Assembly: GCA_907163375.1 (NCBI GenBank)
Contig: CAJQUW010003408.1
Span: 182,430-246,429 of the forward strand
DNA length: 64,000 nucleotides
Direction of reading: 5' to 3'
Origin: Prostheceraeus crozeri
Taxonomy: Eukaryota > Platyhelminthes > Polycladida > Euryleptidae
In this document: in pieces, positions 1 through 64,000 of the stretch
Layout: each line of letters opens with the position of its first letter
How positions within the stretch are numbered: the first letter of the stretch is position 1
The notes under the pieces: model-generated
What the model saw: the letters and a program-made list of their open reading frames with translations, nothing else
What the model was told of the DNA's origin: nothing
The model's database searches: none
Position numbers and translations under genes: made by a program

Positions 1-3000
1 GTATTCGAACTCCCATAGTACCGGAGTGGAGTCTTTCAACTCCGACACAAATACACTATCTTCCATAATTGGAGCAACACATAGTATGGATTAAATTTAA
101 ATCATTTGTAGATAATGCATGAATGAAATTGAAGTTGAGATTTAAGTTAATCTAAGTTAAGGCAATTGAATTGGAAAGTATGAATGCTGCTTGAAAAAAT
201 TGCACGAATCTAAACTGAAATATGAAAGTGTCCCGCCAATGATTTACTCAAATATTGCTAAACGAAAACAAGTTGTGCAGCCCCTGATCTAACGAGTTAA
301 CAGTGGCTTACCGTAACTTCACAAAAAAAGAGAACCTGTATGCATTTATGATCACTGTAGAGCACCACTTTTTACTGATTTGAGTCCTGCCTTGTCAGCT
401 AAATTTGACAAAATTCGCAGTAGCGTTCATTGTATCTTCTGTAATTCTTGGAACTACCTTCATGACAGTTCCATCTTCTGCATCATTTATAACCGCCTGT
501 TATGCAACATTCACGGAAATTTTGTCTGACTGTATTTCACATTTCAACCAACGAGGACTGAATTTTGTGGAGATTGTGGAGGGCGCATTCGACTTGCCAG
601 CTTGCTTGCATCCTTGAAGTAATATTTCTATCTTTGCTTGACTTCTTATGACTTCTATGTTGATTGTACTGTAATGCTAATTCCTAGATTTTTGCTTATT
701 TCTCTATTGCTCATCCTAGTGCTGATGTCTAAATTTCAAATGTCTAGTTGTTGCTCTTCGAAGTAGTTTGCTTCTTGTCGCCTCCATAATAAGTTTGGTA
801 CGTAAATTGGAATTGTAATATGTTTTCAATGTAAATCTGTAAATAGGTTTGATTCTCTTGCAGATACCGCCAAATAGCAAAGTTGCTTTCCACACAAGTC
901 GTTTTACGTGGCGCGTTTATAGATTATAACATGATGATATTGACGATTTCAACGTGCCTGGAATAAAATTCTAGGTCGCTTTCAGCAGCACAATCTGTGT
1001 GGAGTGGGTCATAGCTTCATGTGACTCCAGTTTCAAGTATTGTCACAATACTGTATAGTGACACTACTCGAATAACAGTGACACTTCTCATAGGTGCAGC
1101 AGTTTGCTGAAAATTCCCTGCAATTGCGGTGACGTAAATGGCAAATATGGACTGCACACCCTATCTTGTCGATATAGTGCCGGACACTCGGTCATGAATG
1201 AAACTGTTCTCAGAAACTGGAAAAATGCGGATTTTCGCCAATTATTTAACCAGTTTGGAATGGACAATGGCGATGGGAAGCGGCCAGATGGAGTCAGTGT
1301 CTGATGTAGAACGCAACATGCAGAGATATTCGCTCTCGAAAAGGACTGCATGAATTAGCCACCAAAACTGGTTCCACAGCCTCATCAGGAGAGAAATCAA
1401 ACTCGTTCACGTTTTCCTATCTAGCTGATCCTTTTCTTTTTCAACTAATCGTGGTGAAAACCTCGCTCGATGGCCCCATGGACGATGCATTTCTCCAGAT
1501 CACTTTGCAGATTTCAGCCATGCAGAGGGAATCTGTGTTGGTAATGCTGAAAAAGGCATGACTACCTTTAGTTTTTTGCAAGCATTTTTACACTGTTTTG
1601 CTCCTTGTTGCTCTAAATATATGTATATCATTGCGTAGCTGTTCGAAAAAGCAGCGACCATTCTTTCATCGTCAATATGTCAAAAACGTTTTAAATCCGT
1701 AGGTGTTCTGGAAGGGAGGTTTGAAGTCGTTGCACCAACATGAATCCAAAAGTTGAAAGCTACAAAAGCATGTAGCTATCTCAAAATGCCACTCATCCCG
1801 GTATGATATTTACACTCTACATCGGAATCACACTCCGAAGCTAAACAGATGTCAAGCTTACCTCATCGATTTGGGAAATTGGTGAGACAATTACATACCC
1901 GGTAGCAGATAGTACAGGAGCATGCGGCTATCACATTGCGGAAAGCTTAATTTTGATCAAAAGTGTTGCCCTATCCCGTCAACAGACAACAAAACTCACT
2001 CTTCTTCCAGGAAAATATATTCTTTAGACCTCAACTTCATGTTTTGATACTCAACTTTCTATGTACTCATTCAATGCAATTTATTAATCATTATTTTTCA
2101 ATTATTTATTGAACATGAAAAAGTCGACGCTGTTGTTACAATCAACAATTCGCACCTTTCCGTTATTGGAAATAGCTAATTACAAAATCATCATCATTTC
2201 ATCAATATGAATGTAAATTCTGTCATGGTGTATAAACGAACTTTAAAAATTGAACAACTACAACACAACAATTACAAGGCAAGTCTGGGTATGTGAGCAT
2301 ATATGCATGTGCAAATTTGGTTTTATGCGACTACATATCATTTTTGTCGATTAATAATAATATTTGTCAAGAACCAAGTGCATGAAAATTGTAGTCACAA
2401 CAAGTAGAAACTGACAAATATCAAACCCATGACGGGCTAATGAATGAAACTTCAAAGAACAGTTTACTAAGAATGGATAAAGGTGTTCATGTTTACCATA
2501 GGTCCAAGCGCCTGAAATTTTAACCCTTGTCCTGACGTAAGTTTGATAACCTAACCCGCTGACCCTTCCTATCCTGTAAGTTGATTCCAATGACGAACGG
2601 AGTCAACAGTGAAAAACATCGGTCTGTGTTGGTGATGTACTGGCATCAGCAATTTAAATGGATTCCCACCCTCGATTTTTGAAAAGATGACATATCTTGA
2701 CATAATCATTAAATTGGAGGTTTTTCATATGTGTGTCTCTTGGTATTGAACATGCTAGAATTAGACTTGTGCTTCTCAGGAATGGACCTCCTTCGATCGG
2801 TATTCGGAAGTGCACGGTGGTAGAAACATAGAACGCTCGTGATTAGTTCGGATTGCACACAAAAATCAGATTATCTACGTAAAGCAATTTCCTTAAAATT
2901 GTTTCTTTCATGCATTTAGGTACTTCTTATTAAAGTGCGTCTAGACATTTTTATTGGTGGTAGGCAACAACAACATGCGGGTGTCCAATTGTCATCAAAA

Positions 3001-4080
3001 TCTGTACTACATTGATTCACGACAGTATCTTTGCAATCAAAATCTGTCTCTAATAAATTCGCGTAAACATCTTTCTCATCAATGTTCACTACGCAGAACA
3101 TGTGTTACAAATCAACTGTTTCATCTGGTAATCTGGTTTCATCAGTTGCTAAGTTGCAGTAGGTACAAAATGGGTTTTGCACAACCCAAAAATAATAAAG
3201 TATCAAAACCTTAGTTCCTAAACATTCATTTAACATTATATATTTTGTCATTTTCCACATAAAATCGATAGCATTGGATATTATAACAGAAAGACCACGA
3301 CCAATTCTATTGGTATTGGTGGCTCTTACAAAGTCTCAGTCTAACCAACAAGGTTGTTCATGCTATTGACAGGGCTGAGATATATTTAAGATTAGCGCGT
3401 GTCTAATTGATCTATTAAAAATTCACAAATTGCTTCAAGTCTAGACTAAATTAAGATCATCAAGATGAATTTTTGGATGCCGATAGATGTCTAGGTAGAG
3501 ATAATCAATCTGACTTTTGCAACCTGTCATATCCATTAACACCATCCGCCAATTATTATTTCAGAACATAAATGGGTGAATTAAAGTCAAACTATCACTG
3601 AAAATATGTGAATAGCGGTGCTCCTGCTACAGTTATTGATAATGTCACATCACATACTTTCTTCTAGGCGGCTTGAGTTAGTAGTAATTGTAGCACTCAT
3701 TCATGTAGCACTCAGATGCGGTGAAATACAAACCGGTGTGTGTCTATTTCAGAATACAGCAAGTCTAGTTGCTTATAAAAATTAATTATGTTTTCACTTC
3801 TACGGTTCAATGACAAAATAGAACGCTAACTCATGGAATTTACGTTCGCTAACCCATTTACCGCTGTAATTTCAACGGGCGCAATCATCTGCGAACAGCT
3901 GTAAAACACGTGGGTTATCATTTTAAAAATGAATTAAAGCTGCTCGGAGTCCCGAACAATTCGTGCCCACGTCGGGATAGGCGGTTTCAACACCATGACC
4001 CTTCTAGCCTTTATATAGTATAGTATCTGATTTCTATGGTCAAAACTATTAGGATTTAATAAACAAACCTATAGTCAAGG
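1..4080. other. Non-coding stretch, no gene recognised
   Basis: Only short open frames occur here and none shows a domain, codon bias or homology that I recognise. The frame at 405-617 looks like a secretory leader but has no ATG before its hydrophobic stretch. The sequence is AT-rich and unique at the level I can read. It could hold UTRs, introns of a host gene or old decayed repeats. Confidence 0.6.
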
Positions 4081-4293
4081 TCATATAGGTGAGAAGATTC
4101 CAAAAATAACTGAATTAAATTCAATTGTTGTACATTGTGACATTGTTGAAGGAGGATATATAAATGGTAAATTGTCAAATTTAATATTCAGTTTTCCAGC
4201 TTTAACTGTACCCATTGGATATAGATTAAATGTATTTCCACAAACATTAATATATTTCCCTATTACAAGAAAAACTATTAACAGCATTAACAT
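4081..4293 (-). CDS. Small hydrophobic ORF at edge of the first Polinton-like element
   Basis: A 70-codon frame starts with a strongly hydrophobic segment (residues 2-12) followed by a mixed region with two cysteines. It resembles a small membrane or secreted product and lies next to the packaging ATPase pseudogene. No family is recognised. It may be a fragment of a larger decayed gene or a chance frame. Confidence 0.22.
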   Translation of the reverse strand: MLMLLIVFLVIGKYINVCGNTFNLYPMGTVKAGKLNIKFDNLPFIYPPSTMSQCTTIEFNSVIFGIFSPI

Positions 4294-4395
4294 TAGAATT
4301 ACGGATGAGAAAGGAAATATATTTTGGAGGTGAAGAGATTATGATAGATCTTTTGATTAGAAAAGTTAAATTTTCTTAAAAAAATTTTATTACAA

Positions 4396-5143
4396 ATGAG
4401 TGAAGAAATTTTTACAAAATTATCATCAAATAAAAAAAACTCAAATTTAATCATCATCCAAATTTATCTAATAAAGTTTTGTCAGTTATTTGTTGAAGAT
4501 CAGGATGTGGAAAAACATATTTATTATTTAAAATCTTAACGACTCCAAATTTTTTGGATTGCAATAATCTTATAATTTATACAACAACAGCAGAACAACC
4601 CGTCTATCAATTTTTGAAATATGGATTTGAAAATATTCTTCAAAAACAGCAATTGCTTCATTATTCAAAGAATATGAAAAATCTGAATATGAAGAAGAAA
4701 TAAGTTTGTGGTGTGAGGAAGCAGCAAAAAATAATCAGTTAGTAGAATCTAATAAAAATAAGCATATATAGATACAATTAATAGATAATATGCAAGATCC
4801 TAGTAAACTAGATAAAGCAATGAAACATTGTGTAATTTTTGATGATTGTGTTAATGATAGAAATCAGTCAGTTCAGAGAAATTATTTCACAAGAGGTTTT
4901 TATTTAACACAAAGTATGTATTCATTAGATGGAAGTGTTATTAGAAAGAATGCAAATATATTTATACTATCTGAAATAAATGCAAGAAATTTATGTGATT
5001 TGTTAAGAGACTTATGTATAAGAGATAAAGATGAATTTAAACATTCGTGTAATAATGCTTGGTCAAAAGATTATGGCTTCATTACAATTAATATTGATAA
5101 AAATATACATGATAGAGTTATAGAAAATATTTTCGCGGAGTGA
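4396..5143 (+). pseudogene. Packaging ATPase (FtsK/HerA, A32-like), broken
   Basis: The intact 117-residue 3' part (4790-5143) carries a Walker B-like VIFDDC segment, a QRNYFTRG stretch and the SVIRKNANIFIL sensor region typical of the genome-packaging ATPase of adintoviruses and Polintons. Upstream, a P-loop (GCGKT) can be read at about 4497-4517 in another frame, so the gene once began near the ATG at 4396 and now has at least two frameshifts. The protein pumps viral DNA into preformed capsids. It lies convergent with the polymerase pseudogene. As it stands it cannot make a working ATPase. Confidence 0.75.
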
Positions 5144-5209
5144 TCGAATAATTTATTTTTCCTGGATTGAAATTTTTTTCCTGGATTGAATTTTTTTCTA
5201 GATTGAAAT

Positions 5210-8200
5210 TTAAAGAGGTAAAGTAGTCATTCTATCAGGTAAAATTTTATCATCAAATGGATCTAATGCTAATTTATGTTCCTCTTTTAAATACATTTTG
5301 TGTTTCTTTGAATTAAGTCTACAATTACATGCTGTTTTTATTTCATTATTAAATAATGCATTCTTATAATCTTGAAATGTTACTTGGCTAGCCACTGATG
5401 CCTTTGAAGTTCCTTTTAATGTTTTAGATGTTTTCGAATTTGTGTTAGAATTTGTGTTATAACAATAACATTTACATTTTAAAAATACAGCTTCTGCTAT
5501 GTACTCTTCATTTCCTTCTAGTTCATCTTTTACTTTACATAAATCAGAAGGATGAATGATATCTTTTATTTTATTAATTTCTTCATCAAGTGAAGAATTA
5601 TACGGCATTGTTAATTTTAAGAAAACGTTATCAGTGTCTGTAAAGTGTAATTTATAGTTTTCGCCATAAGCAGGTGCTAAATGATCATTTATAAATCTAT
5701 ATATAAATAGTTTAGCTAATTCTAATATAGTGAATCCTATAAAATTAAACTTATCATGTTTTATAATGTTTCGTCCTAGATGCACTGCACATAGTTCATC
5801 ACTGAATCTAGTAGTTCTTTTATATGTAGGTTTCCTTGTTAAACTTTGATATCAATCTTTATCATAAGCTATTTCAATATTTTGTCTATTACGTACATTT
5901 TCGAAAGTCTTACCATAAAACGCATTATTTATTAATTTAAAGAAAACATTTCCAAAATTATCTTTATTTGTTTTACCTATTTTGCGTTTTTCAATATTGA
6001 ACTCTATGTATTTTTTTAGCCATTTAAATTTTTTGTACATTAGTTTTCGATGTATTTTAGTGAGAATCATTCCATGTTCTAAATACCAAATCTAGCATTC
6101 TTTCTTCCACAACATACTTTTTTTATTGTTTTGTGTTAACATAAGTTTCTTTGTTGGTCTGTATTTTTTAGGAATTAAAGATTTTTGATCATCCGAAAAA
6201 TCTTTTATATTGGGAATCTTTTTTTCAGTATTCAGGACAGAAAGGATAATATTTTGTTGTATCTTTTATTTCATCAGGATGTTCTAAATCAACTTCATAG
6301 ACAAAACCATAATTAAATTCCGAATCCATTGTAGGTTGGTAATCAAGCATGGTACACCATTCCATTTCACCTGTTGGTAGTTCTTGTATTATGCAAGAAG
6401 AACATAAGCTATTAAAAGCATAATATAATAGATAGTTTTCTCTCATAAATTCATCAATTGCATTTTCACGTTCTACACCTTCTTTTTTTGTTTTAAAAAT
6501 TTCTAATATTTCTTCTTTTTCCTCTGGAGATAGAGGTTTTATTATTCCATAATCATTAGGATTTACTTTTATATTATAACACTTTACATATCTATTACCT
6601 AGAACAGATACAACTCCACCTCTAATACCAGATTCAAAAAATAATAATTTATCATATGAATTTTCTTTATAATGTTTTAAATGAACACCAGTATGTTTCA
6701 ATCCTGCTAACCATGTTAAACCTGGTGTAGAATAACAATAACATGGATCTATTCCGTAATATTCTACACACATGTTACGAAAGTTTTCAAAAAGATCAGC
6801 AAGGATTAATACATCTATCTGAAGATATTTCATTGTATAATCATACATTGTTCTACAATTTAACTCTTTCCAATTTTTTTCAGCTTCTTAATAATCTTCG
6901 TCAGATAGTTGTGATTGTTTCAAAGTTGATTTAAATTTATTTATTGGAGGAAGTTGTTTTCCTTCCATAATTTTATTCACAGAATTAAAATCTCCAGTTA
7001 AATATTCGAAGGGAAAAATACCTTTTAAGGGTTTTAAATTATATTCATTTAAAATTTTACATTGTTCAGATTTCAAAGTTTTTCCCATAACATCTAATGA
7101 ATAAGGAGTAAAAAATCTAAATGCATCTAAAATTCTAATACAACCTAATTGCATTGAAAAATATTCTTCTTCTGTTTTACATAGTACATTTATTTGTTGT
7201 TGTTGTAATTTTTCAGATGAAAATAAATCTTTCATTACTAAATGGAAATCATATTTGGAACCATTGTGGAAATATAAAGGTACAAAGTTATATTTAAATT
7301 TATTAGCATTAAGATTGCAAGAATTATTTGCTGCACTATATAATCCATTTAAATGATCATGATCTTTTACTTTATTGACATATCCGCCATATCTGCCACT
7401 CTTATTATTAATTTTAAATTATTTTCCACAGTAATAACATTTTTTTCATCAACAAATTGAATCTTTTGTTCATACGTTAATGGAATCATTGGTTTATTTG
7501 TTTTAAGCAATTGTGAAAAATAATTTTGTAATTCTTCTATTTTCTTTGTAAACATTTCTGAACTATCCTCACCATATTATTGATAATATTCTGATTTAAA
7601 TAATTCAGGATAATTTGAATGAACGTACACTCCCCACCATAATGGTTTTTGTTCCAGCAATATTTTTCTTTACTTTGTTCAGGTGCATCGTTTTCAGAAA
7701 TTTTTTATGTTAACATTATATGATTCAAAGTCACAATAAATAGTAAAGGGTACTTTATTTTTGAAAAACCATTTATTATATACTAAATAATCTTCTTTAG
7801 GAAAAGTATTTTTAACTGTTTAATTTTGTTGACAATTTGATAAATAATTGTTCATTTCTTCTATACTTCAAAAGCTAGTCATACATTGTAGGCAGGGAAA
7901 ATTAGCATTATCTGAAGTTTTTGTAAATATAGAAACATCTTTACACAATATATAATGTCCTTGATAATATATTATATTTGCTTGTGCTGGTTGTATTGAT
8001 TGTTTTATAATTTCTAATTGTTTTTGATGTATTTGTTGTGTCATTTCAAAATATTTTAGATATTCTTTTTCAGACTGTTGATAGTTTTGATTTAATATTT
8101 GTAACTGATAATTATATTCTTTATAATGTTGTTGTTGATATTGTTGTTGATTTTTTTTAAAACATTCATTTATTTTTTTATTGTCTTCATTTAATTCTTT

Positions 8201-9022
8201 ATTGTCTTTATTTAACTTTTGAATTGTTTCTATCGTATTTTGATATTTAGGGTGATATCCTTGTTGTAACATATTTAATTTATGATAATAATTCGTTTTG
8301 CGTTGTTGATATTGCTGATGTGATTTTTGAATTTTTTGTTTATTTTCTAAAGATAAAGTTGAATAATTGGTTTCATAGTCATCATAAAAACTACGTCCTT
8401 TATAATTATTATGATTAATCATTATTGGTGTTAATGTTTTTACAATTTCATATTTTTCAGTACATATTATATTTCCTTGGTAAAAAATATTATGATGCAT
8501 GTAATTTCCTCTATCATTATATACTATTTCTGATTGACATAAATTTTTATTATTCAAATAAAATTTTTTTGAATCTGAGTAAAGTGGAGTAATTTTACCA
8601 ATAGAAACATAATTCACATTTAATTCAAAAACATTTACTTCTATTAAATTTTAATTCTTTTTAGGAAATTTTATTAACTTATTATAATCATATGGAAATT
8701 CATCTAAGCCATCAGAGAGATCAAATTCATCTCTATATTAATTTTTGTCATAATGACCTAGTCTTTCGTTGTGATATGGTGCAGGATGTAAATGTGCTAT
8801 AATACTCCACAGAAAACAATAATCATCTTCATTTTTTATGTTGATTATTTGTGGTAAACTGAAAGGTAAAGGAACATAACTACCACCAGTATTATTTTTA
8901 TATTTATCAATTACTATTTTCTTAGATAGTATTTTAACAAATCTCCAACCAGATTCACGTAACTGAGCTTCAGTTATATAATTTTCTAATTTATTCATCA
9001 TTGTTTCAAATATGGGTTGCAT
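5210..9022 (-). pseudogene. Protein-primed type B DNA polymerase, multiply broken
   Basis: Successive minus-strand frames give a family B polymerase of the adintovirus/Polinton kind. From N to C they are: an N-terminal segment with GWRFVKI and INIKNEDDYCFLW (8738-9022); an ExoI-like YCDFESY region near 7730; segments at 7367-7555 and 6888-7235; YLQIDVLILADLF of the exonuclease domain and a FESGIRGG motif (6225-6848); NNAFYGK, polymerase motif B (5852-6070); and FTDTDN, motif C (5210-5785). At least six stops or frameshifts separate them. A low-complexity block at 7868-8617 interrupts the N-terminal part. It would have replicated the element with a protein primer. Confidence 0.82.
7868..8617 (-). 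other. Gln/Asn/Tyr/Lys-rich block inside the polymerase pseudogene
   Basis: This 249-codon open stretch contains many QQYQQ and NKDNKELNEDN-like runs and looks like a coiled or disordered low-complexity segment. Flanking sequence on both sides matches the polymerase: the NVFELN region on the N side and LQCMTSF leading to the ExoI motif on the C side. It therefore appears to be an expanded linker in the polymerase rather than a separate gene. It is open for its full length while neighbouring domains are broken. Confidence 0.5.
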
Positions 9023-9094
9023 GTCATTTACATTATGAATTTCTTGTGTCTGTGTAAAATGTCCTTGTACTATTTCTTCAGGAATTCCATCAGG

Positions 9095-9592
9095 TCAATT
9101 TTTTGTATAAAGTATTTCTACATTCATATAACATTTAAAAGATTTTTTGAATATTTTGAAAAAGTTTAATAATATATCATAAAAAGTTTCACCGGTTTCA
9201 TTATATTCAACAGATTCATTAAACAAATATTTCAAGAAATCTGATTCGGGTGAGAAACTGGCTGAAGACCTAGAACTTTCGTCAAATTCATCTAGTTCGT
9301 TAAATTCATCAGTTTCATTAAATAAATATCTTACATCAATTACAGGTTCATCTTCAATACTAAAAACTTCTTTATATTCCGAATGTGAATAATCATAAAA
9401 TACTTTTTTAACTTTTATATCAGTAGGTAATGCTTCTAGATAGTTTTTATAATTATTTAATTTTAATTTATTTCCTTCATCAGCTCGATCTACATTTTCT
9501 AAATGCATTTTGCTTTTTATATGAGATTGATAACTTCTTTTTGTTTGCAACTGTCTTTTACATAAGACACAATAAAACTTGGTATTTTCCAT
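9095..9592 (-). CDS. C2H2 zinc-finger ORF upstream of the polymerase
   Basis: A 165-residue ORF starts at an ATG. Residues 8-31 form a U1-type C2H2 finger (CVLC, then HIKSKMH). The rest is rich in Glu, Asp, Asn and Ser with repeated FNE(S/T)-type words at residues 90-135. It lies immediately upstream of and co-directional with the polymerase pseudogene. Many Polinton polymerases carry an N-terminal zinc finger, so this may be its detached N-terminus or a separate DNA-binding protein. Only a stop-containing gap of about 70 bp separates the two. Confidence 0.5.
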   Translation of the reverse strand: MENTKFYCVLCKRQLQTKRSYQSHIKSKMHLENVDRADEGNKLKLNNYKNYLEALPTDIKVKKVFYDYSHSEYKEVFSIEDEPVIDVRYLFNETDEFNELDEFDESSRSSASFSPESDFLKYLFNESVEYNETGETFYDILLNFFKIFKKSFKCYMNVEILYTKN

Positions 9593-10162
9593 TATCTATT
9601 TTTTAAAGAAAAAAATTGTGTTTCAATTTCAGATATAAATTTTAGATCTCATGAATTTTTTAGTTGAAGGCAAGAATATTTAATTGTTGCAATGTTTTTA
9701 AATCATAGATTGTTAAATGTTCTTCATAAATTAACCACCATAAATTATTATAAGACAAAAATACTCTGAAACTTCGCAAACAAAGTGGAAAATCATTTGT
9801 TTTAGTGTATTTTAATATACCCTGTTTTATTTTGTAATCTTAGACAAACTGCATATATTTTCGATGGTAATAAAATTTAACTTCTTGTTTAGGTGAAAGC
9901 GGATTTGTAGGATGACGAATAGTCTCTTAAAACTGGCACATGTTCAATCTCATACATTTTTCGTGCAACTTTTTGTCATGTAACTTTTTTCTCCAAGATT
10001 CATTCTTCGCATCCATCATTTTTTAGAAAAGAAACATATATAATCTAAACATTTATATCCAAAATTTATATCTAAAAATATAATTAACTAATTATAGCAC
10101 TCACACCGTTTATTATTGGTTTTTTATCTTCAATTGTTTGTTTTGCTTCAGCTAATGTAGAT

Positions 10163-10582
10163 TTGGCATCAGATATTATTGGTGTTGCTTTTTTCAAGGC
10201 ATTTCTTACATCATCAATTCCAGATTTTAAACATTTTAATGTATCATTAGAAACTATTCAAAAAGACGGAGATGGAATATTTTCTGGCATCAGTGATAAT
10301 ATAGGAAGTATCGTTAATGTTACTAAAAATGATAAAGATTTAATTACATCTCCTGCAAAAGGAGCTGCTGCTATAGGTAGCACATCTAGTGCAATATCAA
10401 ATGCTGTTAAGTCTCAGAACGAATTGAAACAACTAGAAACTATTCGTAAACTTAAGAATGATTCTGAAAAACTAAAACAATTAAAAAACTTTCAGAGGGC
10501 GCAAACTAACATAGGCGCTGAAAGTAGACATGAGGAGAAATCAATTGAAGAAATAAGAGGCAACGGTTTATCAAAATTCTAA
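10163..10582 (+). CDS. Unknown protein, possibly structural, of the first element
   Basis: This is an open frame of 139 residues with no ATG at the extreme 5' side beyond the annotated one; the frame is also open further upstream with a hydrophobic stretch. It has a Gly/Ser/Ala-rich middle (SPAKGAAAIGSTSSAIS) followed by a charged, probably helical Lys/Gln/Glu-rich C-terminus. It is encoded just upstream of the capsid gene on the same strand, where such elements often keep minor virion proteins. I do not recognise the family. Confidence 0.4.
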   Translation: MASDIIGVAFFKAFLTSSIPDFKHFNVSLETIQKDGDGIFSGISDNIGSIVNVTKNDKDLITSPAKGAAAIGSTSSAISNAVKSQNELKQLETIRKLKNDSEKLKQLKNFQRAQTNIGAESRHEEKSIEEIRGNGLSKF

Positions 10583-10664
10583 AATATATTCGAAAAGGAA
10601 ACCTAAGAAAATGTTTTTTCTGTGTGTGAGAAAAAACAAAAAAGTCAAATTATTTTTTATAAAA

Positions 10665-12016
10665 ATGTCTTCCTTAATCAATCATTCAGATCGCTTTATC
10701 GAAAATAAAGTTAAATTAGACGATTCTCCGTTCGTTAGTTACAATCAAAAAAAGAATGACTATATGAGAATTGCTATGAATCCCGGATCTTCTAGTAGAG
10801 TAAATACTGGAGGAGATCTAATCTTTGAAGTTGACAATCAGCAAAGTTACTTATATTTACCTGATTCCTTTTTACACTGTGAATATTCTTTATACAGCGA
10901 TGCCAATTTTAACGCCGTTACCAGATACTGATAATATTGCATTAGAGAATAATTTCTTTCCAAAATTAGTTACACAAGTGCGCTTAGATGTTGCAACTCA
11001 AAATATAGAAACAATAAGTGATTCTCCAGGTGTAACTGATACAATGCTTAGATTTGTAACATTTGTGAAAATAATAAAAAGCATGAAATCAAAGGATGGT
11101 TTCCAGATGATAATGATGGAATAACTGTTGATGATTTAACTCACGCTGGAACAGATGCAGCAGGAATTGCGAAAAATGTAGAAAATATTGCAAATCATTT
11201 AAATAAAACAGACAATAGTGCATATAAAGAAAGACGTGAATTTAACAAAAAAAGTAAACAGACAGTAAATTGGTCATAGTTTCCATTATTCGGATATTTA
11301 GATTATGACAAAATATCATATCAATTAAAATTTAAATTAATAATTCATCGCACAGCAAATAATGAATTAATCTTTTATGATAAGACTGGAAAAAAGCATA
11401 TTTAAAAATTGATAGACTTGAATGGTGGATTAAGCATATTACTCCTAGTTTAGAGATTGAAACAGCTATTGCAAAAAGATTAAATACTAGCAAACCAATT
11501 CCAGTAAATTTTCTAAAGCGTACTGCTAGTTCAGTAACTTTTTCCGAACAAAGATTTAACTGGCATTTTGCTAGAACTTCGAATACTCCAAGATATTTAT
11601 TACTAACTTTTCAAAAAAATGATTCTCCAAGTTTTGATATGAACAACAATCTTTTCCATATTAACACAACTCGAAGTTTACAAGTTTCATTAAATCAAAC
11701 CCGATATCCTATTGATCCATTAAGATTCGATGATATCAATAATCAATTTATCGAAGGATATGATGCTTATAGAAATCTTTGTATAGAATTTGGAGTTGAA
11801 CCACAATTAACTCCTGGAGATTGGAGACATTTATATCCTATTTTCTGTTTCGATTCAAGTGCACAATCTGAGGATATTGTTAAAAAAGGTTGTGATGTAA
11901 CAATTAATATTGAAAAGAAAGATTCCACAACTTCATTGATGGCTTATGGTTTATTGCTAGAAGATGTAAAATATTCTATTGAAATTCTTAATGGAAAGAT
12001 GGTTAGGATCGACTAA
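10665..12016 (+). pseudogene. Major capsid protein (double jelly-roll type), broken
   Basis: Frames at 10665-10931, about 10930-11280, 11280-11640 and 11639-12016 read together as a capsid protein of the adintovirus/insect-Polinton kind. Features include an N-terminal glycine-rich stretch and VNWSFPLFGYLDYDKISYQ-like, EWWIKHITPS and RFNWHFARTSNTPRYLL-like segments. The C-terminal part has LNQTRYPIDPLRF and FIEGYDAYRNLC. The family forms the icosahedral shell. At least three frameshifts or stops occur (around 10930, 11125 and 11278). The assignment rests on recalled family patterns and is fairly secure for the C-terminal half. Confidence 0.68.
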
Positions 12017-12132
12017 AGCCCAAGACTTCGTCGATAAGTTAATTAAAACTTTTGGTAACTTAAAATATGGTCTTAACTTAAAATTTTTTCATACCTTAAA
12101 ATCTTTTTATTAACTTAAATTTTTTATTAAAA

Positions 12133-12240
12133 ATGTCGCAAGCGAAAAGTAATAACAAAACTGTTGAATTAAAACTACGTAACATTGTCGACAAAAATAC
12201 CCCTAAAACTATTACGATTAACAAAAAAAATATTACATAA
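12133..12240 (+). CDS. 35-residue basic ORF
   Basis: A short ATG-initiated frame encodes a Lys/Asn-rich peptide between the capsid pseudogene and the glycine-rich minor protein, on the same strand. It could be the N-terminal remnant of a gene. There is no recognised family, and a chance frame in AT-rich DNA is possible. Confidence 0.2.
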   Translation: MSQAKSNNKTVELKLRNIVDKNTPKTITINKKNIT

Positions 12241-12248
12241 GTAAACCA

Positions 12249-12600
12249 ATGATAGAGAATATTAAATTACAAGAAGAAAAGAATGGTGGAATTCTCCCAT
12301 TAATTTCGCTAATAGTAGGAGGTATAGCAGCAGCAGGAAGTGTTGGAGGTGGGACAGCTGGTATTGTCCAAGCAGTAAATAAAAATAAATCAGAGAAGGC
12401 AGCATTAGAAGAACAAAACGTCATAATAGAGAGTTGGAGAAAGTTGCTAGGGGTGAAGGAATAGTAGAAAATTTAATTAGTAAATTAAATTTAGTTGATG
12501 AAGGAAAACGAGTTCTCAAAAACATTCTAAATAATGTTGATGATTTAATAGAAATAAAATAAACTAAAGATGGTTCTGGAATATATCTAAATCCTAGTAT
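12249..12600 (+). pseudogene. Glycine-rich minor virion protein, frameshifted
   Basis: The ORF at 12249-12464 has the signature of a small protein common in adintovirus/Polinton elements: GGILPLISLIVGGIAAAG, a glycine-rich segment, then AVNKNKSEKAALEEQ. After about 12418 the conserved continuation (RHNRELEKVARGEG) is found in another frame, and a GSGIYLNP tail appears near 12575. The gene is therefore interrupted by at least one frameshift. The family is thought to be a virion core or membrane-active component. It sits in a capsid-gene cluster. Confidence 0.6.
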
Positions 12601-12697
12601 GATTAGATAAATATATTTTGTTACTATGTTATAAATATATTATTATAATGTTATAAATATATTGTTATAAAGTTATAAATATTTTTTTATCTTTAAA

Positions 12698-13170
12698 ATG
12701 TATTCTCCAAATTCTACAAATTCCGAAAATTTAATTAAATTAAAAATTTCTAATTTAGATTTATTGAATTATCTCTTAAAAGTACATTTTGACCATCGGC
12801 TGCACACCGGAGGTGACATACAAATAACATTGGAAAACTTTCCTGGATTTATTTGGAGTAAATATTCAAAAGAAAAACATCTTTCTGGTCATTCATATAC
12901 CGGTCCAGGAACTCGATTAGATATAGACTAGATGAGAATAATAATCCAAAACCAGGTGAAGAACCAATAAACAGAGTTGATGCAGCAGCTTATAGACACG
13001 ATTTAGCTTATCGAAGTCATGACCTAAAATCTCGTCATGAAGCTGATAGGAAAATGATAGAAGACTTAGATAATATTCAAAATCCTACATTTAGAGAAAA
13101 AGTTGAAAGAATGTTTGTTAAAAAAGCTTTACAAGCTAAAATATTGTTCGGTCAGGGTTTAGACCAGACT
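12698..13170 (+). pseudogene. Phospholipase A2-like (parvovirus VP1-type) domain
   Basis: The frame at 12698-12931 ends with SYTGPGTRLD, which matches the calcium-loop pattern YxGPGN of viral PLA2 domains. After a stop or frameshift at about 12930 the catalytic pattern follows in the next frame (NRVDAAAYRHDLAY, giving HDxAY). An ARHEAD-like segment and the FxxKxxLQxKxxFGQGL tail typical of these proteins come next. In parvoviruses and adintoviruses this domain helps virions leave endosomes. The reading frame then runs straight into integrase sequence, as if an intervening segment had been lost. Confidence 0.6.
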
Positions 13171-13951
13171 CATAACACTGAAACCTACGCGTCCGAAATT
13201 CACAAGGACTATAGAGAGCCCAAATATCTATTGAGAGTAAAAGTGTTTGATAAAGATGATATTTGGAGTGCTGATCTTATTCACATGCCGAATGAGTCTG
13301 ATTTTAAACACGCATTGACCGTTATAGATTTGTATACTAGTCACGCTTGGGTGAAGCCATTAAAGAATAAAAGTGGTTTATCAATAAAATATGCGTTTGA
13401 AGAAATATTCAAAGAAAGTAATAGAAAGCCAAAGAAATTGTTTGTTGATAAAGGATCTGAGTTTTACAACAGAAATGTTAAGCCATTATTTGAAACTGTT
13501 TATTCCACAGAAAATGCTGGCAAAGCTGTAGTAATAGAAAGGTTTAATAGAACGTTAAAAAGTAAATTATTTAAGAAATTTACTGAACAAGGTGATCAGA
13601 AATGGTCAAAAATATTATCAGGAATTGTTGATGATTATAACAATAAGATGCATTCAAGTATTGAAGAAACTCCAAAGAATGCTTCTAACGATCCAGATTT
13701 AATAAGAAAGAAGATATTTGAAAATAATAATGAGAATGAAAGTAATGTTAATTTACAAAAGCGTAAATCGAAATTTAAGATTGGTGATAGGGTACGAATA
13801 TTTAAGTATAAGAATAAATTTGAAAAAGTTGTGTTGGTTATTGGACTAGAGAGATATTTGAAGCTTCTAAACTGAATCAAACTTATCCGATTACTTATGA
13901 AATTAAAGATCTAGATAATGAAGAGATAAAAGGTAGATTCTATGAAAATTA
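13171..13951 (+). pseudogene. Retroviral-type (rve) integrase, C-terminus frameshifted
   Basis: The ORF continuing to 13875 has an RNase H-fold integrase core: WSADLIHM (first Asp), VDKGSEF (second Asp) and VIERFNRTLK (Glu), followed by a KIGDRVRI-type SH3-like tail. The tail shifts frame at about 13840 (TYEIKDLDNEEIKGRFYEN resumes in another frame). Polinton integrases insert the element with a short target duplication. The N-terminal zinc-binding or HTH region is missing because the ORF begins inside the preceding PLA2-like domain. It lacks the C-terminal chromodomain seen in the integrase at 60 kb. Confidence 0.8.
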
Positions 13952-14182
13952 ATTACAGAAGACTGAACTTTAATAACAAGTATCCTTTGGCTCTAACATA
14001 ATATCAAGAAGTGGTACTCCTTTTTACAATTTGTATAAAACGTAAATACATAATTGTCCACAGCAAGTTGTTCCTGGTTTTTGAATTTGAAAGGTATTGT
14101 ATGTTCCATTTCTCAGTATTTCTTATACTTCATTTGTAGGGGAAGTCCGTATGAGTCGAACAAATAGTTTTATTTTTTATTT

Positions 14183-14404
14183 TTAATACTTGCTGACCAA
14201 TGAACTCCTTTTTGTTCTGATATACTTTGGTTCTGATGTATGGAGATCTGTAATGAAGTTCAAAGGAATCGGTTTATTTTTAATCAATTGTAATTCAACT
14301 CTCATTAAGACGTGGAAAGTTTTTATTCCTGATTGATTTGCGATCTTATTTAAATCAAAATTTGTCGTGGTTTGCTTGCCGTATGATTTTAAAAACTCAG
14401 TCAA
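14183..14404 (-). pseudogene. Remnant of adenain-type maturation protease
   Basis: The 73-residue frame carries NFDLNKIANQSGIKTFHV and a MRVEL segment. These match the N-terminal LTNFDLxKIAxxLxIxxFxGVxMRDEL pattern of Polinton/adintovirus cysteine proteases. The catalytic His and Cys regions are not found in the same frame. It lies on the opposite strand to the integrase, within the decayed element. The assignment rests on this single conserved block. Confidence 0.5.
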
Positions 14405-14779
14405 ACCAAAAGCTCGCTGGGAGATATCTCAGTCAGATTTTCATCATTCATTTTAAATGAAATAAATTCTATTAACTGACAACGTTTTGACTGTCAACAA
14501 TTTGTCAAATGAGATACAGTTTACAAGCATCAATGAAATCCCTATGACAACGTTGACGTGACAATTGTAACTTTCTAAAACAATAGAGTTCAAGTAAACC
14601 AATGAATTGGTTCCATTTTCTGAGCCGCGTTGGCACAAAAAGCGGTTTTGCTTCTGGATGTGGTTGGAAAACTGGCAGTTCATTTGGCAAATGAGGGTAA
14701 GAGAAAGACATAACTGCGGGTAACAGCTGCTTGCTCTGAAATGCAATGTTTCATGAATGCGAGAAGCAACTGCATTGTT

Positions 14780-15052
14780 TCATGAATGCGGGAAGCAGCT
14801 GTTCCTTACAATTGGGCGATCATCAGAGTGCAAAACAGTAGCAATAACAGGAATTGAAAGAGCGCCAGAAAAAATAACAATTGTTAAAGCACCTAAACTT
14901 ACTGTTAAAAATATTCCAATACCTTGTGTTACATTCTTGACTTTAGACCATCTCTTTCTTAATTTATCATAATGTTCTAAAAATCTTAATAATAATTGTG
15001 ATTCCCTATCTTTCATATAACGTACTCTATCTTTGTGTTTTTCAATGTTCAT
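14780..15052 (-). CDS. Small membrane-spanning protein remnant
   Basis: A 90-residue ATG-initiated frame has a basic, helical N-terminus (KHKDRVRYMKDRESQL, LRKRWSKVKNV) followed by a long hydrophobic glycine-containing segment (residues 43-72) that would span a membrane. This layout matches a small protein often found in animal Polinton-like elements, whose function is unknown. The C-terminal 15 residues look unrelated and may come from a later insertion or frameshift. Confidence 0.4.
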   Translation of the reverse strand: MNIEKHKDRVRYMKDRESQLLLRFLEHYDKLRKRWSKVKNVTQGIGIFLTVSLGALTIVIFSGALSIPVIATVLHSDDRPIVRNSCFPHS

Positions 15053-15182
15053 TTCACTTGTTTTTTATTGTGATAGCGAAGGATATATTTTCGAAGTTCC
15101 TTCCATTTTTAAAGTTCCTTCCATTTCTGAGGTTTCCATTTTTGTTTCTTCCATTTTTAATAAATTTTTTTGAGACACACAA

Positions 15183-15622
15183 TTTTAAATACCCCTAAAT
15201 TCATGAATTAGAGGGTTCTTAACCTGATTTAGACATAAAAATGGTTAAAAATTCATAAATTTAGGGGTACCTAAAATTACCATTTTTTCTGATGTTGTGT
15301 CTTAGAACAGTCATGATTTTGGTGGGGAGATCATAATTCTGAAAATTAGAGATTCCTAACTTTTACGATTTTTTCGTTGTCTTAGAATAGTCATGATTTT
15401 GGAGGGGAGATCATAATTCTGAAAATTAGAGATTCCTAACTTTTATGATTTTTTCGTTGTCTTAGAATAGTCATGAATTTGGTGGAAAATTAAAAAATAC
15501 CATTTTTGAAATAATTTGAAAAAAATCATAAAATTGTGGGTACCAATAATTTTATGAATTAGAGGGTTCTTAACCTAAAAAAAGGTTAAAATTCATGAAT
15601 TTAGGGGTACCTAAAATTACTA
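15183..15622. repeat. Direct repeats, possible terminal region of the first element
   Basis: Two related ~75-100 bp units (15183-15282 and 15548-15622) share GAATTAGAGGGTTCTTAACC and a segment ending AATTTAGGGGTACC. Each has partial self-complementarity (TTAACC against GGTTAA). Between them lies an ~80 bp unit repeated about 2.3 times (from about 15300, 15381 and 15462) containing GAGATCATAATTCTGAAAAT. No genes are present. They may be the subterminal repeats of the decayed element on their left. Confidence 0.6.
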
Positions 15623-15729
15623 ATCTTTACCTAAAAACGTTCTTACTACGTAAAAAACCTGTCTTTATTCCATTACTTGCTACACCTGAAATTGATTCTG
15701 ATGATAAAGGCTTATATTGTCCTTGTTCA

Positions 15730-17400
15730 CTCGTTTAATTCCTGGCAAAAAAGACAGAATTAGATCTTAATCGGATGAATTGGTCATCTGTATACATGAA
15801 TTCGTAGTGAAAATGATGCTCTTTGAATTGTTCACTTCTAGTCCAAGATGCTTTAGTGCCGGGATTAAAACCTTGAGATCGCTGAGTATTTTCTCTGTCG
15901 GACCTGCAATTGTACCATCATCGAGGTACCATACGGAGAGTTCAGAAGTTATCTTACGAGTGACTGCATCAATTCCTATGGCGAACAAAGCTGGGCCAGC
16001 TGAATCTCCTTGCTGAATACCGGTGGAAGATGCTTGCCAAAGGAGGTTATAGAGGGAAGGAATTCTTGTGTGAACTTCTTCAAGAATAACGTCGCGTCGT
16101 AATGAATTGAATGCGTTCTTTATGACTAAGCATGTCTCTTTAGCATGACTAAAGCTTTGTCATGAGAAAGGTGCTCAATGTAATGTCGAATAGCATGTAC
16201 AGCTGTCTCACATCCTCCACGGGTGCCAAAACCTAACTGATGAGGATTCAATTCGCTACCGAGATGGTGAGCTGCCTTACGGAGTCCAATTTTGGTTGCG
16301 AGTCTTCTGATAGAATTTCCCACTGCGATGGGTCTGATTCCCCCCATCCTTCTTTGAGAGAGAAATCAAACGCGCTCCGTAGAATAGAAGAAGAATATCC
16401 TTTGAAAGGTCACCTTCGAGGATAAAATTAATAAAGGCGAGTTCGCTTTTTAATTTGTCTACAGATGTTGAGGCTTTCTTGGAAATTAAGTCCAGTATAT
16501 GTCGAATTCTAAGGCCATCCATTCCAGACGAGGTACTTGGAGAAAAAGAACGTAGAGCTGATAGAACATCATCGAGACCGATTGCAACGAAAGAAGATGA
16601 CACTGTATCTGGCGGGTCCGGGAACTTTAAGTCAGGCGGAGCAGGAAGATGCTTTGAAATCAGTGATTGCAAGGTTTCTTCAGAACGAGGAGAAATAGTA
16701 TCATCCGACGAAAGTGACCGAACCGCAGCTTTAATGTCGCCGTCTGCAATTTTTGAAGCCACCAATTTTCTTATTTTGCATTGAATCTCAAACTCGGATT
16801 CATTTCGAACTGCTTTCTTTGAATACATTGCAAGTCAGTTCCTTCCAATTTGAAGTTAATTTGACCTTGCATAAACTGGACAGCTTGCTTCTTTACAATA
16901 GAGGTCAATGTAGGAGCATTAGGAGCATTCTTCATCTCATTTGGTTTACTCAAGCAACAAAAGCTAAATGAGAAAAAACGAGACCAAGCTGCTAAGGAGT
17001 TTTGAGATCGAACCAAATTCAGAGTATCCGCAAAAGCTTTGGCAACTAAGATTCGTGCCCCTTTAAGTATAATGCGTAGTACAGGAATCCTTGATCGCCA
17101 TTGTAGAATAAGACTCATCAATTGATCGAAAGAGTTAATGCCAAGAAACTCATTGGGCAAAGTCACGTTTGAGGATGCTTTGGAGTGAGAGAAACAATTA
17201 GTGCAATACCAAATCGGGATTGTCTCGGATTTTGCTTTTGTAAGACCGACGCATGATAGATGGGCTTTCTGCCCACAGTTTTGGCATTGAATCATATTGA
17301 CTTTCCTACGATTAATGGAGTTACAGTGAAGACATATGACAGAATTGCAACCATTGTTTCCAGAAACGATTTCTCTTTTCGCTGGGTTACTGGAAGCCCA
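15730..17400 (-). pseudogene. LINE-like reverse transcriptase with PHD-type finger, broken
   Basis: Minus-strand frames encode a Cys4-His-Cys3-like finger with CLHC, CQNC, HLSC and CTNC (17210-17345), then a linker. Reverse transcriptase blocks follow: SGMDGLRIRHI (16277-16828), GGIRPIAVGNSIRRLATKI and LGFGTRGGCETAVHA (16126-16347), and WYLDDGTIAG, the catalytic YxDD-type motif (15767-15988). Several frameshifts separate them, and no endonuclease domain is visible before the RT, so the copy is 3'-truncated and dead. The PHD-RT order is seen in some invertebrate non-LTR elements. I cannot name the clade. Confidence 0.72.
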
Positions 17401-17850
17401 TTCATTGGATATGTTGCTTAGTCACACCACGACCTTAGATAGCAGGCACTTGTCCTCTCTTTATTTTTTTGTCTTGTTTTATGAAACATCTATCTCATAA
17501 ATCTGTGAGGGTAAACTGCCGGCATGCCATGACTTGAAAAATGTCGCAGTGCAATTTTTTATTCTGTCCTTCTCTTGTCCTCCACTTTCATAAAAATGTA
17601 AACATAATCACATTGGTTATTGGACATATAAACTATGCCAGATTATCTAGTAATGTATTAACCTGTGCTATGGTAATCCTATTGTTTTCAATCGGAGATT
17701 CTGAGCGGGTTTTTCTCCTACGAGAAATACCTCATAGACATGAAGAAACATGTTTTTGCCATATATTTGTAATAACATCCAAAATATGAAAAAACCTAAG
17801 AATACAGATAACTATGTAACAAAAGTCGGCATCAGTTGAATGGACACGAT
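17401..17850. other. Spacer without recognisable gene
   Basis: No frame here shows similarity I recognise. The 82-codon plus-strand frame at 17541-17789 lacks domain features. The segment separates the LINE remnant from the Crypton remnant. Confidence 0.5.
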
Positions 17851-17853
17851 CAG

Positions 17854-19130
17854 TCAAAATGAACACCCAGTAAAGTTACAATTACTGAAGATCAATCTTG
17901 CGGGTTGAGGATTACGAAGCTGAATTGTATCCATTTTTTGATCTTCAAGCAACATGACGTCCTCTTCTCGTTGGGTACTCGTCTGTGTTTGCGAATGATG
18001 CATGAGAGGCTCTGATTCATTTCGAGGTAGGGCGGGGATCAATGATTGAGGCTGACTGTTGGATTGGCTCGAAGATCCATAAAGTGCGTCTGACATCTTC
18101 ATTTCGAAATGTTCATGTTGAATTTAGCATCTATCGGAAGACTTATTGATTCTTCCAGTTTTCTTTTCCGGCACTTCTGCAGAAACACCACCTTGTATTA
18201 ACCTCACTTTGGAAGACCTCCGTAAACTTGTGTTGCTATAATATTTGTCATCTGAGCATATTGTTTGCATGAATTCACGCGTAACCTTTTCTATAGTGTG
18301 CACTCCCATAGGAGAAGACTTGTACCAGATATCAGATTTGATTTGGCTGCTGGGTAATGAGCCTAGGTAGAACGCTGTGCATCCTTTTCTACCACCAGTT
18401 TCTGGACGATGCCGCATGTATTCCTTGTATGGAAACACCACGCATCTTGTCGGATCATCTTGGTTTTGATAAGCTCGTGTGTGCTTCTGTTCCATTCTGG
18501 TACAATTCAGTCCGAAGCATTTGTTCTTCGACATGTTTTCGGTGTATTCAAGGTATTCTCTTCCGGCGTCAACTTTAAGTTTTATTTGTGCATTTTCTCC
18601 GTACTGTAGGTTTCAATGCTCTTGGCAAGGTCTTAGGCTAAAATGCAAGCCAATGTGGTATAAGTGTCTTCACCAATTTGTCGTGGTCAGAGATTCCGAA
18701 GGCATCAATTTCCCATAATTTAGCTTCCTCTTCTTTCAAAATAGTGTTCGCCCGTTTGGATGGCCGCATGCAGCCTAGTCGAACGGACTTTCTCATTTGA
18801 GCGTCTAAACTATCTCTGCTATTTTGAAAATCACTGTCCTTGAAAAAAGAAAGCTGCCAGTCTCTTTGGGTTCTGAAATAATACTGAACCATTGTTGCCA
18901 TTGTTTTTAGGGTTTCTGGTGGATAGCGGTTACCATCTACTTTCCGAACTTTAGCAAAAAGGTAACGTAAACAATAATGCAAGTCACTCGGTAAAAAATT
19001 CGTCTAAACTCTTCTAAACTTTTGGAACATCATCAAGTCGAACTCGCCATTTACTTAACGATAAATTGAAAAAACGCATAACCCAATTCATCTTGCTGAT
19101 CGTATTCTTACAGTGAATGTTCTGGATGTC
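17854..19130 (-). pseudogene. Crypton/KIAA1958-type tyrosine recombinase (DUF3504), broken
   Basis: Minus-strand frames read in order as a Crypton-derived recombinase. A KMNWVMRFF-like N-terminal block near 19080 is followed by YLFAKVRKVDGNRYPPETL and a LDAQMRKS...EEEAKLWE region (18638-18982). The DUF3504 end follows, with a TAFYLG block, a WYKSSPMGVHTIEKV block and YYSNTSLRRSSKVRLIQGGV (18124-18534). An NCNFTGCSF tail ends the gene (17854-18102). The first catalytic-type Arg of the NxSLR box remains, but the expected GHRS box reads GRIN, so the catalytic His is gone. Frameshifts also occur near 18560-18640 and 18110. Confidence 0.72.
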
Positions 19131-20244
19131 ATCTTGAATTTCGTCATTCGGTACGGCATGGAATCGTGACTGCATTATTCAAGTATCAAGGATTGTGTGA
19201 ATGATGATGCTGAAAAGCAACTCTAAAATACATGTACAGTACTATGAATTAACTCGAAAAACTTTTGCCATGGATTTCTCGTATATATCTCTGGTGTAGT
19301 CGATATGTATGGTTGGTCCATAGAATGTGGTTGGTTTGGTCATGGGTTTGGCATAGTTTGGTCTATGGTCGGTTAATACATTATAGTGATATAACTACGA
19401 CATCTGTACTACCACAGAAAATGTAGCACGAGGCGAAGCCGAGTGCTACATCTTTCTATGGTAGTACAGATGGAGTAGTTACTGTATATCACTATTATCA
19501 AACGATCAAGAAATGTCAATGAACTCTATGGACCAGTGACGATATAGACAATCTGCTAAGAACACAAACGTGGTTGGCTTTCCATGGCATCCAAAGTCCT
19601 AGTAGATCATAGAAATTAATAATACCATAGAAAGTACTATTATCCACTTCTATGTAGTAGATAGCCTATCCAATATTGATGTCATGCATTTCCATAGAAA
19701 TTAACAATACCATAGAAAGTACTATTATCTACTTCTATGTGCATTTCCTTCATTTGAATTTCAAGTGAACCGATATTTAACTGGCATTTGCATGAGATGT
19801 AGCCTTATTATCTATACCCAAGATATCATCTAAGCTTACTTGCAATTTGGGTGCATTGTAGGGTAAAAAAATGTAGCACGGTAGCCCATTGGATTACATG
19901 TATTTTGATTCATAGAAATTCCGTTCTACATTAGAAAATGTAGAACGCATAGTTCAACATAGTGGAGATAGGAAGGGAGTTTGATAATAATCCATGGAAT
20001 AATAGGCTATTTCACATGATACAATACCACCATCTCACTTCAAATTCTCTTCATGAAGATCTTGTAATTTGTTGTCAACAACTTCCAAAACCAACTTGGC
20101 AAATAGTTCGACTATGATATATAATGTTTAAGATCGAATCTGATGTACAAACCATACATTTTTCCATGTGCCATCACTGTACATAAGCAAGATATCAAAC
20201 TTCCATTCTAGTGTACTATTATCTACTTCTATGTTAACAAAGCA
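19131..20244. other. Repeat-rich non-coding stretch
   Basis: No gene is recognised. The stretch holds one strong palindrome (19407-19484), dispersed direct repeats containing ACTATTATCYACTTCTATGT (about 19612-19665, 19697-19741 and 20215-20235) and several copies of AAATGTAGCACG or AATGTAGAACGC. These look like remnants of miniature transposons. Confidence 0.5.
19407..19484. repeat. Palindrome with CGAGGCGAAGCCGAG centre
   Basis: Left arm CATCTGTACTACCACAGAAA and its continuation pair with a right arm ending in TATGGTAGTACAGATG, giving about 30 bp of imperfect stem. The centre is GCACGAGGCGAAGCCGAGTGC, itself partly self-complementary. The same centre sits in another palindrome at 42588-42712 whose arms differ. 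It resembles a hairpin-forming miniature element. Confidence 0.7.
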
Positions 20245-21297
20245 CACTGTAAATCGCTGGATACGAAAATTACACACAAACATATAACAAAATCACAAAC
20301 AATTTGAAACCAACATCTGTTACGAAATTCTCGTATGTTTACGGAGATCTGGTATATTTTTCATACGAAATCTCACTTACTTTGGCATGTGATGTTATAT
20401 GCTTATTATACCTATTACTTACATACTTACATTGGTATGTAGCGATAAGAACTATTCCATCTGTGATTGGCTGTTTTACACTGAAATACGAGTTGTTGGT
20501 ATGTTTTATATACGAGACCCGATGCAAATTCATCCTTATTCGTATGCCTCTGGTATGTATTTGGTATGTGCAGCCTTAAGTCACATAGCAAAAAAATATG
20601 TGTATTACATACTACTGTCAAATAACTTTTTCTCAGTAATAACAGTCGGGAATATTTTTTGTTTGATAGAGTGATATTTAAATTTAACAAGATTACATTT
20701 ATTGTGAATTTTATGCTCCACGAGTTTCTCGTCGTTGCTACTTGTCTAGCATTAACAGGACTTTTAGTAATCTCTACTATATGATCTAAGTTGACAACCA
20801 TCAGTTAATTCAAACGATATCTCCCGTGCAATCATGTTGACTTATATATCTCAAACATAACTATTTTTGCGTTCATAAATTATAATGTTTTTATTTCGGA
20901 TTGATAATATGCTTAATTTCAAAATTGCATAATGCATAATTGTTAATGGTTGAATACTTATTGATTATTCATGAAAAGCCTTAGACTTAGCTACGTGTAT
21001 TAAAATCGAATTCAGTATTGAAAGTATGACCATTGAGTGTCATTATGTCACTACTTACAGAACAGTAGTAACATTAGTCCGATCTTAATTGACAAAAGGC
21101 CTTAAATCAAGATAATTTGGACATGATTTATGCTTTCTTTCAACATTGTGCTGGCATGGCTTTAGTATGTAAGCATACCACATTTGAAATAACATACGAA
21201 AAGCATACAAATATACACCAAGAGAATACAGAAATATACCAAAAAATATTTTGGTATGCATCCTTCGTATGTGATTGATATTGAGCGATTTACAGTG
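20245..21297. mobile_element. Possible small TIR element without recognised coding capacity
   Basis: CACTGTAAATCGCT at 20245-20258 is repeated as its exact complement at 21284-21297. The interior is rich in CATACGAA, GTATGTATTT and similar words in both orientations. No transposase is seen. Length (~1.05 kb) and layout would fit a non-autonomous DNA transposon, but the TIR is only 14 bp and no clear target duplication was found, so chance is possible. Confidence 0.35.
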
Positions 21298-21981
21298 GCA
21301 TAGACATTTTTTCTGTAATCCTAAAGTTAATAATTTCTTTCGATGAACCATGGATGAGCCAGGACTACTAAGATATCTGCATAGATAACTTAGTAGTTCC
21401 AGGATGAACTCACTAAATTTAGGTAGATACAGGTGACTAATACAAACATGGATGCTAAAAATTCACAAATTCAGAATTCGAAGTTCAACGTTGTGTCATC
21501 AGGCTGCTGAGTGGTCAGCATTTTCGGGTTTATGTTCAAATCCGACCAAAGCAGTGACTCTGAACGGTGAAATGCTTACTACCCTATTGCCATCATCAAC
21601 ACTGGAAATGATTATCGCGAAGAGGCAACAATGGCAATTTCAAAGATGAGGAAAAGTCACAATTCAGTTCTTGTGCACCCAACCTTAATTTTCTGCGCAT
21701 ATTTATATATATACTAAAGGACTACTAAAGGGAAAGGACATGCAGCACTCATGTTCTAACTTCGCTAGCGAAGGCCATTAGTTTTTCTGTCTATGCAGAG
21801 TCTTTATTCAATTAAATAGCAGCTACTTATAGTCCTAAAGAATATATGCGATTAGTCACCTAGACGTGCTAGTGTATTCACACTGTTTGTGATAATTTCA
21901 AATAAAAACGATGTACATGCACAAATATTTGTAAAATTACAACATTGTAAATTGAAATGTGCACACGACATGTTTGTGTGA

Positions 21982-24488
21982 TCAGCTCAAACGTGCTTTT
22001 TTTACAGATACCTGCGGGAGCAATGACTGTGATTTATGATTGTCTTTTTCAAGATTATGAATTCCACTAAGTAACACGTTTGCCAAGCGAAAGTACAAAG
22101 ACAAAGGAAAGTCAAGAAAATCAAGAAACTCGTGAATAACTTTCAGACAGCCCACCAATCGAGATCGACAACACAATCGATCCTTGGCAATTTTCGTAAA
22201 ATTCAAACTTGCACACACAAAATCAAATGTTGAAAGATGAGGAACAATTAGGGCACCACGTGAGACTTCTGCAATAAACGTCTTCATATCATCATTCACT
22301 AAAGGTTCATCATCTGAGAAAACCAACTCCTGGCTACATTTCCGCTCAAGCCAACCTGCCAAGTATGCAGTAGCACTCAACTCATTGTTAGTAAGATTGA
22401 GCAACGAAGACCAAGCTTCAATAAGGATGGTATCATCAAGCTGCATATCTCCTAAGCACTCGTTTTTTTCTTCTGCAGCTTCTTTGGTTTCAATTGCTTG
22501 AAGATGAGATGCGGCAAATTGTGCTAAGCGCTTTTTGGCACATGAGATGACATCGCTGCTGGTCATGAATGAATTTCCTCCCGTGGATTGGCGATAAACT
22601 GAAAACTCTCCCTCAATTCTGTCACTCTGCACTTCCCGTAGCAAAACATAATTAAATCCTGAGCTGAGTAAAAACTTGCAAAGAGAAATCAATCCGGTCG
22701 AAGTCTGCACCAAGGCACGTTTAATATCATGAGTCAGGCATTTTATACGGTTCCCACCTTGACCACTCTTGGAAGAGCCAAAGAGATCGGCAAACTCCTT
22801 CAGATTATTCAATTCAAAAGTCTGCTCTGATCGATAGGGATCTCTTAGTTAGATGGCGTGATATTAAGAAGATACGTTGACAGTTTTCTACCAATTCAAC
22901 ACTTGCTCTATGAAATTTACAGTATTATTGGATACCCTGAGACGCAAAGCTGCAATAACCTTTTCGTTGAATACCCTCAAGACATGTTTCACGTTTTGAA
23001 GCTGAAGCTGTGAAGGATAAACCGATGAATATGTCAATGGAGCTGTCTTAAAGATAGAATTCTTCTCCGACTCGTATAGACTTTTGACACCAGAGAAGTT
23101 TCCTTCACACTGACCATCAATCGATAAAATCTGACATTTCTCAGTTATCCAGTTATTGCGGATACATTTTAACAGGTGGACAGAATCGTACAGCAGATAC
23201 CACGACCGGGTTTCATCGAGAGGATGGATAGCACAAAAGTCTTCTTTTCTCTTCAAGAGTCTGCAGTACTGCTGGTTTACTTTGTGATTATCAGTTATTG
23301 AACCTATCACAGTGCCTCCAGACCTTTCGACCATGGATGCTGCCATTTTGACTTGAGAATGCTGATAGTCAGATGTCATACGATGAACTGGTAAAATCGA
23401 CAGCATGACACTCGGTCCACAGTGAAGACATCTCATCATGATGCAGGGCATCGACGTCGCTTTCTTATTGACATCGTTTTTGGCATTTCCATTCAAGACA
23501 CCACCCCAGTATGCAGCAATGGGTCTTATCTTTACCTCAGTACCAGTTTCTGCTGCTCAATTGTCATACGACTGAATGTCTTTTCGAGAATCTTATCGAT
23601 GTCAACTCCAGATATTATAGATTGGATCTTTCGCTGACTAGGAAGAATCAGAAAACTTCGAAGGAAATTAGAGCTGCATTTAGGGTAGCTCTCCACTGCG
23701 AAGCAATAGTCAGACATAGTGAATGTCTTCTTACACATCAACTTCAACTGTCTATTGATAAATGTAAGACGCTTATTTCGTTGATCATCTTCAGATTCAT
23801 CGATGATATTTTCCAATTTGGAGGAAAATACGTCATTAAGGTCTTCTAGAGATAGTTTGAATATCATTGCGTAGTGAAGGGCTTCATAAAATTGAGAATA
23901 GTATCTCAGTCCATTGTTGGGTTCCAAATATCTACTGATTGGAACTCTAACTCCATCTTTAAAAACAGACATGGTCATTGGAGACGTCAAGGTTGACTTG
24001 TTGAAAACAATGCACGACAGAAAACAACAAGTATAGTCATTATTCATTACTACACAGGCAAATTGCTCATTTGTTCGCTGAAAAAATGTATTGTGATAGC
24101 GTGCATGTAACTCCTTTTCAGGAGAAAACTCCAAAAAAGACTGGATTTTGTCCTTTTCTTGAAACCAGCGCAGTTGCTTATCTCCTTCATTTGTTAATCG
24201 TGGTGGTGGTGGCGGTGTTGGCAAGCATGAGGAGGGGACATTAAAAATGCTCGGCGGAACACTAGGTTTGGTGAATCCTCCAGGCAATGATTGCATGGGA
24301 CAATCAGTCGGCCAATGTCTTTCACAAATGTAAAACTTAGATGGATTAACGACAAAGTCACACCGCATTGGGATAACGCTGAGCCATCTCTGCTGTTCGA
24401 TTTCGTCCCTAGGGATTCTAAAAACTCTGCATTTATTCTCATCATCGTAATTCCCTTTACAGTTGACAACGCCACACTTATTAGGCAT
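21982..24488 (-). pseudogene. THAP9/P-element-type transposase, frameshifted
   Basis: The true ATG is at 24488 (the longer frame starts at a TTG). Residues 1-65 form a THAP zinc finger: CGVVNC near the start, RWLSVIP in the middle and ICERHW closing the C2CH set. Next come a proline-rich linker and a DUF4817/RNase H-like region. The frame breaks at about 23530. The catalytic middle continues at 22888-23496 with SDYQHSQ, DNHKVNQQYCRLL and LLYDSVHLLKCIRNNW, a hallmark of the family. It breaks again at 22812-22888. The C-terminus (21982-22812) has EGEFSVYRQSTGGNSF, as in THAP9. It would cut and join the TIRs. Only two breaks are evident. Confidence 0.85.
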
Positions 24489-24529
24489 TGTCAATCAAGA
24501 CAACAGACTTGAACACTGAGATAGTTCAA

Positions 24530-24810
24530 AACGAAGTACACGATAGCTTTTAGACCGCTCAAAACGAAGCACACGAAGGCTGAATATTATCACACAGCAC
24601 GGAGATAGACAGCTCAAAACGTAGAACACGATAGTAGAGTATAATCACGTAGGAGACAGCTCAATTAGGAGCACACGAAGGTAGAGTATAATCACGTAGG
24701 AAGGAGACACGATTAGGAGCATACGAAGGTGGAATATTATCACGCAACACGGAATTAGAGAGCTTGAGTTGAGACAGAGTACACGAAGGCAGGATATAAT
24801 CACACAGGAC
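24530..24810. repeat. Subterminal ~60 bp repeats of the P-like element
   Basis: About five degenerate units share GAGCACACGAAGG-type and ATAATCACGTAGG or ATTATCACACAGCACGG-type words, arranged head to tail just 5' of the transposase start. Subterminal repeats of this kind serve as transposase binding sites in related transposons, and the THAP finger would be the natural ligand. That role is inferred. Confidence 0.6.
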
Positions 24811-25152
24811 AGTGACTGTAGCTGCAGCAGACAGTACTAGAGAGACTGATCGAGGTATGGGAAGCCTTACCGTGGCTGCTGTGACGCATTTCAATCGATG
24901 CGTCGCTATTGTCTATCACACACGTACACCCCAGCACAAGATAGCTGCCAATGTTCAGTCATCATGGTATTCTCAGCATCACGTGATCCCTCACTCCCCT
25001 CCTCAGTGAACTTGTGGACTAGTAGTTTCAACGGCTGGTATATTGACAGCTTCACAGCACTTTCTCTGGCACCAAAGACCTTCGCCTTTGCTAGCTTAGT
25101 CAGAAATCTGGGTTTGCATGTCCTTTCCCTTTAGTAGTCCTTGATATATACA

Positions 25153-27127
25153 TACCGTAAATTCTCTAATAAGCGCCCCGGGGCCCTTATTTAAGTCGTG
25201 GTAATTCGGAGGGGGCGCTTAATAGAGAGAGGCGCTTAATATAACTTACGAGTTAGCATACCCGATGACCGATATAAATTCAAAAGAAAAAAGAAAACAT
25301 TTGACATTCTCCAATAACAATTTTTTTATTATATGATACTCGGTAATTCATACCCGCATACCGCGCGGCATTCAAAAAGGTTTGTACTGAAGCATTTACA
25401 GAAAAAAAATCTTCGAAAAACTTTGGTGAATGTTATTAATTCGTACATGTATATAGTGTTATTAATCATGTCTATAAAGATGTGAGTCAAGGTAAGCTTA
25501 CCGGTCAATAAAGCTCACTCAGAGTCAGAGTCGTAGGATTGGACACTTTCATCACTTGAGGACACTTCATCCTCAATGTTGATTTGTTCGATTGTCTCTC
25601 TGGCTGATTTCATTTGATCTTGCAACTGGAGCTGAGAAATGGCTCGAATTTCAGAATCATTTGAGCCGTCCAACGAGGATGTGAGTCCACATATTAGGAA
25701 AGATTTAACGATGAGCTCAGTACTTACTGATCTCCAGGCATCGACGACCCATTGACAGAGGAGCAGCTTGGGTGATGGACGTGGATTGCCAGACTTCGTC
25801 CGGTTTTCAGCCGAACAGCCAACTGAACTAGCCCACTCTTCGTAAAGTGCTGTATAGTGAGCCTTAAACGGTTTGTTCCAAGACACGTCTGGAGCCTGTA
25901 AAAGACCAGTGCAGCCGCCAGGAATCATGGCCACATCTGTCCGAGTTTTGCTTAGTCGCGACTTCACTGACCGTGTTTTGTGGCATCGGAATGCATCCCA
26001 TGCCAAAAGCCTTCGACCAAAGGCAAATGAGCCCCACACTTCGTTTAGCCACAGAATTGTTGTTTCTTCGTTCATCCAACCGTTGCTGGTCATTTTTACT
26101 ACTGCTCCTCGAAAATCTTTCAATTCTGGAGGCATGATTTTCCCTTTGAGAACAATAAAGGGAGGTAATTTCTTGCCATCAGCTATCGCTGCAAGAGTAA
26201 CGGTGAACTTGGCCTTTTGATAACCAGTTGCGAAAAGGCTAATCGTCTTTGATCCAACTTTGTCAATCGTAAAATCCTGCTGTGGATCAATCCAAACAGC
26301 GGTTTCGTCCGCTGCACCGATAGCAGAGTCACGATAAGCACAGTTTTTTCGAAGACCTTCGACGAAATTGATATAGCTAATCACCTTGTTGGCAATATCT
26401 TCGGGAGGTTTTTGCGCTACCGTTGTTCTTTTTCGGAGAGTCATGTGATTTCGGTTCAAAAATTTCTGTAACCATCCATCACTGGCCACGAACTTACTGG
26501 TATCGACATTCTCTTTTCCTTCGTAAAACTATTCTTTCGCCTTCCTTTGTATCATTTGTCTACTAACGCGAAGGCTTTGTTTTCGTTGAGTCGTAATCCA
26601 ATAAATCAATTTTTCTTCCATTTCTTCATTTGTAACAGGCCTACCTCCACCTGGTAGGCGTTAAAACTATTGTCTTCTTCACTACAGTTTTTAATTCACT
26701 CTCTCGTTTGCACCATTCTCTGATTCTCTTTACACAAACTCCATGAGTTCGAGCGGCAGCACGTTTCGACTGTGATTTCGCAGTTTTCACAGCTTGTAAT
26801 TTTTCTTCGACGGAGAAGGCTCTCAACTTCATGGCGCAGCGATGTCAAGAATAACAACGAAATGGAGATACTGGCGGACGTAGCAGGATTGATCAATAAT
26901 GACGTCTGCACCGATAAGTCAAATGATACTGTGTGTACTAGAGTCGCTTGTAGACAAGACCAATCATTAAAGAGGTCACCATGCGCGAGCGTTTTCCTCC
27001 CAAATGTAAGGCTAGAGTCTGAGACGAACCGATTGCATGAATTCCTTGAGAGAACACAGGATGTGGGGGCCCTTAATAGAGAGGGGCGCTTATTTGAGAG
27101 GGGGCCATTTATAGAGCATTTACGGTA
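25153..27127. mobile_element. pogo/Tigger-like DNA transposon
   Basis: The left end TACCGTAAATTCTCTAATAA (25153) and the inverse of the right end TTTATAGAGCATTTACGGTA (27127) match at the outer 10 bases and in further blocks (AAGCGCCCC, GGGCCC, CTCTCTATTAAG-type words). A flanking TA on each side is the usual pogo target duplication. The 1.97 kb interior carries a psq-type HTH and a DDE_1 transposase on the minus strand. It starts only 12 bp beyond the end of the P-like element. Confidence 0.8.
25515..26832 (-). pseudogene. pogo-family transposase (HTH_psq plus DDE_1), nearly open
   Basis: The N-terminal ORF (26641-26832) starts at an ATG and encodes a psq-type helix-turn-helix (FSVEEKLQAVKTAKSQSKRA, ARTHGVCVKRIREWC). 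A frameshift near 26650 and a stop near 26532 separate it from the main frame (25515-26489). That frame has a CENP-B-type second HTH (WLQKFLNRNHMTLRKRT) and the DDE_1 catalytic core: GAADETAVW (D), LLAWDAFRCH (D) and QAPDVSWNKPFK (D). An acidic Ser/Asp/Glu tail closes it. The enzyme binds the TIRs and catalyses cut-and-paste at TA sites. Few lesions imply recent inactivation. Confidence 0.82.
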
Positions 27128-27152
27128 TATCAAATCTCAACAGATGTAACCA

Positions 27153-27194
27153 CCACGAGACATGTTTCGGCCTGTTGGGCCTCATCAGTCGTGG
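27153..27194 (-). ncRNA. Hammerhead ribozyme (type I, minimal stem III)
   Basis: Read on the minus strand: stem I CCACGA pairs with UCGUGG, the core is CUGAUGA, stem II GGCC pairs with GGCC around a CAACA loop, then GAAA. Stem III is a two-pair AC/GU with an AU loop, and the cleavage triplet is GUC. All conserved catalytic-core bases are present and all stems are Watson-Crick. Minimal stem III is known from hammerheads of Penelope-like elements and metazoan retrozyme-like circular RNAs, which often act as dimers. Self-cleavage is predicted directly from the fold. Confidence 0.85.
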
Positions 27195-27196
27195 GT

Positions 27197-27260
27197 AGGT
27201 TTGAACCAGCGACGTTGGAGCTAGAGGACGTGCAAGCATACCCTCTAACCACAAGGCCAC
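27197..27260 (-). promoter_or_regulatory. tRNA-like internal RNA polymerase III promoter
   Basis: On the minus strand GTGGCCTTGTGGTTAGAGGG (27241-27260) fits the A box and GGTTCAAACCT (27197-27207) fits the B box, about 34 nt apart. This is the arrangement of tRNA-derived SINEs. It lies just upstream of the hammerhead, so transcription would produce an RNA ending in the ribozyme. No intact tRNA cloverleaf is evident. Confidence 0.6.
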
Positions 27261-27420
27261 CGGACCATCTGTTGAGAGCGTGAATTAGCCAGGATTCATT
27301 AGCATGCCATAGAATTGGCATTCATTAGCCAACAGGCCGAAACATGTCTCGTGGTGGTTACATCTGTTGAGATTTGATAAATTTATCAATTGCCAGGTTA
27401 CTTGTCTAAATATATATCTA

Positions 27421-28411
27421 TATAAATTCAAGAAAACTTGATCAAGTTCACTGCATGTTACTATATTAGTTTCACGGATGGAGTACAACCGATCATCAGA
27501 CCGCAGTGAACAAGAAGAAATTTCTACAGAAAAAACTGAAGATACACTATGAAATTCAAATGTTCAAGGTATAGATGTACATTGTGGCTTGAGGCTTGAT
27601 AATAAACATTTTCTTCGATGTCTACACTTTGAGACGATTTCATTTTTCTTATTGAGGAGATTGCTTTCTTTTGAAGTGGCTATAAAATATTTCTCTGAGA
27701 GACAAAGACTGCAATACGCCATCACCGTAGTAATAGGGCTATGATGTACAACTTTCCATTTAATTTCATAGTTTACACTTTGGTCATTGAGAGTCCATGC
27801 ATACTTTGATAGTGAAGTTTCATTCATATAATTGATATTCGTGAACGCCTTTTTATGATTGCAATATCTTGTCTTGAAATCTCCTTCGCACATTCCATAA
27901 TACGTTTTTTCTTCTTGTCTTTCTGTAGTAATATTAGCTTCATAAACAATTGATTTCTGTAGACAGTTCCCGTTCAATTGACATTTTTCCTTAATGCGGC
28001 CGTTACATGAATTAGAATTTTGTTTTACATTTTCTGTTGCTTAATGTAGAATTTTTGAGTTCTATGAAATTAAATGGAAAGTTGTACATCATAGCCCTAT
28101 TACTAAGGTGATCTGTATTGCAGTCTTTGTCTCTCAGAGAAATATTTTATAGCCACTTCAAAAGAAAGCAATCTCCTCAATAAGAAAAATGAAATCGTCT
28201 CAAAGTGTAGACATCGAAGAAAATGTTTATTATCAAGCCTCAAGCCACAATGTACATCTATACCTTGAACATTTGAATTTCATAGTGTATCTTCAGTTTT
28301 TTCTGTAGAAATTTCTTCTTGTTCACTGCGGTCTGATGATCGGTTGTATTCCATCCGTGAAACTAATATAGTAACATGCAGTGAACTTGATCAAGTTTTC
28401 TTGAATTTATA
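27421..28411. repeat. Large palindrome made of Penelope GIY-YIG ends
   Basis: Arms 27421-27771 and 28062-28411 are nearly exact reverse complements (about 350 bp each) around a ~290 bp centre. The left arm contains the 3' part of a Penelope-type GIY-YIG coding region on the minus strand, and the right arm repeats its terminal portion on the plus strand. It is best read as two truncated element ends joined head to head. Confidence 0.8.
27564..27977 (-). pseudogene. GIY-YIG endonuclease domain of a Penelope-like element (fragment)
   Basis: The 137-residue frame matches the Penelope endonuclease domain: IVYEANITT, TYYGMCEGDFKTRYCNHKKAF (GIY-YIG variant and catalytic Arg), LSKYAWTLND, IKWKVV, a CSLCLSEKYFI zinc-type knuckle and a final RHRRKCLL. 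No reverse transcriptase precedes it, so this is a 5'-truncated copy. The domain nicks the target DNA during retrotransposition. The family differs from the full-length copies at 32-42 kb. Confidence 0.75.
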
Positions 28412-28534
28412 ATGCTCTATTATTACTAACAGTATTGAGCACTTTGAAAACAATTATTAGAACAACATCTGCTTGATATACTTCAATTATACATATATAT
28501 AATGTAAAAAGAGGTTATCCAAAAATGGTCAAAA

Positions 28535-28940
28535 ATAATTCCAATAAAAAGGCAAAAGAAAAACAATCTTGACTGCAGGTACCCTGACTAGTTACGTCCC
28601 TTCTTGGGACTTCTCAAATGGTTAATGATATATTTTTGAAATCAAAATAATAGCATCATTAAGCTATTACACGCACATAGACATAAAATTGATGACATAA
28701 GATATATAGTATAAGTTTATATAAGATATATATATCGTGGGCCTAGCTATGGCCATTAACTTATACTATATATCTTATGTCATCAATTTTATGTCTATGT
28801 GCGTGTAATAGCTTAATGATGCCATTATTTTGATTTCAAAAATATATCATTAACCCTTTGAGAAGTCCCAAGAAGGGACGTAACTAGTCAGGGTACCTGC
28901 AGTCAAGATTGTTTTTCTTTTGGCTTTTTATTGGAATTAT
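28535..28940. repeat. Palindrome, ~183 bp arms
   Basis: Sequence 28535-28718 reappears reverse-complemented at 28759-28940 with a spacer of about 40 bp. The arms contain TAACTAGTCAGGGTACCTGC on the right side and its complement on the left. No coding region is recognised. It is bordered by short (TA)n tracts like its neighbours. Confidence 0.85.
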
Positions 28941-28987
28941 ATATATATATATTATTGCAAAGATAGGCATCCTGAGTAAAATGTTTT

Positions 28988-30407
28988 TCAGAACTAAAAG
29001 TGCTTCAGGACAATTTAAGTATTATTATTAACCAAAACAAGTTAAAATAATAAAAGTACAAATTTTCAAACTGTAGCTACAGTCGGTCATCAGGTAAAAG
29101 GATGATGCAAAGGAATTAAAATGAGAGAAATGATGGAAGTTCAAAATCAAGATATCTGTTGTCTGAGATGTAAGAAGATATCATCGATATTGATACGACG
29201 ATTAATAGAGGAGTCTGATGAGTACCACGCCTCCATGAATTCCCGACCTCTTTTATGACTGCAGAAATTCAGCGGTTTGGTTCCCTTCCAATAGAAGACG
29301 TGTCCACTTTCAGCCGAGTGTGTTGCTATTTGAGAGCGCGGATCAATCCTCTTAACTGCGAGCTACGTGTTCATGTATACGCGTGGATAGTTGTTTGCTG
29401 GTATGTCCAATGTAATCATGTCTACAGTTACAGCAAGGAATTCTGTAGATTACATCTCTCCTCTCCATTTCAGGTGCCTGTTTCTTTGGTTTTACCAGTT
29501 GACCTTTTATTGTTGATGTTGGTTTGTGAGCAATATTCAGTCCATGTTTTTTCAATAACCTGGTTGTTGTCTCTGACACCCCTTGTATGTATGGCAATGA
29601 ATACCATTTTTCGTTTTCTTTCTCTTGCTTCATTTGTTCTTTTGTCTTGCTATTTTTCTTTGTCTTATTTGTTTGATGTTTTTTCCACGTTGTCTCAACA
29701 TAGCGTTTAGGATATCCATTTCTTTGGAATAAGTCAATTAGGAAATCTGTTTAATTCCTTTTTAAATAGTCATTGCTGCAATAGGTATCTATTCTGTTGA
29801 ATAATGTTCTGATGCAATCCTTTTTATGTACATCGGGGTGGTTGCTATCAAAGTGTAGAATTGAACCTGCATATGCTTGTTTCCGATATACAAAAACCAA
29901 AGAAACCAAAGAAACAGGCACCTGAAATGGAGAAGAGAGATGTAATCTACAGAATTCCTTGCTGTAACTGTAGACATGATTACATTGGACATACCAGCAA
30001 ACAACTATCCACGCGTATACATGAACACGTAGCTCGCAGTTAAGAGGATTGATCCGCGCTCTCAAATAGCAACACACTCGGCTGAAAGTGGACACGTCTT
30101 CTATTGGAAGGGAACCAAACCGCTGAATTTCTGCAGTCATAAAAGAGGTCGGGAATTCATGGAGGCGTGGTACTCATCAGACTCCTCTATTAATCGTCGT
30201 ATCAATATCGATGATATCTTCTTACATCTCAGACAACAGATATCTTGATTTTGAACTTCCATCATTTCTCTCATTTTAATTCCTTTGCATCATCCTTTTA
30301 CCTGATGACCGACTGTAGCTACAGTTTGAAAATTTGTACTTTTATTATTTTAACTTGTTTTGGTTAATAATAATACTTAAATTGTCCTGAAGCACTTTTA
30401 GTTCTGA
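28988..30407. repeat. Palindrome of two Penelope-like 3' ends, ~505 bp arms
   Basis: Arms 28988-29493 and 29901-30407 are near-identical inverted copies. Each encodes the start of a GIY-YIG domain (DVIYRIPCCNCRHDYIGHTS) and a hammerhead-like block (CTGATGA followed by the palindrome ACTGTAGCTACAGT and GAAAA). The ~400 bp centre extends the left copy further upstream (minus) and adds unrelated sequence. It represents two truncated elements of one family joined in opposite orientation. Confidence 0.8.
29352..29633 (-). pseudogene. Penelope-like element fragment (linker plus GIY-YIG start)
   Basis: The frame encodes LPYIQGVSETTTRLLKKHGL, then QLVKPKKQAP and VIYRIPCCNCRHDYIGHTSKQLSTRIHEH. These are the RT-GIY-YIG linker and the beginning of the endonuclease as found in many Penelope elements. 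The frame stops soon after (29352), so the copy is dead. A second copy of the last 45 residues is encoded on the plus strand at 29907-30043 in the other palindrome arm. Confidence 0.72.
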
Positions 30408-30692
30408 AATATATATATATATATATATATATTACTTATATTAATTGAGTGTATTTAGGTAGCAAGTCATTTCCTTACACATGTTTGAATTGTTCATCGT
30501 TTTGTAGCTTAAAACATTTTTGAAAGATTCGATCAGTTTTTCGATATTGTTCTTTTGTTTCGCCTTTTAATGATCTAAGTGCAATTACTGATATCCATTT
30601 TATTATATAAAAAATACACAATGTTTCGGACCTTGAAATACGGTCCATTCTCAAGTGATAAAAATAGTAAAAGTACAAATACGCTTAAAATT

Positions 30693-30748
<56 letters not shown>
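30693..30748. repeat. (TA)n microsatellite
   Basis: About 27 uninterrupted TA units lie between two Penelope-derived remnants. Similar tracts border most Penelope pieces in this window (28940, 30408, 31780, 31931 and 42281), suggesting insertion into or generation of TA tracts. Confidence 0.9.
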
Positions 30749-30751
<3 letters not shown>

Positions 30752-30902
30752 AAAAAAATTCAACGTAGTCTCAAGATAAAACTGTTTATTCACGAATTTT
30801 CGTCTACGACTTCATCAGAATTACTTCGTTCACCTGATGAAGTCTTAGACGAAAATTCGTGAATAAACAATTTTATCTTGAGACTACGTTGAATTTTTTT
30901 GA
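30749..30902. repeat. Palindrome carrying hammerhead-like motifs in both arms
   Basis: Arms 30749-30818 and 30834-30902 are near-perfect inverted copies (TTCAACGTAGTCTCAAGATA type) around a 15 bp centre. Each arm contains CTGATGAAGTC, a GAC then GAAAA and TTCGTGAAT. The arms match the ~31805-31890 repeat as well. Confidence 0.8.
30829..30863 (+). ncRNA. Hammerhead-like ribozyme motif
   Basis: Stem I UUCAC pairs with GUGAA, the core is CUGAUGA, and stem II is GUC/GAC with one unpaired A before it. GAA follows, then a minimal stem III AAUU and cleavage triplet UUC. The unpaired A next to stem II is non-canonical and may weaken activity. The counterpart on the minus strand at about 30785-30818 lacks the stem I complement. 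Confidence 0.5.
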
Positions 30903-31205
30903 TTTATCTATATTATTAAGTCTCATGGCGATTACTTATGATATATACATGTATGTATAAGAAGGAAAATATCTGTTAATAACTGTTATTTTCCTTCTTA
31001 TTTTGATCCATTTCTGATAATTCTTTTATACTATTATATATGTATATATGTTGATGAAACAGTCAATTCCTTTTGCATTAAAAATAGATCTTTCTTTTGT
31101 TTTTTGATTTCATGATCCACTAATTCTGAACGAAACTGTTCAGTGACCGTTTTGTTTTGCAGATTTTTATCATATAACTCAATTTTTGTGTATTTTGGAA
31201 CCAAT

Positions 31206-31403
31206 TCATTTTTTTTTGCAAATGTTGTTGTAATTAATATCGTGATTTAATTTTATGCATTTATGCAAAGACCTTTCCGTTTTTCTATATTGACTTTTTT
31301 CTTCTGGCGATATTGTTCTCAAGATGATAAAAGAATGCCATTTGATGGTAAAGTAACTCATATTTTGCGACGTTTCGGACGGCAACGACCTGTCCATTTT
31401 CAA
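31206..31403 (-). pseudogene. Penelope-like 3' terminal remnant
   Basis: The sequence contains the AAUGGACAGGUC-type arm, GUCCGAAACGUCGC and a following AT-rich tail that recur at ends of Penelope-like elements. A related block lies at 30475-30678. The translated frames (SETSQNMSYFTIKW, QYRKTERSLHKC) resemble each other, so both descend from one family. No complete gene is present. Confidence 0.4.
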
Positions 31404-31562
31404 GCTGTCAATAACAAAATGCTGAAAATGAGATTTGAAATCTCTAAACTATGCATTTAAGCAGCGAAGACAAAATGATTAGATCATGGACCTTAACGAA
31501 AGCAAAATTATCAAACGTGCTGATATCAATAGTATACATGAAGATATCGTCTGAGTCAATAG

Positions 31563-31780
31563 TTATAGCACATTCAGATGCCTAGTGAGTCCTTTATCCT
31601 TAACATTGAGAGATGGGCATCGTTCCTTTATCAAAATGGCCTCGGCGATTTGAAAGCTGTTTGTCTCTGGGAATCTTGTCAGTACTTCCATTCTATCTAT
31701 AATCTGCTTCGGTTTGATGTTATGTTGTTCAATTGAGTGATTTTTGATGGATCCATTGTTTTCATGTTGCTTGCTCCTCA
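31563..31780 (-). pseudogene. C-terminal tail of a Penelope-like GIY-YIG protein
   Basis: The frame ENNGSIKNHSIEQHNIKP, IIDRMEVLTRFPE and AEAILIKERCPSLN followed by TRHLNVL fits the conserved C-terminal extension of Penelope GIY-YIG proteins (HxxxxH, then EAxxIxxxxPxLN). It is cut off upstream by a (TA)n tract at 31780. It is a 5'-truncated fragment of a family distinct from the tandem copies to the right. Confidence 0.65.
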
Positions 31781-31930
31781 TATATATATATATATATATA
31801 TATAAAGATAAATTAAAGAAATTCAACGCAGTCTCAAGATAAAATTGTTTATTCACGAATTTTATCTTGAGACTACGTTGCATTTTTTTAATTTATCTTT
31901 ATTATTAAGTCTGATGGCGATTACTTATGA

Positions 31931-31931
31931 T

Positions 31932-31994
<63 letters not shown>
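31931..31994. repeat. (TA)n microsatellite at the 3' end of Penelope copy A
   Basis: About 30 TA units directly precede the 3' terminal repeat of the first tandem Penelope-like copy (minus orientation). The opposite outer end of the Penelope array also ends in (TA)n at 42281. Confidence 0.9.
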
Positions 31995-31997
<3 letters not shown>

Positions 31998-32032
31998 AAA
32001 TAATGAATGAAAACACTTCAAACTATTAATTC

Positions 32033-32072
32033 GCACGAGCGCTTTCTGGAATATATTTCCTTCTTCAGGTGC
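32033..32072 (-). ncRNA. Hammerhead ribozyme in Penelope copy A terminus
   Basis: On the minus strand stem I GCAC pairs with GUGC. The core is CUGAAGA (base 7 of the core is variable in hammerheads), and stem II is GGAA/UUCC with an AUAUA loop and a closing A-A mismatch. GAA follows, then minimal stem III AG/CU with a CG loop and cleavage triplet CUC. The other three copies (35963-36002, 39892-39931 and 42157-42196) have one substitution that turns the stem III G-C pair into A-C. Hammerheads are an established feature of Penelope-like elements. Confidence 0.65.
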
Positions 32073-32240
32073 ATAACAAATAGTGACATGTTGGAAAAAT
32101 TTGAATTACAATGTACATGCATGCATAGAAAACTGACAACGAAGAAATATGTATTCAGAAGTATATCATTGAAATTCTGTAATCGTGGAATAAGAATCAA
32201 TAGATATATAAAAAAGTAAAATGTAGATATACAATACAGC

Positions 32241-34673
32241 TTATGCACAATTGAGAGTAGGATGGAAAATATTTATAAAGTATTTTTCTTTGTTCTTACG
32301 TGTATTTATATCATCATCAAAAATTTTATAAAAGGGAAATATATAAAAACGGGATTTACCACAAGATTCAATATGCTCACTTAGATGTATTTGTCTGTAT
32401 ATTGGATGACTTATTTGTTGCTTGTGTACCCTCACTCTAGCACGGATCGTATTTCCTGTTTCGCCGATATAATATTCACCACAACCACAACAACTAATTA
32501 CATAAATTACATTTCTTGTTTCACATGACATGTTACTTTTCACTTTAAAAATCTTTCCCTTAAAATCAAATGAATCACCAGTCATAATATATTCGCAGGT
32601 TCCGCATCTCAAATTGTTGCACTTTCTTACACAGAATTGTTCATTAGACTCAAATTTAGATTTACAGATTATTGCTTTAATATTTTTAGGTTGACGTTTA
32701 CTTACAATGAATTGTTTTTGTTCAAAAATACTTTTAGTTTGAGGATCATCAAGAAGTAAAGAATTTATATGATTAACAATAGGAATAATATTTACATTGT
32801 TTGGATTATGAGCATGAACAAAAGCAATAGTATTGAATTCATCGGTATTATTCTTATTTTTGTTTTGTTGCTCTAGCAGAAAAGCACGACTCACAGATAA
32901 AGATCTTTTTATACCATCTTCAATCAAATTAAAAGGATATCCTTGATTCCGAAGAAATATTCTTAATTCATTTAGGCGTTCATCACGTAAAATATCATCA
33001 TTTACGATGGTGCAGATTCGTCTGGCCAAATTATATGGAATAGCACGCTTGATATGACGGGGATGACAAGATTCGAAACGCAAGTATTGATGAGTGTCCG
33101 TAGATTTATAATACATATCAGTAATAACACGGTTTTCTTTTCGAATGATTAAAATATCCAAAAATGCAATTTCGCAATCACTAACTTCCATTGTAAATGA
33201 AATATTTGGATCCAAATTATTCAATAAGTCTTTGAATGTGTCCAACCGATCAAGATCATAATCCCAAATTACGAAGCAGTCATCAAGATATCTTCGCCAT
33301 TTCTTGATTATGGAATTTGTAATTTCTTCACCCCACGTAAATACCATGGTTTCTTTCAATTTGACTTCTAAATATCTTAGGGTTAATGTTGCATAGCTGG
33401 GAGCCACCTTTGTCCCCATAGCAGTACCTTTTATCTGTTTATAATTATTGTTCGCGAATGAAAATGTATTACAAGTTAAGACCAGTTTCAAACTTTCGAT
33501 TATGAAATCTTGATTAATACGTCTATCAATTAATGTTGGATAGCGTTGTAGCCAATATTGAATGGCTTGTAACCCAAGATTATGAGGAATGTTAGTATAG
33601 AGGCTTATGACATCAAATGTAACAAATTTGGATTCTGAAGGAATGCTTTCAGGAAGATAATTAAGGAAATCAAAATCATCTTTCACATAACTTTCCACCA
33701 TTTTACAAAAAGGCTTAAGAATGATATCCAAAAAATGGCTCAATCTTTGAGTAGGACATTTTGGACCTCCGACAATAGGTCTGAATTTCAAGTCATCTGG
33801 ATTATGGCAGATCACATAGGATGAATTTTGTTTGTTAACAGCTGCTTTTATAATAGCAGACTTGTGAATTTTTGGCAATCCGTAGAAATTGCTGGTTTTG
33901 TATTCAAAATTTACCAAATAATCCTTTTCCTTTTTAGTCAACTTTATAGCTAGTGGACTTGAGATCAATTTTGTAATGGATTTCATGATTTTAGAGTCCT
34001 CATTTTCTGAAATATGTTCATAGAATGAACTATCATTAAGCATGTCAAGAATGCACATTTCGTAAAAGGTTTTATCCAAAATTGTCACAGCTCCACCTTT
34101 ATCAGCTTCTTTAATGATAATAGTTTTATCAGCTGCTAAAGTAAGCAAAGCGTTTTGTTCATCATTGTTTAAATTCGACTTGCTATTTTTCGGTATGTCT
34201 GATAAATCGAAACTTTCAAGAGCATCGCATAAGTTGTTCAAGAACTTATTCTGTCCTTTGTTAATACTGAACGTAGATTTATTTCTTACCATACTAGAAT
34301 GGTCCAATTCATTCTGATTTTCTACATTGTGAAAATATTCAGTAAGCTTTAATTTACGTATATAACTCTTTATATCAATTTTGAGTTCATCATTGTTATT
34401 TTTTGGAGTAGGACAATATTTCATTCCTTTACATAAAACATTAATCTCTGCATCACTTAATGTTCTTGAGGACAGGTTTAATACTTTCAAATCTTTTTGA
34501 CTTACTTTATCATCTGTGTCGATAGATAATTCAATTTCATCTTTTTCTTTACTTCCATTAATGTTGTCTTTTCTATATTTGAATTCAATATTTTCATTCA
34601 AAAGAATGTTTGATATGGTATCTTGTGGCCTTGAGTTTGTTTTCCTCCTCCTAAAAAATAATTCTGCCTCCAT
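32241..34673 (-). CDS. Penelope-like reverse transcriptase with GIY-YIG endonuclease (ORF2, copy A)
   Basis: This 810-residue open frame is full length for the family. The middle holds RT motifs: DKGGAVTILD, FYGLPKIHK, RPIVGGPKCPT, FVTFDVISLYTNIP, KGTAMGTKVAPSYA and the catalytic RRYLDDCFVIW. A linker with a CRKCNNLRCGTC-like zinc knuckle follows, then the GIY-YIG domain VIYVISCCGCGEYYIGETG and RARVRVHK. It reverse-transcribes the element RNA and nicks target DNA. Its 5' end overlaps ORF1 by 76 bp in the -1 frame at a slippery heptamer, so it may be made as an ORF1-ORF2 fusion. It appears intact. Confidence 0.93.
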   Translation of the reverse strand: MEAELFFRRRKTNSRPQDTISNILLNENIEFKYRKDNINGSKEKDEIELSIDTDDKVSQKDLKVLNLSSRTLSDAEINVLCKGMKYCPTPKNNNDELKIDIKSYIRKLKLTEYFHNVENQNELDHSSMVRNKSTFSINKGQNKFLNNLCDALESFDLSDIPKNSKSNLNNDEQNALLTLAADKTIIIKEADKGGAVTILDKTFYEMCILDMLNDSSFYEHISENEDSKIMKSITKLISSPLAIKLTKKEKDYLVNFEYKTSNFYGLPKIHKSAIIKAAVNKQNSSYVICHNPDDLKFRPIVGGPKCPTQRLSHFLDIILKPFCKMVESYVKDDFDFLNYLPESIPSESKFVTFDVISLYTNIPHNLGLQAIQYWLQRYPTLIDRRINQDFIIESLKLVLTCNTFSFANNNYKQIKGTAMGTKVAPSYATLTLRYLEVKLKETMVFTWGEEITNSIIKKWRRYLDDCFVIWDYDLDRLDTFKDLLNNLDPNISFTMEVSDCEIAFLDILIIRKENRVITDMYYKSTDTHQYLRFESCHPRHIKRAIPYNLARRICTIVNDDILRDERLNELRIFLRNQGYPFNLIEDGIKRSLSVSRAFLLEQQNKNKNNTDEFNTIAFVHAHNPNNVNIIPIVNHINSLLLDDPQTKSIFEQKQFIVSKRQPKNIKAIICKSKFESNEQFCVRKCNNLRCGTCEYIMTGDSFDFKGKIFKVKSNMSCETRNVIYVISCCGCGEYYIGETGNTIRARVRVHKQQISHPIYRQIHLSEHIESCGKSRFYIFPFYKIFDDDINTRKNKEKYFINIFHPTLNCA

Positions 34674-35857
34674 TGTATACCTTTTTTATCGTTAGAATGA
34701 TAATTACCATTTTGATAAACCATTTCGTTAGGATAACGCTTTTCATAATGATAGTTTCTTCCAAAATTATGATTCACATCATTATTGTATTCCGTTGGTT
34801 GAAAAGTTTTAGGAGTAAAATATCTCCAATCATTTGATCGACCATGTTGGTTAAATCTGCGTCTCGAAGAAGTACATGTATTGTATACTCGCATATCATG
34901 TTTCAAATGTTTGGGATTTGAATAATATTGAGATATAGGTGCAGTTCTGGCTCTGTTACCATTTCTTTTGGAGTTAAATTCGTTGAGTCTTTCTCTTTTT
35001 CTTGAAAGACTATGAATGTTCGATTTAACGACAGATGCATAACTTCTTGTGTCTGAATTGTTGTTTTTTCTGATAAAATTTGGAATCTGTTTGTTAGCAG
35101 ATTGATCAGTTTGTAAAGTTTGATGATCATCTCGAGCATATTCTTTGAATGGTTGATCACCATATTTTCTTTCATAGTCCAGTAACCAGGACTCGGTATA
35201 TCGCCATCGTTGGAACGAAATGCTCTCTTGCCTTTGACTTTCAGAAGTCCACATATTTGTAAGAATTTCCGATAATTTACCGGAAGCATTTTTATGAATT
35301 AAAGTCATGATTTCTGAATCACAGTCAAACACTTTTTGTAAATTGTTTTCAGATCTCGATTTCAAAATTCTTATTTCGCCTTTTACTCGATCAATTGCAG
35401 TTTGTACTCTTATTTCTGTCTCGATTTTTGGTTCATTGCGTATTTTGGAAATACGATATTTCCGTGGTAGTATTGGAGTTTCTTTGTTGATCCACAAATC
35501 AAATTGTTCAGCCAAGTTAGCATTGCGGATTTGATGCCAATACGCCATTTTTCTTTGAGACATGATGTCTGTCCAAATTCGACCAATAGTTTCTTTAACT
35601 CGTTCAGCTTCTTTTCTGAGGTGGATTTCGTTAATCTCATTTTGAATTTGATCATTGTCGCATCTTCGCTGATTCTCATTCGTTATATTCACATGTATAT
35701 TTTCATCAATCAATGTTTGTAAAAGTTCATTAGTTGTAATAGATTTTTCTATCAGAATATTCATCCTTTCAATTAATATACCAAGTAAACTGTCTCTTGA
35801 ATCATCACTGTCACTGTCATCGTCTGAATCATTTTTGTTTGAAGCTCGTGTTTTCAT
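34598..35857 (-). CDS. Penelope-like ORF1 (copy A)
   Basis: This 419-residue ATG-initiated frame has an Asp/Ser-rich start (residues 9-23), a helical N-terminal half with IGRIWTDIMSQRKMAYWHQIRN and WINKETPILPRKYR, and a basic, Asn/Arg/Tyr-rich C-terminal third that looks disordered and RNA-binding. Such N-terminal regions precede the RT in several Penelope families and are thought to bind RNA or assemble the RNP; that function is inferred. It is the upstream ORF of the element. It ends 76 bp inside ORF2. The copy at 38527-39786 is identical in length and nearly identical in sequence. Confidence 0.85.
   Translation of the reverse strand: MKTRASNKNDSDDDSDSDDSRDSLLGILIERMNILIEKSITTNELLQTLIDENIHVNITNENQRRCDNDQIQNEINEIHLRKEAERVKETIGRIWTDIMSQRKMAYWHQIRNANLAEQFDLWINKETPILPRKYRISKIRNEPKIETEIRVQTAIDRVKGEIRILKSRSENNLQKVFDCDSEIMTLIHKNASGKLSEILTNMWTSESQRQESISFQRWRYTESWLLDYERKYGDQPFKEYARDDHQTLQTDQSANKQIPNFIRKNNNSDTRSYASVVKSNIHSLSRKRERLNEFNSKRNGNRARTAPISQYYSNPKHLKHDMRVYNTCTSSRRRFNQHGRSNDWRYFTPKTFQPTEYNNDVNHNFGRNYHYEKRYPNEMVYQNGNYHSNDKKGIQWRQNYFLGGGKQTQGHKIPYQTFF
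34652..34658 (-). promoter_or_regulatory. Slippery heptamer U UUU UUA in the ORF1/ORF2 overlap (copy A)
   Basis: In the ORF1 frame the codons run TAT TTT TTA, so the heptamer T TTT TTA is correctly phased for simultaneous -1 slippage. After slipping, the frame continues exactly into ORF2 (Phe-Phe-Arg-Arg). This is the same heptamer that retroviral gag-pol junctions use. ORF2 also has its own ATG 15-20 bases upstream, so reinitiation is an alternative. A downstream stimulatory structure was not established. Confidence 0.55.
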
Positions 35858-36169
35858 TGCTCAATTGCTGGTAAAATATACAACAAATATTGAAAGGGAA
35901 ACACAGCAATTGGAATTATATATAATAAAATAATGAATGAAAACACTTCAAACTATTAATTCGCACGAGCGTTTTCTGGAATATATTTCCTTCTTCAGGT
36001 GCATAATAAATAGTGACATGTTGGAAAATTTGAATTACAATGTACATGCATGCATAGAAAACTGACAACGAAGAAATATGTATTCAGAAGTATATCATTG
36101 AAATTCTGTAATCGTGGAATAAGAATCAATAGATATATAAAAAAGTAAAATGTAGATATACAATACAGC

Positions 36170-38602
36170 TTATGCACAATTGAGAGTAGGATGGAAAATA
36201 TTTATAAAGTATTTTTCTTTGTTCTTACGTGTATTTATATCATCATCAAAAATTTTATAAAAAGGAAATATATAAAAACGGGATTTACCACAAGATTCAA
36301 TATGCTCACTTAGATGTATTTGTCTGTATATTGGATGACTTATTTGTTGCTTGTGTACCCTCACTCTAGCACGGATCGTATTTCCTGTTTCGCCGATATA
36401 ATATTCACCACAACCACAACAACTAATTACATAAATTACATTTCTTGTTTCACATGACATGTTACTTTTCACTTTAAAAATCTTTCCCTTAAAATCAAAT
36501 GAATCACCAGTCATAATATATTCGCAGGTTCCGCATCTCAAATTGTTGCACTTTCTTACACAGAATTGTTCATTAGACTCAAATTTAGATTTACAGATTA
36601 TTGCTTTAATATTTTTAGGTTGACGTTTACTTACAATGAATTGTTTTTGTTCAAAAATACTTTTAGTTTGAGGATCATCAAGAAGTAAAGAATTTATATG
36701 ATTAACAATAGGAATAATATTTACATTGTTTGGATTATGAGCATGAACAAAAGCAATAGTATTGAATTCATCGGTATTATTCTTATTTTTGTTTTGTTGC
36801 TCTAGCAGAAAAGCACGACTCACAGATAAAGATCTTTTTATACCATCTTCAATCAAATTAAAAGGATATCCTTGATTCTGAAGAAATATTCTTAATTCAT
36901 TTAGGCGTTTATCACGTAAAATATCATCATTTACGATGGTGCAGATTCGTCTGGCCAAATTATATGGAATAGCACGCTTGATATGACGGGGATGACAAGA
37001 TTCGAAACGCAAGTATTGATGAGTGTCCGTAGATTTATAATACATATCAGTAATAACACGGTTTTCTTTTCGAATGATTAAAATATCCAAAAATGCAATT
37101 TCGCAATTACTAACTTCCATTGTAAATGAAATATTTGGATCCAAATTATTCAATAAGTCTTTGAATGTGTCCAACCGATCAAGATCATAATCCCAAATTA
37201 CGAAGCAGTCATCAAGATATCTTCGCCATTTCTTGATTATGGAATTTGTAATTTCTTCACCCCACGTAAATACCATGGTTTCTTTCAATTTGACTTCTAA
37301 ATATCTTAGGGTTAATGTTGCATAGCTGGGAGCCACCTTTGTCCCCATAGCAGTACCTTTTATCTGTTTATAATTATTGTTCGCGAATGAAAATGTATTA
37401 CAAGTTAAGACCAGTTTCAAACTTTCGATTATGAAATCTTGATTAATACGTCTATCAATTAATGTTGGATAGCGTTGTAGCCAATTTTGAATGGCTTGTA
37501 ACCCAAGATTATGAGGAATGTTAGTATAGAGGCTTATGACATCAAATGTAACAAATTTGGATTCTGAAGGAATGCTTTCAGGAAGATAATTAAGGAAATC
37601 AAAATCATCTTTCACATAACTTTCCACCATTTTACAAAAAGGCTTAAGAATGATATCCAAAAAATGGCTCAATCTTTGAGTAGGACATTTTGGACCTCCG
37701 ACAATAGGTCTGAATTTCAAGTCATCTGGATTATGGCAGATCACATAGGATGAATTTTGTTTGCTAACAGCTGCTTTTATAATAGCAGACTTGTGAATTT
37801 TTGGCAATCCGTAGAAATTGCTGGTTTTGTATTCAAAATTTACCAAATAATCCTTTTCCTTTTTAGTCAACTTTATAGCTAGTGGACTTGAGATCAATTT
37901 TGTAATGGATTTCATGATTTTAGAGTCCTCATTTTCTGAAATATGTTCATAGAATGAACTATCATTAAGCATGTCAAGAATGCACATTTCGTAAAAGGTT
38001 TTATCCAAAATTGTCACAGCTCCACCTTTATCAGCTTCTTTAATGATAATAGTTTTATCAGCTGCTAAAGTAAGCAAAGCGTTTTGTTCATCATTGTTTA
38101 AATTCGACTTGCTATTTTTCGGTATGTCTGATAAATCGAAACTTTCAAGAGCATCGCATAAGTTGTTCAAGAACTTATTCTGTCCTTTGTTAATACTGAA
38201 CGTAGATTTATTTCTTACCATACTAGAATGGTCCAATTCATTCTGATTTTCTACATTGTGAAAATATTCAGTAAGCTTTAATTTACGTGTATAACTCTTT
38301 ATATCAATTTTGAGTTCACCATTGTTATTTTTTGGAGTAGGACAATATTTCATTCCTTTACATAAAACATTAATCTCTGCATCACTTAATGTTCTTGAGG
38401 ATAGGTTTAATACTTTCAAATCTTTTTGACTTACTTTATCATCTGTGTCGATAGATAATTCAATTTCATCTTTTTCTTTACTTCCATTAATGTTGTCTTT
38501 TCTATATTTGAATTCAATATTTTCATTCAAAAGAATGTTTGATATGGTATCTTGTGGCCTTGAGTTTGTTTTCCTCCTCCTAAAAAATAATTCTGCCTCC
38601 AT
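36170..38602 (-). CDS. Penelope-like reverse transcriptase with GIY-YIG endonuclease (ORF2, copy B)
   Basis: This 810-residue frame is collinear with copy A. The RT motifs (FDVISLYTNIP, TAMGTKVAPSYA, YLDDCFVIW) and the GIY-YIG domain (CGEYYIGETGNTIRARVRVHK) are complete. About ten amino-acid differences from copy A are scattered (for example Tyr/Asn in AIQNWLQR and Asp/Asn in EVSNCEIA) and none hits a catalytic motif. It shares some of these with the inverted copy at 40246-42240, so copy B is the closer relative of that copy. Confidence 0.93.
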   Translation of the reverse strand: MEAELFFRRRKTNSRPQDTISNILLNENIEFKYRKDNINGSKEKDEIELSIDTDDKVSQKDLKVLNLSSRTLSDAEINVLCKGMKYCPTPKNNNGELKIDIKSYTRKLKLTEYFHNVENQNELDHSSMVRNKSTFSINKGQNKFLNNLCDALESFDLSDIPKNSKSNLNNDEQNALLTLAADKTIIIKEADKGGAVTILDKTFYEMCILDMLNDSSFYEHISENEDSKIMKSITKLISSPLAIKLTKKEKDYLVNFEYKTSNFYGLPKIHKSAIIKAAVSKQNSSYVICHNPDDLKFRPIVGGPKCPTQRLSHFLDIILKPFCKMVESYVKDDFDFLNYLPESIPSESKFVTFDVISLYTNIPHNLGLQAIQNWLQRYPTLIDRRINQDFIIESLKLVLTCNTFSFANNNYKQIKGTAMGTKVAPSYATLTLRYLEVKLKETMVFTWGEEITNSIIKKWRRYLDDCFVIWDYDLDRLDTFKDLLNNLDPNISFTMEVSNCEIAFLDILIIRKENRVITDMYYKSTDTHQYLRFESCHPRHIKRAIPYNLARRICTIVNDDILRDKRLNELRIFLQNQGYPFNLIEDGIKRSLSVSRAFLLEQQNKNKNNTDEFNTIAFVHAHNPNNVNIIPIVNHINSLLLDDPQTKSIFEQKQFIVSKRQPKNIKAIICKSKFESNEQFCVRKCNNLRCGTCEYIMTGDSFDFKGKIFKVKSNMSCETRNVIYVISCCGCGEYYIGETGNTIRARVRVHKQQISHPIYRQIHLSEHIESCGKSRFYIFPFYKIFDDDINTRKNKEKYFINIFHPTLNCA

Positions 38603-39786
38603 TGTATACCTTTTTTATCGTTAGAATGATAATTACCATTTTGATAAACCATTTCGTTAGGATAACGCTTTTCATAATGATAGTTTCTTCCAAAATTATG
38701 ATTCACATCATTATTGTATTCCGTTGGTTGAAAAGTTTTAGGAGTAAAATATCTCCAATCATTTGATCGACCATGTTGGTTAAATCTGCGTCTCGAAGAA
38801 GTACATGTATTGTATACTCGCATATCATGTTTCAAATGTTTGGGATTTGAATAATATTGAGATATAGGTGCAGTTCTGGCTCTATTACCATTTCTTTTGG
38901 AGTTAAATTCGTTGAGTCTTTCTCTTTTTCTTGAAAGACTATGAATGTTCGATTTAACGACAGATGCATAACTTCTTGTGTCTGAATTGTTGTTTTTTCT
39001 GATAAAATTTGGAATCTGTTTGTTAGCAGATTGATCAGTTTGTAAAGTTTGATGATCATCTCGAGCATATTCTTTGAATGGTTGATCACCATATTTTCTT
39101 TCATAGTCCAGTAACCAGGACTCGGTATATCGCCATCGTTGGAACGAAATGCTCTCTTGCCTTTGACTTTCAGAAGTCCACATATTTGTAAGAATTTCCG
39201 ATAATTTACCGGAAGCATTTTTATGAATTAAAGTCATGATTTCTGAATCACAGTCAAACACTTTTTGTAAATTGTTTTCAGATCTCGATTTCAAAATTCT
39301 TATTTCGCCTTTTACTCGATCAATTGCAGTTTGTACTCTTATTTCTGTCTCGATTTTTGGTTCATTGCGTATTTTGGAAATACGATATTTCCGTGGTAGT
39401 ATTGGAGTTTCTTTGTTGATCCACAAATCAAATTGTTCAGCCAAGTTAGCATTGCGGATTTGATGCCAATACGCCATTTTTCTTTGAGACATGATGTCTG
39501 TCCAAATTCGACCAATAGTTTCTTTAACTCGTTCAGCTTCTTTTCTGAGGTGGATTTCGTTAATCTCATTTTGAATTTGATCATTGTCGCATCTTCGCTG
39601 ATTCTCATTCGTTATATTCACATGTATATTTTCATCAATCAATGTTTGTAAAAGTTCATTAGTTGTAATAGATTTTTCTATCAGAATATTCATCCTTTCA
39701 ATTAATATACCAAGTAAACTGTCTCTTGAATCATCACTGTCACTGTCATCGTCTGAATCATTTTTGTTTGAAGCTCGTGTTTTCAT
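38527..39786 (-). CDS. Penelope-like ORF1 (copy B)
   Basis: The 419-residue product has the same sequence as copy A over the whole visible length. It has an acidic Ser/Asp-rich start, a helical half and a basic Asn/Arg/Tyr-rich tail. The slippery heptamer lies at 38581-38587, again in the phase that would join ORF1 to ORF2 by a -1 shift. It is preceded by a very short leader following copy C's terminal repeat. Confidence 0.85.
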   Translation of the reverse strand: MKTRASNKNDSDDDSDSDDSRDSLLGILIERMNILIEKSITTNELLQTLIDENIHVNITNENQRRCDNDQIQNEINEIHLRKEAERVKETIGRIWTDIMSQRKMAYWHQIRNANLAEQFDLWINKETPILPRKYRISKIRNEPKIETEIRVQTAIDRVKGEIRILKSRSENNLQKVFDCDSEIMTLIHKNASGKLSEILTNMWTSESQRQESISFQRWRYTESWLLDYERKYGDQPFKEYARDDHQTLQTDQSANKQIPNFIRKNNNSDTRSYASVVKSNIHSLSRKRERLNEFNSKRNGNRARTAPISQYYSNPKHLKHDMRVYNTCTSSRRRFNQHGRSNDWRYFTPKTFQPTEYNNDVNHNFGRNYHYEKRYPNEMVYQNGNYHSNDKKGIQWRQNYFLGGGKQTQGHKIPYQTFF

Positions 39787-39842
39787 TGCTCAATTGCTGG
39801 TAAAATATACAACAAATATTGAAAGGGAAACACAGCAATTGG

Positions 39843-40245
39843 AATTATATATAATAAAATAATGAATGAAAACACTTCAAACTATTAATTCGCACGAGCG
39901 TTTTCTGGAATATATTTCCTTCTTCAGGTGCATAACAAATAGTGACATGTTGGAAAAATTTGAATTACAATGTACATGCATGCATAGAAAACTGACAACG
40001 AAGAAATATGTATTCAGAAGTATATCATTGAAATTCTGTAATCGTGGAATAAGAATCAATAGATATATAAAAAAGTAAAATGTAGATATACAATACAGCT
40101 TATGCACAATTGAGAGTAGGATGGAAAATATTTATAAAGTATTTTTCTTTGTTCTTACGTGTATTTATATCATCATCAAAAATTTTATAAAAAGGAAATA
40201 TATAAAAACGGGATTTACCACAAGATTCAATATGCTCACTTAGAT
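39843..40245 (-). mobile_element. Penelope-like copy C, severely 5'-truncated
   Basis: About 400 bp of the 3' end repeats the terminal part of copies A and B, including the last ~40 codons of ORF2 and the hammerhead-like terminus. It stops abruptly at 40245, where an inverted copy begins. It forms the left arm of a palindrome whose right arm is 41836-42240. Confidence 0.85.
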
Positions 40246-42240
40246 CACAAAATTGATCTCAAGTCCACTAGCTATAAAGTTGACTAAAAAGGAAAAGGAT
40301 TATTTGGTAAATTTTGAATACAAAACCAGCAATTTCTACGGATTGCCAAAAATTCACAAGTCTGCTATTATAAAAGCAGCTGTTAGCAAACAAAATTCAT
40401 CCTATGTGATCTGCCATAATCCAGATGACTCCAGATGACTTGAAATTCAGACCTATTGTCGGAGGTCCAAAATGTCCTACTCAAAGATTGAGCCATTTTT
40501 TGGATATCATTCTTAAGCCTTTTTGTAAAATGGTGGAAAGTTATGTGAAAGATGATTTTGATTTCCTTAATTATCTTCCTGAAAGCATTCCTTCAGAATC
40601 CAAATTTGTTACATTTGATGTCATAAGCCTCTATACTAACATTCCTCATAATCTTGGGTTGCAAGCCATTCAAAATTGGCTACAACGCTATCCAACATTA
40701 ATTGATAGACGTATTAATCAAGATTTCATAATCGAAAGTTTGAAACTGGTCTTAACTTGTAATACATTTTCATTCGCGAACAATAATTATAAACAGATAA
40801 AAGGTACTGCTATGGGACAAAGGTGGCTCCCAGCTATGCAACATTAACCCTAAGATATTTAGAAGTCAAATTGAAAGAAACCATGGTATTTACGTGGGGT
40901 GAAGAAATTACAAATTCCATAATCAAGAAATGGCGAAGATATCTTGATGACTGCTTCGTAATTTGGGATTATGATCTTGATCGGTTGGACACATTCAAAG
41001 ACTTATTGAATAATTTGGATCCAAATATTTCATTTACAATGGAAGTTAGTAATTGCGAAATTGCATTTTTGGATATTTTAATCATTCGAAAAGAAAACCG
41101 TGTTATTACTGATATGTATTATAAATCTGCGGACACTCATCAATACTTGCGTTTCGAATCTTGTCATCCCCGTCATATCAAGCGTGCTATTCCATATAAT
41201 TTGGCCAGACGAATCTGCACCATCGTAAATGATGATATTTTACGTGATAAACGCCTAAATGAATTAAGAATATTTCTTCAGAATCAAGGATATCCTTTTA
41301 ATTTGATTGAAGATGGTATAAAAAGATCTTTATCTGTGAGTCGTGCTTTTCTGCTAGAGCAACAAAACAAAAATAAGAATAATACCGATGAATTCAATAC
41401 TATTGCTTTTGTTCATGCTCATAATCCAAACAATGTAAATATTATTCCTATTGTTAATCATATAAATTCTTTACTTCTTGATGATCCTCAAACTAAAAGT
41501 ATTTTTGAACAAAAACAATTCATTGTAAGTAAACGTCAACCTAAAAATATTAAAGCAATAATCTGTAAATCTAAATTTGAGTCTAATGAACAATTCTGTG
41601 TAAGAAAGTGCAACAATTTGAGATGCGGAACCTGCGAATATATTATGACTGGTGATTCATTTGATTTTAAGGGAAAGATTTTAAAGTGAAAAATAACATG
41701 TCATGTGAAACAAGAAATGTAATTTATGTAATTAGTTGTTGTGGTTGTGGTGAATATTATATCGGCGAAACAGGAATTACGATCCGTGCTAGAGTGAGGG
41801 TACACAAGCAACAAATAAGTCATCCAATATACAGACAAATACATCTAAGTGAGCATATTGAATCTTGTGGTAAATCCCGTTTTTATATATTTCCTTTTTA
41901 TAAAATTTTTGATGATGATATAAATACACGTAAGAACAAAGAAAAATACTTTATAAATATTTTCCATCCTACTCTCAATTGTGCATAAGCTGTATTGTAT
42001 ATCTACATTTTACTTTTTTATATATCTATTGATTCTTATTCCACGATTACAGAATTTCAATGATATACTTCTGAATACATATTTCTTCGTTGTCAGTTTT
42101 CTATGCATGCATGTACATTGTAATTCAAATTTTTCCAACATGTCACTATTTGTTATGCACCTGAAGAAGGAAATATATTCCAGAAAACGCTCGTGCGAAT
42201 TAATAGTTTGAAGTGTTTTCATTCATTATTTTATTATATA
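40246..42240 (+). mobile_element. Penelope-like copy D, inverted and 5'-truncated
   Basis: This plus-strand copy starts inside the RT (at the LISSPLAIKLTKKEKDY region) and runs to the 3' terminus and (TA)n tract. Together with copies A-C it gives the classic Penelope arrangement of tandem copies with a terminal inverted partial copy. Coding lesions show that it is not a source of protein. Confidence 0.88.
40253..41988 (+). pseudogene. Penelope RT/GIY-YIG pseudogene (copy D)
   Basis: Three frames cover the RT and endonuclease. Lesions relative to copies A and B are a 10 bp duplication at about 40427-40445 (CCAGATGACT repeated), a one-base deletion in a G run near 40816 inside the GTAMG motif, and a one-base deletion in a T run near 41683. 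Two of the three are homopolymer slips, so sequencing error should be considered for those. The YLDD and GIY-YIG motifs themselves are unchanged. Confidence 0.85.
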
Positions 42241-42276
42241 TAATTCCAATTGCTGTGTTTCCCTTTCAATATTTGT

Positions 42277-42280
<4 letters not shown>

Positions 42281-42330
<50 letters not shown>
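42281..42330. repeat. (TA)n microsatellite at the end of the Penelope array
   Basis: About 25 TA units follow the terminus of inverted copy D, mirroring the tract at 31931-31994 on the other side of the array. Confidence 0.9.
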
Positions 42331-42335
<5 letters not shown>

Positions 42336-42813
42336 AAAACAAGCACAAAAGTTGGGAAAAAGGACATATAAACAAAGGAAAAAAGTGTCATATATGAGTC
42401 AAGACACTTTCTTGCATTCACGCGCGGAATATCTGGTCCACGTTCACCATATCCCCGCGGATGGCCACTTCGTTGCTGGACAGGACGCGGTCAGGCGTTG
42501 GGCTTCTCCACAGAAACAAAGATCGTTTGGATGATTGAGCCCGATGCGATGCATGAAAGCTCAATAAGTAATAGATATAGCACTCCTTGGAGTGCTATAT
42601 CAGTTTTATGCACGAGGTTTTATAGATATACGCACGAGGCGAAGCCGAGTGTGTATATCTATAAAACGAGTGCATAAAATTTGATATAGCTTTTCAAGGA
42701 GTGGTATATCTGTGTTATACCATTTTCAGGATTCAATGATATGATATCTCTGTCAATGAAATTCAAATCAGTGCAGTATAACCTATTCATTTTTATGTTA
42801 CAAATAGAATAAG
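42331..42813. other. Spacer with palindrome, no gene recognised
   Basis: The stretch holds the palindrome at 42588-42712 and otherwise unique sequence. A frame at 42331-42534 has no features I recognise. Confidence 0.4.
42588..42712. repeat. Palindrome with CGAGGCGAAGCCGAG centre (second copy)
   Basis: Nested complementary blocks (CACTCCTTGGAGTG, GATATAGC-type ends, ATGCACGAGGTTTTATAGAT against ATCTATAAAACGAGTGCAT) surround CACGAGGCGAAGCCGAGTG. The centre is identical to that of the palindrome at 19407-19484, but the arms differ. It probably forms a long hairpin and may be a miniature element. Confidence 0.7.
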
Positions 42814-42954
42814 ATGAATGTCAACATAAGCCAGCTTTTCGATGAAATGGAATCTGAAAATTCAAGAAGAAGATTTGCAATGAAAACAGATGAAGAAATA
42901 AATGAAATGATTCAAAAAGGAAAATCGAAGAACACGGAGAAAAGTACACGATAG
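42814..42954 (+). CDS. N-terminal fragment of a KIAA1958/Crypton-type protein
   Basis: A 46-residue ATG-initiated frame encodes LFDEMESENSRRRFA, then TDEEINEMI and KNTEKSTR. This matches the conserved N-terminal RFAxxTDEEIxxL...KNTKKST block of Crypton-derived recombinase/DUF3504 proteins. It stops just where the next conserved block should begin. It may be a first exon or a truncated remnant. The other Crypton remnant (17854-19130) lacks this block in recognisable form. Confidence 0.5.
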   Translation: MNVNISQLFDEMESENSRRRFAMKTDEEINEMIQKGKSKNTEKSTR

Positions 42955-43004
42955 GCAATGTGTGTAAGTAGTAAGAAAACGGCGAACACCAGATAGCGCA
43001 AGAT

Positions 43005-44620
43005 GGCCGCCATCGCTGACTCCCCCCCCTCTGGAACGGCAGAGTGTCGTGGTCGGCCGCCGTGGTGCTTCGTGTCTGAGTCCCCCCCCCCTCTGGAACG
43101 ATAGAGTGTCGTGGTGGACTTGGGCGACCGTCAGGATTAGTGTTGAGGCTATAGTGTGTGATGTTTTTGGTGCAATCTGCTGAATGTTGGGTTGTAAAAT
43201 GGGTTGTTTCGAGTGGAAGGAGTGGTTGGATGAGAAAACGGAGGTCGGATTCGTGTTCAGCGTGAATTCTGCATCGGTAGGGTGAGTTTCAAGTCAATCG
43301 GTGAGAAAAAATTTTTCTTCAAAATTTTAACAGAGTTAGAATTTGGGATGTTTTGGTGTGTAGCGCCCAAACGAAGCATCGGATGAGAAAACGGAGGCCA
43401 GATTCGGAATCTACGTGAAATTTTGGGTTAGGAAGGATGTTTCCAGCGAAATCGGAGAGAAAAAATTTTCGGCTGACGTCCCCCCCCCCTCTGGACAGCT
43501 TGCTTCGATTTTGGCTTCTAGTGGACGGATTTTGTCGTGCGATAGCTCGTTTGAAAGCTAAGAGTGAGACAAATTCAGTGAAAGAATCGGCTTGTTCCTA
43601 TCTGTCTTCGTTCAGAAGTTAGAGCGGTTACAAGATTTTAGGTCGGAGCTCGCTTACCTGAAAAAATCCTAAGTGTCAGAGTGACTTTGTATGGGTAAAA
43701 TTTTGAAAATTTTCCAAAGTGTGGAATTTCGACCTGGGACCGTCACCAAAACATTTTTCATCAAATTCTGAAATTTCGCTGACGTCCCCCCCCTCTGGAC
43801 AGCTTGCTTCGATTTTGGCTTCTAGTGGACGGATTTTGTCGTGCGATAGCTCGATTGAAAGCTAAGAGTGAGACAAATTCAGTGAAAGAATCGGCTTGTT
43901 CCTATCTGTCTTCGTTTAGATGTGAGACGCCATTTCAGATTTTAGGTCGGAGCTCGCTTACCTGAAAAAATCCTAAGTGTCAGAGTGACTTTGTATGGGT
44001 AAAATTTTGAAAATTTTCCAAAGTGTGGAATTTCGACCTGGGACCGTCACCAAAACATTTTTCATCAAATTCTGAAATTTCGCTGACGTCCCCCCCCTCT
44101 GGACAGCTTGCTTCGATTTTGGCTTATAGTGGACGGATTTTGTCGTGCGATAGCTCGTTTGAAAGCTAAGAGTGAGACAAATTCAGTGAAAGAATCGGCT
44201 TGTTCCTATCTGTCTTCGTTTAGATGTGAGACGCCATTTCAGATTTTGGGACATTGGCGAAAAACGACAGAGTTAGAATTTGGGACGTTTTGGGCTGTAG
44301 CTTCAAAACGAAGCATCGGATTGGAAAACGGATTTCAGATTTGGAATCAGCGTGAAATTCTCTATATGTATGGTGAGTTTCAAGTCAATCGGAGAGTTTC
44401 AAGTCAATCGGCGAGAAAAATGTTCAACATTTTTTCGGAAAAACGACAGAGTTAGAATTTTTGCGATGGCTGCCTACTGTAGAGCCAAAACGAAGCATCG
44501 GATGGGAAAACGGAGGCCAGATTCGGATTCAGCGTCAAATTCTACATGGAAATGGTGTATTTCCAGCTCAATCGGAGCACTAGAACCGGAGATAGACGGG
44601 TTTTTAGTGTTTGGATGATG
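43005..44620. repeat. C-tract tandem repeats left of the Polinton genes
   Basis: A ~305 bp unit containing GCTGACGTCCCCCCCCTCTGG, GATTTTGTCGTGCGATAGCTCG and a GAATCGGCTTGTTCCTATCTG block occurs at about 43475, 43781 and 44086. Two shorter relatives with CCCCCCCCTCTGGAACG lie at 43020 and 43083. Interleaved are 3-4 copies of an AAACGAAGCATCGGATGRGA block (43205, 43370, 44305 and 44480). No gene is apparent; a 61-115 codon frame recurs only because the repeat does. The position suggests the terminal or subterminal region of the Polinton to the right. Confidence 0.65.
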
Positions 44621-44650
44621 GGTGTTACGTCATCAGCTGATCGCCACACA

Positions 44651-44685
44651 CTATATAAGCTGGGAACCGAGAGAGACTTGTCATT
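44651..44685 (+). promoter_or_regulatory. TATA/initiator core promoter of the 364-residue protein gene
   Basis: TATATAAGC starts at 44652 and TCATT (initiator) at 44681, a 29-base offset. A 5' leader exon follows, ending at a GTAAGT donor (44706) with acceptor at 45366. Confidence 0.7.
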
Positions 44686-45382
44686 AATACGAGAGATAGT
44701 CAACGGTAAGTCGTCTCTCTGAGCTCCGATGATAGCTTCGGACATTCCAAATCCCGAGTTTCTGTAAGAAACCGACTTAGAAAATTTCATTGCTGATATC
44801 AGCTAAGGCGTCAGACTTAGAGGTTAGCCAGGAGATGGCCTTCGTCTCCAGGCCATAAAAGACTCCAAAACTTTAAAGGCTTGTAACTTTGCTTCTACAA
44901 GTCCGTTTGACTTGATTCAAAAAAGGTTCGGTCGCTATTGACCTGCCCTAAGTGATAGACTACTTATAAAATTTCATAAGTAGTGCTAAAAAATTGAAAA
45001 ATTTAAATTCGCTATTTTTTGGCAATTTTCGGGATTTTCAAACCTTCTGAATTCAACTAAGACATTTATAAAGTTGTGGGAGGCAAGCTTCGGCTTGGAA
45101 TTTGCAACCTTTGTAAACAATCCACTGATTTTCATGTCAAAATCGGGGTCCGGATACCAACACAGTGATATGACGCACGCTCTGTCCGCGGGAGGTTGGA
45201 TTTGTGGGCCGAGGCCTTGGAGTTGGGATAAGATCCCCTCTGAGTAATGCCTGTAACGGATTCAAAGGTTCGACACTTTCCACCAATCTCACAATTTAGC
45301 TGTATGATTATAAGAATGACTGCCAATATCGCCTGTTAGTAATTCTATTTCATCCTTCCTTTACAGATACATAAGTTACAAA

Positions 45383-46477
45383 ATGGGAGGCAACTCTAAA
45401 TTTTTATTTAAAAAGTGCTCTTGCGGAGAAATAAAGAGGGGTGGCGAATTCAAACGTCACATTAATAAGTACAAGAATACGCCTCACTTCCACGAGGAAA
45501 GAGCCGTTATTTCCGGCTGTACACATTGCCTGAAATTTTTGAAAGGCAAAGAGCATGAGGAATTTTACATCGCCCACGCCGACTGTCCGCTCAAAAAGGC
45601 AAACAATTACATAACATCAGACATCGGCAAAGTGATCGCACCCTTCTTCAACGAAGAAACAGTCGATCTTGACGCAGCACTACAAGAGGCTATTGCAACA
45701 ATTTTGGAGCCTGCTGCTTCGGCCACTACCTCATCAACAGCAGAAGAGAAGGCCCCACTAAGCGATTTGGACAGCTCAGATGACTCCGATTCTGAGGAGG
45801 TCGTCATTACTAAAGACACGGAAGAGATAGGAAAACCAACAAATCAGTCTTCCCCGAAAAAGAAAGTAATCGCACCTTCCCCAGTAAAGAAGGGGATTAA
45901 GCAGCAGACGAACAGCTGGAATAAGGATACCCAGATCGCAAAAGTGAGCCAGGAATATGCACTCACAAAATTAAAAGATGAGCTCACTCGTTACAAAAAT
46001 GAATGTTCGGCCCTTAGGGATGACAATTTCCACCTGAAGGGTCAGGTAGCCGAGATTCGGGCCCTCAAGACACAAGTGATCAATTTAGAATCTTTCCGCG
46101 AAAGGGCGCTTGCCAGCGAAAAACGCGTTACTGAGCAGGCGACTTACATAAAATCATTAAAAGCTCAAGAAGAGGTATCAAATTTAAAAATTGAGCAATT
46201 AAAGACTAGCCTGACTGAGAGTCAGAAGAAAGAAGAGAGACGAACAACGCTCCACATTCCCATCATCAAGAGCAGAATCGTCGACAGCATCATCCTTGAG
46301 AGTGAGGACTTGGATGCCACATTTGAGTGCTACGAGGGAGCAATGGCGGAGATGCGCTGTCTCCATGTCTCTATAAAGCATGATGGCGAAATAAAGGAGC
46401 TGCGCCACCGGAAGCGGAAACTGCCGGCCAAATACTTACCTCAACCATCACCATCGAAGGGGTCGCGAACCGGCTAA
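45383..46477 (+). CDS. Zinc-binding, coiled-coil protein of unknown function (Polinton left arm)
   Basis: The 364-residue product starts at ATG 45383, 16 bases after the acceptor of a 661 bp 5'UTR intron (44706-45366). The N-terminus (residues 12-75) has a CSCG...H...CTHC...H..C pattern suggesting a zinc-bound fold. Residues 125-150 are acidic and Ser-rich (a long DSSDDSDSEE-type run), followed by a basic SPKKK patch resembling a nuclear signal. Residues 195-290 form a heptad-rich coiled coil. A second intron (46490-46550) lies in the 3'UTR, before the first histone-like hairpin cassette. It is likely an early nuclear accessory protein; I do not recognise the family. Confidence 0.65.
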   Translation: MGGNSKFLFKKCSCGEIKRGGEFKRHINKYKNTPHFHEERAVISGCTHCLKFLKGKEHEEFYIAHADCPLKKANNYITSDIGKVIAPFFNEETVDLDAALQEAIATILEPAASATTSSTAEEKAPLSDLDSSDDSDSEEVVITKDTEEIGKPTNQSSPKKKVIAPSPVKKGIKQQTNSWNKDTQIAKVSQEYALTKLKDELTRYKNECSALRDDNFHLKGQVAEIRALKTQVINLESFRERALASEKRVTEQATYIKSLKAQEEVSNLKIEQLKTSLTESQKKEERRTTLHIPIIKSRIVDSIILESEDLDATFECYEGAMAEMRCLHVSIKHDGEIKELRHRKRKLPAKYLPQPSPSKGSRTG

Positions 46478-46557
46478 ATTTCTCTTATGGTAAGTTAATA
46501 TCATCTCTATCACTTGAATATATTTCATCTATTTTTCCTTCTATTTTCAGATACGAC

Positions 46558-46695
46558 GAGAACGAACCAACGGCTCTCTTAAGGGCCACCATGGGGCAAG
46601 ACATGATAGAACCTCCACGCGGTTTGCCCTGGGCAGTCTTCGGACTGGCGAATACTATCATTAAGTTGAATCTGCTATCAGTCAACTTGAACGTT
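46558..46695 (+). terminator. Repeated 3' cassette with histone-like stem-loop, copy 1
   Basis: GGCTCT (46572-46577), loop CTTA and AGGGCC (46582-46587) form a 6 bp stem with a 4-base loop. It is preceded by CCAAC and followed by ACCA, as in replication-dependent histone mRNA 3' ends. The whole ~137 bp cassette, including a second hairpin (AAGTTGA with TCAACTT), recurs twice more downstream. It lies after the 3'UTR intron of the 364-residue gene. Confidence 0.5.
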
Positions 46696-46710
46696 ACATC
46701 ACATTAGAGG

Positions 46711-46745
46711 AGTATATAAACCACTGCCTCTCATTCCATTTCATT
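46711..46745 (+). promoter_or_regulatory. TATA/initiator core promoter of the 88-residue gene
   Basis: TATATAAA starts at 46713 and a TCATT initiator at 46741, 28 bases on. The ATG follows at 46752. The promoter begins only ~16 bp after the preceding 3' cassette. Confidence 0.7.
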
Positions 46746-46751
46746 TCAATC

Positions 46752-47018
46752 ATGGAGACGCCAAACGCTGCAGTCAACTCTCCTCGCGGACCACAGTTAA
46801 GACCGCGAAATTTATTTGATGAATTTGCTAGAATAGAGGAGCAAGACAGAGTTCACAACAATCTTGCTCAGATTGGCAATCCGATGACAGCAACTGCTGT
46901 CAATCCAACGGAATGGCGCTACATTCCACTTTTTAGTCATGTGCCAGTTAGTGTGGAAGTCGACAGTGCTACCAAAGAGAGAGTCTTTGACTCTCTCAGC
47001 AGAATTGGTAGGGTGTAA
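46752..47018 (+). CDS. 88-residue protein of unknown function
   Basis: ATG-initiated and immediately downstream of a TATA/initiator pair. The product is polar with an Arg-Pro-rich start and a WRYIPLFSHVPVSVEVD segment. It has no recognised domain, signal peptide or membrane span. It is followed within 16 bp by copy 2 of the histone-like hairpin cassette. Its own promoter and 3' element support it as a real compact transcription unit despite its small size. Confidence 0.6.
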   Translation: METPNAAVNSPRGPQLRPRNLFDEFARIEEQDRVHNNLAQIGNPMTATAVNPTEWRYIPLFSHVPVSVEVDSATKERVFDSLSRIGRV

Positions 47019-47033
47019 GATGACGTTACTCCC

Positions 47034-47171
47034 GAGAACGAACCATCGGCTCTCTTAAGGGCCACCATGGGGCAAGATTTGATAGAACCTCCACGCGGTT
47101 TGCCCTGGGCAGTCTTCGGACTGGCGAATACTATCATTAAGTTGAATCTGCTATCAGTCAACTTGAACATT
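47034..47171 (+). terminator. Repeated 3' cassette with histone-like stem-loop, copy 2
   Basis: GGCTCT (47048-47053), loop CTTA and AGGGCC (47058-47063) are followed by ACCA. The cassette is almost identical to copy 1, with a few substitutions outside the stem. It follows the stop codon of the 88-residue gene. Confidence 0.5.
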
Positions 47172-47235
47172 ATGCAGTCGATTGCTATCCCTGAAGCATT
47201 CTGATTCGCTGTTGAGCAATTCATTGTTGAAAACC

Positions 47236-47270
47236 CTATATAAGCTAGAAGATTGTAGCGCTTCTCATTC
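47236..47270 (+). promoter_or_regulatory. TATA/initiator core promoter of the 83-residue gene
   Basis: TATATAAGC starts at 47237 and TCATT at 47265, a 28-base offset; ATG at 47285. Confidence 0.7.
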
Positions 47271-47284
47271 AATTTGAAGTCACG

Positions 47285-47536
47285 ATGGAAGCGACATCTG
47301 CCGACAATATTCCCGTCTTCACTGATGAAGACAACGGCATTCCCGAGTTCGTCATCCTCGACGAGTGGGATGATGATCAGAAGAAGGGGAAGATCAAGAG
47401 GATCATTTGGACGGATGAGGTGTGGACTCCGAATACCACTCGCATCCGAAAGGTGCCAGATGCACCACCACGGCTTAGGCGGTATATGGTATACGACAAC
47501 CTAAGCGTCATACCCATTGACTATTCCAGTCAATAG
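47285..47536 (+). CDS. 83-residue acidic protein of unknown function
   Basis: The protein is ATG-initiated and acidic in its first 35 residues (TDEDNGIPEF, LDEWDDDQKKGK), then mixed with WTDEVWTPNTTRIR. No domain is recognised. It has the same promoter and 3' cassette arrangement as the 88-residue gene. A second frame over the same DNA (47274-47504, Ser/Arg-rich) is probably a shadow. Confidence 0.6.
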   Translation: MEATSADNIPVFTDEDNGIPEFVILDEWDDDQKKGKIKRIIWTDEVWTPNTTRIRKVPDAPPRLRRYMVYDNLSVIPIDYSSQ

Positions 47537-47554
47537 TCAACTTAAATTCGCACC

Positions 47555-47694
47555 CCGAGAACGAACCATCGGCTCTCTTAAGGGCCACCATGGGGCAAGA
47601 CATGATAGAACCTCCTCGCGGTTTGCCCTGGGCAGTCTTCGGACTGGCGAATACTATCATTAAGTTGAATCTGCTATCAGTCAACTTGAACGTT
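47555..47694 (+). terminator. Repeated 3' cassette with histone-like stem-loop, copy 3
   Basis: GGCTCT (47571-47576), loop CTTA and AGGGCC (47581-47586) are followed by ACCA. The cassette lies just after the stop of the 83-residue gene. The reverse strand keeps an open frame through all three cassettes, but the three frames diverge immediately outside them. Confidence 0.5.
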
Positions 47695-48033
47695 GCAAAT
47701 GAAGTTCGGTGTAATACTTCCTTTCGACGGGCGTTCCTGTAAAGGGCGGCGGTGAAACCCGTAGCTATGTATACCGCAAGGGACATTCGGCAATGGTCAA
47801 TCTTGTTAAACCTCTCTGCGTCATGTTTGCAAGTGATTGCCTCTGTCTCAACGTAGTATGCATTCGCGCCAGGGCGACATTTAGCCAACTGTCGAAGGTT
47901 GCCTAAAACTTTCCATTGCATACGTTATGAGAACCATGAGTTCTACCTGTCTCTATCAATGAGACGAATTGATGAATGGAATGAAAGGGAGGACACTCAC
48001 GCGCCACACGCAACATAACACACTTCTCTCTTC
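47695..48033. other. Spacer without recognised gene
   Basis: No promoter or domain was recognised. A minus-strand open frame (47508-47921) runs through here but includes the repeat cassette, so it is doubtful. Confidence 0.4.
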
Positions 48034-48440
48034 CGTAGTCTAACAAGCTCTTTACACATGGATCGCAGTCGATTGCTATCCCTGTATCAGAAGTGTAAGC
48101 TATCTTAATTTATTTGACACTATTTTATCTACCATCATCGTCCATATGAAATGTTTTTAGATTTACAAGTTAGACTAAGCGTGCTACTATTTCCAAATGA
48201 AAAAGTATACATGGTTAAATCATCCATTTAAGCCCATCCGTAGTCTAACAAGCTCTTTACACATGGATCGCAGTCGATTGCTATCCCTGTATCAGAAGTG
48301 TAAGCTATCTTAATTTATTTGACACTATTTCATCTACCATTATCACCCATATGAAATGTTATGAGATTTACAAGTTAAACTAAGCGTGCTACTATTTCCA
48401 AAGGAAAAAGTATACATGGTTAAATTATTCACTAAAACCC
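48034..48440. repeat. ~203 bp tandem duplication
   Basis: Two consecutive units (48034-48236 and 48237-48440) share CGTAGTCTAACAAGCTCTTT, an ATGGATCGCAGTCGATTGCT block and GCGTGCTACTATTTCCAAA. Each unit has a mini-frame Met-Asp-Arg-Ser-Arg-Leu-Leu-Ser-Leu-Tyr-Gln-Lys that runs into a GTGTAAG donor-like site. A shorter piece of the same block (CAGTCGATTGCTATCCCTG) also lies at 47166. It could be duplicated first exons or a regulatory repeat. Confidence 0.6.
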
Positions 48441-48490
48441 CATTCAAGTAAGTCAGTATGAAAGCAAAGATAATACGAAATAAACATTTA

Positions 48491-48928
48491 TTATGGCATG
48501 TATTTCAAAAGGTCTTCATCGTCAATATCGTCCCAGAGTCTGGCTTCACATAGATCACAAAAACAGTTGAGCTGCTTTAAACGTTCTTCTGCAGCGTCCC
48601 TCACTTTCTCAATGTACGCCCACTCCGCCACGGTTCGCGGTTGGGAGTTAGGGGTGTACCACTCCCATATTTGATGTAAGTGCGACTTGCTGGTCATCTC
48701 CATCACCCCTTCGGCATCATATTGTAAATATTTCCACCGTATGCCTGCTAGGTCGGGCAACTCCTCTTCATCGTCCTCCAATAATGATAACTTTCGTATA
48801 TTGTCGAGATTGTATGTCTTCTCCACCTTCGCCTTTCTTGGTGCATTTGGTGTAACGAGCACCTTTGCTGATGTACATGGAGAGGAGAACTCCAATGCGG
48901 TATTTGGTGTTGTTGGAGGACTTGTCAT
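48491..48928 (-). CDS. 145-residue protein of unknown function (divergent to polymerase)
   Basis: An ATG-initiated frame with a Thr/Pro/Ser-rich N-terminus, an acidic LLEDDEEELPDL stretch, a Trp-rich middle (IRWKYLQYD, IWEWYTPNS) and a C-terminal CFCDLCEARLWDDIDDEDLL with a CxC..C pattern. An AATAAA for this gene lies near 48478-48484 on the minus strand. It shares a ~230 bp divergent control region with the polymerase gene. No family is recognised. Confidence 0.55.
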   Translation of the reverse strand: MTSPPTTPNTALEFSSPCTSAKVLVTPNAPRKAKVEKTYNLDNIRKLSLLEDDEEELPDLAGIRWKYLQYDAEGVMEMTSKSHLHQIWEWYTPNSQPRTVAEWAYIEKVRDAAEERLKQLNCFCDLCEARLWDDIDDEDLLKYMP

Positions 48929-49038
48929 GTTGTCTTTGAAATGCTGACTTTGAATAATGACTTTGAAATGTTTTCTAATTCTTAAGTATCAACAAGCAGC
49001 CAATCAGAATGAACATCCAATGAATGAAGAGAATGAAA

Positions 49039-49074
49039 GTATATAAGCAAAGTGACATTCAGGTCATTTCATTT
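49039..49074 (+). promoter_or_regulatory. TATA/initiator core promoter of the DNA polymerase gene
   Basis: TATATAAGC starts at 49040 and a TCATTT initiator at 49069, a 29-base offset. It sits in the divergent region between the 145-residue gene and the polymerase. Confidence 0.7.
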
Positions 49075-49153
49075 AATCTGTGAATCATACAAGTGACGAA
49101 CGCACGATCTCTCTCTCTTTGACTATTATTCTGTCTGATCATATTTCATTAAA

Positions 49154-52100
49154 ATGGTAAGTTAAAGATTTCCTCTCTCATCTCCCTCAAACGTGTGACT
49201 AATAGCATCTTCCTCAATTTCAGGCATCAACTTCATCACCAACGCCCTCTCTTCTCGAGGAAAGTTTAGAGTTATTGAGTCAAGGTAGGTTGTAACACTA
49301 CACTGAGGCTTGAACAGAGATGATAGAATGATTTCTCTTTCAGGTGATGCGAGTTCCAGCTCAGAACTGTCGCGATATGGCAACGAGTGGGAATGTGCTG
49401 ACTGTGGGCACATCTTCACGAGGAAATGGGATCTCACCCGACACATCAAGCGAGGTGTTTGTCGACCTAAGTCGGCATCAATCTCCGAAGGTAGGGATGA
49501 TTCTGTTAACGATGTCTCCTTTTCTTGCGATTTATGCATTCAGTCTTTCGAGACACGTTTTGAACTATCTTCGCACAGACTTCAACATACACACACGAAC
49601 GATACCTACACCAACGGTACCTCCTCTATCCGACTTACTGAGGTGTCCATTAATAATTTAGTGAGGAACTACCAGATGGACTCCTCAGAAACCATTGCTA
49701 ACTTTGAGGAATGGTTTCATCAAAATTCATCATTGATAGAAGCGCTCTTCAACAATTTAGACAATTTTAGGATGAAGGCGCTCATCTATCTTAAAATAAA
49801 ATATGTAAAAATCGACCACCATACTGAACAAATAATAGAGAGGTTAGAGTTTCACATACCCTCCTCTCCTGCAACCGAGGTTGTAGACTATGAGTCTTGG
49901 ATAAATTTTCACATCCAAGGATTAAAATTAAATATTGATAAGTTTAACGAGCGCGATAGCGGTCTCATTTTTGACGGCATTGAGTCCGCCTTATTTAAAA
50001 TCAGTTTATTAGGAAATCATAGTGGTCGAGGCTCCTTTAAACTTCCAAAAAATTTAAAAAACAAAACAGCAGTCATCAATGTCGATTGCGAATCGCAATG
50101 TTTTAAATATGCTGTCCTCTCCATTCTCCACTATAATGACATCAATGCGAATCGAAATCGTACATATAGCTATAGGCAGTGGGAGAATGAATTAAACTTC
50201 GATGACTGTAATAGTGACGATATGAAAATGAAAGATATAGAAAAATTTGAAAAATTGAACAACATTAAAATAGTTCTCCATGTTTGGGAAAAGGGATTGA
50301 AGGGTGTGCGCTACAACTCGCGTTCGAGTTGTTATGACCATGTTGTCAACCTTTTATTAGTAAGACAGGATGATAGTGAGGAATGGCACTACTGCGGCAT
50401 TCCCAAAATTTCTCGCTTATACCACCACTTAAGAAATTCTACCTCATCATAGATTTATTACTGTGACAGATGCATTCGGAACTTTAGGAGTAAAAACAAA
50501 TTTGAAACTCATTATGAGTGGTGTAAGCGAGGTAAACTGCAAATGGAACGCATGCCCAAAGATAAGGAGTTTTCATATAGAGAGAATGGCGATGAACTAA
50601 GTCCTCTTCGTGTCATCTATGCTGACATCGAATGTTATATCGATGATAACATCCATCGACCAGCAGCCATTTCCTGCTATGAAGTATGGCATGATCACTT
50701 TAGGAGTAGGCAAAATAAAATGCGCGTCTGGCAAGGTGAGGATTGTATTTACCAATTCCTACAATTCCTCGAACAGGCTGTAAAATTTCAGCAAAAATAT
50801 GATGGTGAACTCTATCGCAGATCATTGCATATGACAGCAGATGATCAAGCAAAATTTGATAGTTGCAACGTTTGCCCCAAATGTAGGAAAACATTTGACG
50901 ATGATAAGATTAAGAAAGTGCGCGACCATGATCACATCACTGGTAAATTTAGAAACGCACTCTGTTCAAAATGTAATTTTTCGCTGAGGATGAAGCGGCG
51001 TACATTACCCGTCATTTTCCATAATTTCAAGGGCTACGACAGCCATATGATAATAAAAGGAGGTTTAGGTCAAATGAAAGAGTGGAAGCTTGATGTAATA
51101 GCACAAACGAGAGAGAAGTTTATGGCCATGACAGCAAAAGTGCCTGTCGATAAAACTAAAGAAAATAAGACGGTCTATTTTGATATAAAATTTTTAGATT
51201 CCTACCAATTTATGACTGCATCACTGGCCTCTCTCGTGCAAAATCTAAAGTCTCTTCCACTAACACAAAATCTTAAGAAACAATACCCAAATCTAACCGA
51301 TGAAGTCATCACACGGAAAGGAGTCTTTCCATATGCATATTTTGATGCAATTAGTAAACTCGGCGAGACTTCTCTTCCGCCCATAGATAAATTTAAAAAT
51401 GATTTGACCGGCGCAGAATGTAAGACCGAAGATTATGATCATGCACAAGATGCATGGATAAAATTTGACTGCCATACATTTGGTGAATATATGATTGCCT
51501 ACCTTAAGTTAGATGTATTTTTGCTGGCTGATGTATTTCAGGAGTTTCGACGAGTGGCATTAGAAGAAGATAAGTTAGATCCCGTCCACTTTGTCAGTCT
51601 GCCAGCCATGTCATTTAAGTCTGCTTTTAAAATGACTGGTGAGACCATTCATCTCTTACAAGATCCAGAGATGTATAATTTATTTGAGCGAGGAATTCGC
51701 GGTGGTCTCACATTTGTAAATAAACATAGGTTAAAATCAAAAATAGTAGGCAATGACCAGACTCATCTGAAGTATTATGACCAAAATAATTTGTATGGTA
51801 GTTCATTATCCAAACCGCTACCTCACTCTGAGTTTAGCTGGTTAGATGATAGTGATATTCAACATTTCTCCAACCCTTCTAACATACTAGCAATTCCAGA
51901 TGAAGGTGATTGGGGATATTATTTTGAGATAGATCTAATCTATCCAAATAATATTAAACATAAAACCGTAGATTTTCCACTCGCACCCGAATCAGGTGAA
52001 GTGAGTAAAGATATGTTTTCCGACTTTATGAAACAATTTCATAAAGATTTAGAATCATGTGGACAACCCGACTATAAGCCTTGTCGCAAACTTTTACTCA

Positions 52101-53128
52101 CCCAGTATGATAAAGAAAACTATCTAGTCCACTTTAGCATCTTAAAATTTTATTTAGAAATGGGCATGATTTTAAAAAGAGTTCACCGCATTATTAAATT
52201 TAGACAGAAAGCCTTCCTCAAGCCATATATTGATAGCAACAGCCAGAAACGTGCACTAGCCCAAAATAACTTTGAAAAAGATTTTTATAAATATAAGAAC
52301 AACAGTCTATTTGGTAAGACGATGGAGGATGTTAGAAAGCGCGTAAACTACAAACTAGTTAATGATGATCAAAAGTATCACAAATTGGTCTCATCACCTC
52401 TATTCATCGATAGAGACATTATCGATGAGGACCTTATAGGTGTTAAAATGATAAAATCTGAAGTTGAGTTGTGCAAGCCCATCTATATTGGTCAAGCTGT
52501 TCTAGATTACTCCAAGCTTGAAATGTATCAACTCTTCTATAAAATACTAAAACCCTGTCCTCTCGTAAAAGAGGTTCGTTTGTTGGGTGGTGATACAGAT
52601 AGTTTCTTCTTAGGTATTACCACTCAAAAAGATTTAAATTTTAATGAAGTAGGAAAATCTTTAGAAAGATATTTTGATACATCAAATTATCCTGCTAATC
52701 ATCCACTCTACTCCATCAAAAATAAGGCAAAACTTGGCTGCTTTAAGGATGAGACAGCAGGGAAGGAGATAGCTGAAATGATTCTCCTCCGTCCAAAAAT
52801 GTACAGTATGAAATTAAAGGATAGCGACGATAGCATTAAGCGCGCTAAAGGGATATCAAAATCCATTGTGCAAAATATGAAACATAAGAATTTCAGGAAA
52901 GCCTATAGAAATAAAAATATAACGTTTGTCAATATGACAATCTTAAAATCTAAGTCGCATGAGATCAAAACTCATACTTTTAGGAAACGGGCGCTTTCAG
53001 CATGGGAGGATAAGAGGTGCTGGTTAGAACACAACATATCTCTTCCACATGGACATCCTGACACAAACATACCACCACCCAAAAGAATTAAACTCACACT
53101 ACCACATTCAGGAGACATCTTAGCATAA
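49154..53128 (+). CDS. Protein-primed type B DNA polymerase, spliced, with one in-frame TAG
   Basis: Exon 1 holds only the ATG (49154-49156), intron 1 is 49157-49223, exon 2 is 49224-49284, intron 2 is 49285-49343 and exon 3 runs to 53128. All junctions are GT...AG and the frame is kept. The N-terminus has a C2H2 finger (CADCGHIFTRKWDLTRHIKR) and a second CDLCIQSF finger. A TAG at 50450-50452 interrupts the frame, which continues in phase with another finger (YCDRCIRNF) and the polymerase. Motifs are ExoI YADIECY, an HNH-like CPKC...VRDHDHITG...CSKC knot, YLKLDVFLLADVF, LYGSSL (A), KNNSLFGKTMEDV (B) and GGDTDSFF (C). It would copy the element using a terminal protein. Confidence 0.88.
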
Positions 53129-53433
53129 TCATCCTTAACTTAGTATTTTGATGTTGATTTCTGTAGATAAACATTGTTGTTTTATGTATCGCATGAGATT
53201 GTTTTTTCCTTGTGAATATGTGTCCACATCTGTACATTCCCCATGTGATGACTTTTCCACTGAAAGACATTTTTCCTATCCCTGTATATTTCCACCCTTC
53301 ACGAAGTAAAAAGACTTTTTGTATATAACAATGTTTATTGAAGTGCGCTCATGTATATATTTTTAGTGGATGTTGTATAAAGTCTATTGCTTCACATTCA
53401 TGTACATATTTCAATAAACATATCACAATGACT
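53129..53433. other. Convergent 3' ends with overlapping poly(A) signals
   Basis: AATAAA for the polymerase lies on the plus strand at 53413-53418, and the complement TTTATT for the minus-strand gene lies at 53334-53339. Each signal thus sits beyond the other's, and the two transcripts would overlap by about 80-100 bases. The two signal regions are also partly inverse repeats (TTCAATAAACAT). Confidence 0.55.
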
Positions 53434-54900
53434 TCACTTTGTTTTCCGAAACACTAACGTTATGAGGGATTTAGTATCTTTCACATGGATGCACTCTTGT
53501 AAACCATTGGTAATTTTGATAGCAATAGAGGGTATAGTTTGTTTGACGACGGGATGATAGAAAATAGATTCAAACATCTTCTCGACTATTCCATATGAAG
53601 CGTCTTTATCATGAATGAAATCACGTAAAATGTATTCTTTTTTCTCACCAACAGAAATAGGTAGAATCAAATCACTTTGAATGTAAAGGTTCTGTTCATG
53701 TTTATCAAGTGTCATTGGTGTTTCTATACCAATCGTATGCGCAGCAGCAAACACTGTTTGTAGCATTGAAAAACCAAAGAGTTTTTTCAAATTTTTACTC
53801 AATTGACATTGAATGTCATCGCCCAGTTTCAGAACAACGCGTTGATTTTCAATTGAAAACGAAATGTGGTGTGTCTTTACATCATATTTACTTTTCATCA
53901 CATGCTTCAACTTCTGTTGTATATAAGGATTTACTACATGAATGAAGCTTTCAACTGTATGATATAGACGCGGCATTATATTGATAGCAACTTTAGATTC
54001 TTCATAAGACTGGTAAATTTTCTTGATGCGATCGCCATAGATGTCCACCCACCATTCATCATTAACTGAATCAGCTTTAGTGTGATATTCATGAGAAGCA
54101 TACACCACACCGCTTCCAATAATAGGTGTATAATGTCTTACAAAATGACGCAAGGTTGGAGAGAAATAAACTGTAAGTTTGTCATTATATTTCTGAATAA
54201 CCAACTTATTTTTGTCCGCCATAATTTTTTCTCCATACTTCTTACCCACAGTCTCATTCCATCGTTTTACTAACTCAATAAGTGATAAAGGTTGAATACC
54301 ACGCTTTTTCAAAATGATGCGTTCTTCGCATTCTACAACATCTTCATCAAATATTTTAAATCTATAATGAAATTTGTTGATTCGATTTGAATAAACTTTT
54401 CTAACATTTGCAGTAGCAATTGACGTTAGATGTAGTCCATGACCAAAACCAAGATGCGGATAGAATTCACTATCCAACCTCAGCGTAAGACCTTTAGTAA
54501 AAGAATGAAAGCGGAGGAACTGTCTCCCACTCCAATGATAGATAGTAAACTCATAAGCTTTCTGATTTTTATTCTTCATGATGGAAGTATTACCACTGTT
54601 GAATGCCTTAATAATTTTCTCATTCCCAAATGGCTCATAAGAATCTGATTTTATCTGAATCCATTCATAGTTCCATTTTCCATCTGATGTTAAATTGTAT
54701 GGGAACTGGAATGCATTATTCATCGTTATTCCATCATGGGTGCGAGGAGTCAATATCATTTCTTCCAAATCATTCACATTCTGAATATTGCTATCATAGC
54801 AAATACTAGAAACGCCAACCTCCCATTCACCTTCTAAATGCAGTGGGCGATTTAATTCTACTCGATAGTCTGATGGTTTATTTTTGGGAAATTTATTCAT
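53434..54900 (-). CDS. Polinton structural-type protein with LxGxWEVGV motif (paralog 1)
   Basis: The first ATG is at 54900, giving 488 residues; the frame upstream begins at a TTG. The N-terminus RVELNRPLHLEGEWEVGVSS matches a widespread Polinton protein family of about 450-500 residues with unknown role, always near capsid genes. A paralog follows on the same strand at 54994-56391 with the same layout and a matching SKNLKKLFGF/MDKTLMDILGF block late in the protein. It may be a minor capsid or fibre-like component; this is inferred from context. No membrane span. Confidence 0.65.
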   Translation of the reverse strand: MNKFPKNKPSDYRVELNRPLHLEGEWEVGVSSICYDSNIQNVNDLEEMILTPRTHDGITMNNAFQFPYNLTSDGKWNYEWIQIKSDSYEPFGNEKIIKAFNSGNTSIMKNKNQKAYEFTIYHWSGRQFLRFHSFTKGLTLRLDSEFYPHLGFGHGLHLTSIATANVRKVYSNRINKFHYRFKIFDEDVVECEERIILKKRGIQPLSLIELVKRWNETVGKKYGEKIMADKNKLVIQKYNDKLTVYFSPTLRHFVRHYTPIIGSGVVYASHEYHTKADSVNDEWWVDIYGDRIKKIYQSYEESKVAINIMPRLYHTVESFIHVVNPYIQQKLKHVMKSKYDVKTHHISFSIENQRVVLKLGDDIQCQLSKNLKKLFGFSMLQTVFAAAHTIGIETPMTLDKHEQNLYIQSDLILPISVGEKKEYILRDFIHDKDASYGIVEKMFESIFYHPVVKQTIPSIAIKITNGLQECIHVKDTKSLITLVFRKTK

Positions 54901-54993
54901 AGAAGCATTACTGGGCAACTAGATTAGAAACGAGTCCTTATTTTCACTTTCCATATTATTCACATTGGAAAAATATAATAGCATACTTTTGCA

Positions 54994-56391
54994 TTAACTC
55001 TTCATTCGGAAATGGAGTGTAATACTTGTCACAGCATCTTTATGAAAAGGAATCAACGCACCAGCATCATCATAAATGGCAATATCAATTTGTGGGATGT
55101 AGTTTGATTTCAGCTTTGTATAATGCACTTTCTTGAAAGTATGCTCAGATAAAATACTGCAGCTTTTTGGCTGGTATGGTATCATTGCTAGCAATGGAGC
55201 TTCAACATCTCCCACACGTACATCTTCACCAATATTGGAATATATCTGAAAATAGTTAATACGACGCGATAGCGACATGTCTGCGCTAGCTTTGGTTACA
55301 GTACCACTTTTAAAGATATTTTGATCAAAACCCAAAATGTCCATTAGAGTTTTATCCATAATTAGTTCAATACCTTTTCCACTTATAGTGAGAGACAAAG
55401 TACCTTCTTTTTCAGAAAATGAAATATGTTGCTCATTAATCACTTCATTTAAATAATCTACAACCAATTTAACCGAAGTAATAATGCGAGGCATCAACAC
55501 TCTTGTTTCATGTAAGAAACCACCTAAAGGCTCTACACACTTTCTGTATAAAGATACGGTCCATTCTGTATCAAATTGATTTGACCTTTCACATGGTAAA
55601 TGTTGCATATCAGATTTTCCATGAACAGCTGCAGAACGATGTCGTAAGAACTGATGAAAATCTTTTGAACAAACTAATACTAGATCATCATCATTTAATT
55701 TGCTTATTGCAATATGATTAGATGATTTGATATAAGTCAATGTTGCCACTTGTTTTCCATCAACTCGAAGGAGATAATTAAATTTCTTCAATAATGTTTC
55801 AGGAGTCATGTTTGTCTTTCTTGGCTTAATCACAATCTTCTTCACCAACGTCTTCTCATTTCTTGGAATAAGATCTACATAATAAGCTTCCTCTCGATAT
55901 ATTAACTGTTTATGACCACTTATGTGGTAATTAACGTTAAAATTATCATAGCTTGTTAAGGCGCTAGCGAGGTAGCCTAAATCATTTCTTAAACTTGGAC
56001 TTAAACCAACAATCCAATCTTTCTCAACTACATGATGTACATAATTATAATCATCATTGTGCGGAGTAAATTGGACAATATGTTTACACGCTTTATTCAA
56101 GAAATCATATATAAACTTTTTACATGATAAGAGATCTTTCTTTGGCCACTGTGGAATGTATACTCGGCAGCCCTTTTCACATTGGTAAGCAGCTGTACGC
56201 CTCATATTAATAGTCATCACCTCATGATCAAAAGTATAGACACAGTTGCTATAAACAAGTTGAGTGACACCCACTTCCCAATTTCCATTTAGCTGTTGTG
56301 CATGATCAATGGGAGTAGAAAAGAGTGCGGCTCGATTACTAGTAAATCTCTTTGTAGCCGCATTGCTAAGCAAAATATGATAAAACGACAT
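54994..56391 (-). CDS. Polinton structural-type protein with LxGxWEVGV motif (paralog 2)
   Basis: The first ATG is at 56391 (465 residues); the longer frame starts at a TTG. The N-terminus HILLSNAATKRF, then HAQQLNGNWEVGVTQLVY, corresponds to that of paralog 1. Both have a mid-protein LRKFNYLL/LVKRWNE helix, a FHQFLRH/LRHFVRH block and a late DILGFDQ/LFGFSM block, so the pair arose by tandem duplication. The start codon is only 35 bp from that of the divergent PC4-like gene, so the two promoters must overlap coding DNA. Confidence 0.65.
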   Translation of the reverse strand: MSFYHILLSNAATKRFTSNRAALFSTPIDHAQQLNGNWEVGVTQLVYSNCVYTFDHEVMTINMRRTAAYQCEKGCRVYIPQWPKKDLLSCKKFIYDFLNKACKHIVQFTPHNDDYNYVHHVVEKDWIVGLSPSLRNDLGYLASALTSYDNFNVNYHISGHKQLIYREEAYYVDLIPRNEKTLVKKIVIKPRKTNMTPETLLKKFNYLLRVDGKQVATLTYIKSSNHIAISKLNDDDLVLVCSKDFHQFLRHRSAAVHGKSDMQHLPCERSNQFDTEWTVSLYRKCVEPLGGFLHETRVLMPRIITSVKLVVDYLNEVINEQHISFSEKEGTLSLTISGKGIELIMDKTLMDILGFDQNIFKSGTVTKASADMSLSRRINYFQIYSNIGEDVRVGDVEAPLLAMIPYQPKSCSILSEHTFKKVHYTKLKSNYIPQIDIAIYDDAGALIPFHKDAVTSITLHFRMKS

Positions 56392-56426
56392 TTTTATATT
56401 GCTGATCTGCAACTTTGCATAACATC

Positions 56427-56783
56427 ATGAAGACTTGGATTTTGGACTCTCTACAATATATCAGAGTTGATCGTGATGGAAACGTACATTTCAAAAATTC
56501 TCATGGTCATACATCAAGAGGAATTACATTAACATGGCGACAATTTGTCAACCTCAATGATATCATGAGGGATTTGGAATATTTTGAAACATTAAGATTC
56601 ATCTCCTTGGGTGATCAAGTTTGGCTTCAACATTACAGAAATGAAATTCAAATCTACCATTCTCATTCCGCAAACTGTTTCTCATTTCGCAAATACAATT
56701 GGGAGAAGTATAGAAGATATATACATCGCTCCATCATGACATTTATTCGTCGTGAGTTCATCGCCCTACTATGCAAATCTTAA
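56427..56783 (+). CDS. PC4-like small protein (paralog 1)
   Basis: A 118-residue ORF starts at ATG 56427 (the longer frame begins at TTG). YIRVDRDGNVHFKN followed by SRGITLTWRQFVNLNDIMRD resembles the beta-strand run and KGISLxxEQWxxL helix of PC4/p15 transcriptional coactivators. A second, weaker cycle is VWLQHYRNEIQIYHS then FRKYNWEKYRRYIHR. It therefore may hold two PC4-like half-domains and bind single-stranded or melted promoter DNA. A paralog follows after 22 bp, and then the TBP-like gene. The PC4 relationship is my inference from pattern, not a verified match. Confidence 0.5.
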   Translation: MKTWILDSLQYIRVDRDGNVHFKNSHGHTSRGITLTWRQFVNLNDIMRDLEYFETLRFISLGDQVWLQHYRNEIQIYHSHSANCFSFRKYNWEKYRRYIHRSIMTFIRREFIALLCKS

Positions 56784-56805
56784 TCAGACATGACTACCAC
56801 ACATC

Positions 56806-57456
56806 ATGAGTTGGAAATTAGATTCCCTACAACGTATTGAAACGGATCATGATCGAAACGTCTATTTCAAAGATTCAACTGGAAATGTGAGAAGAGAGTT
56901 TGCTTTATCTTATCGTCATTTTCAATCTCTACATCATATCATGAAGGACTTGAAATACTTCTATATGAAAAGACATTCACGTATTGGAAATCGCATCTGG
57001 CTGCGCGTCAACAATCGGCGAATTCAACTCTATCATTCCCAACTTCATACTAACTTCACATTTCATCAAGGTAGTTGGGAAAAGTATAAAAGGAAGGTAC
57101 ATCGCTCAATTTACTCATTCTTTCATCATGAAGCGCCATCGCTACACCATCGTCAACATTCTCCGTCGCTTCAGACTCTACACCAAAATCGATCTCACAA
57201 CATTACACCAACACCTTCCAAACAGCAAGTATTACCCGGGCCGTCCTCAAATGTTAGTGGTGAAGATGAACAATTCACGGAATCTTCAACTCTTCCCAAA
57301 TGGGACTGTACAGATTCTCGGCGCCCTTTCTCATTCATCGGCGCAGTCAATGCGCTTAGAGCTACAAAGACTACTACGTCGGATATGGAAGAGGGAGAGG
57401 TGTGTGATGTCGAATCTGACTGTGGACAATATGGTGATCTCTACTCAATTGAGTGA
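56806..57456 (+). CDS. PC4-like small protein (paralog 2) with overlapping C-terminal extension
   Basis: Residues 1-112 align along their length with paralog 1 (MSWKLDSLQRIETDHDRNVY, REFALSYRHFQSLHHIMKD, IWLRVNNRRIQLYHS, GSWEKYKRKVHRSI). Paralog 1 ends there, but this frame stays open for another 104 residues, overlapping the TBP-like gene in a different frame. The extension is Ser/Thr/Pro-rich with an acidic end (MEEGEVCDVESD). It is either a true overprinted tail or a lack of stop codons over a conserved gene. It lies in the same cassette as paralog 1 and the TBP-like gene. Confidence 0.5.
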   Translation: MSWKLDSLQRIETDHDRNVYFKDSTGNVRREFALSYRHFQSLHHIMKDLKYFYMKRHSRIGNRIWLRVNNRRIQLYHSQLHTNFTFHQGSWEKYKRKVHRSIYSFFHHEAPSLHHRQHSPSLQTLHQNRSHNITPTPSKQQVLPGPSSNVSGEDEQFTESSTLPKWDCTDSRRPFSFIGAVNALRATKTTTSDMEEGEVCDVESDCGQYGDLYSIE

Positions 57457-57673
57457 CAGTGTATCATTTTTGAAGATTCGTACCAGCAGTTACAATTTGT
57501 GTTATGAACCCGAACTTTTTCCTGCAGCTCTCATTAGTTGTTGGTTACCTGTACATGTGGCAATCTTTCATAATAGTAAAGTGATCATTACTGGACTAAA
57601 ATCTCATGTACAAGCAAATATGATCCTAGACTATCTCATTGAGTATGTACGTACCCAGCGGATTGTAAAATAA
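57128..57673 (+). CDS. TATA-binding protein-like factor
   Basis: From ATG 57128 the product is 181 residues, the size of a TBP core. Repeat 1 (about residues 1-85) has YTIVNILRR, YYPGRPQMLVVKM, LQLFPNGTVQILGA and a following SAQSMRLEL helix. These match TBP's VN, YNPKRFxAVIMRI, LIFSSGKMVCTGAKS and helix 2. Repeat 2 has CYEPELFPAALI and VAIFHNSKVIITGLKS, matching SYEPELFPGLIYRM and LLIFVSGKVVLTGAK. Three of the four DNA-kinking Phe positions are Phe; the first in repeat 1 is not. It should recognise a TATA-like element. Its frame overlaps the tail of the PC4-like gene. It sits inside a Polinton. Confidence 0.82.
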   Translation: MKRHRYTIVNILRRFRLYTKIDLTTLHQHLPNSKYYPGRPQMLVVKMNNSRNLQLFPNGTVQILGALSHSSAQSMRLELQRLLRRIWKRERCVMSNLTVDNMVISTQLSDSVSFLKIRTSSYNLCYEPELFPAALISCWLPVHVAIFHNSKVIITGLKSHVQANMILDYLIEYVRTQRIVK

Positions 57674-57700
57674 AAAACAATTTTTTCCAACATGATGTTT

Positions 57701-58162
57701 TTATTTCAAATCATGATAGAACTTACAAATCATTTTTTCATTAGAGGATGGATTACATGAAAAGTTTTGAATAACAGATGCAAATCGAGATACATGTAAA
57801 CGTCTTAAGATGAAGTACAGTACAAAAGCACCACACGTTGATGAAAGTGGATGTTGTAGTATGCGTTCATTTCGCTGATATTGACGCGTATGTTTTCTCA
57901 ACCACTGCTGTGTTGGTATATTTGGAGGTTGAGCAAGAGAGTCAAATAGTTCACCACGTCGGTCTTCTCCAATAAAGATCGCTTTCCAATGCTCACCGCC
58001 TAAATTCTGTGAATGAGTGTTTAGCACAATAAAGATGGGATAGTGATTTACTGCAGGTGGTAAGGTATCGAGTGAATAGACATTATCGAAAGCTTTCAAC
58101 GTCGCTTCGTCTGCATTACGCTGCACTTTAGTCTTAATATCGTCAGCAGTCAACCAACTCAT
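57701..58162 (-). CDS. Adenain-type maturation cysteine protease
   Basis: This 153-residue protein has a family C5-like triad. The catalytic His is in GGEHWKAIFI, an acidic residue in GELFDSL, the Gln/oxyanion region is near QHPLSS, and the nucleophile Cys is in STCGAFVLYF. Length is short but complete for Polinton proteases. It matures capsid proteins in the virion. Its ATG overlaps the stop of the upstream capsid gene (TAATG), so both are likely on one transcript or translated by reinitiation. An AATAAA for this unit lies just downstream near 57705. Confidence 0.85.
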   Translation of the reverse strand: MSWLTADDIKTKVQRNADEATLKAFDNVYSLDTLPPAVNHYPIFIVLNTHSQNLGGEHWKAIFIGEDRRGELFDSLAQPPNIPTQQWLRKHTRQYQRNERILQHPLSSTCGAFVLYFILRRLHVSRFASVIQNFSCNPSSNEKMICKFYHDLK

Positions 58163-59439
58163 TAACGATTATACTGAAGAATCACGTCACGATACTTTGT
58201 AATTTCAATGTTTGAATCGAAGACTGCATAAATTAATACATTGATCGTCTCAGGTAGTGTTCTTTTGAACGTCAAATCCAAACGAATATTATGAGGCACG
58301 TTCGCTTGACGATAGGGTGCACTAATATCGCTGTCAGCAGTCAAATCAAATGCATAAATAGTATATCCACTCTTAAACTCTTTCATAGTCAGTCCGTTGG
58401 TGTCATCCGTATTGTAAAAGCCAAAAACATCCATAAAATCAACATAACTGCGCATAAATTGATCCGAAGCAAAATCTGGTTTGTAGGGTGGACCAGGATG
58501 ACTCACACCATTTACACGTAAAGCAATTTCACTTAACTGATTGTGTTTAAAATTGAAAGGATTCTTCTTTATATTACCATTAAATGCATCATTTTCAACC
58601 ATTGCCACCATGAGGAGCTTCGGTGCTTCCGATGGAAAGAGGCCATCTTTCATGAAACTCTTTTGATCTTTCGGAATTGTAAAGGTGAGAAGCTTTGTAT
58701 GCTGAACGGGGTAAATGGCATTTTGGCGGTTAAGGCCTTCAGCATGCCCTCTAATGACACTTGGATTCGGTACTACTCGACGAATGTAAAGTGTAATATC
58801 TTCCACATGAATTCTAAAATTGTCAACTTTAGCAAATGCATTCAGCGCAAATTCAGGCTTATTCAATGTCAGCTTGAGTCGCATGCTGGTATTACAGAGT
58901 AAAAACTTTGACTGTCTAAAGAAGTCTAAATTCAGCGGACCATATAGCTGACATACTCTACTATCTTTAATCATAGCAGATCGCTTTACAAAGCCACTGT
59001 TTGTTTCAACATCAAATTTTCCTGCTTCATCTCTGTACCATCCCATGGCTTCCATATGACTTTTTTGTGCTGCTGGATGAAACTGTGATACATGATTGAA
59101 ATATGATTTATAGGGATAATCGCTTTGACCACCTTCCACCTGCTGCTCTCCAATCGTTAGAGAAACATCACGAAGTAATGTAGTCAATGGTAAATTGTTC
59201 AGTCCAACTTTATGTGCATCATCAATAGCAGTTCCATCTGCTTGCTGAATTCTAAACCTCAAATCAAGCATCGCATAACTCAAATCTATGTAGTCATCAC
59301 TACCACCAGGAATAACAAATTCAATGGGGCCAGCATTCTCAGCTGTTCGAGGATGATAATCTACAATACTTGAACTAAGAATATCTGTCTGTATGGCTTG
59401 TTGATCGAACAAACAAAAACCGGAAGTTTTACACTCCAT
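58162..59439 (-). CDS. Probable major capsid protein (F54H12.2-type)
   Basis: The 425-residue product matches the Polinton capsid family that appears in animal genomes as F54H12.2-like protein. Motifs are DDYIDLSYAMLDLRFRI, LLRDVSLTIGEQQV, YPYKSYFNHVS, LYGPLNLDFFRQSKFLL, NDAFNGNIKKNPFNFKH, KSGYTIYAFDLTAD and FDSNIEITKYRDVI. Two beta-rich halves are consistent with a double jelly roll; I infer this rather than see it. It would form the icosahedral shell. It lies between the basic core protein gene (2 bp gap) and the protease (1 bp overlap). No lesions. Confidence 0.8.
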   Translation of the reverse strand: MECKTSGFCLFDQQAIQTDILSSSIVDYHPRTAENAGPIEFVIPGGSDDYIDLSYAMLDLRFRIQQADGTAIDDAHKVGLNNLPLTTLLRDVSLTIGEQQVEGGQSDYPYKSYFNHVSQFHPAAQKSHMEAMGWYRDEAGKFDVETNSGFVKRSAMIKDSRVCQLYGPLNLDFFRQSKFLLCNTSMRLKLTLNKPEFALNAFAKVDNFRIHVEDITLYIRRVVPNPSVIRGHAEGLNRQNAIYPVQHTKLLTFTIPKDQKSFMKDGLFPSEAPKLLMVAMVENDAFNGNIKKNPFNFKHNQLSEIALRVNGVSHPGPPYKPDFASDQFMRSYVDFMDVFGFYNTDDTNGLTMKEFKSGYTIYAFDLTADSDISAPYRQANVPHNIRLDLTFKRTLPETINVLIYAVFDSNIEITKYRDVILQYNR

Positions 59440-59441
59440 GA

Positions 59442-59897
59442 TTAGAAGTTATAGCAGCGTCGTCGTTTAGCGCCTGATGAATGATTAGAGCCTCTGCGAC
59501 GTTTGCGTGAATGCCTTTTGACTGAAGATCGCACCTTACCAGCTCCGCGATGTTTCCTCCTTCCTTTATTCATTCGTTTAGGTGATTTCTTTCCTTGAGT
59601 AACGCCAGCAATGGTCTGCTTCAATGTTTTTAAACCGCGTTCCTTCCCACGATTCAACAAACTGCTCTTAAAACTTCTACCTCTGGAAAGATCACTAGCA
59701 ACATCACCAGCAAAGCCAACGGCATTACTTAAAACATTTCGTTTCAAAGATCTACCGACATTGGATATGAGAGGTGCTACAACAGATTTCAGTGCACCAA
59801 GTATGCTACCTCCACGTTGGCGGCGAGCACCGATGTAAATTTGTCCTCCGCCACTTACATAGGAGGGTCGTGAATAAAATGAGGCAGTTGGATTCAT
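59442..59897 (-). CDS. Basic virion core-type protein
   Basis: The 151-residue product is very rich in Arg, Lys, Ser and Gly. It has an N-terminal amphipathic, glycine-containing helix (GGSILGALKSVVAPLIS) and a C-terminal basic tail with RKHRGAGK, KRHSRKRRRG and GAKRRR patches. The design recalls adenovirus core or pVI-like proteins that condense DNA and disrupt membranes; this function is inferred. It lies directly upstream of the capsid gene on the same strand with a 2 bp gap. Confidence 0.65.
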   Translation of the reverse strand: MNPTASFYSRPSYVSGGGQIYIGARRQRGGSILGALKSVVAPLISNVGRSLKRNVLSNAVGFAGDVASDLSRGRSFKSSLLNRGKERGLKTLKQTIAGVTQGKKSPKRMNKGRRKHRGAGKVRSSVKRHSRKRRRGSNHSSGAKRRRCYNF

Positions 59898-59938
59898 AGC
59901 TCAAACCCTAAACATTGTTAGTTACAATTTTGCATGAA

Positions 59939-61159
59939 TCACTGTCGATCACTTAGATGAAAGATGTCGGCACGACGCATCCAAGAGTTCATACTTGAAG
60001 GATAACCAGCCCATTTAACAAGACACCATTCTTCACCTTGCCGTTTTTTACATCGAATGATTTTCTCTACCAAATATGTTTCACTTTCAGTGACTACCTC
60101 AATCTCATCGCGGTAAAAGCTACCCTCAATTTCTTCATTATCGTAATCTTTCAACTTGTAGGTGGTCGGAGAGTCTTTTTGATTAATCCTTGATACTGTA
60201 AATACCTCCTCTGTCCAATTCGGGAGGTACCCTTTAGCAAAAACACTTTTCACTTTTGAGATACGAACTTTATCGCCAATTTTCACATCACTTTTCACAT
60301 GAGTGCGTTTACGTTGGAATGATTCGCGCACTTTATCTACATTGTCAGCATTTACATCTACTGGTCTGACTCCAATAGAACGATGGATAGAGTGATTGTA
60401 AGCATGGAGTGTATCTTGTAGAACCTTTGTCCAATTTTGTGTCAAGTTGGCAGTAAAATGTCGCCACAAGCGATTTTTTAATGTGCGATTAAAACGTTCA
60501 ACGAGTGCAGCTTTATAAGCGCTCTTTACACTAAACAACTCAATGTCATGCCTCTCAAATAATCTTGTCACATGCTGATTTTCAAACTCTTTTCCTTGAT
60601 CACTCTGAATTCTTTTTGGAATGCGACCTTCTCGAAAAATTGTTTGGAATGCTTTTGCTACTCCTTTCCCTTCTTTAGTTTTTAAAGGTTGAGCCCACGC
60701 ATAACGCGAGAAAATATCAATGACGGTTAAAATAAAATTATTGCCCGAGTTATGTTTTGAAATGGAGGCAACATCACACAAATCTGCTTGCCACTGTTCA
60801 TCGATGTCATGAACAATATAATGGCGGGTGCGGTACTTCTTTTTCGCTTGTTTGTGGAGTGTATAGGTAGCCTGACCCTTTAACCATCGTTTCACTTGTG
60901 ATTGTGGAAGACCACTCGCTTTTGATAATTTCTTGATAGATGCAAATCCTGCCGGATGTTTTACATCATAATAGATTGACTTCAAACGTTCAGTCGATGA
61001 CGACTGACTCTTTTTCCTCCTTCTCATCTTTTTGTTTTCTTGCCTTTCTACATTTACAACAACTGCAGCATTTAGCTTTAGCGGTTTTGCGATCGTGTTC
61101 ACATTGCTTAGGGGTTTCATTATGAGAGCTGGCGCAGCAAGTGCAAGTGACAACGACAT
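59939..61159 (-). CDS. Polinton integrase with C-terminal chromodomain
   Basis: Up to 406 residues; the start may be ATG 61159, 61120 or 61027, since the first ~44 residues overlap a Cys-rich ORF in another frame. An HTH-like IKKLSKASGLPQSQVKRWL is followed by the rve core: WQADLCDV (Asp), IQSDQGKEF (Asp) and LVERFNRTLK (Glu). A KIGDKVRISK SH3-like region then precedes a chromodomain (YLVEKIIRCKK, EWCLVKWAGYPSS, NSWMRRADI). The chromodomain may steer integration to methylated histone tails. It inserts the element with a short duplication. All catalytic residues are present. Confidence 0.92.
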   Translation of the reverse strand: MSLSLALAAPALIMKPLSNVNTIAKPLKLNAAVVVNVERQENKKMRRRKKSQSSSTERLKSIYYDVKHPAGFASIKKLSKASGLPQSQVKRWLKGQATYTLHKQAKKKYRTRHYIVHDIDEQWQADLCDVASISKHNSGNNFILTVIDIFSRYAWAQPLKTKEGKGVAKAFQTIFREGRIPKRIQSDQGKEFENQHVTRLFERHDIELFSVKSAYKAALVERFNRTLKNRLWRHFTANLTQNWTKVLQDTLHAYNHSIHRSIGVRPVDVNADNVDKVRESFQRKRTHVKSDVKIGDKVRISKVKSVFAKGYLPNWTEEVFTVSRINQKDSPTTYKLKDYDNEEIEGSFYRDEIEVVTESETYLVEKIIRCKKRQGEEWCLVKWAGYPSSMNSWMRRADIFHLSDRQ

Positions 61160-61205
61160 TCACCTCTGGCGGCTCATTACATGGCAAGCAACACATCTGC
61201 TTCAT
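60990..61205 (-). CDS. Cys-rich 71-residue protein overlapping the integrase start
   Basis: Its ATG follows the stop of the 230-residue gene by one base. It has 14 cysteines in 71 residues, mostly in pairs (MCCLPC, TCTCC, CCSCCKC), followed by a charged Lys/Glu tail. Such density is unlikely by chance and suggests a metal-binding microprotein. It overlaps the 5' part of the integrase ORF in another frame, which argues that integrase translation begins at an internal ATG. No family is recognised. Confidence 0.5.
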   Translation of the reverse strand: MKQMCCLPCNEPPEVNVVVTCTCCASSHNETPKQCEHDRKTAKAKCCSCCKCRKARKQKDEKEEKESVVID

Positions 61206-61206
61206 A

Positions 61207-61899
61207 TTAATAGTCTGAGAACATGTATTTCCTAGGAGGAGCTGTTTTACGTTTTCCTTTTACCAGTTTTAGTGGCGATGTAGATCTACGTCGAGTTCTT
61301 CCTCTTGTTTGCTTAGTGAGTGTGGGAGGGGATGTAGCAGGTGACGTCTTAAACCAATTTGTTGGCATTTTCATCGTCTGAAGCATTGGAGTAGTAGCCA
61401 CTGTTGAATCAAGTTCTTTCAATGTCTCATTATTTAAAGCAAATTTTGGCACATTATGCTTTTTCAATAGTTTAAGAAAGTATGACCAACCAGGTGGAAC
61501 ATATCCCTGACGGCGCTTTCTACGTGTCGCATACTGAATCAAGTCTTCATAACGTGAAGCATCAATCACTTTATTTTCATCTGTAATGATTTCTCCTCTA
61601 TCATTTACATTGAGATGGGGCTCAATACTATTGAAAAGAGATATGGCATGTGCGCGAGATGCTAAAGGTGTAGCAGTCGATACAGAGTCACGCATCTTAT
61701 TCTTCAAGTTTTTCAATTGCTCAACAGTTTCCGATTGTAATAATACAGCACGATGTGGATCTTTGATGTGAACATTTTGCTGATAATCTATTTCTTTCCT
61801 ATACATTTGATTTGCAAGAGGTTGCTTTACTTGCTGCATGGCAGTCAATTGTACATATTCATCCTGAGGAATAACAATCATGCGAGAATAAGAACTCAT
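61207..61899 (-). CDS. Conserved Polinton protein of unknown function
   Basis: The 230-residue product begins SRMIVIPQDEYVQLTAMQ, a hallmark (RMxLIPxxxYxxL) of a protein found in many animal Polintons next to the packaging ATPase. It has a helical middle, a KVIDASRYEDLIQYATRRKR block and a basic Ser/Thr/Pro-rich tail. Its ATG overlaps the ATPase stop codon (ATGA). It is possibly a scaffold or virion assembly factor; that is inferred only from position. Confidence 0.65.
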   Translation of the reverse strand: MSSYSRMIVIPQDEYVQLTAMQQVKQPLANQMYRKEIDYQQNVHIKDPHRAVLLQSETVEQLKNLKNKMRDSVSTATPLASRAHAISLFNSIEPHLNVNDRGEIITDENKVIDASRYEDLIQYATRRKRRQGYVPPGWSYFLKLLKKHNVPKFALNNETLKELDSTVATTPMLQTMKMPTNWFKTSPATSPPTLTKQTRGRTRRRSTSPLKLVKGKRKTAPPRKYMFSDY

Positions 61900-62513
61900 A
61901 GTTTGTAGATAATCATGGGAGTTTTCAAAATATCACTTCGAAATCTAAATTCTTCCGGACACTCTTGCGTAAAGTCAATGAATAAGTAACCGTATGGTTT
62001 TTCAGTAGCTGCTTGAAAAATTTCAATTAAGGCTTTTGATCCTCTGGGTGCAACTTGTCGCGCTAAAATTTCAAATTGACTTTTATCTCGCGGATTCTTG
62101 AAAATAGCATAATAGTGTGTATTCAGGTTTCGTGTACGAGCTTCTTTTCCATCAGGAAATAAATTTTGTGTAATATAGATGATAAAACACCTTTTATGGT
62201 GTGCTGCGCGAGTGAACATATCTGTAACATCTTTTGAATTCTTACTTTCTTTTAATAAATCATCCAATACAACAACATCATTAGACTGAAGTTTATCCAC
62301 TGGAATAATTCCTTCATGTCGAATAAAGTTGCGACTTTGCAATTCCTGAAACAGCGACGGTTGATAAATACCATAACAACAAATCACTCGATTGATAGGT
62401 TCCTTAAACAACTCCCTTCTTTTATCCAATAAATTCAGCGTGAAAACAGTTTTACCTGCATGAGATGGACCTGATACAGTCAGAACTTTATCACATTGAA
62501 GTCTGAAATCCAT
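61896..62513 (-). CDS. Genome-packaging ATPase (FtsK/HerA, A32-like)
   Basis: The first ATG is at 62513 (205 residues); the longer frame starts at TTG. Walker A is GPSHAGKT, Walker B is VVVLDDLL, and a HHKRCFIIYITQNLF sensor segment follows, as in Polinton and adintovirus packaging ATPases. Length is normal. It drives DNA into the procapsid. It shares a four-base stop/start overlap with the next gene. The copy in the first element (4396-5143) is distinct in sequence and broken. Confidence 0.9.
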   Translation of the reverse strand: MDFRLQCDKVLTVSGPSHAGKTVFTLNLLDKRRELFKEPINRVICCYGIYQPSLFQELQSRNFIRHEGIIPVDKLQSNDVVVLDDLLKESKNSKDVTDMFTRAAHHKRCFIIYITQNLFPDGKEARTRNLNTHYYAIFKNPRDKSQFEILARQVAPRGSKALIEIFQAATEKPYGYLFIDFTQECPEEFRFRSDILKTPMIIYKL

Positions 62514-62544
62514 TTTATTACTTTGAGACTCAACATTTGCATAA

Positions 62545-62901
62545 TTAACGCTTAGAGCCAAAGATATTTCCCAATAGGTTGCCCACGGCAGGAGCTATCA
62601 TTGGAAGTATTGCTGAAAGGAAACCGCCCTTTTGTGTTAGAGTTTTCCTCTTTCTTTGAAGGGCGACTTTAGGATTGGAGATGAAACGCAATTTCGTAGC
62701 ATATCGCTTAAGTAACTTTCGTTGTTTTGGCGCTAATTTCTTCGTCCTCAACTTCCTCACATGAGAAATAATTTCACAAATGAATTTATCGTTAGCATGT
62801 CGTATAGCATTGTATCGCTGATTTGCTTTCATTCGTCGGAGAGCTTGAATGGCTGAAGAAAACTTTTGACTTTTACGTTTCGTCATTTTACGTTTCGCCA
62901 T
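62545..62901 (-). CDS. Conserved small basic Polinton protein (QKGGFL type)
   Basis: The 118-residue protein has a basic start (MAKRKMTKRKS), helices with RRMKANQRYNAIRHANDKF and APKQRKLLKRYATKLRFIS, and the C-terminal signature KRKTLTQKGGFLSAILPMIA followed by a glycine-rich hydrophobic end. This is a common small protein of animal Polintons, probably a minor virion component. The C-terminal amphipathic segment could act on membranes. It is positioned just upstream of the packaging ATPase on the same strand. Confidence 0.7.
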   Translation of the reverse strand: MAKRKMTKRKSQKFSSAIQALRRMKANQRYNAIRHANDKFICEIISHVRKLRTKKLAPKQRKLLKRYATKLRFISNPKVALQRKRKTLTQKGGFLSAILPMIAPAVGNLLGNIFGSKR

Positions 62902-62952
62902 TTTCCGTGTTAGTCTTTGCTAAAACCTATCTTTACCACATTTGCATAGGTA

Positions 62953-63276
62953 CTAACTATTGCGACATAAGTGACACTCGAAATGAGCAATGTCACAGTG
63001 GTTACATTGGCAAAGTTGAATGCAATTACGTATGAAACAGCGTTGACAAAAAGCATGCTTACATCTCTTGAAGATGCGCTTTTCATTTCCATCCTTTCGC
63101 TTACATACATCGCAACACATAGTTTCACCGTTACTGATGTCTATAGCAAGTCTTTTTGAAGATATGAATTTGCTAGCCTTTTCTAAATAATAGACGCATG
63201 TACAGAAGGAATATACTTCGAGAGTGAGCAGACATAGCTCGAAAACCAGTTGTGCTACAATCAAGTACCACTGCAT
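62953..63276 (-). CDS. Membrane-anchored RING-like protein
   Basis: The first ATG at 63276 gives 107 residues. Residues 2-30 are a hydrophobic anchor (YLIVAQLVFELCLLTLEVYS). The rest has a cross-brace-like pattern: CDVC, about 12 residues on CKHAFC, then QRCF, CQCNHC and CHLC. That is consistent with a C3HC4-type RING, with CxHxxCxxC at its centre. It could be a viral E3 ubiquitin ligase acting at membranes. Spacing of the last pairs is tight, so another zinc fold is possible. The gene lies between structural genes and two small unknown ORFs. Confidence 0.55.
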   Translation of the reverse strand: MQWYLIVAQLVFELCLLTLEVYSFCTCVYYLEKASKFISSKRLAIDISNGETMCCDVCKRKDGNEKRIFKRCKHAFCQRCFIRNCIQLCQCNHCDIAHFECHLCRNS

Positions 63277-63289
63277 TTTCAATTTTTCT

Positions 63290-63616
63290 TTATGGAAAGT
63301 TGAATGTGAATATCGAAATCGCTTCAATCACTAGACTGCTACCATGATGGTTAAATGCGTTAAGACGTTCAGCAATTTTTATCATATGTCTTTTAAAAAA
63401 TTCTTCGGGGTGATCTACCACTTCCATTGAATAAGAAGCAAAATGGAAAGAGCGACTTTCCACCTCTTCCTTTCCAAAATGACTAAACTTAATTTTCGCA
63501 ACTAATCGCGCCATGATAATGCTATCAGAGAATGTATTCATTAACTCTAGAAATAGAGTGCTAGCATCATCGACCACTGCTTCGATGTCGGTCTCATCTT
63601 TATGAAATTTTATCAC
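63290..63616 (-). CDS. Unknown protein, start unclear
   Basis: The 108-codon frame starts at GTG with no ATG until residue 26. An AG acceptor-like site (TTTTCATAG) lies just upstream in the same frame, so a spliced 5' exon is possible. The product is mixed, with EFFKRHMIKIAERLNAF and SFHFASYSMEV segments, and has no recognised domain. The stop is only 13 bp from the RING-like gene's start, suggesting a real compact gene. Confidence 0.4.
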   Translation of the reverse strand: MIKFHKDETDIEAVVDDASTLFLELMNTFSDSIIMARLVAKIKFSHFGKEEVESRSFHFASYSMEVVDHPEEFFKRHMIKIAERLNAFNHHGSSLVIEAISIFTFNFP

Positions 63617-63635
63617 ATAATCTTGAACAGCTCTT

Positions 63636-63965
63636 TTAAACTTTGCCTATGAAAACGTAATGTTCCGCAGTCGTTTGAGAAAGACATGATCGCCCTTTAA
63701 CTAACCCATCCATTGCATGAAAACAACAACTCTTCTCATAGTAACATTTATTGAATAACGGTAACAAGCATGCATTATAAATCAATGGTTTGAAAGAGAT
63801 AAAATAGATACAGCTGATAACTATCATACAGCGAGCAATGATAACCATACAGGACTTTGGCAGTGTTGAGGTAAGGAGGAAAGAAGCATTGGTTATGAAC
63901 GTAGCTACTACAACGAACAGACAAAATAGGAACACACAAATCCTTAAAACGTTTCGTGACTTCAT
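63636..63965 (-). CDS. Multi-pass hydrophobic protein of unknown function
   Basis: A 109-residue ATG-initiated frame with a strong N-terminal hydrophobic segment (ICVFLFCLFVVVATFI), a second (MVIIARCMIVISCIYFI) and a Cys-containing tail. It is probably membrane inserted. No family is recognised. It is the last complete frame in the window; the element continues to the right. Confidence 0.4.
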   Translation of the reverse strand: MKSRNVLRICVFLFCLFVVVATFITNASFLLTSTLPKSCMVIIARCMIVISCIYFISFKPLIYNACLLPLFNKCYYEKSCCFHAMDGLVKGRSCLSQTTAEHYVFIGKV

Positions 63966-64000
63966 GATAATGTTGATTCACTCTACTATCCAAGGCGGGA

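Follow-up and report, generated by a model that had tools for sequence, protein, structure and literature searches.

The window, that is, the whole stretch of 64,000 nucleotides that was analysed, carries at 57128..57673 (+ strand) an open reading frame (ORF) that encodes a true TATA-binding protein (TBP) and belongs to a Polinton/Maverick element. The identity of this gene and its location in Polintons are settled. As judged from sequence and structure prediction, its product most likely acts as a viral promoter-recognition factor. This reading is supported by the two-repeat fold of the protein, its presence in three lineages and in relatives from elsewhere, the retention of TFIIB contacts, the substitutions of its DNA-contacting face, the TATA box of its gene and the overlap of this gene with another one. 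Many DNA viruses of eukaryotes are commonly traced to the vicinity of Polintons, whose gene expression has been little studied.

The product (181 aa, followed by a stop codon) matches the PF00352 profile in two stretches, with an E-value of 1.1e-20 and 73.7 bits for a cut-off of 22.9 (Pfam). A PDB sequence search retrieved 35 distinct sequences at E<=1 (best E=2.5e-13), which are TBPs or TBP-containing constructs, 4wzs_D bearing a locus name only. The preliminary description had recognized the length and two-repeat layout of a TBP, signature blocks in both repeats and three of the four intercalating Phe. All these features are confirmed: repeat 1 contains YYPGR and FPNGTVQILGA, repeat 2 contains YEPELFP and VAIFHNSKVIITG, and F56, F131 and F147 are found at the Phe positions, the fourth one being occupied by P40. 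It had left the fold and the profile match to later analysis; the predicted structure is the TBP saddle and the match to PF00352 is strong.

The genes surrounding the TBP gene form a set that we take to be that of a Polinton/Maverick. On the left are found a polymerase-like gene in two pieces (49328..53128, +, with an in-frame stop at 50450-50452), two ORFs called WEVGV gene 1 (53434..54900, -) and WEVGV gene 2 (54994..56391, -), gene a (56427..56783, +, 118 aa) and gene b (56806..57456, +, 216 aa). The right part, entirely on the - strand, comprises genes encoding an Ulp1/adenain-like protease, separated by 27 nt from the TBP gene (57701..58162), a presumed major capsid protein (58162..59439), a small basic protein (ORF, 59442..59897) and an integrase with a chromodomain (59939..61159), a 230-aa ORF with no assigned function (61207..61899), the gene of a packaging-type ATPase (61896..62513) and a small basic ORF, here named pX (62545..62901). 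Apart from the TBP, only the integrase (rve, 1.3e-10), its chromodomain (Chromo, 1.3e-6) and an endonuclease VII-like zinc site of the polymerase-like gene exceed the curated Pfam cut-offs. The protease matches C48 (PF02902, E=0.001, 19.4 bits for a cut-off of 20.7) and C5 (E=0.048) below their cut-offs, and the ATPase has a weak A32-like match (Pox_A32, E=0.026), also under the cut-off. The polymerase-like gene, which has no polymerase match in Pfam or PDB, is presumed to encode a polymerase from its motifs and is 35% identical to its counterpart in another Polinton-like fragment. The capsid protein is presumed from its size, its position and its own large family (484 matches), and has no match in Pfam or PDB. 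Because of the in-frame stop in the polymerase gene, the window copy is probably inactive. No terminal inverted repeats were found in the window, at the end of which the contig stops. Contig L001, assigned to an Ignavibacteria MAG, is a eukaryotic Polinton-like fragment carrying capsid, protease, ATPase and polymerase genes, this assignment being likely a binning error; similarly, a relative of the capsid protein (P0064) is placed in a Pseudomonadota MAG.

Other repeats and mobile elements are found in the window. A unit of 3.9 kb, containing ORFs of 419 and 810 aa, is present twice in tandem, along with direct and inverted partial copies (32096-42283). Its 810-aa ORF carries a GIY-YIG domain and Pfam reported no reverse transcriptase domain in the unit. 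Left of the element lie tandem repeats spaced by 304 nt (43482-44236) and by 205 nt (48032-48440), and three long fold-back inverted repeats, whose arms of 186 to 512 nt are 98-99% complementary, are located at 27407-30414. Other mobile elements are an integrase-core fragment (13054-13875), a THAP-domain ORF (23532-24494) and a DDE_1 transposase-like ORF (25515-26489).

A TBP profile search of the 2.05 Gb assembly gave 10982 candidates, of which the best 150 were all above the cut-off. Since these 150 are a selection, the real number of TBP matches is higher than 150. The top-scoring ones among the matches listed, on C9306 and C3829 (L002-L004), have no Polinton genes found next to them and are probably host TBP or TBP-related exons. 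The existence of such exons would fit a TBP gene of the window that is a host gene or a stray single-copy insertion instead of a component of the element. This is extremely improbable, since Polinton genes lie beside the TBP gene in all of the 20 other loci that were sampled (10-kb stretches, chosen without stop inside the match and with varied frame length), since the TBP gene is interlocked with gene b and since its product is only 20-27% identical to cellular TBPs. Hence, the preliminary description was right in assigning the gene to a Polinton/Maverick, as indicated both by the genes around it and by the 20 copies, and in expecting it in related elements. The site that it gave, with the WEVGV genes on one side and the protease on the other, holds for 14 of the 20 copies and fails for six, in which the TBP gene adjoins the polymerase gene.

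Eleven of the 20 copies have the gene order of the window, including genes a and b; ten of their TBPs are 93-97% identical to that of the window and the last one (L025) 80%. A second lineage (L010-L012) encodes TBPs 42-43% identical to the window TBP and shows the same order (WEVGV1, WEVGV2, TBP, protease, capsid, basic gene, integrase), with the 230-aa gene in all three copies, the ATPase gene in two and pX in one; genes a and b were not found there by tblastn. In the six copies where the TBP gene adjoins the polymerase gene, the latter is degraded and the TBP shows 38-54% identity over its best segment. Three of these six (L016, L017, L022), which belong to a third lineage, showed only the polymerase gene, the TBP gene and, in two loci, a gene a/b-like ORF (E 3e-4 and 8e-4) over the flanks read. 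The TBP frame extends uninterrupted over 173 to 188 codons in 13 of the 20 copies; it is shorter in six and devoid of start codon in one.

Furthermore, a search of 5.8 billion proteins yielded 84 candidates, among which 61 are TBP relatives at E<=0.001. All of them match PF00352; their identity ranges from 34 to 82% and their contigs reach 24.7 kb. These relatives share words with the query, so that selection accounts in part for the conservation of their blocks. The protein collection contains gene a of the window and a 99% copy of gene b but not the window TBP. Gene callers thus seem to report either b or TBP and not both, and TBPs of the Polinton kind are therefore probably under-counted.

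The tail of gene b lies within the TBP gene over 329 nt (57128-57456, stop included), in a different frame, and we take this overlap as real dual coding from the comparison of sequences. Three further proteins of the collection (222, 222 and 217 aa) bear the tail of gene b and have the same end point. Under a constraint on the TBP protein alone, one would expect a tail identity of 0.32 and a probability of 1.8e-5 for the absence of a stop, whereas 85, 70 and 66 of 108 residues are identical to those of P0183. The tail is better conserved than the rest of the protein in the most distant of them (66/108 versus 49/108) and slightly less conserved in P0186 (70 versus 76 identical). Moreover, the letters of these tails are compatible with the window TBP at 100, 94 and 86 of 108 places, versus 38 at most in other registers. 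Among the 19 genome copies evaluated, 11 have a b frame that reads through 305 to 341 nt of the TBP gene; this frame extends further in four (three of them via a frame change) and is cut short in four. Intact b frames are present in all three lineages, the chance of each being 2e-5 to 2e-4. Tail identity exceeds expectation between L011 and L016 (35 observed versus 16.7 expected of 101) and between L025 and L016 (27 versus 13.2 of 99), and is not above it between the window and L011 (18 versus 15.7 of 99). If this reading is true, the TBP gene is a clear instance of a general transcription factor encoded by an overlapping gene.

The DNA-contacting face and the TFIIB side of the protein were compared by counting residue conservation in a 62-row alignment of the TBP family. 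V203, I194 and the residue equivalences were assigned from our own alignment and from the general literature on TBP; the contact positions bear what we take to be their yeast TBP numbers, most of which agree with Table 1 of PMC12529657. Yeast F116, F190 and F207 correspond to F56, F131 and F147 of the window TBP, and Phe is retained there in 62, 61 and 62 of the 62 rows, respectively. Yeast F99 corresponds to P40, and this column contains Pro in 58 of the 59 rows that have a residue, so that the family has three of the four intercalating Phe of TBPs. This loss of F99 is a lineage-specific change; membership in the TBP fold family stands and standard TATA specificity is not claimed. N69 is retained in all 50 rows with a residue, and N159 and V161 are invariant. 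V122Q, V203H and I194L are each present in all 62 rows, L114Q in 58 and T124L in 56, and L205 is replaced by A, T or S in every row. Since V203H and L205A/T/S change the C-terminal repeat as well, the binding preference is not predictable. E186 and E188, which we take to be TFIIB contacts of TBP, are retained in 61 and 62 of the 62 rows, and a loss of TFIIB-contact Glu of the herpesvirus type is absent from the Polinton TBP family.

Retained TFIIB contacts combined with altered DNA contacts could also point to a competitor, which would occupy host TFIIB or TATA boxes and lower host transcription, and the persistence of the TBP in the third lineage without nearby capsid genes goes in the same direction. 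We consider such a role quite improbable, because the DNA face is conserved and not just decayed, V122Q, V203H, N159 and V161 being invariant in the alignment. As a promoter-recognition factor, the viral TBP would bend promoter DNA as TBP does, would prefer DNA other than the standard TATA box and would recruit RNA polymerase II of the host together with its TFIIB or a TFIIB-like factor.

The flanks of the three third-lineage TBPs (L030-L035) were read up to about 14 kb on each side, in separate pieces, and no capsid or integrase gene, nor any structural gene, was found within this distance. These three TBPs are therefore without structural targets in cis, and the third lineage is possibly a reduced, high-copy derivative. 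The TBP gene and the gene b-like ORF adjoin the polymerase gene there, without capsid gene in the stretches read, which would suit an aid to replication or packaging, for instance by bending the ends of the element, with no promoter role. Genes a and b might also suit it. Structure prediction gives gene a a tandem PUR/whirly-type fold, for which the Foldseek match is not significant, and the N-terminal domain of gene b, paralogous to gene a, would have a PUR-alpha-like fold by homology. Both show about 10% identity to PUR repeats I-II of Pur-alpha, and none of their Pfam matches goes below E=0.04. Folds of the PUR/whirly type are binders of single-stranded DNA. A role confined to replication or packaging nevertheless has a low probability, given the retained TFIIB-contact residues and a promoter-like motif located upstream of structure-type genes.

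Promoters were sought in the 150 bp preceding 15 ORF starts of the element. The TATATAAG promoters suggested by the preliminary description were not recovered: the four TATATAAG sites after position 42000 (44652, 47237, 49040 and 53920) include none at promoter positions, and none within the 150 bp scanned. The site at 49040, which is 288 bp upstream of the first ATG of the polymerase ORF, could be a distal polymerase promoter. TATAWAW is found in the 15 regions only as TATAAAA, at -43 of the TBP gene and at -7 of a WEVGV gene. The former corresponds to a candidate TATA box, TATAAAAG (57085..57092, +), located 43 nt upstream of the TBP start codon within gene b. TATAWAW is present 40-48 nt upstream of the TBP start in the 19 copies with a located start, from all three lineages. 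In addition, TATAAA is permitted by the letters at the matching position in nine of the 12 relatives whose N-terminal extension reaches far enough (rows gapped at the anchor being dropped). Since the box also encodes Tyr-Lys of gene b, its conservation can be explained by protein constraint.

A second motif, ATGCAAA, was picked post hoc, after inspection. It precedes six of the 15 ORFs: WEVGV1 (-94; 54988..54994, -), WEVGV2 (-29), gene b (-35), the basic-protein gene (-38; 59929..59935, -), the ATPase gene (-29) and pX (-46). Where present, TATGCAAA begins one base before ATGCAAA: it stands 30 nt before WEVGV2, antisense just before gene a (56414..56421, -), 36 nt before gene b, within the last bases of gene a (56770..56777, +), 30 nt before the ATPase gene (62536..62543, -) and 47 nt before pX (62941..62948, -). 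Six of the eight ATGCAAA and all four TATGCAAA occurrences of the 14.7-kb element region lie upstream of ORFs. When the maximum over all 7-mers was considered, the observed sharing was reached in 0/500 dinucleotide shuffles and 1/500 random-window sets (8-mers: 1/500 and 31/500; 6-mers: 36/500 and 107/500). ATGCAAA is not enriched across the whole window (18 versus 23.8 expected) and, in sense, is missing upstream of nine of the 15 ORFs, including those of the capsid, protease, integrase, polymerase and 230-aa proteins.

In window-lineage copies with located starts, ATGCAAA is retained before gene b (10/10), the basic-protein gene (10/10), the ATPase gene (9/10), WEVGV2 (8/10), pX (8/10) and WEVGV1 (8/9). 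The ten close copies of this lineage are not independent; only L025 (80% TBP identity) and the second lineage are independent. It is never found before the protease, integrase and 230-aa genes and precedes the capsid gene in one copy. L025 has it before WEVGV2, gene b and the ATPase gene, the other copies being nearly identical. The gene b site is lost in three relatives of gene a (P0187, P0189, P0191) and retained in P0190. No ATGCAAA was found upstream of second-lineage genes. The 10 kb of L011 contain TAAGCAA three times, each 34-38 nt before an ORF (WEVGV1, WEVGV2 and an ORF at the pX location), and TAAGC 35 nt upstream of the basic gene. Thus, TAWGCAA precedes orthologous genes at core-promoter distance in both lineages, which differ in its third letter.

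The motif might instead be a host site, through which POU factors would drive these genes while the viral TBP acts otherwise or at any promoter. Three of the four TATGCAAA sites (gene b, ATPase, pX) extend to a full or near octamer ATGCAAAT, which is presumably the one bound by animal POU factors. This explanation is unlikely, since the orthologous genes of the second lineage are preceded, at an equal distance, by TAAGCAA instead of the octamer, and since motif and start codon are spaced as in a core promoter. The fixed substitutions of the DNA face and the upstream motifs that differ between lineages indirectly support promoter recognition by the viral TBP, which would favor the promoters of its own element.

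Such a factor could work as follows. Early, host TBP would express the viral TBP from an ordinary TATA box. The viral TBP would next open the structure-type genes bearing TATGCAAA (window lineage) or TAAGCAA (second lineage), these motifs, at about 30-47 nt upstream of the start codon, being its targets. It would act via host TFIIB and RNA polymerase II, and genes a and b may provide single-strand DNA-binding cofactors. A Polinton early-to-late switch is conceivable, with a remodelled TBP, a TAWGCAA motif co-changing by lineage and PUR-like cofactors, one of them overlapping; this would be a minimal counterpart of the late preinitiation complex of herpesviruses, with the same contact positions altered independently. 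We propose it tentatively, as somewhat less probable than not: it gains mainly from the change of the motif between lineages and is held down by the capsid gene devoid of motif and by the third lineage devoid of capsid. As a TBP of their own is multiplied in one genome and retained in three lineages, the promoters, start sites and early/late order of Polintons become testable.

TBPs are already known in viruses, namely giant viruses, mirusviruses and herpesviruses. No description of a Polinton TBP was found in the open-licence papers searched, and it is likely new to the literature. It differs from cellular TBPs (PF00352) of eukaryotes and archaea by its carriage on a mobile element in many copies and by F99P, L114Q, V122Q, T124L, V203H, I194L and L205A/T/S, which are fixed or nearly so. 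TBP-fold models of giant viruses are among the BFVD matches (the best of those bearing a name being that of Heterosigma akashiwo virus, E=5e-10), with identities of 21% at most, so that no close sequence relation is apparent. In mirusviruses, a TBP is present in 59% of genomes according to PMC10132985. In giant viruses and mirusviruses, unlike in Polintons, the TBP sits in large genomes with their own transcription genes.

The beta- and gammaherpesvirus mimic offers the other comparison. Table 1 of PMC12529657 lists most of the analysed DNA-contact positions for TBP and ORF24 of KSHV, the latter having S at L114 and L205 and N at V122, T124 and V161. According to the abstract of this paper, late-gene activation by ORF24 requires conserved Phe and a polar interface, and according to its section 16, ORF24 is devoid of the TFIIB-contact residues, printed as E184 and E188. 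The Polinton TBP resembles ORF24 as a virus-encoded TBP domain, polar at L114 and V122 and altered at T124 and L205, and its element has a candidate late-type promoter motif other than TATAAA. It differs from ORF24 in being a stand-alone protein of 181 aa (752 aa for ORF24), with no known six-protein complex, in retaining the TFIIB-contact residues that are missing in ORF24 and in having lost F99, which ORF24 retains. By analogy, the Polinton TBP perhaps works like a TBP mimic of the herpesvirus type, without being a member of this group. The positions substituted in the 62 rows thus overlap with those altered in ORF24 and, if our reading is true, Polintons would provide, besides herpesviruses, a second independent instance of a viral TBP with changes at the same DNA contacts.
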